Shown here piece after piece: positions 1 to 35,977 of a stretch of DNA of 35,977 bases (the stretch's first letter is position 1; every line of letters starts with the position of its first letter). The stretch spans positions 1 through 35,977 of the IMG/VR virus record IMGVR_UViG_3300046007_006885, one strand, 5' to 3'. Below the pieces are notes generated by a model. The model worked only from the letters and a program-made list of their open reading frames with translations. It was not told the DNA's origin and did no database searches. Source of the stretch: a virus. The position numbers were made by a program, and so were the translations under genes.

Positions 1-339
1 GGCACAGTGTTAGATTTTGGTGGTACTAAAGAAGTTACACTAAGTACAACAAGCCATTCCAGTAAAGTCGCAGGTGTGGTATCTACTAACCCTAGTTATT
101 TGATGAACTCTATGCAACAAGGTGAAAATGTAGTAGAATTAGCGTTAACAGGGCGAGTGCCCACAATGGTAATAGGACCAGTTGGGAAAGGAGATCGATT
201 AGTGACCAGTCATATCCCAGGAGTAGCTCAACGGCTAGACCCAGCTCTTTATCAGCCTGGCACAATAATTGGTAAAAGTTTAGAAGAATATCATGGCAAT
301 GTTCCTGCCATGATCACTGTTGTAGTAGGTCGAACTTAA
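1..339 (+). CDS. Tail fibre / collar-type structural protein, C-terminal part (5' truncated)
   Basis: The reading frame is open from base 1, so only the last ~112 residues are seen and the true start lies outside the window; the GTG at 7 is not a credible start. The visible part has the pattern KVAGVVSTNPSYLMNS, then GRVPTMVIGPVGKGDRLVTS, then PGVA and GTIIGKSLE, ending in VVVGRT. From memory this is the compact C-terminal shell of many phage tail-fibre or tail-collar proteins and of some bacterial surface proteins. The next gene starts one base after the stop. The position just before an adhesin-like gene and a glycan cassette fits a host-recognition fibre. The exact fibre class cannot be told without the N-terminus. 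Confidence 0.6.
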   Translation, partial: GTVLDFGGTKEVTLSTTSHSSKVAGVVSTNPSYLMNSMQQGENVVELALTGRVPTMVIGPVGKGDRLVTSHIPGVAQRLDPALYQPGTIIGKSLEEYHGNVPAMITVVVGRT

Positions 340-340
340 C

Positions 341-949
341 ATGGTTGCATTATCCGGTGGAGTAACTTTAACTGGCGGGGTTAATGTAAGTGGCTTTCAA
401 ATTGAGCCTTTGGTTTTTAACACTGTGCCTTCAACACAAGCTCCAGGACCTCTAAATATTTACTATCGACGTAGCAAAATAGTAGTGATATATACTGCAG
501 CTGAATTAAATGCAGCTGGCATTTCGGGATCCACAACATTTAATGCCCTTGGTATGTTTGTGATAACAGCACCGTCAAGTAGTTATCAACCCTATCCTAG
601 TTATACAGTGGGAATGATTAACACAGCAAACGCAGTTGGAACTAATATAACTACAGGATGGACCACAGTTCGGAATGCAGCGAATTTACCTACTTTTACT
701 GCTAGTGTTAATTTACCTCTAGATATTATCTTTAACACAAACTTTACATGGAATGGCACAAGTAATTTAGGGATTGGATTTGCATGGGGTATGGTCCCCA
801 CTGGGTATGTGGCAGCAGGCTCAGTAAGAAGCAACAGTACGGGTTCAATTGCTTATGCTATAACTGACAGTGCAGGTGCATATACTTTGGCAGATGCAAC
901 TAGTAGCACAAGTGCTGGCAGACCCATAATCACTTTATATAGGGTATAA
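341..949 (+). CDS. Putative adhesin / tail-tip protein with Bacteroidetes-style beta-sandwich module
   Basis: A 202-residue protein rich in Ser, Thr, Gly and Asn, with almost no charged residues. It starts one base after the upstream fibre gene. Residues ~45-150 contain IYTAAELNAAGI, then YTVGMINT, TTGWTTV and FTWNGTSNLGIGF. This order closely resembles a repeat module I know from secreted, cell-surface proteins of Bacteroidetes. No signal peptide is seen, as expected for a virion protein. Inference: a small receptor-binding or fibre-tip component made with the preceding fibre gene. The function is not proven and the domain has no name I can give with certainty. Confidence 0.5.
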   Translation: MVALSGGVTLTGGVNVSGFQIEPLVFNTVPSTQAPGPLNIYYRRSKIVVIYTAAELNAAGISGSTTFNALGMFVITAPSSSYQPYPSYTVGMINTANAVGTNITTGWTTVRNAANLPTFTASVNLPLDIIFNTNFTWNGTSNLGIGFAWGMVPTGYVAAGSVRSNSTGSIAYAITDSAGAYTLADATSSTSAGRPIITLYRV

Positions 950-952
950 AAA

Positions 953-1123
953 ATGGAAATTTGGTTAGTATTAATTACACCTTATGATGAATATAACACA
1001 AGTTACATTATATCGGGTGCGTTTGATTCAGAGCAAAAAGCGCAGATTGAATTCGAAGATTTAGCTACTAGCGGAAAATATACCTTAGACGAACTTAGAA
1101 TTGTGACTATGCCAGTACAATAA
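953..1123 (+). CDS. Small hypothetical protein, 56 aa
   Basis: A short open frame starting three bases after the stop of the adhesin-like gene (MEIWLVLITPYDEYNTSY...), ending VTMPVQ. It is acidic and soluble-looking. Its beginning (a beta strand, an acidic loop, then SGAFDSEQKAQIEFEDL) could form a small beta-alpha fold. It fills an otherwise empty gap and shares strand and spacing with the upstream genes. No family recognised. No clear Shine-Dalgarno sequence; the upstream bases are A-rich. Confidence 0.5.
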   Translation: MEIWLVLITPYDEYNTSYIISGAFDSEQKAQIEFEDLATSGKYTLDELRIVTMPVQ

Positions 1124-1144
1124 TTTTTGTCTGTTTTTCCCTGC

Positions 1145-1152
1145 GTTAAATA
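1145..1152 (+). promoter_or_regulatory. Possible T4-late-type promoter motif before the glycan cassette
   Basis: GTTAAATA lies 27 bases before the ATG at 1180, in the 56-base gap between the orphan gene and the first glycosyltransferase. It matches the TAAATA core seen before several structural genes in this window. It is the only intergenic space of any size before the 13-gene cassette, so a promoter here could drive the whole run. The motif is short and AT-rich, hence low confidence. Confidence 0.35.
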
Positions 1153-1179
1153 ATTACAAATTCACTAATTCAATTAGGC

Positions 1180-2238
1180 ATGGACTGTACTTTACATATT
1201 CTGACAAATCCTTCTGGCATTACACACACAAACTATAGAATGGAACCATTCAATGTTGCAGCATTGAAATTCATCGAAAATATGCAACAACGTGGGTACA
1301 ATCTAGTTCATTATGGACATGAATCTGCTGGAGTTACCTGTGAACACGAAGTTTGTGTAACTAACAGTGAATTCCCTCCTCCTGAGCACGGTAGTTTACT
1401 AAATCATCAACCAAATTTAATCAGTGTTTACAATGAACGTGCCACAAAAGCTGTAGCAAAAAGAAAACGTCCCGGCGACATGTTATTGGCGTTTTACGGT
1501 AGAGCCAATAAACCAACCATGGACGATCATCCAGATTTATTTTGTTTAGAGCCCAGTATTGGATATCCGCCCGATGCAGTATATTCCAATTATCGTGCAT
1601 TTGTTAGTTACAGTCAAATGCACTATTTTTATGGATTACACAAAATGTTGCTAAAACCAAGTTGGTATGATGCAGTGATTCCAAACGCATTTACTCCTAG
1701 TGAATTTGATTTTTGCAGCGAAAAAGAAGATTATTTTGTTTATTTAGGCAGAGTTAACTATGACAAAGGCATAGATTTATGTATACAGGTAACAGAACGT
1801 ATTGGAAAAAAACTATATATTGCAGGTCCTGCCACTGATTTACAACACTTGAATTATTCAAAAGTTCCAGATCATGTGGAACTATTAGGATATGTAAACC
1901 CCAAACAGCGAAGTGATTTATTACGGCGTGCCCAATGTTTAATGGCACCGACCCACTATATAGAACCATTTGGCAATATTGTGGCTGAAGCACAGTTTTG
2001 TGGAACTCCTGTTTTAACAACCGATTGGGGTGGATTTGTAGACAGTGTAGTGCATGGAGTCACAGGATTTAGATGTAAAGATTTTGGTAGTTTTGTTCGA
2101 GCAGCCCAACGAGTACATGAATTGGATCCTGTAACTTGTAGATCGTGGGCCGAACAAAATTTCAGTGATCAAGTTGTCCATGACCAGTTTGATGAGTGGA
2201 TTCAAAAAATTGCAAGGCAAAATTTCTACTATGTATAA
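1180..2238 (+). CDS. Glycosyltransferase, GT4-like (GT-B fold)
   Basis: A 352-residue protein with the C-terminal nucleotide-sugar half of GT4 retaining glycosyltransferases. It has a YLGRVNYDKGIDL strand-helix near residues 188-200 and an EPFGNIVAE motif at 262-270, which is the EX7E donor-binding motif with E262 and E270. The run TPVLTTDWGG and then VHGVTGF follows. The N-terminal half begins TLHILTNPSG and has a less conserved acceptor domain. It is the first gene of the cassette and overlaps the next gene by 8 bases. It probably transfers a sugar to a phage or host surface acceptor; donor and acceptor are unknown. Confidence 0.85.
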   Translation: MDCTLHILTNPSGITHTNYRMEPFNVAALKFIENMQQRGYNLVHYGHESAGVTCEHEVCVTNSEFPPPEHGSLLNHQPNLISVYNERATKAVAKRKRPGDMLLAFYGRANKPTMDDHPDLFCLEPSIGYPPDAVYSNYRAFVSYSQMHYFYGLHKMLLKPSWYDAVIPNAFTPSEFDFCSEKEDYFVYLGRVNYDKGIDLCIQVTERIGKKLYIAGPATDLQHLNYSKVPDHVELLGYVNPKQRSDLLRRAQCLMAPTHYIEPFGNIVAEAQFCGTPVLTTDWGGFVDSVVHGVTGFRCKDFGSFVRAAQRVHELDPVTCRSWAEQNFSDQVVHDQFDEWIQKIARQNFYYV

Positions 2239-2641
2239 AATTTATAGTCGATTAAATTCTTCTACTTTATGTCATTTAGTTCACCGATTTGATGAAATCA
2301 CTGAACGTACAAACGTGGCCGAAGATCATCAATTTTTACAATTAGCAACATTAAGAATGAAAAAAGGACAAACGTTTCGTCCTCACCGACATATTTGGAA
2401 AAATACTCCTAGTCCGTGTATAATAGCACAAGAAAGTTGGGTAGTGATAAAAGGCAGTGTAGAATGCAGCTTTTATGACACAGACGGAACGTTTATCGAA
2501 AAACAAATAATTCGTGCAGGTGATTGTAGTATGACATTTGAAGGCGGTCACACTTACACTATACTTGAGGATGACACTGTGGTATATGAATATAAAACCG
2601 GTCCTTATACTGGACAGCAAAATGATAAGGTGTTTATTTGA
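2231..2641 (+). CDS. Cupin-fold protein (WbuC-like or sugar-isomerase-like)
   Basis: 136 residues from the ATG at 2231. An in-frame ATG at 2165 would overlap the glycosyltransferase by 74 bases and add an unconserved-looking basic stretch, so it is rejected. Cupin motif 1 is visible as H52, H54 (PHRHIW), E68 and G75 (ESWVVIKGSV). Motif 2 is GDCSMTFEGGH with G97 and H107. These four residues would bind a metal. Single-domain cupins of this size often sit in polysaccharide clusters. The likely role is modification or binding of a sugar nucleotide, but the reaction cannot be deduced. The stop overlaps the start of the next gene. Confidence 0.65.
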   Translation: MYKIYSRLNSSTLCHLVHRFDEITERTNVAEDHQFLQLATLRMKKGQTFRPHRHIWKNTPSPCIIAQESWVVIKGSVECSFYDTDGTFIEKQIIRAGDCSMTFEGGHTYTILEDDTVVYEYKTGPYTGQQNDKVFI

Positions 2642-3261
2642 TGACTAAATTGTCTACTATTCCTATGCAAAAGCAATTGTTTTTTACATCTAAAATTGTA
2701 GACAACGAAGCATTTAGTACGGAAGAAATTGATTGGATTGCCAATTATTGTAAAACTTTAGAAATCAATAAGGGCGAATTATTTAAATCAAATCCAGATT
2801 ATTCTACTAGAGATGCATATACAGCTTGGATAGAATATCCTACTTATGACACACAGTGGATATATGATAGGTTAAATTCCAGGATAGAAAGATTTAATGA
2901 TCATGTTTTTAATTTGGATCTGACCGGTATACCATATATTCAATATGCTGAGTATCATAAAGGTGGGCACCATGACTTTCATATGGACTTGGCATTTGAT
3001 AATCCACAACAATATGATTACAGAATTAATGAATTTTTTAGAAAACTAACAGTGGTGATTCTTCTTACTCAACCAGAGGTAGATTTCGGTGGAGGAGAAT
3101 TTCAACTTAATATGAGTATGGAACGCACACCTACTATTGCACCATTAGTAAAAGGCAGTGTATTATTGTTCCCGTCATTTTTATTACACAAAGTGTGTCC
3201 AGTTACTTGGGGAGTAAGAAAAACTCTTACTACATGGGTACTAGGTCCTAAATTAAGATAA
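2641..3261 (+). CDS. 2-oxoglutarate/Fe(II) oxygenase, prolyl-4-hydroxylase type
   Basis: 206 residues from ATG 2641, which shares its A with the stop codon of the cupin gene. The iron triad is visible: H114-x-D116 in HHDFHMD and H183 in LLHKV. R193, ten residues later in GVRKTLTTWV, is the usual 2-oxoglutarate carboxylate ligand. The segment DFGGGEFQL at ~148-156 is the typical core strand of the P4H superfamily. All catalytic residues are present. Proteins of this class hydroxylate Pro, Lys, Asp or Asn side chains or small molecules; the substrate here is unknown. This is the first of five such enzymes in the cassette. Confidence 0.85.
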   Translation: MTKLSTIPMQKQLFFTSKIVDNEAFSTEEIDWIANYCKTLEINKGELFKSNPDYSTRDAYTAWIEYPTYDTQWIYDRLNSRIERFNDHVFNLDLTGIPYIQYAEYHKGGHHDFHMDLAFDNPQQYDYRINEFFRKLTVVILLTQPEVDFGGGEFQLNMSMERTPTIAPLVKGSVLLFPSFLLHKVCPVTWGVRKTLTTWVLGPKLR

Positions 3262-3264
3262 CAT

Positions 3265-3795
3265 ATGAAATTAGGAACTGATGTTTGTATAGACAAAACT
3301 GCTATTTTTACAAGAATAGAGTTATGTCGAATTGGAAATCATGTTGCTATCGATCCTTTCTTTTATTGTTCGACACAATTGGAAATTCACGATTATGTGC
3401 ATATAAGTCCGCACGTTGCTGTAATAGGTGGCAAATTATCTAAATTAACAGTTGAAGATTTTTGTTTTTTAAGCGTTGGTTCTAAATTCATATGTGGCAG
3501 TGAACAGTTTCACGGTGATGGATTAATTGGTCCTTTAATTCCAAATGAATATAAAGATCGACAAACCCTTGCTCCTATAGTCCTAAAACGGTTTAGTGGG
3601 GTGCTTGCTAATAGTGTGGTTCTTCCAGGAGTAACTATGGCAGAAGGCAGTGTTTTAGGATCTAATAGTTTACTTAAAACTAATACAGAACCGTGGACAG
3701 TATACGCAGGAAGTCCAGCCAGACCTATAAGAAAAAGAAACAAAGACAAAGCATATGAATATGCAGCTAAATTAGGATATACATATAATGACTAA
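3265..3795 (+). CDS. Left-handed beta-helix (hexapeptide) acyltransferase
   Basis: 176 residues with the periodic hydrophobic hexapeptide pattern of LbH acyltransferases (for example IGNHVAIDP, IHDYVHISPHVAVIGG, VLANSVVLPGVTMAEGSVLGSNSLL). It ends in the typical tail WTVYAGSPARPIRKR. A likely catalytic His is in EQFHGDG at ~81-87. The family transfers acetyl from acetyl-CoA to a sugar hydroxyl or amino group. Next to a DegT-type enzyme and Gmd, an N-acetyltransferase acting on a GDP-4-amino sugar (PerB-like) is attractive but unproven; an O-acetyltransferase is equally possible from sequence alone. It overlaps the next gene by 8 bases. Confidence 0.8.
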   Translation: MKLGTDVCIDKTAIFTRIELCRIGNHVAIDPFFYCSTQLEIHDYVHISPHVAVIGGKLSKLTVEDFCFLSVGSKFICGSEQFHGDGLIGPLIPNEYKDRQTLAPIVLKRFSGVLANSVVLPGVTMAEGSVLGSNSLLKTNTEPWTVYAGSPARPIRKRNKDKAYEYAAKLGYTYND

Positions 3796-4483
3796 ATTTA
3801 ATAGTTGGCCAAGCGGGCGACTGCCAGATCATTTTCAAAGACCGGAATTGGCGGAGTTAAAAAAATTGGGGTACAACTGGACTGATCCACGTGATGCAGT
3901 AGAAATTTTTGAACGTAAAGTTGCGGATTTTGCCGGATCAAAATATGCAGTAGCAGTGGATTGTTGTACCAATGGAGTTTTTTTATGTTTGAAATACGTA
4001 CAAGCTCGCGGTGTAATTGAAATCCCAAAGCATACATATCAAAGTATTCCGATGAATATCATTCACGCAGGGTGCGTCCCCGCATTCAGACATGAAGAAT
4101 GGTCAGGTATGTATCAACTGAAACCCTATAACATCTGGGATGCTGCAACAAGATGGCGCAAGGGAATGTATCAGGGTGGGTTGCATGTTTGTAGTTTCCA
4201 AATAAAAAAACGTGTGCCAATTGGTCGCGGAGGTATGATTCTCACTGATGACAAAGATGCTTATGATTGGTTAAGTAAAGCAAGATATGACGGCAGGGAT
4301 TTAACTATAAGCCAATGGGAGGATGATGGTGAAATTTGCGGTTGGCATATGTATATGACTCCAGAAGATGCTGCCCGGGGAATCATACTAATGGATCAAG
4401 TACCCGAAAATAATCCCGATTGTGGTGGGTGGGAAAATTATGCAGATCTTAGTGAAAAGAAATTATTTAAAAACTTAATATGA
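3788..4483 (+). CDS. Short DegT/DnrJ/EryC1/StrS-type PLP enzyme
   Basis: 231 residues, against about 360-390 for full DegT sugar aminotransferases. The pattern VEIFERKVADFAGSKYAVAVD resembles the family's E..fa...G.kyav.v..gT start. D118 in WDAA fits the Asp that contacts the PLP ring nitrogen. SFQIKKRVPIGRGGMI at 136-151 aligns with the PLP-lysine loop, making K141 the probable Schiff-base lysine. The small C-terminal domain is mostly missing, yet the frame is intact and coupled to both neighbours, so this looks like a compact version rather than a broken gene. With the adjacent Gmd it could aminate GDP-4-keto-6-deoxymannose. The reduced size leaves activity uncertain. Confidence 0.7.
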   Translation: MTKFNSWPSGRLPDHFQRPELAELKKLGYNWTDPRDAVEIFERKVADFAGSKYAVAVDCCTNGVFLCLKYVQARGVIEIPKHTYQSIPMNIIHAGCVPAFRHEEWSGMYQLKPYNIWDAATRWRKGMYQGGLHVCSFQIKKRVPIGRGGMILTDDKDAYDWLSKARYDGRDLTISQWEDDGEICGWHMYMTPEDAARGIILMDQVPENNPDCGGWENYADLSEKKLFKNLI

Positions 4484-5448
4484 AAAAGAAAGCACTAATT
4501 ACTGGTATTACCGGTCAAGACGGTAGTTACTTAACAGAATATCTATTAGAACTTGGATACGAAGTATTTGGTATAGTAAGACGCCAAAGTGTACCTGAAA
4601 ATCAAAGCAGTAGATTACAACATATCAACGACAATATTACAAGAATATACGGTGATCTGACAGATGAGTGGTCCGTGACCAAAGTAATTAATGATGTTCA
4701 ACCAGATGAAATTTATAATCTAGGTGCAATGAGTCATGTAAGAATTAGTTTTGATATGCCGGCATTTACTATTAAAACTAATAGTCTCGGTGTTTTAAAC
4801 ATGCTGGAATCTTACAGACAATTTTGCCCTAAAGCAAAATTTTATCAAGCTAGCAGCAGTGAAATGTTTGGTAATAGCATTGATACTGATGGAGTACAAA
4901 GACTAACAACTCCAATGACTCCGGTTAGCCCCTATGGTTGTAGTAAAGTAATGGGTTTTAATTTAACCAGACATTACCGAGACGCATACAAATTACATGC
5001 ATGTAATGGCATATTGTTTAATCATGAAAGTCCACGTAGAGGCACCAATTTCGTTACTAACAAAGTAGTAAAAACTGCAGTAGAAATTAAAAAAGGTTTG
5101 GCAGATCTACTAGAACTGGGTAATTTAGATAGTTCAAGAGATTGGGGACATAGTTATGATTATGTTCGTGCCATGCATCTAATTGTAAATCATGATGCTG
5201 CAAGAGATTGGGTTGTGGCCACCGGAGAAAGTCACACAGTAAGAGATCTATGCCGATACGTTTTTGAAAGTTTAGATTTAAATTACGAAAACTATGTAGT
5301 ACAAAATCAAAAATTCTTACGTCCCGAAGAATTAAAATATCTCCGAGGTGACAGCACAGAAATCAGATTACAACTGGGATGGCAACCTAAATATACTTTT
5401 GAATCCATGCTAGATGAAATGATTGCGCATTGGATGAAAATATTATGA
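4480..5448 (+). CDS. gmd: GDP-mannose 4,6-dehydratase
   Basis: 322 residues of the extended short-chain dehydrogenase family. The Rossmann motif GITGQDGSYL is at 9-18. The catalytic set fits GMD: S126-x-E128 in SSSEMFG, with Y152 and K156 in PYGCSK. NHESPRRGTNFVTNK at 181-195 is the GMD signature, with Arg residues that contact NADP or GDP. The reaction is GDP-mannose to GDP-4-keto-6-deoxymannose, the branch point to GDP-fucose, GDP-rhamnose and GDP-perosamine. No GMER/WcaG-type gene follows in the window, whereas a DegT-type enzyme and an acyltransferase precede it. It is slightly shorter than the usual ~345-370 residues and overlaps both neighbours by 4 bases. Confidence 0.92.
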   Translation: MKKKALITGITGQDGSYLTEYLLELGYEVFGIVRRQSVPENQSSRLQHINDNITRIYGDLTDEWSVTKVINDVQPDEIYNLGAMSHVRISFDMPAFTIKTNSLGVLNMLESYRQFCPKAKFYQASSSEMFGNSIDTDGVQRLTTPMTPVSPYGCSKVMGFNLTRHYRDAYKLHACNGILFNHESPRRGTNFVTNKVVKTAVEIKKGLADLLELGNLDSSRDWGHSYDYVRAMHLIVNHDAARDWVVATGESHTVRDLCRYVFESLDLNYENYVVQNQKFLRPEELKYLRGDSTEIRLQLGWQPKYTFESMLDEMIAHWMKIL

Positions 5449-6293
5449 AAAATTTTATTTTTGTTTTACCAGGGGGAGGACCATTTAGTAGATTCTTGCA
5501 ATGTGGAGTGATTCCCTTGGCCGAACACAATATAGAGTTTGATAACGCATTTTTGACGTTGAGTCCTTTTGAAGAAAATACTAATAATGATGAGTATCTG
5601 CAAGAGGCTGTCGATCATATAGTAAGAAATAGAAGTAGTATGGAGAATTATGGTATTTCTAAACCTTATGATCATATTATGGGATATGTATTAGATCAGC
5701 AAATAGACAGAACCTATGAATTTAATGGTTTTCTTCCATTTGGCAAAATGTATGATAAAGAAAATCCTATTGAACATAGTCCAATGTTACAGGAATACAA
5801 AAGAGTATTGCGTAAACTTCATATCCAAAATGAAATAAAAACTCGAGTAGACAATTTATGTAAATTAGTGCAAATAGATGAACGCACGTTAGGCGCACAT
5901 GTCAGAATGACCACGATGGCAGTTCACAATAACTATAACATTGCCCGATTTGAAGATTATTGTGGAGCAATAGATAAAGAGTTAGAAACTGGAAATTACA
6001 ATGGACTTTATGTTGCTACAGATAATGTAGAAAGTCTGGTCAAAATGGAACAGAGATACGGACACATAATTAGATATTATCCTAATCTTTTAAGATTGCC
6101 TACTGAGCAAATTACAGAAAAATGGCAATGGTCATGGGAATATGACATGTTTTTTAGAAAACAGTTTTGGCAAGAAAGTTTTATGGAAGCGATGACATTG
6201 GCCAGGTGCGGTGGATTGATATGTAATACTAGTAATTTCAGTAACGCTGCAATAGTTTTTAGCAATTCTATTAAAAAAGTTATTAGATTATGA
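5445..6293 (+). CDS. Fucosyltransferase-like glycosyltransferase (GT11/GT23-like)
   Basis: 282 residues. The ATG at 5445 overlaps the gmd stop in an ATGA junction, so an in-frame ATG at 5430 is rejected. The C-terminal half carries LGAHVRMTTM (compare the HxRRGD-type motif of GDP-fucose enzymes), then GLYVATDN, then EAMTLARCGGLICNTSNFSNAAI, which matches the nucleotide-binding end of alpha-1,2/1,6- and O-fucosyltransferases. The second basic residue of the HxRR pair is Met here. The place after gmd suggests it uses a GDP-deoxysugar. Assignment to one CAZy family is not safe by eye. Confidence 0.65.
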   Translation: MKNFIFVLPGGGPFSRFLQCGVIPLAEHNIEFDNAFLTLSPFEENTNNDEYLQEAVDHIVRNRSSMENYGISKPYDHIMGYVLDQQIDRTYEFNGFLPFGKMYDKENPIEHSPMLQEYKRVLRKLHIQNEIKTRVDNLCKLVQIDERTLGAHVRMTTMAVHNNYNIARFEDYCGAIDKELETGNYNGLYVATDNVESLVKMEQRYGHIIRYYPNLLRLPTEQITEKWQWSWEYDMFFRKQFWQESFMEAMTLARCGGLICNTSNFSNAAIVFSNSIKKVIRL

Positions 6294-7051
6294 AACATGC
6301 ATTTTTTATAACTTCCAGTATAGAACTAGATCCTAATCGGCCTTTCAAAGGAACAAAAAAACGTACAGTATTTTCAACAGAAGAAAGATTAGAGCAAACT
6401 TATAAAACTATTAATTCATGTAATCAATTGGCGCCAGGCAGCACTATTTTTCTAATAGACAGCAGTGCAACAAATCTAAGTGAATTACATAATTTACCAA
6501 ATGTAAATTATTTTCAACTTGAAAATTTAAATTCTACTATAGCTAACACAGTAAGGACTTATTCTAATAAGAGCTATTGTGAATGTCTAATGATGATTGA
6601 GTTTCTTAAACATTTTAAAAATTACCTTAAAGAATTTGACTTTGTAACAAAACTGTGTGGACGATATTGGTTTGATGAAACATTTAAATTGGATTTATAC
6701 ACTGAACAAAATCGGAATAAATTTTTTCTTAAAAAACCAATGTCCTGGTCAGGACCGCAAATTGATTTTTTAACACCTGAACAATTGCCTAGAGATTTAA
6801 TTGTTAACGGAGCATTAACAGGTACGTATACTGTGGCTCACGGGATGCATAGAGATAAAATAGATCAATACGAAGCATTGATATTTGCCTGTGCGCAAAG
6901 TAGTATGGAAAATATAAAATTTTATTATCAAGACGTTGAATATGCCTTATATTATTTTCTGAGAATATTCAATCTACTAGATGATGTTATACAAGTTCCG
7001 TGGGACGTCCATGGTCGCTGTGGTGTAACCGGTAATTGGGTAAAATACTAA
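6290..7051 (+). CDS. Probable glycosyltransferase-related protein, family unclear
   Basis: 253 residues. It starts with hydrophobic strands (KHAFFITSSIEL), then an ERLEQTYKTINSC helix and STIFLIDSS strand, reminiscent of a GT-A fold. FDFVTKLCGRYWFD at ~117-130 resembles the K.sGRYw segment of viral and bacterial polysaccharide transferases. Later segments include TGTYTVAHGMHRD and YQDVEYALYYF. No clear DxD motif is seen. It shares 4 bases with the previous gene and the last base with the next, so it is translationally coupled to two likely transferases. Function is inferred mainly from context. Confidence 0.45.
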   Translation: MKHAFFITSSIELDPNRPFKGTKKRTVFSTEERLEQTYKTINSCNQLAPGSTIFLIDSSATNLSELHNLPNVNYFQLENLNSTIANTVRTYSNKSYCECLMMIEFLKHFKNYLKEFDFVTKLCGRYWFDETFKLDLYTEQNRNKFFLKKPMSWSGPQIDFLTPEQLPRDLIVNGALTGTYTVAHGMHRDKIDQYEALIFACAQSSMENIKFYYQDVEYALYYFLRIFNLLDDVIQVPWDVHGRCGVTGNWVKY

Positions 7052-7884
7052 TGTTTGAAATAGAATCTCGCGGGTATATGCCTGCATATGGGCTAAACCA
7101 TTCTTTTGGATTTACTAAAAAATTTCCGTTGAAAGTTGCTGTTTGTTTTGATAACGTTAACTATAATCCTGATGCAGATATAAATGTGTTAGTGCAAAAT
7201 GAGCCGCCCAACCTTTATATTAAATTTTACGGAATGGTTAAAGAATGTCAAAATAAATTTGATTTAATTTTAGCATATGATCCTAGACTTGTAGCTATGC
7301 CACAGGCACAAGAATTCTGTGCAGTGGGATCTTGGGTAGGAGACAATTTACCTTTACAAAAACAAAATCAAATCAGTTTTATAATGAGCAGTAAAATTAA
7401 TGGTGCTCCTTATAGAATGAGATATAAAATATTAAATCGATATCGAAATGCTAAGATCATGGGTGTGTTTGAATATAAATTTCATAGAAGCCCGCCAATG
7501 ATTCCCAACAAAGATCCTTTTTTCATTAATGCTAAGTTTCATATAGCCTGTGAAAATCAAGACATGCCCAACATGTTTACAGAAAAACTACTAGATTGTT
7601 TCAAAACTTATACAGTTCCAATTTACTTTGGTTGTCATAACATAGAGCAATACTTTAATCCAAAGGGAATTTTGCAGTTCAGAACTATTGAAGAATTTGA
7701 ATACATTATTTCAAATTTGACAGCGGATACCTATGACGAGATGATGCCTTATATTAAAGAAAACTATGAGCTTGCACGACCATATTGGGAAAAAAGTGTT
7801 TTTCAAAGAATAGAAGAACAAATCGAAAAATTTATTATTAAAAAATTTAAATTAAATACTGATAACAGTCAAATAATACTATGA
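7051..7884 (+). CDS. GT10-like alpha-1,3-fucosyltransferase
   Basis: 277 residues from the ATG at 7051, which overlaps the upstream TAA by one base; an in-frame TTG at 7036 is rejected. The signature is FHIACENQDMPNMFTEKLLD followed by CFKTYTVPIYFGCHNIEQYF near residues 162-202. It corresponds to the GDP-fucose-binding core of GT10 (the ..tEKl.d.l..g.VPVy.G..ni..y pattern). The family transfers L-fucose, and related enzymes other GDP-6-deoxyhexoses, from GDP. Being in one operon with gmd makes a GDP-6-deoxyhexose donor likely. Acceptor unknown. Confidence 0.8.
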   Translation: MFEIESRGYMPAYGLNHSFGFTKKFPLKVAVCFDNVNYNPDADINVLVQNEPPNLYIKFYGMVKECQNKFDLILAYDPRLVAMPQAQEFCAVGSWVGDNLPLQKQNQISFIMSSKINGAPYRMRYKILNRYRNAKIMGVFEYKFHRSPPMIPNKDPFFINAKFHIACENQDMPNMFTEKLLDCFKTYTVPIYFGCHNIEQYFNPKGILQFRTIEEFEYIISNLTADTYDEMMPYIKENYELARPYWEKSVFQRIEEQIEKFIIKKFKLNTDNSQIIL

Positions 7885-8438
7885 GAACTAATTTAATCAT
7901 CACTGATGATTTTTATGGCGATCCCGATGCTATTAGAGAATTTGCGTTACAGCAAGAATATAATGTAACTGGAAATTTCCCCGGTAATAGAACACGTAGT
8001 TTTTTAACACCAGACGTTAAGGAAACGATTCAAACAATAGTTTGGTATGCAGGCGGAGAAATTACAAATTGGTACAGCGACAACGGTTATACTGGATCTT
8101 TTCAATTAACATATGCAAGTGATCGCAGCTGGATCCACACTGATCATTTTAATAAATGGGCAGCAGTATGCTACTTAACTCCGGATGCTCCTATTACAGG
8201 CGGTACAGGTATATTCTTGCATAAAAAGAATAAAGCGATGACGGCAACAGAAATGGGAAAAGAACCTTACGATCCACAGGACATGACTAAGTGGGAAAAG
8301 GTTGATGTGATCGCAAATAGATATAATCGGTTAGTTATGTATCGCGGCGATTTATTTCATAGCAGTTTAGATTATTTCGGCAGCAACACACAAGATGCAA
8401 GACTGTTCCAAGTATTTTTCTTTGACACACAATTTTAA
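7881..8438 (+). CDS. 2OG-Fe(II) oxygenase, DUF6445-like, copy 1
   Basis: 185 residues beginning MRTNLIITDDFYGDPDAIRE, a familiar N-terminus for small phage and bacterial hydroxylases of this type. H86-x-D88 (WIHTDHF) and H160 (GDLFHSS) form the iron triad, and R174 (ARLFQVFF) can bind 2-oxoglutarate. YLTPDAP followed by GGTG is the conserved central strand. It overlaps the GT10 gene by 4 bases and is followed two bases later by a close paralogue. Substrate unknown; a protein side chain or an activated sugar are both possible. Confidence 0.8.
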   Translation: MRTNLIITDDFYGDPDAIREFALQQEYNVTGNFPGNRTRSFLTPDVKETIQTIVWYAGGEITNWYSDNGYTGSFQLTYASDRSWIHTDHFNKWAAVCYLTPDAPITGGTGIFLHKKNKAMTATEMGKEPYDPQDMTKWEKVDVIANRYNRLVMYRGDLFHSSLDYFGSNTQDARLFQVFFFDTQF

Positions 8439-8440
8439 TC

Positions 8441-8992
8441 ATGCAAACAAATGTAATTGTTATTGATGATTTTTACAGTAATCCAGACGGTGTTAGGGAT
8501 TTTGCCTTACAGCAAGAATTTGCTAAACGGGAAAATTTTCCTGGAATAAGAACACGTTCTTTTTTAAACGAATCAACTAAAGCTACCCTAAGTCAAATCT
8601 TGTACAACGCAGCGGGTGAAATTACTAACTGGAATGAACGTGACGGTTTAACCGGATCATTTGAATTAGCCACAAGTAGAGATCGTAGTTGGATACACAC
8701 AGACCATTTTAATACTTGGGCAGGAGTTATATATTTGACACCCGATGCTCCACTTAGTGGTGGCACTGGGTTTTATAGATATAAAAAAACTGGGGCTATT
8801 CGAGCATCTGAACTAGAAAATTACGAATCACAAGATATGACTAAATGGGAGTTATACGACGTAATTGGTAATAGATATAATAGACTAGTGCTTTATCATA
8901 GTGATTTATTTCATAACAGTGTAGATTATTTTGGTCAAAGCAAAGAAAATGGTAGGCTGTTTCAATTGTTCTTTCTTACAACCGAGTATTGA
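8441..8992 (+). CDS. 2OG-Fe(II) oxygenase, DUF6445-like, copy 2 (tandem paralogue)
   Basis: 183 residues, collinear with the preceding gene over its full length. It shares the N-terminus (TN.I..DDFY..PD..R.FALQQE), R-T-R-S-F-L, H86-x-D88 in DRSWIHTDHFN, YLTPDAP, QDMTKWE and NRYNRLV. The iron ligands H86, D88 and H158 and the basic R172 are kept, so both copies look active. Differences concentrate at 28-75 and 111-132, probably around the substrate pocket. A tandem duplication followed by divergence is the simplest explanation. Confidence 0.8.
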   Translation: MQTNVIVIDDFYSNPDGVRDFALQQEFAKRENFPGIRTRSFLNESTKATLSQILYNAAGEITNWNERDGLTGSFELATSRDRSWIHTDHFNTWAGVIYLTPDAPLSGGTGFYRYKKTGAIRASELENYESQDMTKWELYDVIGNRYNRLVLYHSDLFHNSVDYFGQSKENGRLFQLFFLTTEY

Positions 8993-8994
8993 TT

Positions 8995-9528
8995 ATGATA
9001 ATAAATCGAATTAGTAATTTTTTAGAACCAGATGTTTTACAAAATCTGCGGGATAAATTTGAAAAATCTAAAGGAACTCCTTCATTTGAAATTAATAATA
9101 TGGGACGATGGGGTGCAGGTTTAGAGTACGGAAGTTACAGTCCAGTATTGATACTGCCACTTGAGGAATACAGACAATATTTTATCGACAAATATTGTGC
9201 CTTAGATCCCATATTCAAAGATTATCAAAATTTAACTTGCTTTATGCATATTTGGTTACCTGGCACACAAATTAATTGGCATCATGATTCCAGTGACACT
9301 AGTCCTAGATTAAGCAGCACCATTTACATCAACGAAAGCTGGAATTGGAATTGGGGTGGAATGTTTTTATATGATCATGAAAGTTTAGGGCAGGGTTGGG
9401 TATTCCCTCATCCTAATTCGGCAATATGGTTTATTCCTCCGTTATGGCACAGTACCACAATGGTAACCAATGCTGCGGAATTTCCGAGATTGAGTGTACA
9501 ATTATTTTTTAATAAGTCTTTATCATGA
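8995..9528 (+). CDS. 2OG-Fe(II) oxygenase, prolyl-hydroxylase-like
   Basis: 177 residues from the ATG at 8995, two bases after the previous stop; a TTG six bases upstream in frame is less likely. H96-x-D98 (NWHHDSSD), H152 (LWHSTTMV) and R165 (PRLSVQLFF) form the expected facial triad and co-substrate site. The aromatic stretch NESWNWNWGGMFLYD at 113-127 is the core strand seen in P4H-like phage enzymes. It is not a close copy of the two DUF6445-like genes, so it represents a separate subfamily. It overlaps the next gene by 4 bases. Confidence 0.8.
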   Translation: MIINRISNFLEPDVLQNLRDKFEKSKGTPSFEINNMGRWGAGLEYGSYSPVLILPLEEYRQYFIDKYCALDPIFKDYQNLTCFMHIWLPGTQINWHHDSSDTSPRLSSTIYINESWNWNWGGMFLYDHESLGQGWVFPHPNSAIWFIPPLWHSTTMVTNAAEFPRLSVQLFFNKSLS

Positions 9529-10118
9529 GTACAATATCTTTAGATCATTGGTTTCCCAGTGTTATAGGTAAAAGTTTTCATCCTGAATGGATTGAACCAG
9601 TATTAAACAATGCCAAGCAAATTTGGGATAATCCTACTACAAACCTAAATGAACAGTTTTACTATAACGGCAGAACAACTCATGGTACTAGAAATTTATT
9701 TTATGAACCGCAATTTAAGGACTTCGGGGAATTCATTCTTCAAAAAGGAAAAGAATTTTTAGAACTACAGGGCTATGATAGTAATGCAGTAAATTGGCGT
9801 CCTTACATGTTCTTAAATAGTTTTAAGGAAGGCTCTGCACACGCTAAACATTTACATAGCCAATGCAGTATAAGTGGAATTTACTATTTACAAACTCCGC
9901 CAGGAAGTAGCCCTATTACTTTTTACCCGCATCAAACTTATAGAGAGTTTTTTGACTTCCTTTACGCAGTTAAAGATCCCACTAACTGGTATAATATGAG
10001 CAGCACAAAGTATGATCCCTATCCGGGTTTGTTAATGATTTGGCCGGGCTGGTTATGGCACGAAGTTGTGCCCAATCAAAGCCAAGAACCACGAACTAGT
10101 ATTGTGTTCAATCTTTGA
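9525..10118 (+). CDS. 2OG-Fe(II) oxygenase, TIGR02466 / 2OG-FeII_Oxy_5-like
   Basis: 197 residues. The N-terminus (WFPSVIGKSFHPEW) and the segment HLHSQCSISGIYYLQTP at ~109-125 match the family named in the call, where a HxH or HxD pair is followed by SGvYYL. H179 in WPGWLWHEVVPN and R190 in EPRTSIVFNL complete the site. It is the last gene of the cassette. Its 3' end overlaps the convergent Nudix gene by 11 bases, so transcription from the two sides collides here. Substrate unknown. Confidence 0.8.
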   Translation: MSTISLDHWFPSVIGKSFHPEWIEPVLNNAKQIWDNPTTNLNEQFYYNGRTTHGTRNLFYEPQFKDFGEFILQKGKEFLELQGYDSNAVNWRPYMFLNSFKEGSAHAKHLHSQCSISGIYYLQTPPGSSPITFYPHQTYREFFDFLYAVKDPTNWYNMSSTKYDPYPGLLMIWPGWLWHEVVPNQSQEPRTSIVFNL

Positions 10119-10539
10119 TTGTTTGATGTATATCTAGTTTTTTCTTAACTGTTTCTGAATTAAGTATACGTAAAATTCCGGGGTGTAAAGGCTTGGGATA
10201 ATCCTCTAAAGGCACCCAACAATACCCTTTATGTTCTGCGTTTAAATCGGGCATGAATTCTTCTTCTACTTTGATCAGGAACGTATGATAAATGAATTTT
10301 TCATTATCACTTGTATATTTTTCTATAGGTAAAATTTTTGCACCAAGAATTTTACCGCCTAGTTCTTCATTGATTTCTCTTTCTAGTCCTGATAAAATAG
10401 ATTCATTGGGTTCTATTTTCCCGCCAACTAAACCCCAAGTATTGGCATATTTGCCTTTATCTCGCAATAAAAATAAGTATCGTTGAGATCTAGTACAGAA
10501 AATTAATGCACCACAACCTGTTAAATTGCTATTAACCAT
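10108..10539 (-). CDS. Nudix hydrolase
   Basis: 143 residues with a nearly perfect Nudix box at 40-62: G40, E46, R54-E55, E58-E59, G61. The last box position, normally a bulky hydrophobic residue, is Gly. The N-terminus TGCGALIFCTRSQRYLFLLR and WGLVGGKIEPNES are typical of small NTP or nucleotide-sugar pyrophosphatases. It starts inside the last codons of gp15 (19-base overlap), so it is the third gene of the minus-strand gp14-gp15 operon and should be made late. A role in cleaving nucleotide sugars, dinucleotides or damaged NTPs cannot be chosen from sequence. Confidence 0.9.
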   Translation of the reverse strand: MVNSNLTGCGALIFCTRSQRYLFLLRDKGKYANTWGLVGGKIEPNESILSGLEREINEELGGKILGAKILPIEKYTSDNEKFIYHTFLIKVEEEFMPDLNAEHKGYCWVPLEDYPKPLHPGILRILNSETVKKKLDIHQTIKD

Positions 10540-12137
10540 TTTCCTGACGGGTAATAACCTTCGTAACTCTTAATCCAAGTAGATCCATTCCATCTATATT
10601 GAACACTGGTAGTTAAGTTTGTTACATATTGAACTGTAGTTTCGTATCTTGAATCAAATACAACTGACCAATGCTGACCGTCAAATTGAATAATGTCATT
10701 GGCATATGCCTCTAAAGGGGTATCATCTACACCTAACCAATTATATACCGGTTGAGCACCTTCTTGTGAAACATAATCGTTTATGAGCAAATATCTTGTG
10801 CCCGGAGCTAAGTCTTGCAAGTCTCTATTAGGTCTCGAACTTAAAGGGTCTATTATAGCATTTACAGGCTGCAAAGTGTTTACAGGAATTGAATCTATGT
10901 CTGCAGTCCATATTAAACTTGTATCATCTATAGGATTGTATGCAATCGTTCCAACTACTTGATTGCCGTCATCCAATTCTAAAGTGATAGAACTTGCCCC
11001 GTTTACTAAGTTTCCATAAACATTAATTACGTCTCTCCAAACTTCACTTACACCTGCTTTTCTGGTCACTGCAGTAAATGCAATTTTATCTCCAATATTG
11101 CCCGTAATTACATTACTGGTTAATACCGTGTCACCGTTTACTTGTAACACTAAACAGTTAGGCACTGTTCTAATAGTGGGATTAACATTGCTGGCAATAC
11201 TAGCACCCGTAATAACCATGTTAGCCTCAATTCCGTCAGTGTCGGTCAATATTACTGTGGTGTTTGCACTGACATTAGCTACTAGTTCTTTTATAATCTG
11301 TGCACCAAATTCATTCTTTACAGGTTGATTATATTTTACTAATCTCAGTTCGTTTTCTAATAGAATCACTCCATAATTCATAGGAGTATAGTACTGCCTG
11401 CTTAAAAGAGTGGATTCATCATATATAGCATCGTTCAAACCGCCCGAACCATCGAATATGCTAGCAACAATTCTTTGAATAACTCCCAATTTACGCACCA
11501 ATGCTGGAGCACTTATAAAAATAGGAATTTCAAAAGTTAATGTGGCTATATCAATTGGGTTTTCTGTGCCTTGAGGAACAGTTCTAGAACTCCATTGAAC
11601 ATCAGTTAATAATACATAGCTGATGCTAGTCCAATCAATATAGTTATCTGTGCTTTGAATTTCTAGTGCTGGATTGAATAAAATACAAAGTTGTTCTAAT
11701 AATTGAAGTTTTTGTTCGGTATTGCTAGTCCAAATATCTAATTTGATAGTTAATTTGTAAGGTACAGGCATTAATCTATCTACAGTTAAAACATCACCTT
11801 GTGTAGTGCTGTAATTACCTGTTTGTGGATCATAATATCGTTCTCTTAAATTCAATTTTCCTACATAACTAGGATTTTGAAGCCTTGCTCTGTCATAGGT
11901 TAATCCGCTTACATAAACTGCCATTGCTGGAACTGCATTCATTATGTTTTCGCTGTTTTGTTTGATTATAGCTGCAGCTTGTCTACTACTATCACCGTAT
12001 ATGACTGGCACTCTTTGTAGCGCAGTAACACCATTACGGTCTTTTCCAAATTCTACTTGAAAGTTAGATACCATTCGCATGAATTGAATAATGTATCTAC
12101 GTATTTGATTATCGTAAAAAAATTGTTGGAGAGACAT
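10521..12137 (-). CDS. 15: Tail sheath stabiliser / completion protein gp15
   Basis: 538 residues, about twice T4 gp15 (272). The first ~230 residues carry the family core: a short start with NQIRRYIIQFMRMVSNFQVEF, then RVPVIYGD, MPVPYKLTIKLDIWTSN, QLCILFNPALEIQ, and a final strand in ATLTFEIPIFISAP. This parallels T4 gp15 FRRYATLMGDLFSNIQI and RVPITYAS. The remaining ~300 residues are a beta-rich extension ending in W-rich repeats (QHWSVVFD, YRWNGSTWIKS) absent from T4. gp15 caps the sheath and tube before joining to the head. The start shares one base with the gp14 stop. Confidence 0.85.
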   Translation of the reverse strand: MSLQQFFYDNQIRRYIIQFMRMVSNFQVEFGKDRNGVTALQRVPVIYGDSSRQAAAIIKQNSENIMNAVPAMAVYVSGLTYDRARLQNPSYVGKLNLRERYYDPQTGNYSTTQGDVLTVDRLMPVPYKLTIKLDIWTSNTEQKLQLLEQLCILFNPALEIQSTDNYIDWTSISYVLLTDVQWSSRTVPQGTENPIDIATLTFEIPIFISAPALVRKLGVIQRIVASIFDGSGGLNDAIYDESTLLSRQYYTPMNYGVILLENELRLVKYNQPVKNEFGAQIIKELVANVSANTTVILTDTDGIEANMVITGASIASNVNPTIRTVPNCLVLQVNGDTVLTSNVITGNIGDKIAFTAVTRKAGVSEVWRDVINVYGNLVNGASSITLELDDGNQVVGTIAYNPIDDTSLIWTADIDSIPVNTLQPVNAIIDPLSSRPNRDLQDLAPGTRYLLINDYVSQEGAQPVYNWLGVDDTPLEAYANDIIQFDGQHWSVVFDSRYETTVQYVTNLTTSVQYRWNGSTWIKSYEGYYPSGKWLIAI

Positions 12138-13516
12138 TAATTATCTGCCTTTGGGGTTAATGCTTTGCTAAGACTTTGTCTGACAGGCTGTGTTCGGCCT
12201 TCGGTGTCTATAAAGGTGTCTGTATTATTTACAAATAAACTACGTTGTGTACGATTATTTGGTCCTGGTGTTAGATCTGTTCTAACACTATCTTCTATCT
12301 TGGTCCATCTTGTACCATCATATCTAAATAACCTATTAGGAACAAAATCTGTACGCAATATGTAATCGCCGATAGTGGGGTCCTGAGGGAAACTAGTTCT
12401 GGCAGATACGGGCCAGCCATTAGGCGGAGTTCCGTCCCCTCCCAAATATGCTGGAATGTTGGTATCTGGAGTTGTTGGTTGGGTAGCTGCAAAATTTACG
12501 GTGGAATCCACTGTCATCTGGGTAATATCAACTTGCACTCCAGTGGGATCTCCTGGACTACCATCCGGATTAATTGGTTCTACATACAATTCATCAACGT
12601 TGGTTCCGCTTTTAGGAACTTCAATTTCAGCTTGAGTTATTACAGCATCGTTTATTTCTAATAATTTATCTAAGGTGCTTAAGTATGAACCCAATGGTGT
12701 TATATTTCCTTGACTGTCAGTGCCAGTAATTTGATTAATTATATCCTTGTATTCTTGGCTGTCTACTAGCGGAGTCATTTTAACTCTTAATAAATGCGGC
12801 CACCAAGTTTGACTGAATCCCTCTGCTGCAAATGTTATATCTTGCACCACATAATATCTTTTTAATAAAGCGGGAATTTCCTCATTTAATGGATAATAGT
12901 CCTTTTTATGTTGAAGTTCCAATACATCACCCGACATAATTTTGCGACCTAAAATAGCCACAATGTCATTTAAATGAAACGTCATATAAATTGTGTCTGC
13001 ACTTAAAAATATACCAAATTGATTTAAATCAAAATCGTTATCATTAACAGTATAAACACCCCGAAGAGTATAGACGGAAGTATCATATTTCCTGTCCCTA
13101 TTTTCTAAAAACAATAAGTCTTGAATATTTAGAGCACTTTGATTTTGATAAACGGGTTGTGATGCATCTTTCCAAAATATACTTAAGGATTGTCCTGTTG
13201 AAATGTTTGATGTTATGTTACTGCTTAGGACAACAGTATTGCTTCCAGTGTTGGTGCTAACAATAACAGTATTTGCACCTATACCTACACCTTGTACAGT
13301 TTGTCCTGGTTCAAAATTAGCCACATTGCTAAAATGTAATGTAGCACCTGATGTAGTAGAATTCGAAGTGACGTAACTATTTGCCTGGCTGTTTGTGCCT
13401 ATATATTTGTGGAGAAGAATGCCTGTGCCGCCCACTGTAAATTGTTCGGATATTAATTTGTCAAAAAATTTGTAATCGTTAGTGTGGTTTGGGCGCCACA
13501 TACTTAGCCTAGGCAT
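12137..13516 (-). CDS. 14: Neck protein gp14
   Basis: 459 residues against about 256 in T4. Start pattern FFDKLISEQFTVGGTGILLHKY, and later DLLFLENRDRKYD, then FGIFLSADTIYMTFHLNDIVAILGRK, VLELQHKKDYYPL and RYYVVQDITFAAEGFSQTWWPHLLRVKM, fit gp14 of marine T4-like phages. An insertion at ~40-117 is a Ser/Thr/Asn-rich beta module (FSNVANFEPGQTVQGVG...), and the C-terminus has a Pro-rich linker plus LFRYDGTRWTKIE. gp14 with gp13 forms the head-tail neck. The gene runs opposite to gp13, and a late-type motif lies 21 bases upstream. Confidence 0.8.
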   Translation of the reverse strand: MPRLSMWRPNHTNDYKFFDKLISEQFTVGGTGILLHKYIGTNSQANSYVTSNSTTSGATLHFSNVANFEPGQTVQGVGIGANTVIVSTNTGSNTVVLSSNITSNISTGQSLSIFWKDASQPVYQNQSALNIQDLLFLENRDRKYDTSVYTLRGVYTVNDNDFDLNQFGIFLSADTIYMTFHLNDIVAILGRKIMSGDVLELQHKKDYYPLNEEIPALLKRYYVVQDITFAAEGFSQTWWPHLLRVKMTPLVDSQEYKDIINQITGTDSQGNITPLGSYLSTLDKLLEINDAVITQAEIEVPKSGTNVDELYVEPINPDGSPGDPTGVQVDITQMTVDSTVNFAATQPTTPDTNIPAYLGGDGTPPNGWPVSARTSFPQDPTIGDYILRTDFVPNRLFRYDGTRWTKIEDSVRTDLTPGPNNRTQRSLFVNNTDTFIDTEGRTQPVRQSLSKALTPKADN

Positions 13517-13537
13517 ACATTTAACCCTTTTATCATG

Positions 13538-13545
13538 TATTTATT
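13538..13545 (-). promoter_or_regulatory. T4-late-type promoter motif for gp14-gp15-Nudix
   Basis: On the minus strand the sequence reads AATAAATA, with TAAATA ending 21 bases before the gp14 ATG. It fits the T4 late consensus TATAAATA at six or more positions and lies in the short divergent gap with the plus-strand 88-residue gene. A late promoter is expected for neck genes. Confidence 0.6.
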
Positions 13546-13551
13546 GTTAGA

Positions 13552-13580
13552 TTGACAATAAAAACTAAAGGTGCTATACT
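13552..13580 (+). promoter_or_regulatory. Sigma70-type promoter, TTGACA-17-TATACT
   Basis: A perfect -35 box TTGACA (13552-13557), a 17-base spacer, and a -10 box TATACT (13575-13580, five of six). The expected start point, 6-7 bases further, falls on the A of the ATG at 13587, so the transcript may be leaderless. It points away from the late motif for gp14, giving a divergent early/late promoter pair in 70 bases. Confidence 0.8.
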
Positions 13581-13586
13581 TGTTAA

Positions 13587-13853
13587 ATGCCGGATATGCT
13601 TAACTGCCAATCTAGACTGTACAAATGCAGGGATCAGATAGCTGGAATGCCGTCTGGCAGAGAAAAAATTGATCTACAAAGAATGTACCAATCAGTGACG
13701 GAAACTCAAAAACTTGTAAATAATTTGTGGATAGAATGTAGAAGAATAGGAAAAGTTACAGCTCAATATAATAATGAACTAACCAAATTTGATGAACTGG
13801 TTAGTAATCTTGAACAGTACATTACTTTGGCTTACTTGACAAAAGGAGTTTGA
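13587..13853 (+). CDS. Hypothetical early/middle protein, 88 aa, helical
   Basis: No family recognised. The sequence is mostly helix-forming with heptad-like Leu/Ile spacing (IDLQRMYQSVTETQKLVNNLW and FDELVSNLEQYITLAYL) and two Cys near the N-terminus. A second ATG at 13596 in frame is possible. It stands behind a strong sigma70-type promoter and is followed two bases later by a larger unknown gene, so the pair forms an early or middle operon between neck genes. Small coiled-coil proteins at such places in T4-like phages can be recombination or transcription accessories, but no match to T4 UvsY or gp33 could be made. Confidence 0.7.
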   Translation: MPDMLNCQSRLYKCRDQIAGMPSGREKIDLQRMYQSVTETQKLVNNLWIECRRIGKVTAQYNNELTKFDELVSNLEQYITLAYLTKGV

Positions 13854-13854
13854 T

Positions 13855-15021
13855 ATGCCTACAGTTGCCGGAATTAAAATTAAAACTAAACCTCCCCGAG
13901 TTCGTAATCCTTTATTTGCGGATGAAAAATACACAGGTGGCGAGCCTGAATGGCCCGCAGATGCTTTAGAATGGTCTGACGAGGACTTTGATCATCTATT
14001 GCGTAAAAGTTTCTTTTACTACAATTATTTTTACAATCAAAAAGACACTAAAAAACATGTAGAGGAGTGGGCTGAAAAATCTGGAATGTTTGACAAAACA
14101 CAAGTCAAAGCATTTAAACGTAGTGCAGACAGAAGTATTCCTATGACTGCATGTAGCCTAGTAATGGCGCATCGTGCAGGTATGCCATTAAAGGCAACGC
14201 ATATTGAATTTCTTACTAAGTCTATCATTGCAGCAATTTCAGATACTGAACCTGATCCTGAAGAAATCACTACAAAACCTAAGGCACAAGAATACCGTCC
14301 TACTATTCAAGATAGACTGGCAGAAAAAACTTCTGAACTGATAGGCGAAATGGAAGGTATGTTTGACGAAATTGTAAAAAATACCAAGCCAAATTTTAAA
14401 CCTTACGATTTTCTTACAACTAATAAAGTTATTCAAGCACAGTTGCCCAAGTACAAAGCAGTGTTTGAAAACAGAAAATTTGAATTGGAATTAGCACAAT
14501 CTAAAAAAGATTCCCAACTTGCAGAAGCTTATAAACATTATAAAGCAGCAGATTTCAAAAGAATTATTAGTTGGTTGGATTTGGTGTTGTTGGCGTTGGA
14601 CGAATATCGTCAAGTAAAACAGGCAACCAAGAAAGCCCGAGTTAAAAAAGCACCAACAAAAGAAAAATTAACTGCAAAACTTAAATATGCCAAGGATTTC
14701 AAAGAATTAAAATTGGTCAGTATCAATCCAGCTGAGATTATTGGTTCCACTGAACTATGGGTTTATAATACTAAAACCCGTAAATTGGGCAAATACGTTG
14801 CAGCATCTCATAGTCAGCTTTCAGTTAAAGGCACCGGAATTGAAAATTTTGACACAGATAAGAGCATTAGTAAAACTTTGAGAAAGCCAGAAGAGAAGCT
14901 TAAGGAGTTTGCCAAAGCAGGCAAAATTATTCTTAGAAAGTTTTTAGACGATATCAAGGCTACAGAAACAAAACTCAATGGAAGAATCAACACTGATATT
15001 GTTCTGTTAAAGGTAGCTTAA
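13855..15021 (+). CDS. Conserved hypothetical protein of marine T4-like phages, 388 aa
   Basis: Highly charged, Lys-rich, soluble protein preceded by AAAAGGAGTTTGAT, a good ribosome site (GGAG). Helical through ~180-260 with a basic cluster KKARVKKAPTKEKLTAKLK at ~258-276. The C-terminal part has STELWVYNTKTRKLGKYVA, then LSVKGTGIENFDTDKS, a pattern I recall from uncharacterised proteins of cyanophages and other marine myoviruses. It is co-transcribed with the 88-residue gene and ends just before a terminator, so it belongs to an early/middle transcript. The basic, nucleic-acid-like composition suggests DNA or RNA contact; this is inference. Confidence 0.75.
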   Translation: MPTVAGIKIKTKPPRVRNPLFADEKYTGGEPEWPADALEWSDEDFDHLLRKSFFYYNYFYNQKDTKKHVEEWAEKSGMFDKTQVKAFKRSADRSIPMTACSLVMAHRAGMPLKATHIEFLTKSIIAAISDTEPDPEEITTKPKAQEYRPTIQDRLAEKTSELIGEMEGMFDEIVKNTKPNFKPYDFLTTNKVIQAQLPKYKAVFENRKFELELAQSKKDSQLAEAYKHYKAADFKRIISWLDLVLLALDEYRQVKQATKKARVKKAPTKEKLTAKLKYAKDFKELKLVSINPAEIIGSTELWVYNTKTRKLGKYVAASHSQLSVKGTGIENFDTDKSISKTLRKPEEKLKEFAKAGKIILRKFLDDIKATETKLNGRINTDIVLLKVA

Positions 15022-15025
15022 ACCT

Positions 15026-15063
15026 AGTCCTGTTAGCTAAATATGGTTAACAGGACTTTTTTT
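15026..15063 (+). terminator. Rho-independent terminator of the early pair
   Basis: A perfect 10-base stem, AGTCCTGTTA (15026-15035) with TAACAGGACT (15048-15057), encloses a 12-base loop and is followed by seven T. It begins five bases after the stop of the 388-residue gene. The loop contains GCTAAATA, a late-type promoter motif for the next gene. Confidence 0.85.
15036..15043 (+). promoter_or_regulatory. T4-late-type promoter motif in the terminator loop, for gp13
   Basis: GCTAAATA lies exactly in the loop of the preceding terminator. Its TAAATA ends 20 bases before ATG 15064. This placement lets late transcription start after the early terminator's first arm, so the late RNA lacks a complete hairpin. 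Confidence 0.55.
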
Positions 15064-16227
15064 ATGACTACTGCAAATGTTGTTATTCAACCTAACTTAC
15101 AAAATGATCTGAGTTTACGCACCTATAATCTTGGAGGACCTGGTCCTATAAGTCAGGCCAGCGCAATTGAAGCTGCAGGTAATATTCAAACTTTAAATCA
15201 ATTGCGTAATGAAATGATCGATTATATAAGATTACGGTTAGGTGATCAAATAGTAGATTTAGAACTGGACAAAGAACACTATGAGTTATCTATTAAACAG
15301 GCACTTACAAAATATAGACAGAAAGCACAAAACGCAGTAGAAGAAAGCTATGCATTTTTAGATTTGTTACCAGAAGTGCAAGAATATATTCTTCCTAACT
15401 ATATAATGGAAGTAAGACAGATATTTCGCAGAGGCATAGGTAGTACAACCGGCACAACAGCAAGTCAATTTGAACCGTTTGCTAGTGGTTACTTGAACAC
15501 TTATATGTTAGTGGCAGGTCGTGTGGGAGGTTTACTAAACTATGAATTATTCACTCAGTATCAAGAGTTGGCAATGACAATGTTCGGTGGTTACATGAAC
15601 TACACTTGGAATCGTGTAACCAAGAAGTTAACGCTGGTACGCAAGATGCCAGAATATGGACATACCTATTTTACCTTAAATTCTTTAACTGCTGCTGGTA
15701 CAACTATAGGCAGTACAATAACCATTAATTTAGGGCAACCAGTTACGTTGGCTGCAGGCAACAGTTTGTACATTCAAAATTGTCCTGTAAGCGGCTATAG
15801 TGGGCAATATACTGTAGTTTCTGTTAACAATAGTAATACGGTGATTACAGTGCAAGCCACCCAAGCGTTAGGATCTAATTCAGTTACTGGCTTTAATTTG
15901 AGCCAAACACAAATTTGGAGTCCTGAAGTGGATGGATTAAACAATACCGAAAGTGTTCTACTTTGGATATTTAATTACAAGCCAGACAGTATGCTTTTAA
16001 GTGATCCACAAGTTTATCCATGGTTGCAGGAATATGCTTTAGCATTTTGTAAGAGTATTTTAGGGCAGGCACGTGGTAAATTTGCCAGTATAGCGGGTCC
16101 TCAAGCTGGCACTCAATTGAATGGAGCAGCCTTGCTACAAGAAGCGCAAGCAGAAATGGAAAAATTGGAAGAAGATTTGAAAAACTATGTTGATGGATCG
16201 CAACCGTTGACATGGGTCATAGGATAA
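15064..16227 (+). CDS. 13: Neck protein gp13
   Basis: 387 residues from ATG 15064. The ATG at 15043 in frame overlaps the promoter motif and terminator, so it is rejected. The region LRNEMIDYIRLRLGDQIVDLELDKEHYELSIKQALTKY matches gp13 of T4-like phages (a helix, a LG..v...el....e..I..Al..y pattern). ILPNYIMEVRQIFRRG and the C-terminal helix region WLQEYALAFCKSILGQARGKF also fit. A beta-rich insertion at ~203-282 (TITINLGQPVTLAAGNSLYI...) is absent from T4's 309-residue protein. gp13 joins gp14 in the head-completion neck. Confidence 0.85.
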   Translation: MTTANVVIQPNLQNDLSLRTYNLGGPGPISQASAIEAAGNIQTLNQLRNEMIDYIRLRLGDQIVDLELDKEHYELSIKQALTKYRQKAQNAVEESYAFLDLLPEVQEYILPNYIMEVRQIFRRGIGSTTGTTASQFEPFASGYLNTYMLVAGRVGGLLNYELFTQYQELAMTMFGGYMNYTWNRVTKKLTLVRKMPEYGHTYFTLNSLTAAGTTIGSTITINLGQPVTLAAGNSLYIQNCPVSGYSGQYTVVSVNNSNTVITVQATQALGSNSVTGFNLSQTQIWSPEVDGLNNTESVLLWIFNYKPDSMLLSDPQVYPWLQEYALAFCKSILGQARGKFASIAGPQAGTQLNGAALLQEAQAEMEKLEEDLKNYVDGSQPLTWVIG

Positions 16228-16235
16228 TGTAATAT
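16207..16235 (+). promoter_or_regulatory. Sigma70-type promoter for dNMP kinase, TTGACA-17-TAATAT
   Basis: TTGACA at 16207-16212 inside the last codons of gp13, a 17-base spacer, and TAATAT at 16230-16235. An overlapping TATAAG is an alternative -10 with longer spacing. It points at the dNMP kinase gene, which has GGAG at 16244-16247, eight bases before its ATG. Confidence 0.6.
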
Positions 16236-16255
16236 AAGCTTACGGAGTTTATATT

Positions 16256-16852
16256 ATGATTATTGGTATTTGCGGTTTGATTGGCGCAGGCAAGGATACT
16301 GCAGCCGATTATCTTGTTAACTTCCATGGTTTCAAACGAGACAGTTTTGCTGCTACATTAAAAGATGCAGTAGCATCGGTGTTTAGTTGGGATCGAGAGT
16401 TATTGGAAGGACGTACTAAACATGCTCGTGAATGGCGTGAAGAAATTGATCCATGGTGGAGTGAAAGATTAAAAATGCCTGGATTAACTCCGAGACTTAT
16501 TTTGCAACTTTGGGGTACAGAAGTTTGTCGTCAGGGATTTCATGATGACATTTGGATTGCCAGTTTGGAAAATAAACTACGAAAGTCAGAAGACAGCATT
16601 GTAATCAGTGACTGCAGATTTCCTAATGAAATCACAGCCATACGGCGTGCAGGCGGTAGAGTAGTCAGAATTGTTAGAGGTCCAGACCCTGAGTGGTTTA
16701 AAACTGCAAGATTTCATCCAGAGTGTATGAAAGTTGATTGGCCCGAAATTCATGCTAGTGAATACAGTTGGGCCACAACAGATTTTGATGCTGTTATTGA
16801 AAACAATGCTAGTATAGAAGATTTGTACAGGGCTCTTAAAAATCTGGTGTAA
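16256..16852 (+). CDS. 1: Deoxynucleoside monophosphate kinase (T4 gp1-like)
   Basis: 198 residues. The P-loop GLIGAGKDT is at 7-15 with K13 and T15. LILQLWGTEVCRQ and IVISDCRFPNEITAIRRAGGRVVRIVR are the family signature, in which the DxRfpnE segment binds nucleotide. It phosphorylates dNMPs to supply DNA synthesis. A clear GGAG ribosome site and its own sigma70-type promoter separate it from the late neck genes around it. The 3' end overlaps the convergent HNH-like gene by 17 bases. Confidence 0.9.
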   Translation: MIIGICGLIGAGKDTAADYLVNFHGFKRDSFAATLKDAVASVFSWDRELLEGRTKHAREWREEIDPWWSERLKMPGLTPRLILQLWGTEVCRQGFHDDIWIASLENKLRKSEDSIVISDCRFPNEITAIRRAGGRVVRIVRGPDPEWFKTARFHPECMKVDWPEIHASEYSWATTDFDAVIENNASIEDLYRALKNLV

Positions 16853-17186
16853 TTGGACTTTCTCGCCAAGGCAATCTACTATTGGCAATTTCGACTCTGC
16901 AATTTAAACAAACAGATTTTAAATTTATTGAAGATAAATTTTTTAAATTTCCATCTACATGATAAACTGTAAGTTGTTTGTCAGGAAATTTTGCAACATA
17001 CCCACATTTTTCGCAATGCATTTTTTTCCTATAGCCTGCTTTAAACCATGCCGACGGCTTAGGTTTTAATTTTTTACCCTTCCTAATACAACTATCACAC
17101 ATCTTTCTATAATGATGGATGTTGTTTTTGATATAGTTCACAGCAGCTGGCGTGTGCCCACATACTGCACATAATGGTCTTTGCAT
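16836..17186 (-). CDS. HNH-like zinc-binding protein
   Basis: 116 residues if read from ATG 17186; in-frame ATG 17201 and TTG 17222 are alternative starts. Cysteine pairs: CAVC and CDSC near the N-terminus, CEKC in the middle, and CLNC near the C-terminus, giving two zinc sites. QLTVYHVDGNLKNLSSINLKSVCLNC resembles the His-Asn part of an HNH fold. The protein is basic (KKLKPKPSAW). It is inverted among plus-strand genes, typical of free-standing HNH genes in T4-like phages. The chosen start has a TAAATA motif four bases upstream. Whether it cuts DNA is unclear since a DH pair is replaced by YHV. Confidence 0.6.
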   Translation of the reverse strand: MQRPLCAVCGHTPAAVNYIKNNIHHYRKMCDSCIRKGKKLKPKPSAWFKAGYRKKMHCEKCGYVAKFPDKQLTVYHVDGNLKNLSSINLKSVCLNCRVEIANSRLPWRESPITPDF

Positions 17187-17190
17187 TTGG

Positions 17191-17196
17191 TATTTA
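17191..17196 (-). promoter_or_regulatory. Weak late-type TAAATA motif before the HNH-like gene
   Basis: Minus-strand GGTAAATACC centred here is four bases from the ATG at 17186, a spacing like the leaderless arrangement at 21205-21218. It lies inside the frame of the longer versions of the gene, so it may be chance. Confidence 0.25.
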
Positions 17197-17244
17197 CCCA
17201 TACCTTTGCAAAGGGCAGTCAATTTGACTTTTTTTATCAGTTTC

Positions 17245-17252
17245 GATAAATA
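17245..17252 (+). promoter_or_regulatory. T4-late-type promoter motif for tail sheath gp18
   Basis: GATAAATA, a seven-of-eight match to TATAAATA, ends 26 bases before the gp18 ATG. A purine-rich ribosome site (AGAGGAAGAA, about 17265-17274) sits between. This is the best-formed late leader in the window, in front of a highly expressed gene. Confidence 0.7.
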
Positions 17253-17278
17253 TCTTTAACAGATAGAGGAAGAACAAC

Positions 17279-20200
17279 ATGGCTTTAGTTTCTCCAGGCG
17301 TACAAGTTACCGTAATAGATGAAAGTAACTATGCACCAGCTGCTTTAGGCTCAGTAGCATATGTGTTACTTGCTACAGCAGAAAATAAGTTAGCACCAGG
17401 TGGATCATCATATGCTGCTGGCACTCTTGCTGAAAATGCAGGAAGAATATATACAATCACTAGTCAACGTGACCTGATTACAACTTTTGGTACTCCGATA
17501 TTTAAAACTACCGCAGGTGGTGCAGCAATTAACGGGGATGAACAAAACGAATATGGTTTATTGGCTGCATATAGTGCATTAGGTGTCAGCAATAGAATTT
17601 ATGTACAAAGAGCAGACGTTGATTTAGGGACACTTGAAGGTACTACAATTAGACCTTTAGCTAATCCTAGCAACGGCAATTTATGGTTAGATACAGCAGG
17701 CAGTAATTGGGGCGTATACGAATGGAACTTTACAACTCAAAATTGGGTGAAGAAGACTCCTAATGTCATTACTAGTACTGAATATCTAGCAGGCGATAGT
17801 TTTACACCTAATGTCAATTTTGGATCGATTGGTGATTACGCAGTAAATGCAGCTAATGCATATAACCCTGTATTTTACAAAATTTACAATAACACTTGGC
17901 AATTGGTAGGAAATGCTGGTTGGCAAATGGGTATTCCGTCAGTGACTGGAACAGTCACAAACCCAGTATTATCAACTGGCGGAACTATTTCTATTAATGG
18001 TACAAGTATTATTTTATCTGGTTCGTCCAATGTAACTGTGGTACGAGATACAATCAACAGTGCAGCAGTTACTGGTATTATTGCAAGAATTGCAAACAAT
18101 CAACTAGTGATAAGTGCTAATTCTGCAGCTACAGTCAGCGCAGCAAATATACAAAACGTATCAGGAACAGCATTAACTGATTTAGGTATTACTCCTGGTG
18201 CATATCCTGCGGCAGCTACAAGTATTGCTCCTTATACGTCAGTTCCAAGTTGGCAAGGTAATGCATTTGTAGGGAAGCCAACTGGCAGCGTGTGGCAAGT
18301 TGCTACAGCTCAACGTGACGGTATGAATATGATTGTTAATGAGTTTAACAGTACTACAAATACTTGGGACACATTAACAGTTAATGGTTATGCTAATATT
18401 TTTGCCGCAACATTTGCTTTAGATCCTACAGGTGGTGGTATTAATGTAAGTCAAGGCACAGTATTCAATCAGTATAATCCATATGACAATAATCAGTTAG
18501 TGAATTATATATGGCAACGTAAATCTACTGGGCCAACAATAATTACTGGAAATACAACAAGCCCTAGTGCAGCAAACATTAATGCAAGTTTTACTCTTAC
18601 AACTAGAGCCAATGTACAATTAGCTAATTTAAGCACATATACTGTTTCTATTGCGACTGCTACTGTAAACGGATTTATTCAGGCAGTTGCTACTGCAGGA
18701 ATTCCATATGTTTCAGCAGCACTAAGTAGCACAGGTGCAATGACTTTGCGACACGAACTTGGCGGTGATCTACTACTAGTAGATGGTGCAGGAACACCTC
18801 TAGCTAACGTTGGTATCACTGATTCTGCAACTAATGTTTATGCGACACCAACTTTGGGCGACTCTGCCTTATATGGAACCAATTGGGAACCTTTAGAAGA
18901 AGTTACTTATACACCTAAAGTCACTAGACCGTATGTTTCTCCTGCTAATGAAACTTTATGGTATTACAATACCCCAAGTAGAGTTGATATCATGGTCAGC
19001 AACGGAACTGCTTGGTTGGGTTATCAGAACTTAACAAACGATATTAGAGGTTATAATTTATCTAATACTAATGAGTCCGGGGTAATTCTTGGTACAGAAG
19101 AGCCCACTACACAAGACAATGGTGATGCTTTAGTCTACGGTGATTTATGGTTAGATACAAGCGATTTAGAAAATTATCCAAAATTATATCGTTATCAAAG
19201 TGTAAACGGGTTAGATCAATGGGTGCTTATTGACAATACAGATGCAGTTAGCCAAAATGGTATTATTTTTGCTGATGCACGTTGGGCAACATCTGGCACA
19301 ACAGATCCAGCATTAGACACAATTCCACCAATTACAACTTTATTGACAAGTAATTATGTTGATTTAGATGCTCCAGATCCAACACTATATCCAAGAGGTA
19401 TGTTACTATGGAATACCAGAACAAGCGGTTATAATGTCAAAGAGTTTAGAACAAATTATTTCAATGCTGCAGCATATCCAAATGAATCATTGCCCTCACA
19501 AAAGAATACTTGGGTCAGTGTTAGCGGATTTGATGTTACTGGAGTTCCGAACTTTGGTAGAAAAGCACCAAGAGGTGTTGTGGTTGCTGCACTCAAAGCG
19601 TCAATTGATGCAAGCACAGCATTACGTGAGGATGCCAATCAGTTTAATTTAATCGCATGTCCTGGATATCCTGAGTTGATTCCTAACATGATTACTTTAA
19701 ATGAAGATAGAGAAAACACCGCGTTTATTATTGGTGATACTCCTATGAGATTAGTTGCTACAGGTACAGACATCCAAGCTTGGGCCACAAACAGTTTGGA
19801 GGTTACCTCAACTGGTGAATATGGATTGAATACAACAAGTCCTTACGTTGGTTTATACTATCCACAAGGACAAACCAATGATCTTGATGGAAACGCCGTA
19901 GTAGTTCCATCAAGTCATGCAGTATTACGTGCAATGTTAAAAAGTGATAATATTAGTTATCCTTGGTTGGCGCCTGCAGGAACTAGACGAGGTTTAATAG
20001 ACAACCTTAATGCAATTGGCTATATTCAACCCACTAGCGGTCAGTTTATTTCAATTGGGGTAACTCAAGGTTTAAGAGATGTATTGTACACTAACAAAAT
20101 TAATCCTTTGACATTCCTCCCAGGTAATGGTTTATTAGTTTATGGACAGAAAACATTAAGTTCGACTCCTAGTGCATTAGATAGAATTAACGTAGCAAGA

Positions 20201-20533
20201 TTGGTAAACTACTTACGTCAACAACTGAATATCATTGCAAGACCGTTTATTTTTGAACCTAACGATCCTATTACAAGAAATTCAATTTTAGCTGTCGTTA
20301 ACAGTTTATTAAATGATTTAGTTGTAAAACGTGGTATTTCCGATTATCTTGCAGTTTGCGATACCACAAACAATACACCAGAAAGAATTAGCAGAAATGA
20401 ATTATATGTAGACGTAGCAATTCAACCAACTAAGGATGTTGAATTTATTTACATACCAATTAGATTAAAGAACCCCGGCGAAATCCAAGGGGGCAATTTA
20501 GCATCAGCCTCAGCTTTAGGAACAGGAGCATAA
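17279..20533 (+). CDS. 18: Contractile tail sheath protein gp18, enlarged
   Basis: 1084 residues against 659 in T4. The N-terminus (MALVSPGVQVTVIDESNYAP) and the C-terminal ~320 residues (RKAPRGVVVAALKAS, PWLAPAGTRRGLIDN, ARPFIFEPNDPITRNSI, VAIQPTKDVEFIYIPIRL) are the conserved polymerising core. The middle is expanded. At ~233-307 and ~421-520 lie two beta modules resembling flagellin/FliD 'IN' motifs. WLDT / LWLDTSDLENY segments near 134 and ~620, plus LWYYN and LLWNTRT segments, form W-rich repeats. These would project from the outside of the sheath. Good ribosome site upstream; gp19 starts two bases after the stop. Confidence 0.95.
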   Translation: MALVSPGVQVTVIDESNYAPAALGSVAYVLLATAENKLAPGGSSYAAGTLAENAGRIYTITSQRDLITTFGTPIFKTTAGGAAINGDEQNEYGLLAAYSALGVSNRIYVQRADVDLGTLEGTTIRPLANPSNGNLWLDTAGSNWGVYEWNFTTQNWVKKTPNVITSTEYLAGDSFTPNVNFGSIGDYAVNAANAYNPVFYKIYNNTWQLVGNAGWQMGIPSVTGTVTNPVLSTGGTISINGTSIILSGSSNVTVVRDTINSAAVTGIIARIANNQLVISANSAATVSAANIQNVSGTALTDLGITPGAYPAAATSIAPYTSVPSWQGNAFVGKPTGSVWQVATAQRDGMNMIVNEFNSTTNTWDTLTVNGYANIFAATFALDPTGGGINVSQGTVFNQYNPYDNNQLVNYIWQRKSTGPTIITGNTTSPSAANINASFTLTTRANVQLANLSTYTVSIATATVNGFIQAVATAGIPYVSAALSSTGAMTLRHELGGDLLLVDGAGTPLANVGITDSATNVYATPTLGDSALYGTNWEPLEEVTYTPKVTRPYVSPANETLWYYNTPSRVDIMVSNGTAWLGYQNLTNDIRGYNLSNTNESGVILGTEEPTTQDNGDALVYGDLWLDTSDLENYPKLYRYQSVNGLDQWVLIDNTDAVSQNGIIFADARWATSGTTDPALDTIPPITTLLTSNYVDLDAPDPTLYPRGMLLWNTRTSGYNVKEFRTNYFNAAAYPNESLPSQKNTWVSVSGFDVTGVPNFGRKAPRGVVVAALKASIDASTALREDANQFNLIACPGYPELIPNMITLNEDRENTAFIIGDTPMRLVATGTDIQAWATNSLEVTSTGEYGLNTTSPYVGLYYPQGQTNDLDGNAVVVPSSHAVLRAMLKSDNISYPWLAPAGTRRGLIDNLNAIGYIQPTSGQFISIGVTQGLRDVLYTNKINPLTFLPGNGLLVYGQKTLSSTPSALDRINVARLVNYLRQQLNIIARPFIFEPNDPITRNSILAVVNSLLNDLVVKRGISDYLAVCDTTNNTPERISRNELYVDVAIQPTKDVEFIYIPIRLKNPGEIQGGNLASASALGTGA

Positions 20534-20534
20534 T

Positions 20535-21158
20535 ATGGCAGTTTCATCACTAACAAGATTTACAGTACCACTGGGTGGTAATCAAAGTAGTACCACTCAA
20601 GGTCTCTTAATGCCTAAATTGAAATTTAGATTTAGAGCATACTTTGAGAAATTTGGTGCGCCGGGCTCTGCAACCACCGAGCTTACTAAACAATTAATGT
20701 CTTTTGCTAGACCGCAGGTTCAAATGGAACCAATTTCCATTCCGGTCTATAACAGTATGGTTTACATTGCAGGTAGACCTCAATGGCAAGCTAGTCAGGT
20801 TGTTTTACGAGACGATGCTGGTGGTAATGTTTCTAGAATCGTTGGCGAACAATTACAGAAACAATTTGATTTTATGGAACAAGCCAGTGCAAGCAGCGCC
20901 ATTGACTATAAATTTATTTCTACTATTGAAATGCTAGATGGTAATAACGGTGCTACAGACCCGACAGTTTTAGAAAGTTGGCAACTGTACGGCTGTTTCC
21001 TGAGTGATGTTAATTATGGTGATGCCACATATGCTGATAATGAAGCAATGACTATTACCATGACCATTAGATACGACAATGCCATTCAAACAGTTGGAGC
21101 AGGTGTAGGTGCTCCGGGCATTACCCAATTCAATCCAGCAAGTGCAGTAACTGGATAA
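20535..21158 (+). CDS. 19: Tail tube protein gp19
   Basis: 207 residues, T4 gp19 being 163. It carries LLMPKLKFRFRAYFEKFG, then QLMSFARPQVQMEPISIPVYNSMVYIAG, and VLRDDAGGNVSRIVGEQLQKQFDF. WQLYGCFLSDVNYGDATYADNEAMTITMTIRYDNA is the conserved C-terminal strand set of tail tube proteins of contractile phages. It follows gp18 with AGGAG seven bases before the ATG, so sheath and tube are co-transcribed. It is followed by a strong terminator. Confidence 0.92.
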   Translation: MAVSSLTRFTVPLGGNQSSTTQGLLMPKLKFRFRAYFEKFGAPGSATTELTKQLMSFARPQVQMEPISIPVYNSMVYIAGRPQWQASQVVLRDDAGGNVSRIVGEQLQKQFDFMEQASASSAIDYKFISTIEMLDGNNGATDPTVLESWQLYGCFLSDVNYGDATYADNEAMTITMTIRYDNAIQTVGAGVGAPGITQFNPASAVTG

Positions 21159-21175
21159 TACTTAGAAAAAAGACA

Positions 21176-21202
21176 AAGCCTGCTTCGAGCAGGCTTTTTT
21201 TT
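21176..21202 (+). terminator. Strong rho-independent terminator after gp18-gp19
   Basis: An eight-base stem AGCCTGCT / AGCAGGCT with a TCG loop (21177-21195), extendable with A-T pairs, is followed by eight T (to 21202). It lies 17 bases after the gp19 stop and right before a late-type promoter motif. Confidence 0.92.
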
Positions 21203-21204
21203 GA

Positions 21205-21212
21205 GCTAAATA
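21205..21212 (+). promoter_or_regulatory. T4-late-type promoter motif, leaderless spacing
   Basis: GCTAAATA lies three bases after the terminator's T-run and five bases before ATG 21218. With T4 geometry (last A at about -6), +1 falls on the A of the ATG, so the mRNA would be leaderless. No Shine-Dalgarno sequence is present between. Confidence 0.55.
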
Positions 21213-21217
21213 TTTTT

Positions 21218-23572
21218 ATGGCCGCTTTATATAATGCTGGATTAAAACCATTAGGTTCTAACCCCACTCAACCGTATCAACATGCTACAAAATTGTTTTT
21301 AGCAGACAATTTTCGTTTGACCCCAAAGCAATCATTTTTGTATTATGTGGTGATTAATTTTGATCCAGCACTAACACAGGCACAGGGTATATTGGCAAAT
21401 ATTGTGAGTTTTGCTGAAAGATATCAATTCTTCGAAACAGGAATGTTGGTCAAACGTGCAGATTTGCCTAAATTTCAAATTAACACAAAAACTTTAAATG
21501 CCTACAATAGGAAAAATATTCTACATACACAATTAAGTTATGAACCGGTTAGCATCGCATTTCATGATGATGCAGCAGATGTAATAACTAATTTTTGGAA
21601 TGATTATTATACATATTACTTTAGAGACAGTGATTATGATGCAGTTTCTTATAGGCATACAAATCGTTACTCTTTAAGATCTAAAATTGGTTGGGGATTT
21701 AGTCCAAGAAATCAATCCTTGCCTCCTTTATTGAGTAATATAAGAATTTTTAGTTTGCACAATAAACGATTCACTGAATACATGTTAGTAAACCCTGTAA
21801 TAACTTCTTGGCGACATGGTGAAGTAGACAGCAGTGAAGGGACAGGACTGCTAACAAACACAATGCAAGTTAATTATGAAACAGTGAAATATTTTACTGG
21901 ATATGTTGATCCTGTTGCAGTTGACGGATTTACTTTATTACATTACGACAACAGACCAAGTCCACTTGCAACTAGCACATCTAACTTATACTCTAACAGT
22001 GGAATTCTTGGAGTAATAGATGGTGTAGCAAAAGATTTACGAAAACCAGACGGCGCAAATGGAGCAGGTGGTCCATTAAGTAATTTGCTTACTTTATACA
22101 AAACCTATAACAATTTAAAAGGTGTAAACTTCAAAAATGCAGTAGGAGCAAGTTTAGGGCAATTAGGATTAGGTGTTGCAAATCAAGTGCTAAATGGCCG
22201 TAATCCTTTTGCATTCCCAACCACTGCTAGTACTACAACAAGTCAATTATTTTCTAATCCAGCACCTGTAGGAAATAGAGGAATACCTGCAGTGACAGGA
22301 GTAAATGGTGGTAGTTTGGTAATAGGTGCTGCAGCCGGAGCTGGTATAAATTCAGGTCCTAATGTATTAACGCAAGGATTAGCAGCAGTTAACAGAGGAT
22401 TGCAAACTGCTATAGGTGCAGGAGCTAATTTTGTTAGAACTGGGTCAATCTTTGATGCACAACAAACATCAGGCAGGGTAGTTGTCGATCCTAGTACTCT
22501 TAACACACCCACTGGAACAATTACAGGTGTGTTTATCGACGATAATGGTCAAGCAGTGCCAGGATTTACAACATTAGGTACTAAGTCCGGTACATACAAT
22601 CCTAAGAATCCAACAGAAAATTTAGTGTCAGTTCAAACCACTGCAGATGAAGAAGGCAATACTGTAGTAATTAATACATACAAAGACGGTACGCAAGTTA
22701 CAGAAGATGCAGAAGGTAACAGACTGGGAGTCTTTCCTGGAAAAGTACAAAACGCAAATAATATCAACACAAATCCAGTAGACACTAGAACATTAGCTGC
22801 AACTGGTGCCACATTGAGTCAAACCGGTGTGCAATATAGAACTGATCCTAAGACGGGATTGGTTTATACTGTTGGTGGTACAACCACAGCACAGATTACA
22901 AATACTTTGTCGGGCACCGCAGGGGCAGTTGGTGGATTAGTAGCCGGGCAATCGATCAATAGAGCTCTAAATCGAAGTTTCTTGGGGGACAGTGTAATTG
23001 GCAGAACAGTCAGCGCCGCAGTGTCAACTGCAACAGGAGCAGCAATAGGTCGTGCAGTCAATAATGGATTACAACCAATTATAAACACTGCAACTGGAGC
23101 CATTGTTCAAGGTTGGGATAAAGTTGCAGGAGAAGTTAAAAATGTTGTAGGTAGCTGGACTGGTACAGGTGGCTACTCTGCCTCAGAACCTTGGAAAAAT
23201 GTTGTCGGTACCATTGAAGATACTGATCCTATTACTGGTGAAGTATTTGCTGTGACTACGTATAAAGATGGCACACAAGTCACTGAAAATGCAAACGGTG
23301 AGATCGTTGCAACAGTTAAAGGCTCAAACAATTCAGGATTCTTAAATTTCTTTAATAAATCTCCCGGTCAAAATACAGACTCCGTGGCTTCAGGTCCGGG
23401 GGCCGGTAGTTTATTAACCGATGGAAGCGGTAATCCGATTTATACTGGTAGTGGGGATGAATGGAACTACAGTGGCCCCACTGAAGATCCAATGGGTAAC
23501 CCAGCTGATTGGGTCAACGAAGGTCCATCAAATGACAGTTGGTCTGAATGGAATGAATGGGGCAGTGAATAA
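21218..23572 (+). CDS. Large tube-fold virion structural protein, possible tube initiator
   Basis: 784 residues. Residues ~20-135 (ATKLFLADNF, KQSFLYYVVINFD, RADLPKFQINTKTLNAYNRK, LSYEPVSIAFHDD, FWNDYYTYYFRDSDYD) look like the tail-tube fold shared by gp19 and baseplate tube initiators. After ~270 the protein is rich in Gly, Ala, Thr and Asn. It has two glycine-zipper-like stretches (~367-405 and ~560-625) and a duplicated YKDGTQVTE unit near 488 and 682. The acidic, Trp-rich tail ends NEWGSE. It stands alone after the gp19 terminator and overlaps the next gene by one base. A baseplate role is inference; a pilot or tape-like role for the C-terminus is possible. Confidence 0.65.
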   Translation: MAALYNAGLKPLGSNPTQPYQHATKLFLADNFRLTPKQSFLYYVVINFDPALTQAQGILANIVSFAERYQFFETGMLVKRADLPKFQINTKTLNAYNRKNILHTQLSYEPVSIAFHDDAADVITNFWNDYYTYYFRDSDYDAVSYRHTNRYSLRSKIGWGFSPRNQSLPPLLSNIRIFSLHNKRFTEYMLVNPVITSWRHGEVDSSEGTGLLTNTMQVNYETVKYFTGYVDPVAVDGFTLLHYDNRPSPLATSTSNLYSNSGILGVIDGVAKDLRKPDGANGAGGPLSNLLTLYKTYNNLKGVNFKNAVGASLGQLGLGVANQVLNGRNPFAFPTTASTTTSQLFSNPAPVGNRGIPAVTGVNGGSLVIGAAAGAGINSGPNVLTQGLAAVNRGLQTAIGAGANFVRTGSIFDAQQTSGRVVVDPSTLNTPTGTITGVFIDDNGQAVPGFTTLGTKSGTYNPKNPTENLVSVQTTADEEGNTVVINTYKDGTQVTEDAEGNRLGVFPGKVQNANNINTNPVDTRTLAATGATLSQTGVQYRTDPKTGLVYTVGGTTTAQITNTLSGTAGAVGGLVAGQSINRALNRSFLGDSVIGRTVSAAVSTATGAAIGRAVNNGLQPIINTATGAIVQGWDKVAGEVKNVVGSWTGTGGYSASEPWKNVVGTIEDTDPITGEVFAVTTYKDGTQVTENANGEIVATVKGSNNSGFLNFFNKSPGQNTDSVASGPGAGSLLTDGSGNPIYTGSGDEWNYSGPTEDPMGNPADWVNEGPSNDSWSEWNEWGSE

Positions 23573-23940
23573 TGATATTGAATTCTCCTACTAATCTTAA
23601 TACTTCCGGGTTTACAAAAACTACAGCATATTTTAATAATTATTTTTTAGCGCCGTTAGAAATCAGCCAAGAAGTTAATGATTCAATTTTAGGGTATTTT
23701 GAACAACAGACTGGAAATAAAGACAGTGCCAAAATATTAGTACAAACAGTAATCGAAACTGCACAACTTCAAAGAGAAGATCCTTTACAAGTTTTAAATA
23801 AATTTATGAAATTACCGCAAGGCGATTTAAGTGTAATCTTAGCACTGTATTTAAATAATTCAAGAGTCAACACCAGTTATTTAGGAGTCAAGACGGCTCC
23901 TCAAGAAAACAAATATGTAACTCGAACTATTTTATATTAA
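23572..23940 (+). CDS. Conserved small virion-associated protein, 122 aa
   Basis: Pattern FNNYFLAPLEISQEVNDSILGYFEQQTG, then SAKILVQTVIETAQLQREDPLQVL, then LSVILALYLNNSRVNTSYLG and NKYVTRTILY. From memory the same arrangement occurs in uncharacterised proteins of cyanophages and other marine T4-like phages, usually beside tail genes. Mostly helical, no membrane segment. The ATG shares its first base with the last base of the upstream stop, and gp4 starts three bases after its own stop. A structural or assembly role is inferred from context only. Confidence 0.65.
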   Translation: MILNSPTNLNTSGFTKTTAYFNNYFLAPLEISQEVNDSILGYFEQQTGNKDSAKILVQTVIETAQLQREDPLQVLNKFMKLPQGDLSVILALYLNNSRVNTSYLGVKTAPQENKYVTRTILY

Positions 23941-23942
23941 TC

Positions 23943-24380
23943 ATGTCTAAATATAGCCAAGGAAAATATGAGATAGTGAATCCTGCAAAATATGTAGGTC
24001 GTAAGGAGCCTACATATAGATCAAGTTGGGAATTTGCATTTATGAATTTTTGTGATCGGAATCCAGCAGTATTGCACTGGGCTAGTGAAGCTATTCATGT
24101 CAATTACAAAAATCCATTTACAGGAAAAAACACTATATATGTTCCTGATTTTTTAATTGTATATCAAGATAAAAATGGTAAGCAACACGGAGAATTAATA
24201 GAAATTAAACCAACTAATCAAACTGTATTTGAATCGGCAAAGTCTGCAAGGGATAAAGCTGCAGTAGTTCTAAATATGGCAAAATGGCAAGCTGCACAGA
24301 AGTTTTGTGCTGCACAAGGTTTACGATTCAGAGTCGTAAACGAAACAGACATTTTCCATCAAGGAACCAAAAAACGGTAA
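23943..24380 (+). CDS. 4: Head completion protein gp4
   Basis: 145 residues, close to T4 gp4 (150). NPAKYVGRKEPTYRSSWEFAFMNFCDRNPAVLHWASEAIHVNY is the gp4 signature. A PD-(D/E)XK/TnsA-like nuclease core can be read: E30 (SSWE), D69 (YVPDF) and E87-x-K89 (LIEIKP). gp4 acts after packaging to prepare the DNA-filled head for tail joining. It lies directly upstream of the small terminase gene, and its stop codon is part of the next late-type motif. Confidence 0.88.
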   Translation: MSKYSQGKYEIVNPAKYVGRKEPTYRSSWEFAFMNFCDRNPAVLHWASEAIHVNYKNPFTGKNTIYVPDFLIVYQDKNGKQHGELIEIKPTNQTVFESAKSARDKAAVVLNMAKWQAAQKFCAAQGLRFRVVNETDIFHQGTKKR

Positions 24381-24388
24381 ATACCGTT
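24373..24388 (+). promoter_or_regulatory. Late-type motif inside an inverted repeat, before gp16
   Basis: AACGGTA-AA-TACCGTT is a perfect seven-base inverted repeat, and the TAAATA motif (24378-24383) spans its centre. The last A of TAAATA is eight bases before ATG 24392. The gp4 TAA stop is the first half of the motif. No ribosome site follows. Confidence 0.45.
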
Positions 24389-24391
24389 ACT

Positions 24392-24883
24392 ATGACACGT
24401 AAACTCGAAGAACTTTTTAATTTACCAAAAAATTTACCGGAAGAGACTACAGCACTCGAAGCAGTAGAAACTTTTAAAGAAAACGAAACAATATTTAGGG
24501 ATATTGACAGCACCATTGATAAGATAGATGCTGCATTACCTATGGTTCGGGAATTAGATGCCAGTGATCAGGAAATGGATGAATTAGCTACTTTAGCTAA
24601 AGATAGATTTAATGATTTAATGGATCTTGGCATGAATATGGAAGCAAGATTTAGTGGTCAAGTTTTCCAAACTGCAGGGGTACTATTGGGTCATGCTATC
24701 ACTGCCAAACAAGCTAAGTTAGACAAAAAACTACGCATGGTTGATCTTCAATTAAAGAAAATGAGGTTGGATCATCAAATTAAACAAGATGGTGGACAAG
24801 TGGATAGTTCTATTGAAGGCGAGGGTATGGTAGTTGATAGAAATACATTGTTGGCTCAAATATTAAATAAGCCAAAGCAATAA
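24392..24883 (+). CDS. 16: Terminase small subunit gp16
   Basis: 163 residues from ATG 24392, after the inverted-repeat promoter motif; the frame is open upstream into gp4 but that part is out-of-frame overlap. It starts KLEELFNLPKN and is acidic and helical, with DIDSTIDKIDAALPMVRELDASDQEMDELATLAKDRFNDLMDLG, then AGVLLGHAITAKQAKLDKKLRMVDLQLKKMRL, the two-helix central hairpin of gp16. Small terminases ring-assemble and hand DNA to gp17. Unlike T4, it is separated from gp17 by about 5.6 kb. Confidence 0.8.
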   Translation: MTRKLEELFNLPKNLPEETTALEAVETFKENETIFRDIDSTIDKIDAALPMVRELDASDQEMDELATLAKDRFNDLMDLGMNMEARFSGQVFQTAGVLLGHAITAKQAKLDKKLRMVDLQLKKMRLDHQIKQDGGQVDSSIEGEGMVVDRNTLLAQILNKPKQ

Positions 24884-24896
24884 ATTCAATATTTCG

Positions 24897-24904
24897 AATA
24901 AATA
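24897..24904 (+). promoter_or_regulatory. T4-late-type promoter motif for the internal-protein gene run
   Basis: AATAAATA, with its last A 19 bases before ATG 24924. AGGA at 24914-24917 can serve as ribosome site. It would drive the run 24924-29883, in which all following genes are coupled. Confidence 0.6.
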
Positions 24905-24923
24905 TCATATATTAGGAATTAAA

Positions 24924-25544
24924 ATGAAATCGTTTAAAGCTTATCTAACTGAAAGTCATAAAACGTTTGATTTTAGGATTAGACTAGCCTGTGAGCTGCC
25001 TGATGATCTAATGTCTAAAATCAAAACAGTTTTAGAAGCATACAAATTGGATTCTATAACAAAACCAAAAAGATTACCTATTCAAGAAAGTCCAGATTTT
25101 CCTAGTTTAGGCCCAGTTGAAGTGCACTTGATGGATGCTACTTTTCACTACCCATGCAATGACGAACAAGTAAGAACTTTAATGGCAGAGCGTGCGGGAA
25201 TTAATTTAGCATGTATTAAAGTTACTCCAAAAAATAGTCCGTTTGAAGCAACAAGGGATGGCTTAGAGCAAAGTAATATCGGTGGCAAAGCTGGTGAATC
25301 TGTGTTATTGCAAGATAATATGGAACGCGAAAGACCAGGTCCTGGTGGAGAAGCTTTGGTTGGTGATGCAAGGATTCCTAATTTAATTAAAGAATTAGAG
25401 GAAACACGCAAGTACCAATATGAAGCTCCTGAAGGTGGCTCAACTCCGCAAGCAAAAACTACAAACGATTTACCAGTTGGAAAAACAAGTCCCTTAGGTG
25501 GACACAAACCTAAATTACCGCCAGTAGGCCGTGGAAGAAAATAA
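24924..25544 (+). CDS. Putative capsid internal protein with T4-IP-like targeting peptide
   Basis: 206 residues. The first ten residues, MKSFKAYLTE, followed by Ser, closely match the capsid-targeting sequence of T4 internal proteins (MKTYQEFIAE, cut after E10 by prohead protease gp21). Residues ~15-110 form a mixed alpha/beta domain (FRIRLACELPDDLMSKIKTVLEAY, PVEVHLMDATFHYPCNDEQVRTLMAE). After ~120 it is disordered, Gly/Pro-rich and ends in the basic GRGRK. Homologues in marine T4-like phages are known to me only as hypothetical. A late motif precedes it and the coupled genes after it share the Glu-site theme. Inference: a head-interior or prohead core protein. Confidence 0.6.
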   Translation: MKSFKAYLTESHKTFDFRIRLACELPDDLMSKIKTVLEAYKLDSITKPKRLPIQESPDFPSLGPVEVHLMDATFHYPCNDEQVRTLMAERAGINLACIKVTPKNSPFEATRDGLEQSNIGGKAGESVLLQDNMERERPGPGGEALVGDARIPNLIKELEETRKYQYEAPEGGSTPQAKTTNDLPVGKTSPLGGHKPKLPPVGRGRK

Positions 25545-25546
25545 TT

Positions 25547-28500
25547 ATGAGCAACGACATTTACAAAATCCTAAACAATTTTAATAAATTAATCGAGCAA
25601 AAGCCCGAGCCTACTCAGCAGGCTGCTAAACCTAAGACTCAATTACAAGAAAGTATTGAGCAGGTAAATGAAAAGTACATGGGCTTTAAGAAGACTGTGG
25701 CTGCTATTAAGAAAGGTGGTAGCGCAGAAAATCCAGAAGCCGTTGCTGCCAGCATAGGTCGTAAGAAGTATGGAAAAGAAAAGTTCCAAAAAGCCGCTGC
25801 TGCTGGTAAGAAACTTGGTGAGCAGAAAGTAACAGAATCCACAGGTCAATTAAATGATATACAATTTGCGGATGCAATTTGGGAAAGGATTCCAGCACAA
25901 GTCCGTGATCATTACGGGCCCGAGTGGAACAACATGTATAAGAAATTAATTAATGGTGTAATAGTTGGGGAGTTTGATGGAATAAAAACATGGGATGAAG
26001 CCGTAGAGCGATTCTTAGAAAAGCATGACCCATACATGTATGATGAAATTTATGGCAAAAAAGATATAGCAGAAGGCTCAACACGAGATTCTGAATCTCG
26101 TGATAAATCTCCCAAGGATACGTATTGGGCTAAGACTTCCAGTGAGAAATCTCCTGACAACAAATACGGCGATCCAGTTAATACATTCAAGGTCATATAC
26201 AATGGCCGTGTAGTTTTTAAAACTCAGGACAAATATGAATTCAAACGATTTCTAAGAAAGAAAAAAGAGGAAGGTCACAAAGTTATAGCGGAAGGCGAAG
26301 TAGAAGAATCTGGATTGCAAGCCTATTTAGGTAAGAAGAAATATGGTGAGCAAGGTATGAAAGCTCTTCAGAAAGCAGGCCGCGAAGGGGCTAGCAAAGA
26401 AAAAATGGCAATGATACGTGCCAAGCACGACAAAATGGACGAAGAACAATTAGATGAAAAAGCAGTAAGTCGTGCCCAACAGAAATTCATGGGTATGGTA
26501 CATGCTGCAAAAAAAGGTGGTAAACCTGCAAGTCCGGAAGTTGCTAAGGCAGCAAAAGGCATGAGCAAAAAAGCAGCCCGTGATTTTGCAGCAACTAAGC
26601 ACAAAGGTTTACCTCAGCACGTTAGCGAAGCAATTCATCGAGCATTCCAGAATGGCTATACAAAAGAAGAAATCTTAGAAAGTTTAAATGTAATTTTAGA
26701 AAGCGACGCAGATTACTGGCGTGACCTAATGAAAGATGTGCCAAAACAAGGTGCCACTGATCGTGTAATACATAAAGGCCATTACGGTACAGAATATCAA
26801 GGCGACGATGACGAAGATGACGATGGTCAAACTAAGAAAAAGATTGCTAAACCCGAAGGAGAAAAGCGTGGCAGAGGCCGCCCAAAAGGCGTAAAAAATC
26901 GTGTAGTACGTGCCGGTGAAAAGAAAGCTACGTCTACTGGTGAAAAACGTGGTCGTGGTAGACCTGCCGGCAGTAAAAATAAAATGAAGGAAAGTTGGAT
27001 TGCAGAAAACAATCGGATGATTGCTGAAGCTTTTTTACAGTTAGTTGAACGTCAAACTGACAGTCGTTTACCTGCTCCAATGGAGCCTACTTATAAGCGT
27101 GACCCTAAAACAGGTGAATTAGTTCCGGATATAGATTATAAATTAAATCCACATCTAAAACCTGCACCAGCTAAATCTACACCAAGTCCTGCGCCCAAGC
27201 CACAGCAAGGACCAGACAAACGTTCGGAAGTCGATACTGACAAAGAAGTTGCTGAAAGTCAGCCAAACAACACACAGTTTCAGACAGATGTGGATAGAGT
27301 AAAAAATAGTATGTATATGAAACCAGGGGACAGTAACGTCTACAGTAAAGAAAGAGGTCTTGGTCCTAGCATGGCAGCACAACGACTTTCTGATCGAGGT
27401 GTTGATATTCCTGGATTAGTTGGAAATAAAGTTAATCCTGCTACTTTAGATAGTGATATGCGAGAAGATGATATATCAGAAATGATGCGTCTTGCTGGTA
27501 CAGACGAAAAGTTAGACGAAAAAATGATCATTATGCCGGACGGCTCTGTGGAAGATAGAACACTTAAACTTACTCCAGACCAAATAGAAAGAATGAACCA
27601 AAGTTCTCAACAAAGTCAACCAAGTACTCAACCAAGTACGCAACCAAGTACTCAACCACAACCTCAGACTGGAAACAGAGACAACGAAATCAAACCTAAA
27701 TGTCCACCTTTCACTCCCGCATCTAAATGTAATATGGAAGAAGATGAGTTGTCAGAAATGATGCGTCTTGCTGGCATGGAAGGCAAGTTGCATGGAAAAC
27801 AACATAAGTTAGATGTTGATAAAGATGGCGATATTGAAGCTGATGATCTGGCAGATTTACGAGCAGGTGGCAAAAAGGTTAAAGAGAGTCAGCCTGCTCC
27901 ACGGAAACCTCATTTGACATCTGCAGAAATAGTGCAAATTTTATCAGGTGAAAAAACCCAAGCACAGGTAATGGCAGACAGAGAAAAGGCAAATTCAGCG
28001 CCAAGTCAACCTGCTCCGACTTCCGATATGAAAACACAAAATGAAAGTCATTTTAAAGAAGATGACATGGACGAAGGCAACGAATTTTCTGGAGCTTTAG
28101 CCAAAGCCAAGGCATCTGGCGCCAAAGAGTTCGAAGTTGATGGTAAAACATATCCAGTAAAAGAAAGCAAACTTGATGAATGTGGGGACATGGGCCCTAT
28201 GGCAAACGGCATGACAGATCAAGAAGGTCGCATGAACGTTACAACTAACATGAGCACAGATGGTACTAAAAGTGTTACTGTAACTGCAGATGGTGATGCA
28301 GCATTAGAGTTAATGCAGCTTCTTTCTTTAGCAGGTATGAAAGGACAGTCCGGTTCAATGCCAGAAGCTGAAGTTACTGTAGTTCCAATGGAAGAAGCCA
28401 AAGATGATCGATATCATGCCAGCACTACACCTGAGGAAGAAGTAATTCCTTTAGAAACACAACTACAAGGGGGCGACGGCGAAGTTGCTGGAAAAACCAA

Positions 28501-28618
28501 AAAAATGAACAAGCATGGCAGTGCAAGATTCAGTGATAATCCATTGGCAGTGAAAGATGTAGCTGAAAGTATTTCTTTATCATTAATGAAAGAGTACGAA
28601 AGTATAAAGGTACGTTAA
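25547..28618 (+). CDS. Giant modular capsid-interior-like protein with AT-hooks and EF-hand
   Basis: 1023 residues, strongly charged, no membrane segment. In order: a KKYGKEKFQKAAAAGKK module (~70-90) and a related GKKKYGEQGMKAL module (~262-275); a DUF3008-like block SRAQQKFMGMVHAAKKGGK...KHKGLP (~308-358); an acidic DDDEDDDG stretch; two AT-hooks (RGRGRPKG, RGRGRPAG at ~440-476); two SEMMRLAG units (644 and 736) and a related LLSLAGMKG unit; a (QPST)n repeat; a canonical EF-hand loop at 756-767 (DVDKDGDIEADD). Linkers such as VTES, IAEG, VAES, VKES recur and look like prohead-protease sites. Likely a DNA-binding, processed core or ejected protein; this is inference. Confidence 0.6.
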   Translation: MSNDIYKILNNFNKLIEQKPEPTQQAAKPKTQLQESIEQVNEKYMGFKKTVAAIKKGGSAENPEAVAASIGRKKYGKEKFQKAAAAGKKLGEQKVTESTGQLNDIQFADAIWERIPAQVRDHYGPEWNNMYKKLINGVIVGEFDGIKTWDEAVERFLEKHDPYMYDEIYGKKDIAEGSTRDSESRDKSPKDTYWAKTSSEKSPDNKYGDPVNTFKVIYNGRVVFKTQDKYEFKRFLRKKKEEGHKVIAEGEVEESGLQAYLGKKKYGEQGMKALQKAGREGASKEKMAMIRAKHDKMDEEQLDEKAVSRAQQKFMGMVHAAKKGGKPASPEVAKAAKGMSKKAARDFAATKHKGLPQHVSEAIHRAFQNGYTKEEILESLNVILESDADYWRDLMKDVPKQGATDRVIHKGHYGTEYQGDDDEDDDGQTKKKIAKPEGEKRGRGRPKGVKNRVVRAGEKKATSTGEKRGRGRPAGSKNKMKESWIAENNRMIAEAFLQLVERQTDSRLPAPMEPTYKRDPKTGELVPDIDYKLNPHLKPAPAKSTPSPAPKPQQGPDKRSEVDTDKEVAESQPNNTQFQTDVDRVKNSMYMKPGDSNVYSKERGLGPSMAAQRLSDRGVDIPGLVGNKVNPATLDSDMREDDISEMMRLAGTDEKLDEKMIIMPDGSVEDRTLKLTPDQIERMNQSSQQSQPSTQPSTQPSTQPQPQTGNRDNEIKPKCPPFTPASKCNMEEDELSEMMRLAGMEGKLHGKQHKLDVDKDGDIEADDLADLRAGGKKVKESQPAPRKPHLTSAEIVQILSGEKTQAQVMADREKANSAPSQPAPTSDMKTQNESHFKEDDMDEGNEFSGALAKAKASGAKEFEVDGKTYPVKESKLDECGDMGPMANGMTDQEGRMNVTTNMSTDGTKSVTVTADGDAALELMQLLSLAGMKGQSGSMPEAEVTVVPMEEAKDDRYHASTTPEEEVIPLETQLQGGDGEVAGKTKKMNKHGSARFSDNPLAVKDVAESISLSLMKEYESIKVR
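27617..27658 (+). repeat. 12-base tandem repeat (QPST units), 3.5 copies
   Basis: CAACCAAGTACT is repeated three times with one change (T to G at the end of copy two), followed by half a copy. It encodes Gln-Pro-Ser-Thr units within a linker of the giant modular protein. Near-identity at the nucleotide level indicates recent slippage. Confidence 0.9.
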
Positions 28619-29296
28619 ATGAGAATAGCAGACATTATCGTAAACGAAACTATCGCGTTAGGTGATAGTTTTGATATTGAACTAGGCGAAACTGTAATTC
28701 ACACTGGGGTTGTAGATATATTACAAGATGGTGTTCTGCTTGAAGCTGATTTAAAAACTTTAGCACTTTTAAAAATGGCAGGTGCCACATTTGAATCCAA
28801 AGGACAAATGGTTGTTGAGGGCGCAATGAAAGAAGTTAATATGCTGTTTCAAGATTTAGTAAATGGCACTAAGGACATTTATCAAGTAATGACACAGCCT
28901 CAAGACAAAATTGAAAACTACGTTTCTGAAAAATTGCAGGAAATGTATGATGATATTGTGATCGATTATGGCTTACACCCTGACGATGACTTTGAACAGA
29001 TTATTGACATCATTCATAAACAATTAGTAGACGAATACGGTCAAGATGACGTAATGGAAGCAGAATATCAAGGTCGCAAGGTTCAATTAGGTAAACCAAT
29101 GGCAGGTGATGTTAAAAAATCAAAAGTTTACGTCCGTGGTCCTAAAGGAAATGTTGTCAAGGTAAATTTTGGCGACAAGAAGATGAAGATTAAAAAGTCT
29201 AACCCTAAACGTCGTAAATCATTTAGAGCAAGACATAATTGTGATAACCCTGGCCCACGCTGGAAAGCACGTTATTGGTCTTGTAGAGCTTGGTAA
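28619..29296 (+). CDS. Conserved head-interior-like protein with basic Cys/Trp C-terminus
   Basis: 225 residues, starting directly after the upstream stop. The start MRIADIIVNET resembles a cleavable targeting peptide ending in Glu. Residues ~15-65 contain a GDSFDIELGETVIHTGVV module and the middle has VVEG and VMEA candidate sites. The last ~75 residues (YQGRKVQLGKPMAGDVKK, VYVRGPKGNVVKVNFGD, then KSFRARHNCDNPGPRWKAR and YWSCRAW) are a very basic module I recall at the C-terminus of many marine phage proteins. Inference: DNA-contacting protein packaged with the genome. Confidence 0.65.
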   Translation: MRIADIIVNETIALGDSFDIELGETVIHTGVVDILQDGVLLEADLKTLALLKMAGATFESKGQMVVEGAMKEVNMLFQDLVNGTKDIYQVMTQPQDKIENYVSEKLQEMYDDIVIDYGLHPDDDFEQIIDIIHKQLVDEYGQDDVMEAEYQGRKVQLGKPMAGDVKKSKVYVRGPKGNVVKVNFGDKKMKIKKSNPKRRKSFRARHNCDNPGPRWKARYWSCRAW

Positions 29297-29674
29297 ATGA
29301 AAATCAAAGAAGTTATTGTTGAAGGTAGTCCTGCAAAGATCGCTAAAAGACTGCAGCAATCTACTGTAGGTCTTAATCTTTTTCGTGATGCAGAATTTGC
29401 AGATAGGATTTACGAATTAAATCGTGTAATGATGGCTGCAGCTATGGCAGATGGAGAGAACCCTTTAAACATAGATCACGAAAGTTGGGCTGGTAGACAT
29501 GATATTGCTGCACCCTATACTGCCGAGGAGCAAAAGATGCTTCAGCAAGCATTCAAAGCTGTAGGCAGTTGGCACAAAGACCTAAACAACGGCGATCTTA
29601 AAAGTCAGGAACTTGAATCTACATATAAAGTTAGTCCTGTGGCAAAACCTAAAAAAAATAAATTTGGTATATAA
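29297..29674 (+). CDS. Conserved hypothetical, 125 aa, possible internal protein
   Basis: Starts immediately after the upstream stop. The first nine residues MKIKEVIVE, then GSPAK, again look like a short targeting peptide ending at a Glu-Gly site. The body contains RLQQSTVGLNLF, DHESWAGRHDIAAPYTAEEQKML and QAFKAVGSWHKDLNNGDLKSQELESTYKVSPVA. This is a pattern I recall from uncharacterised proteins of T4-like marine phages. It ends in a Lys-rich tail. Function unknown; the neighbours and N-terminus suggest the head interior. Confidence 0.65.
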   Translation: MKIKEVIVEGSPAKIAKRLQQSTVGLNLFRDAEFADRIYELNRVMMAAAMADGENPLNIDHESWAGRHDIAAPYTAEEQKMLQQAFKAVGSWHKDLNNGDLKSQELESTYKVSPVAKPKKNKFGI

Positions 29675-29883
29675 TGGACGATATAGAACAACTTAAATTC
29701 CTGTCAGGTATCAACAATCGACCAAAATGGACTGAATATAAAGGTTATCCCGGTAGCAATATTAGTGTTACAGGAACAGAAACAGCAAAATTAATGCGAG
29801 AACATAATATAAAACCAGGCACCGAGGCCTGGTTTAAACTTTGGTTCAGTAAGCCTTATCTTACAAACGAAAAACCAATTTAA
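29674..29883 (+). CDS. Conserved small hypothetical, 69 aa
   Basis: Its ATG overlaps the upstream TAA by one base. DDIEQLKFLSGIN, then GTETAKLMREHNIKPGTEAWFKLWFSKPYLTNEKP is a compact conserved-looking sequence that I recall from other aquatic myoviruses but cannot assign. It ends by overlapping the convergent HNH gene by 4 bases. It probably belongs to the preceding late transcript. Confidence 0.6.
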   Translation: MDDIEQLKFLSGINNRPKWTEYKGYPGSNISVTGTETAKLMREHNIKPGTEAWFKLWFSKPYLTNEKPI

Positions 29884-30407
29884 TTTGGTGGCTCAATTCC
29901 CAAATATGTATACCAGCTTTTGTGGCGGACTTGGATAGGCCGTTGTTTCCATTTGTTTATTAAATGAAAATGATCTGGCTTAAAAGGTTTACGCATTGGA
30001 TACATATCTGTTCTTGCGCCTTTTTTATGATTGCAAGATTTACATGCAGACACACTGTTTTCCCAAGTTGTTTTGCCGCCTTTACTTCTTGGAATAACAT
30101 GGTCTAATGTCAAATCTTTAGCAGTAAATATTTCACCACAGTATTGACACTGATATAGATCTCTTAAGTACATATTGGATCTGCTGAATTTTGGTGTCTT
30201 TTTAAAATTTAGATACTGTTTAGTCATACAAACGCTGGGAACTTTTATAGCCAATTTTTCACTTCTGATTACCCAATCTTCATATTCCTCGATGATTGTA
30301 ATTCTATCCATGAAATATAAATTAATTGCATGTTTCCATGAGATTACACTCAATGGAAGTACACTAATTGGATTAAAATCCGAATTTAATAGTAGAACGT
30401 CCGACAT
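29880..30407 (-). CDS. HNH endonuclease
   Basis: 175 residues. Zinc pairs CQYC and CKSC flank the HNH core LTLDHVIPRSKGGKTTWENSVSACKSCNHKKG (~107-138), with the H of DHV, N of WEN and a later Asn-His pair. The N-terminal region VLLLNSDFNPISVLPLSVISWKHAINLYFMDR and FSRSNMYLRDLYQCQYCG match a bacterial/phage HNH family of about 190 residues. It is inverted directly upstream of the terminase and has its own sigma70-type promoter. It may be a free-standing homing-type enzyme or act in packaging, as HNH proteins near terminases do in other phages. Confidence 0.9.
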   Translation of the reverse strand: MSDVLLLNSDFNPISVLPLSVISWKHAINLYFMDRITIIEEYEDWVIRSEKLAIKVPSVCMTKQYLNFKKTPKFSRSNMYLRDLYQCQYCGEIFTAKDLTLDHVIPRSKGGKTTWENSVSACKSCNHKKGARTDMYPMRKPFKPDHFHLINKWKQRPIQVRHKSWYTYLGIEPPN

Positions 30408-30433
30408 TTTGATATACTCAAAAAAAGAAATTT

Positions 30434-30462
30434 ATTATACGATAATTTTAAATATTAATCAA
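30434..30462 (-). promoter_or_regulatory. Sigma70-type promoter for the HNH gene, TTGATT-17-TATAAT
   Basis: On the minus strand TTGATT (30462-30457), a 17-base spacer and a perfect TATAAT (30439-30434) precede the HNH ATG at 30407 by about 27 bases. No ribosome site is seen in the short leader. Confidence 0.65.
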
Positions 30463-30498
30463 TCTATTTTCGAATAGTTAAATTTAATCGAATTTTGA

Positions 30499-30506
30499 CT
30501 TAAATA
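30499..30506 (+). promoter_or_regulatory. T4-late-type promoter motif for terminase gp17
   Basis: CTTAAATA, with TAAATA ending 18 bases before ATG 30525. It is divergent from the sigma70-type promoter for the HNH gene, which repeats the early/late pairing at 13538-13580. The leader is A/T-only with no GGAG. Confidence 0.5.
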
Positions 30507-30524
30507 CAATAAAATATTTATTTT

Positions 30525-32090
30525 ATGAAACCTTTGTCTGAAACCGTTTTAATCAAAAAACCAAATACTAAAGAGACTTTTACAGAAAGTCAACTACGTG
30601 AGGTTATTAAATGTGCAGATCCTGTTTCTGGGCCTGCCCATTTTCTCTCAAACTATTTTTATATTCAACATCCTACTAGAGGTAGGATGCAATATGAGCC
30701 TTTTGAATATCAAGAACGTTTAGTAGAAACTTATCATAATTATAGATACAGTATAAGTTTAATGCCCAGGCAAACTGGCAAGAGCACAACTGCTGCAGGA
30801 TATTTACTTTGGTATGCTATGTTTGTTCCGGACAGCACAATTTTAGTGGCTGCACACAAATATACAGGCAGTCAGGAAATTATGCAGCGTATTAGATACG
30901 GATACGAAAGTGTTCCAAATTTTATCCGGGCAGGTGTAACAAGTTATAACAAAGGCAGTATAGATTTTGATAATGGATCTAGAATAGTCAGTGCTACAAC
31001 TACTGAAAATACGGGACGGGGTATGAGTATTTCGTTGCTTTATTGTGATGAGTTTGCTTTCGTAAGACCTACAATAGCAAAGGAATTTTGGACTTCTATT
31101 AGCCCAACTTTGGCCACTGGTGGTAAATGTATTATTACAAGCACCCCGAACAGTGATGAAGATCAGTTTGCACAAATTTGGCGGCAAGCCAATAAACGTA
31201 TAGATGAATATGGCAATGAAACAGAATTAGGCATTAATGGATTTAAACCATTTCGTAGTTATTGGAAAGAACATCCGGATAGAGACGAAAAGTGGGAAGC
31301 AGAACAACGTGCGCAATTAGGTGAAGAACGCTTCCGTCGTGAAATGGATTGTGAATTCATTATCTATGATGAGACGCTGATTAATCCTATTATGTTAACG
31401 GAACTTGCTGGCATAGATCCTATACAAAAACAAGGACAGGTAAGATGGTACAAACAACCCAAAAAAGGCAATATATATCTAGTAGGATTAGATCCTAGTT
31501 TAGGAACAGGCGGGGATCCTGCGGCAATACAGGTTCTCGAACTGCCAAGTATGCACCAAGTAGCGGAATGGCAGCATAATCGCACGCCTATACAACAACA
31601 AGTAAAAATTTTAAGTGAAATAACAAAATATATTTCAGAAGAAATAGATACCATTACAGATGTATATTTTAGTGTAGAAAATAACACAATTGGTGAAGCA
31701 GCATTAATTACTATTTCGGAATTTGGAGAAGAAAACTTTAAAGGTATTTTTTTAAGTGAACCCAAACGGGCAGGGCAGGCAAGGGCCTATAGAAAAGGAT
31801 TTAACACAACAAATAAATCTAAACTGGCAGCGTGTGCGAAGTTTAAAAATTTAGTCGAAACTAAAAAATTACATATTGCCAGTAAATCATTAGTTAGTGA
31901 ATTAAAAACTTTTGTAGCATCTAATAACAGCTATGCGGCCAAGCTGGGAGAGACTGATGACCTAGTAATGGCTATGTTATTAGTAGTTAGAATGGCAATA
32001 TTTCTTAGAGAATATGACAGTAATTTAGACGAAAAATTAAAAGATTCGTCGGATGAAATCATCATGCCCATGCCTTTTATTATGATGTAA
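30525..32090 (+). CDS. 17: Terminase large subunit gp17
   Basis: 521 residues, T4 gp17 being 610. The ATPase has Walker A RQTGKST at 82-88 (K86) and Walker B LLYCDE with D175 and E176, followed by the coupling motif TSTP. The RNase H-like nuclease has D323 (GLDPSLGTGGD), E385 (FSVENN) and D478/D479 (GETDDLVMAM). All motor and nuclease residues are present. It drives headful packaging with gp16. The short N-terminus lacks the longer T4 extension. A giant modular gene with its own promoter motif follows 31 bases later. Confidence 0.96.
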   Translation: MKPLSETVLIKKPNTKETFTESQLREVIKCADPVSGPAHFLSNYFYIQHPTRGRMQYEPFEYQERLVETYHNYRYSISLMPRQTGKSTTAAGYLLWYAMFVPDSTILVAAHKYTGSQEIMQRIRYGYESVPNFIRAGVTSYNKGSIDFDNGSRIVSATTTENTGRGMSISLLYCDEFAFVRPTIAKEFWTSISPTLATGGKCIITSTPNSDEDQFAQIWRQANKRIDEYGNETELGINGFKPFRSYWKEHPDRDEKWEAEQRAQLGEERFRREMDCEFIIYDETLINPIMLTELAGIDPIQKQGQVRWYKQPKKGNIYLVGLDPSLGTGGDPAAIQVLELPSMHQVAEWQHNRTPIQQQVKILSEITKYISEEIDTITDVYFSVENNTIGEAALITISEFGEENFKGIFLSEPKRAGQARAYRKGFNTTNKSKLAACAKFKNLVETKKLHIASKSLVSELKTFVASNNSYAAKLGETDDLVMAMLLVVRMAIFLREYDSNLDEKLKDSSDEIIMPMPFIMM

Positions 32091-32106
32091 ATTTAAAACT
32101 GACCCG

Positions 32107-32114
32107 CATAAATA
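32107..32114 (+). promoter_or_regulatory. T4-late-type promoter motif, near-leaderless spacing
   Basis: CATAAATA, seven of eight to the T4 late consensus, with its last A seven bases before ATG 32122. The predicted leader is about two bases, without a ribosome site. Confidence 0.6.
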
Positions 32115-32121
32115 ATATATT

Positions 32122-35100
32122 ATGAGAAATATTGACCAAACTGCATCTGGATTATTTGACAAGTTACGCAATCGTTTTAGTCCGGTTGCTATACGTGATG
32201 AAAAACGTGAAAGCACACTGGATCCTGCTAAAGCAAGATTTTTTAGCTTTGATTATGCTGCTAACGGTAAAAACTTTGGTTCTATTACTATCAGTGTATT
32301 GGGTAAGGATTTAAAAGTTTTCTATGCTCAAGACTTAGACCAGTTCATGACACCAATTGAAAAAAAGCAGTGGTTCAAGTTTTTAAAAGAATTACGATTT
32401 TTTGCAATGGCGGAAGGTGCAGTATTTGATGTTAGAGATATTGGAAAAAGTGGATTAAATTTACGTGATTTAAAATACCTGAATAAAGATTCAGAAGTGT
32501 ATTCCAAAGATGAAGTCAATGTTAATGAATCTAAATTGTATGGCACACGTCGCAGCAGTTATCAACAATTAGAAGATGTGCGTATCATTGCACGCCATAG
32601 TAAACCCATAGTAGACGAAACTATTCCTGGTGCAAGAAGTCGAAATGTTGAATCGTTCTACATCGAGAATTCCCAAGGTGAAAGATTTAAACTTCCCGAA
32701 GGCACTACTATTAACGGTGCAAGAGCTTACGCAAGACATGTAAAAAATGGCGGACAACTGCACGACGACTTTTCCCAGCATATAGGACGAATGATTAAAG
32801 AGATGGCCGACCTTCGCATGTTTGTTCGCAACATGCGCGGTAGAACATTTGAAGACATTGAAACTCAGCAAATGGTAGAAAGTGCCATAGATCATTACGG
32901 CAGATTGCATAGTGATTTACATCTAATTCGCAGTCAGCGCGGTTACGATCAATATCGAGAATTATGGCAACCAGAAGTGTTGGAAGAAACTGAATTTGAT
33001 CTGACTGAATTGAGAGAACGGTTTGTAAGAAAAGTATTCGATGATAGAATTACTAATGCTTTGCCAGTTGTATTTAGAGAGTATCATCGTCGTAAAATGG
33101 CCACAGAACAGGAATTCGAATCTTGGGCGAATGATATAGTAAGAGAGTTTGAGGAAAATCCCACAGATAAGGACAATAAAAAACAAGCAATGGATGCAGA
33201 AGATATAGAAGAAGATTCTGCAGATATAAATGTTAAAAGTCCTTTTGCTAACAGTTTACAAAATGTTGAGCGTGACAGTGCAGAGAACATAGTAGATGAC
33301 AATGAAAATCAAAATCTTGCTGGACTTTTAAATGAAAAAGGTTTTGAGTTTAAATTTGAAGATGGTGTTTACTACTTTGAAAGCAAAGACGAAATAGAAC
33401 GTGCTAAAGACTGGATCAGCCTAAAATTTCCTAAAATGAAATTCCCAAAGATGGGAGTTTACGATTATGGCTATGGAGTTTATGGTAGCACTACGTTTGA
33501 TAGAGAATTACCCGGCGGTAAGGGGGTAATGGAGCAAAAAAAAAGACAGCAAGAATTAACTGAAAATCTGCGCAAATGGTTTAAAGAAAAATGGGTGCGA
33601 TTTGGACCTGACGGAAAAATTCGCGGTGACTGTGCTCGAGGTGATAGCAGTGAAGGCAAGCCAAAATGTTTACCACAAGCTAAAGCACATGCACTAGGCA
33701 AGAAAGGCCGTGCCAGTGCAGCTCGGAGAAAGCGCAGAGAAGATCCTAATGCAGAACGAACAGGCGCAGCAATTAATGTTAAAACAAAAAAAGAATCTAT
33801 AAACGAAGTAAGTAAAGAACTATTAAAAAAGTATATTAAAGCTAATGTTCAAGATCAACTACTTCGATCTACCAGTGACAGTTTTAAATCGGGCCGTGCA
33901 GGTGATCAGTATAATAAGGCCCCTTTCGATACCCCAGTTGATCGAAAAAGAGAACGAGGACTAGATCGTGCACTGAATAGATTATCAGGAAGAATGAACG
34001 AAGGCCAGCATGATCAAGCAGCAGAAGAATATAGAGCACATCTAATAAAAACATTGCCCGGTTTAATGCAGTTATTTAAAAGAGTTTTAGATCCGAAAAA
34101 AGGATGGCAACCTTCTGAAGAACAAATGATGGCGGCTATCGAAACTGCATACACTGTAATGAAACATACAGGAGATATCAAAAAGGCCGGGCAGGCACTA
34201 GTGGATGAATTGAATACTCTGCACAGAATAAGCCAGGGTCAGCAAGGTTTGGCGGAAAATTATTACAGTGATTTGATGAAGCAAACTTATGCAAAATTCT
34301 TCAAGCCTGCTCCTCCTAAAACAGTATCAGCAGTAAAGAAGTTTTTATCTGGTGTAATGATATCATTAGGAACTGCTCAAGATACTGACTATGACGAAGA
34401 AGAACCAGAAGAAATAAATTGGAAGCAAGATCTTTCTGATGTTAGAGAAGCGTATGATAAACTACGCAGTAATAATTCTCCAAATTGGTTTGATCTTGCA
34501 GATACAGTCTTTAGTTACGATACAGAATTTAGAGAAAGTATGCTAGAGTGGGCAGAAGAAGAGTTAGGTAGTAAATTAGTTGACATACTATGGCACGAAG
34601 TATGGCAAGCTAAACAGCAAATCTCAAGAGCAGGTGGATCACATAATGTAGGTTCAGGTCAAAAAGTGCCACCCCATAAACCTTACGATCCAGAAAAATA
34701 TAAACCCGATTCACCGCGCAACATTGAATGGCAAGTAATGATCAACGGTGAGCCAATGATAAAGTTTGGTGGGGTCAGTAATAAAGAGGCGGCTATGAAA
34801 ACCGGATTAAGTTGGGCTCGCAATCATGGCTACGAGCGTGAAGTACAAGCAGGTAAAGTTGAAGTGGCGCAAGTCCAGCAAGGTGTGGCGGAAGATTCAT
34901 TAAATGAATTTGCTACTGGTGACGGCCAGGGTGGAAATGGACCTCTAGACTACGGCAATGCTATCATCGAAATCGGCCAAGATTATGTTGAGATGTATAA
35001 CGATGAAGGCGACGGGGCTGATGCTGCCAAGATCATCAAAGTTGGTCAAACATTTATATCATCAGGAATGGCAGCAGGTATCAAAGCATTTTATGCCATG

Positions 35101-35640
35101 GATACCTTTGTTAGAGATCATGTAGCAGAACAACTCATGGACCAGGGATTCAATGTCAAACAAGATATCTATCAAGCATTTAATAAAACACAGACCGTAC
35201 AGACAAAAAAAATCAGCAATGAAACAAAGATAATTTTATCTCTGTTGAAAGAGTTTATTAAAACTAGAGAAGAACCAGAAGATCGGGAAACTATTGCAGA
35301 AATATATAAAGCATTCCAACAAGACATGGCCAAAGGTTTTACTGCACTATACAATGCATATGAATTTGACATTGACGCTGATTTTACTGAATTTGCAAGT
35401 GAGCGTGGAGTCGATCTTAATGACATTGCCGAAAAGCATGGTTTGACGGAAGGTCGAATAAGTTGCCCAGAATGCGGCGGACCAGCATACAGTAGCTCTG
35501 CTTTGGCTGAAAAAAAGGATGCTTGCTATTATAAAGTAAAAGCAAGATATAAAGTTATTCCAAGTGCGTATGCCAGTGGAGCGATGGAAAGATGCCGCAA
35601 CATGGGCGCCAAAAATTGGGGCAACAAGTCAAAAAAATAA
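32122..35640 (+). CDS. Giant modular virion protein (capsid-interior candidate), 1172 aa
   Basis: Modules in order: ~35-235, a domain shared by marine T4-like phages (ARFFSFDYAANGKNFGSITI, WFKFLKELRFFA, FDVRDIGKSGLNLRD, ESKLYGTRRSSYQ, IIARHSKPIVDE, GARAYARHV); a coil-rich part; 484-541, a basic CxxxxC module (RKWFKEKWVRFGPDGK...KPKCLPQAKA...ARRKRRED) resembling DUF5872; helical repeats; a WQVMINGEPMIKFGG module; and a C-terminal CPECGG (C1115, C1118) followed by DACYYKVKARYKVIPSAYASG...AKNWGNK. Linkers VNES, INEV, LAEN, VAEDSLNEFA, LTEG look like prohead-protease sites. It is not a portal: no portal pattern is seen. The function is unknown; a processed head-interior or ejection protein is my inference. 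Confidence 0.65.
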   Translation: MRNIDQTASGLFDKLRNRFSPVAIRDEKRESTLDPAKARFFSFDYAANGKNFGSITISVLGKDLKVFYAQDLDQFMTPIEKKQWFKFLKELRFFAMAEGAVFDVRDIGKSGLNLRDLKYLNKDSEVYSKDEVNVNESKLYGTRRSSYQQLEDVRIIARHSKPIVDETIPGARSRNVESFYIENSQGERFKLPEGTTINGARAYARHVKNGGQLHDDFSQHIGRMIKEMADLRMFVRNMRGRTFEDIETQQMVESAIDHYGRLHSDLHLIRSQRGYDQYRELWQPEVLEETEFDLTELRERFVRKVFDDRITNALPVVFREYHRRKMATEQEFESWANDIVREFEENPTDKDNKKQAMDAEDIEEDSADINVKSPFANSLQNVERDSAENIVDDNENQNLAGLLNEKGFEFKFEDGVYYFESKDEIERAKDWISLKFPKMKFPKMGVYDYGYGVYGSTTFDRELPGGKGVMEQKKRQQELTENLRKWFKEKWVRFGPDGKIRGDCARGDSSEGKPKCLPQAKAHALGKKGRASAARRKRREDPNAERTGAAINVKTKKESINEVSKELLKKYIKANVQDQLLRSTSDSFKSGRAGDQYNKAPFDTPVDRKRERGLDRALNRLSGRMNEGQHDQAAEEYRAHLIKTLPGLMQLFKRVLDPKKGWQPSEEQMMAAIETAYTVMKHTGDIKKAGQALVDELNTLHRISQGQQGLAENYYSDLMKQTYAKFFKPAPPKTVSAVKKFLSGVMISLGTAQDTDYDEEEPEEINWKQDLSDVREAYDKLRSNNSPNWFDLADTVFSYDTEFRESMLEWAEEELGSKLVDILWHEVWQAKQQISRAGGSHNVGSGQKVPPHKPYDPEKYKPDSPRNIEWQVMINGEPMIKFGGVSNKEAAMKTGLSWARNHGYEREVQAGKVEVAQVQQGVAEDSLNEFATGDGQGGNGPLDYGNAIIEIGQDYVEMYNDEGDGADAAKIIKVGQTFISSGMAAGIKAFYAMDTFVRDHVAEQLMDQGFNVKQDIYQAFNKTQTVQTKKISNETKIILSLLKEFIKTREEPEDRETIAEIYKAFQQDMAKGFTALYNAYEFDIDADFTEFASERGVDLNDIAEKHGLTEGRISCPECGGPAYSSSALAEKKDACYYKVKARYKVIPSAYASGAMERCRNMGAKNWGNKSKK

Positions 35641-35652
35641 TTTGGTAAAATA

Positions 35653-35674
35653 AAATTTGAATCTTTTCAAATTT
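35653..35674. repeat. Inverted repeat after the giant gene
   Basis: AAATTTGA and TCAAATTT (eight bases each, six-base loop) begin 13 bases after the stop. All-A/T stem and no T-run, so only a weak terminator or RNA 3'-end structure can be suggested. Confidence 0.35.
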
Positions 35675-35719
35675 GACTGTACAGTTACTCTGTGCTCAAC
35701 GATATTTTAAGTTTTAGTA

Positions 35720-35747
35720 TTGACAGACTAAATACATTTGTTATAGA
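35720..35747 (+). promoter_or_regulatory. Sigma70-type promoter for gp32, with overlapping late-type motif
   Basis: TTGACA (35720-35725), a 16-base spacer and TATAGA (35742-35747). A late-type ACTAAATA (35727-35734) lies within the spacer, so the gene could be served by two programmes. This fits a DNA-replication protein needed early and kept through late times. The distance to the ATG leaves a 5' leader of about 55-68 bases. Confidence 0.75.
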
Positions 35748-35763
35748 CTTGCAGGGTGCAAGT
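35747..35763 (+). promoter_or_regulatory. Hairpin at the start of the gp32 leader
   Basis: ACTTGCA-GGG-TGCAAGT is a perfect seven-base hairpin at the expected start region. From the late motif it would be fully transcribed; from the sigma70 promoter only its 3' part would be. T4 gp32 represses its own mRNA through a structured leader, so an autoregulatory element is a reasonable suspicion. Confidence 0.45.
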
Positions 35764-35808
35764 TAGTATCTTGGCACATAATCATGGTAAAACAAAGGAG
35801 AACTTATT

Positions 35809-35977
35809 ATGGCAACTTCACTTGCGGAAATCCGCGCAAAACTTCAAGCACAAGAAAACAAATCCCAGGGTAACAGCAGTGGTGGTGACAATGGCATTTA
35901 TGCCCATTGGAACATTCCTGAAGGTACTACTGCTCGTGTACGTTTTCTTCCTGACGCAAATACCATCTTCCCTCCTT
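35809..35977 (+). CDS. 32: Single-stranded DNA-binding protein gp32 (3' truncated)
   Basis: Only the first 56 codons are inside the window. The start is secured by AAGGAGAA seven bases before the ATG, the best ribosome site seen here. MATSLAEIRAKLQAQENK is the basic/helical N-terminal self-association segment. The run HWNIPEGTTARVRFLPDANTIFPP is the start of the OB-fold core in gp32 of marine T4-like phages (T4 has ...AVIRFLPS...). gp32 coats single-stranded DNA in replication and recombination and binds cooperatively. Confidence 0.9.
   Translation, partial: MATSLAEIRAKLQAQENKSQGNSSGGDNGIYAHWNIPEGTTARVRFLPDANTIFPP

Follow-up and report, generated by a model that had tools for sequence, protein, structure and literature searches.

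Candidate capsid-targeting tags and protease-type sites in a gene group of an uncultivated, giant T4-related phage

The window analyzed here is a 35,977-nt stretch of DNA, IMG/VR record IMGVR_UViG_3300046007_006885, from an uncultivated virus, a giant relative of phage T4. All of the genes listed in its 24924 to 35640 piece are on the + strand and are referred to below by their start positions; hxE denotes hydrophobic-x-Glu, and a slash within a peptide marks a predicted cut or the corresponding junction. The features are as follows:

24924..24953, + strand, capsid-targeting tag MKSFKAYLTE of 10 codons, with cleavage predicted behind Glu10 (from conserved positions)
24924..25544, + strand, tagged protein of 206 aa (AlphaFold model; homologue of PA5oct gp282)
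25547..28618, + strand, untagged modular precursor ("polyprotein") of 1023 aa (site enrichment, homologues, alignment ends at sites)
26486..26629, + strand, DUF3008-like basic module within 25547 (residues 314-361), with ...HVSE/ at its end
26870..26971, + strand, two GRGRPxG stretches and then MKE/S, within 25547
27482..27502, + strand, "LAG box" MMRLAGT, resembling the gp22 scaffold C-terminus
27758..27778, + strand, "LAG box" MMRLAGM, from a motif search
28619..28648, + strand, targeting tag MRIADIIVNE, with cleavage predicted behind Glu10 (all 17 aligned proteins end the tag in Glu)
28649..29059, + strand, acidic middle of 28619, spanning residues 11-147 with a net charge of -22 (between -11 and -40 across all 17 aligned proteins)
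29060..29293, + strand, basic 78-residue module AEYQGRKV...YWSCRAW, charge +20, predicted to be released by a cut at E147/A148
29297..29323, + strand, targeting tag MKIKEVIVE, with cleavage predicted behind Glu9 (23 aligned proteins)
29297..29674, + strand, tagged protein of 125 aa with C-terminus ...KVSPVAKPKKNKFGI (alignment)
29674..29883, + strand, small protein with N-terminal LAG-box variant LKFLSGI at 29692-29712 (motif search)
32122..35640, + strand, second large modular protein, after terminase (sites, PHROG 13484, PA5oct gp278)

The three tags described in the earlier note are all encoded at the starts it gave, as MKSFKAYLTE/SHK (24924), MRIADIIVNE/TIA (28619), and MKIKEVIVE/GSP (29297), but the genes are not three in a row as it had it, with the 1023-aa gene 25547-28618 (start MSNDIYKIL, no tag) separating 24924 from 28619. 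Its likening of the tags to T4 internal proteins IPI to IPIII is apt for IPII and IPIII, which start MKTYQEFIAE/A, but not for IPI, which starts MKTFKEFTSTTTPVSTITE. The pattern of MK or MR, a hydrophobic residue at P3, and Glu at residue 9 or 10 is present in 3 of 37 window genes, compared with a mean of 0.46 in window shuffles, 0.77% of which have as many; when the MK/MR condition is dropped this rises to 10%, and because the criterion was picked after the peptides were seen, the window alone is only suggestive. Among relatives, 194 of 860 non-redundant genes start with MK or MR and 42 of the 194 have the pattern, versus 7.5 expected and at most 22 in any of 2000 shuffles. In these starters, hxE is found 30 times at residue 9 and 12 times at residue 10 over a background of ∼3; residue 5 gives an extra peak of 25, which reflects the MKIxE portion of tags of the second type, and lesser peaks lie at residues 8 and 13. 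The controls Asp, Gln, Lys, Asn, Ser, and Ala give 0 to 7 at residues 9 and 10 (Ser gives 14 at residue 8), and the Glu peak at residues 9 and 10 is absent from genes in this set that lack an MK/MR start. The 177 tagged genes form 22 body families by single linkage, some of the small ones of which may be chance, with the same tag preceding unrelated bodies; the largest two have 103 and 46 members, the family of 103 being a mixture of 28619-like and 29297-like proteins. A codon-score gene caller was used, as an ORF-length caller missed a known tagged gene; a cruder caller gives 17 tagged genes in relative G001 but only 2 in G002 and 4 in G003, which counts against the targeting and cleavage reading developed below.

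Alignment of homologue N-termini, which the earlier note had proposed as a check, shows that the 24924 tag is kept at residues 2, 4, 7, 8, and 10. In 31 aligned proteins (the window copy included), K2 (1.00), F4 (0.97), Y7 (0.90), L8 (0.81), and E10 (0.94) are conserved and positions 3, 5, 6, and 9 are variable (0.42, 0.32, 0.23, and 0.39). T4 IPIII mutants place targeting at residues 4 and 7 and processing at residues 8 and 10, coincident with the conserved positions here, and an Asp10 substitution in IPIII blocks processing and leaves targeting intact. Glu10 is present in 29 of 31 proteins, and the family has L/I-x-E at residues 8 to 10 with the exceptions of PA5oct gp282 (MKSFRDYYDA), Phosso 408 (MKNFYEYLSS), and relative L037, which has Asp; cutting is therefore not universal. 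The 24924 AlphaFold model has a tag helix, a predicted alpha/beta domain (approximately residues 15 to 102), and a disordered tail; Foldseek folds (ribosomal S6-like and other alpha/beta) are marginal, with a best E of 9.7e-4 and TM-scores on the query of at most 0.33 among the matches listed, and were not used for function. The 29297 family (23 aligned) has an invariant M1 and E9 in at least 90% of members. The 29297 protein itself matches nothing among the phage isolates at E 0.01, and megablast of positions 20000 to 32000 against phage isolates matched nothing. Family searches give no PHROG or Pfam family for 24924 or 29297, and as both mature proteins are near neutral in charge, DNA binding is not suggested for either.

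In the 28619 family (17 aligned) the tag-end Glu is present in 17 of 17, but the tag type swaps while the body is kept, with 10 members having an MKT/MKN-type tag and 7 an MKI-type tag. E147 and A148 are invariant in all 17, and the flanking sequence is acidic before and basic after this second site in every one; P3 is Thr or Tyr in 2 of 17, which counts against cleavage there by a gp21-type (S77) protease. Twelve phages lacking an S77 match were sampled, and in 10 of them the basic module is a stand-alone gene that starts M/A at the position equivalent to E147/A148; in 4 of 4 S77-bearing isolates examined, that position instead reads E/A, E/G, or E/S. Counting against this correspondence are CRP-6, where LEE precedes a poorly aligning module start although the phage has no S77 match, CRP-2, with an unrelated 14-residue extension at the module, and CRP-3 and HTVC106P, in which the start is M/A but the N-terminus is divergent. 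The module is also found in phages of Pelagibacter, Roseobacter, Flavobacterium, and Methylophilales. Database matches to 28619 are limited to unnamed PHROGs and one sub-threshold Pfam match, and Foldseek of its model gives nothing under E 0.4.

Gene 25547 and the second site in 28619, the most informative features of the region, are absent from the earlier note. Gene 25547 has 19 hxE/small sites compared with 5.2 expected, and 10 hxES compared with 1.07 expected, numbers reached by 0 of 500 shuffles in each case; the site expression, like the LAG motif, was chosen after looking. Its three Pfam matches (DUF3008, SACK1, and Poly_export) are all sub-threshold with E up to 0.1, that to DUF3008 spanning residues 306-359 at 22.7 bits, below the cut-off of 24. 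The GRGRPxG stretches we take to be AT-hook-like. Relatives of 25547 differ widely in length and module content, and among 131 such modular proteins, 139 of 1621 alignment starts coincide with hxE/small versus a background of 23; non-hydrophobic-x-E (50 versus 25.5) and hxE with another P1' residue (54 versus 22) are also raised, but h.D, h.K, and h.Q are not over background. Relatives L023 and L024 have the 28619 domain fused into a 25547-type gene with joints INE/S and LNE/T, although in L023 TLE/A, with Thr at P3, precedes a 28619-type module, counting against the cleavage reading, and the lack of a tag on 25547 counts against its entry into the head by tag targeting. Searches with three modules found matches only in the window or its twin, L001, and homology of 25547 to PA5oct gp281, which has the same gene position, was undetected (best E, 0.74).

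Gene 32122 matches PHROG 13484, "virion structural protein," with no Pfam match, and has 11 protease-type sites versus 6.0 expected (11 is reached by 18 of 500 shuffles), with basic pieces immediately following LTE/ at residues 481 and 1110. The LAG box is found in 39 of 86 members of its family, 35 of them at the C-end, but is absent from the C-end of the window copy. In the 29674 family 46 of 55 members have a stricter LAG motif, of which the window copy is a variant. The gp22 C-end has a LAG box in 11 of 11 copies, and the motif recurs in the 25547, 29674, and 32122 families.

The S77 protease has no match within the 36-kb window fragment; PF03420 (S77) is present in four of eight longer relatives, the same four that have gp23, and also in PA5oct and Phosso. 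In gp22, 18 hxE positions are kept in all four aligned relatives as putative sites; at 12 of them the next residue in three or all four relatives is Ala, Ser, Asn, Gly, or Thr, while the other 6 mostly precede Glu, Asp, Leu, or Phe, so that not every hxE is a likely site. In gp23, five hxE positions are kept in three relatives, four of which lie close to the N-terminus with Ser, Gly, or Asn as the next residue. The hydrophobic-x-E/small form is common to the tags, E147/A148, the 25547 sites, and these putative gp22 and gp23 sites. A literature search found no paper joining a prohead protease, a phage polyprotein, and a cleavage motif. Virion presence of the PA5oct homologues of 24924 (gp282; 82.6 bits with the A2 profile) and 32122 (gp278; 114 bits) is supported by database annotation, both being annotated ESI-MS/MS in the feature notes of the sequence record, as are gp333 (MKINDIITE/G) and gp281; gp22 (gp330) has no such annotation.

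We consider it quite probable that 24924, 28619, and 29297 are prohead-core proteins with T4-type tags, and that S77 would also cut 28619, 25547, and probably 32122, freeing the basic module. The capsid targeting and gp21-type cleavage proposed in the earlier note are well supported by sequence, through the tag positions, the gp22 and gp23 sites, and the S77 genes of relatives, together with the ESI-MS/MS annotation of the PA5oct homologues of 24924 and 32122, apart from the missing Glu in the PA5oct and Phosso homologues. The N-terminal 9 or 10 residues would dock each protein onto the scaffold core during head building, and the gp21-like S77 protease of the phage would cut after the tag Glu, so that the body remains within the shell. 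This enzyme would also cut 28619 at E147/A148, 25547 at many sites, and probably 32122. The cut in 28619 would part the acidic piece from the basic module, which is most likely DNA-binding; with both in one precursor, 28619 would be near-neutral until maturation, and its basic part would be freed at DNA packaging. A more general scheme, plausible but a little short of an even chance, is that basic proteins are made as charge-masked precursors and a modular polyprotein for release at packaging, with the sites serving as joints for swapping, fusing, and re-tagging modules between genes and the scaffold-like LAG box giving untagged members a second means of docking.

Several other explanations bear on the same observations; readings of the N-termini as signal peptides, or of the proteins as belonging to the tail instead of the head, were set aside. 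That the short amphipathic N-termini and their hxE are chance features fits the window count, which is modestly above shuffles (0.8% or 10%), but is already contradicted by the positional peaks in 860 non-redundant genes (42 versus 7.5) and by conservation at the T4-critical tag positions, and is exceedingly unlikely. Alternatively, the tags could target proteins into the prohead with processing incidental or lost, the proteins acting intact as head-internal structural proteins: PA5oct gp282 keeps aromatics 4 and 7 and is annotated ESI-MS/MS without Glu10, the Phosso homologue also lacks the Glu, and T4 IPIII with Asp10 is targeted and unprocessed. We regard this as improbable, given the tag-end Glu in 29 of 31 and 17 of 17 proteins, the invariant E147/A148, and the enrichment of extra sites in 25547.

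It is unlikely, in our estimate, that 25547 and 28619 are instead scaffold-like core proteins that are shredded and expelled like T4 gp22, with fragments idle in the virion. The equally dense ladder of sites in gp22 (18 kept hxE positions in four relatives) and its C-end LAG box (11 of 11), shared with the 25547, 29674, and 32122 families, are consistent with such a fate, as is the coverage of the ESI-MS/MS annotations, which extends to homologues of 24924 and 32122 and not of 25547 or 28619; however, PA5oct gp278 and gp281 (the latter with no detectable 25547 homology) are flagged and gp22 (gp330) is not, and the basic module exists as a separate gene in other phages and should therefore have a function of its own. 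The packaged proteins could also be injected effectors countering host defenses, as the earlier note raised, by analogy to T4 IPI, which is injected and blocks a restriction enzyme. In favor are this T4 precedent and the great variation among 25547 relatives in their length and modules, but the three tagged bodies match no named PHROG or Pfam family over the cut-off, PADLOC (a catalogue of defense and not counter-defense) is empty for four proteins, and the 28619 module spans phages of four host groups, unlike a narrow arms-race protein; an effector role is improbable.

Prohead targeting with protease-type cleavage has close parallels in T4, where the capsid-targeting sequence (CTS) is an N-terminal propeptide of 10 to 19 residues with targeting residues 4 and 7. 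The 24924 tag resembles the IPII/IPIII CTS in being ten residues long, starting with MK, having aromatics at positions 4 and 7 and an aliphatic at 8, and carrying Glu at 10; unlike IPII and IPIII, the bodies match no named family (none is homologous to the mature IPI to IPIII bodies by PHROG and Pfam family search), there are two tag types, and one family has a second internal site. The MKI-type tags (MKINEIITE and MKIKEVIVE, for example), among which those of 28619 and 29297 are counted, are without aromatics at 4 and 7 and are closer to the T4 gp24 N-terminus, MAKINELLRE/S, belonging to the CTS class only by analogy to gp24; unlike gp24, they are on small proteins that by sequence are not shell subunits. 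T4 gp21 recognizes L/I-X-E and cuts substrates into multiple fragments, and the many L/I-x-E sites here are like those of the gp21-cut core proteins gp22, gp67, and gp68, although 25547 and its relatives differ in having exchangeable basic and acidic modules with boundaries at sites. In the giant phages SPN3US and phiKZ, the prohead protease acts on several head proteins, cutting after Glu, and of the 14 sites mapped in SPN3US, where Ser is preferred at P1', 13 serve to remove N-terminal propeptides, with cutting at A-x-E, whereas the site here splits acidic from basic parts. Polyvalent proteins (PMC5512222) are similarly late proteins with multiple domains for which packaging is predicted, and P1 DdrB is processed before packaging; the passages on them there stress enzymatic and self-cutting peptidase domains, none of which matched here, and 32122 and 25547 lack multiple enzymatic or effector domains by Pfam. 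The head paradigm of a targeting tag and gp21 cut was established in T4; these genes, by sequence alone, point to a larger head-internal set in uncultivated and marine T4-like phages, with exact mature N-termini predicted, and raise the ideas of protease-triggered unmasking of putative DNA-binding modules and of a putative scaffold-like docking motif.

The window is a 35,977-base IMG/VR virus fragment whose T4-like genes include those for the tail sheath, tail tube, head closure, and terminase. Among isolates, the nearest terminases are those of Pseudomonas phage PA5oct and its relatives (55.9% identity), followed by Sinorhizobium phage Phosso (51.5%) and Agrobacterium phage Atu_ph07 (49.9%). 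PA5oct genes are ordered tail tube, head closure (gp284), gp283, gp282, gp281, terminase (gp280), gp279, and gp278. Other features of the window are as follows.

1180-10118, block of genes that by eye look like glycosyltransferases, nucleotide-sugar epimerases, and oxygenases
16836-17222, minus strand, HNH endonuclease gene adjoining the tail sheath, possibly a homing endonuclease
17279-20533, very long tail sheath (1084 aa) with long parts of low-complexity appearance
21218-23572, tail-tube-like protein (784 aa), also with long low-complexity-looking parts
24284-24883, gene whose longest open reading frame runs into the head-closure gene; the true start is likely an internal ATG (product MTRKLEELFNL...), matching PA5oct gp283 (MTKRLEEVFDF) and Phosso 404 (MTKRIEEVLDL)
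29880-30407, minus strand, HNH endonuclease gene adjoining the terminase, likewise a possible homing endonuclease

Genes 24924, 28619, and 29297, named by their start coordinates, do encode the N-terminal peptides (tags) reported in the earlier note, although they are not three genes in a row, as 25547-28618 intervenes. The tag pattern occurs in 3 of the 37 window genes, a count reached by 0.77% of shuffles if an MK or MR start is required and by 10% if it is not, and thus only modestly beyond chance. A wider set of 142 loci from relatives plus the window, with some overlap, yielded 1988 called genes, of which 860 were retained after removal of those with at least two body 7-mers in common. 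A hydrophobic-x-Glu (hxE) ending at residue 9 or 10 is present in 42 of the 194 MK/MR starters in this set (7.5 expected; maximum of 22 in 2000 shuffles), although many of the 42 are still distantly related to each other and are not independent events.

The protein encoded by 24924 is identical in a second record (L001) and is homologous to PA5oct gp282 (82.6 bits; E of 1.7e-26 for nine sequences). In 31 aligned family members, tag columns K2, F4, Y7, L8, and E10 are conserved and columns 3, 5, 6, and 9 are variable; according to a T4 review (PMC9026906), residues 4 and 7 are the main determinants of T4 IPIII targeting, residues 8 and 10 are those of processing, and Asp at position 10 stops processing with targeting unaffected. 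By its conservation pattern, the 24924 tag is a predicted T4-type capsid-targeting sequence. The proposed likeness to T4 internal proteins IPI to IPIII holds for IPII and IPIII, which both start MKTYQEFIAE-A in the translated T4 genes (in peptides, hyphens mark the known or predicted cut position or its equivalent), but IPI differs. Glu10 is replaced by Ala in PA5oct, Ser in Phosso, and Asp in the relative L037; the tag aromatic residues are kept in PA5oct and Phosso, and these substitutions fit what one would expect were targeting separable from cutting. The predicted 24924 structure, a tag helix plus an alpha/beta domain, gave no more than marginal structural matches. The bodies of 24924 and 29297 are near neutral in charge, and they would therefore need a role other than DNA binding.

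The tags of 28619 (MRIADIIVNE) and 29297 (MKIKEVIVE) are nearer to the T4 gp24 N terminus (MAKINELLRE-S). Among 17 aligned 28619-family proteins, 10 have an MKT/MKN-type tag (e.g., MKTLKDYLTE) and seven an MKI type (e.g., MKIRDVIVE; this count takes in the window sequence and L027 MKLGEVIVE), all ending in Glu. The body is homologous throughout, and the tag thus appears to act as an exchangeable part. PA5oct gp333 (MKINDIITE-G), a small protein adjoining the portal, is annotated with ESI-MS/MS in its record. G001, a 338-kb relative, codes for a tagged putative amidoligase (L106 11192-13039, MKLYDLFTE-S) and a tagged DUF6321 protein (L015 12933-14318, MKVNDVITE-VSLG), hinting at tagged packaged enzymes.

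Matches to Peptidase S77 (the gp21 family) and to gp23 co-occur in the same four of eight longer relatives, and the head-gene order, judged by eye, is that annotated in PA5oct and CBB: portal, two core proteins, protease, gp22, and major head protein. In gp22, 18 hxE positions are kept across four relatives, with the next residue mainly Ala, Ser, Asn, Gly, or Thr at 12 and mainly Glu, Asp, Leu, or Phe at the other six; five positions are kept in gp23 across three relatives. These putative protease sites have the pattern seen where the tags end; in T4, the gp21 cleavage motif is L/I-X-E (PMC9026906).

A second candidate site lies within 28619-family proteins. E147 and A148 are invariant in 17/17, following an unalignable linker, P3 is Leu, Ile, Val, or Met in 15/17, and in all 17 the charge is acidic before the site (-11 to -40) and basic after it (+14 to +24; -22 and +20 in the window). 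The basic module is present in 27 isolate records, 16 of which were examined. In the four S77-bearing isolates among these it is preceded by LTE-A (C48C1), LEE-A (HTVC008M), LDE-G (immuto 3-5A), or MME-S (Melnitz-3). Ten of the 12 isolates without an S77 match (a search that also matched T4 and six other phages, and in which a negative is not proof of absence) have the gene start Met at that place (M-A), these including the near-twins Aegir/Kolga and CRP-901/902, and CRP-3 and HTVC106P with divergent starts. CRP-2 carries an extension of 14 residues; CRP-6, with LEE ahead of a poorly aligned module start, is an exception. Cutting at the predicted position would thus recreate the N terminus of the stand-alone protein, which we find the strongest single argument for the putative second site being real. 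Melnitz-3 protein 18 (L155 2342-4294) starts MKKFSEIIE-A, has a nucleotidyltransferase-looking stretch (by eye) after the tag, and ends with the basic module after MME-S; it is possibly an enzyme packaged within one precursor.

The best reading is that the tag would target the protein, which would then be cut, freeing a DNA-binding module from the acidic part masking it; the cutting, DNA binding, and timing are what we infer. No modular precursor of this kind was found described in limited open-access literature, including the accessible parts of PMC3012670, PMC10052503, PMC5694885, PMC9026906, and PMC5512222.

The untagged 25547 has 19 hxE sites followed by a small residue (5.2 expected) and 10 hxES (1.07 expected), neither reached in 500 shuffles. 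It also contains two stretches of GRGRPxG and a basic piece resembling DUF3008 that scores below threshold. Site counts exceed expectation in all 37 distinct matching proteins, the window's included; in 30 of them no more than 5 of 200 shuffles reach the observed count, and in the remaining seven 6 to 18 do. Such sites coincide with 139 of the 1621 BLAST alignment starts in 131 modular proteins (background, 23), compared to 50 for Glu without the hydrophobic residue (25.5) and 54 for hxE with another P1' residue (22), although these counts are not independent because related proteins inherit boundaries by common descent; Asp, Lys, and Gln versions show no excess. Single cases agree, with a module starting after the tag in L015 (ITE-VSLG) and after internal sites in L018 (LAE-VSLG) and L008 (LPE-VSLG). 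Relatives L023 and L024 have the 28619 domain fused into a 25547-type gene, with joints INE-S and LNE-T where the tag would end; the basic module follows LDE-A in L024 and, against the P3 rule, TLE-A in L023.

PA5oct gp281 occupies the gene position of 25547 and has seven sites (2.6 expected) and LAG boxes, but no homology to 25547 was detectable. ESI-MS/MS flags are present in the PA5oct record annotation for gp282, gp281, gp279, and gp278, and absent for gp330, the gp22 homologue. Gene 32122 is homologous to gp278 (114 bits) and also has a match to PHROG 13484 (virion structural protein).

The LAG box, a scaffold-like motif defined post hoc after being noticed, is the gp22 C terminus, LKRLAGL or similar in 11/11 copies (four relatives, redundant loci) and LRRLAGIK in PA5oct. 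It is present in 46/55 members of the 29674 family, 39/86 of the 32122 family (35 at the C-terminal end), 8/41 of the 25547 family, and 2/3 genes assigned jointly to 25547 and another family, compared to 7/1492 unassigned genes and 0/300 genes in seven other families. The window has two copies in 25547, a variant in 29674, and none at the end of 32122. We propose, without proof, that the LAG box may dock proteins that lack a tag onto the core or the shell; the gp22 proteins of CBB and T4 have C-terminal ends unlike it.
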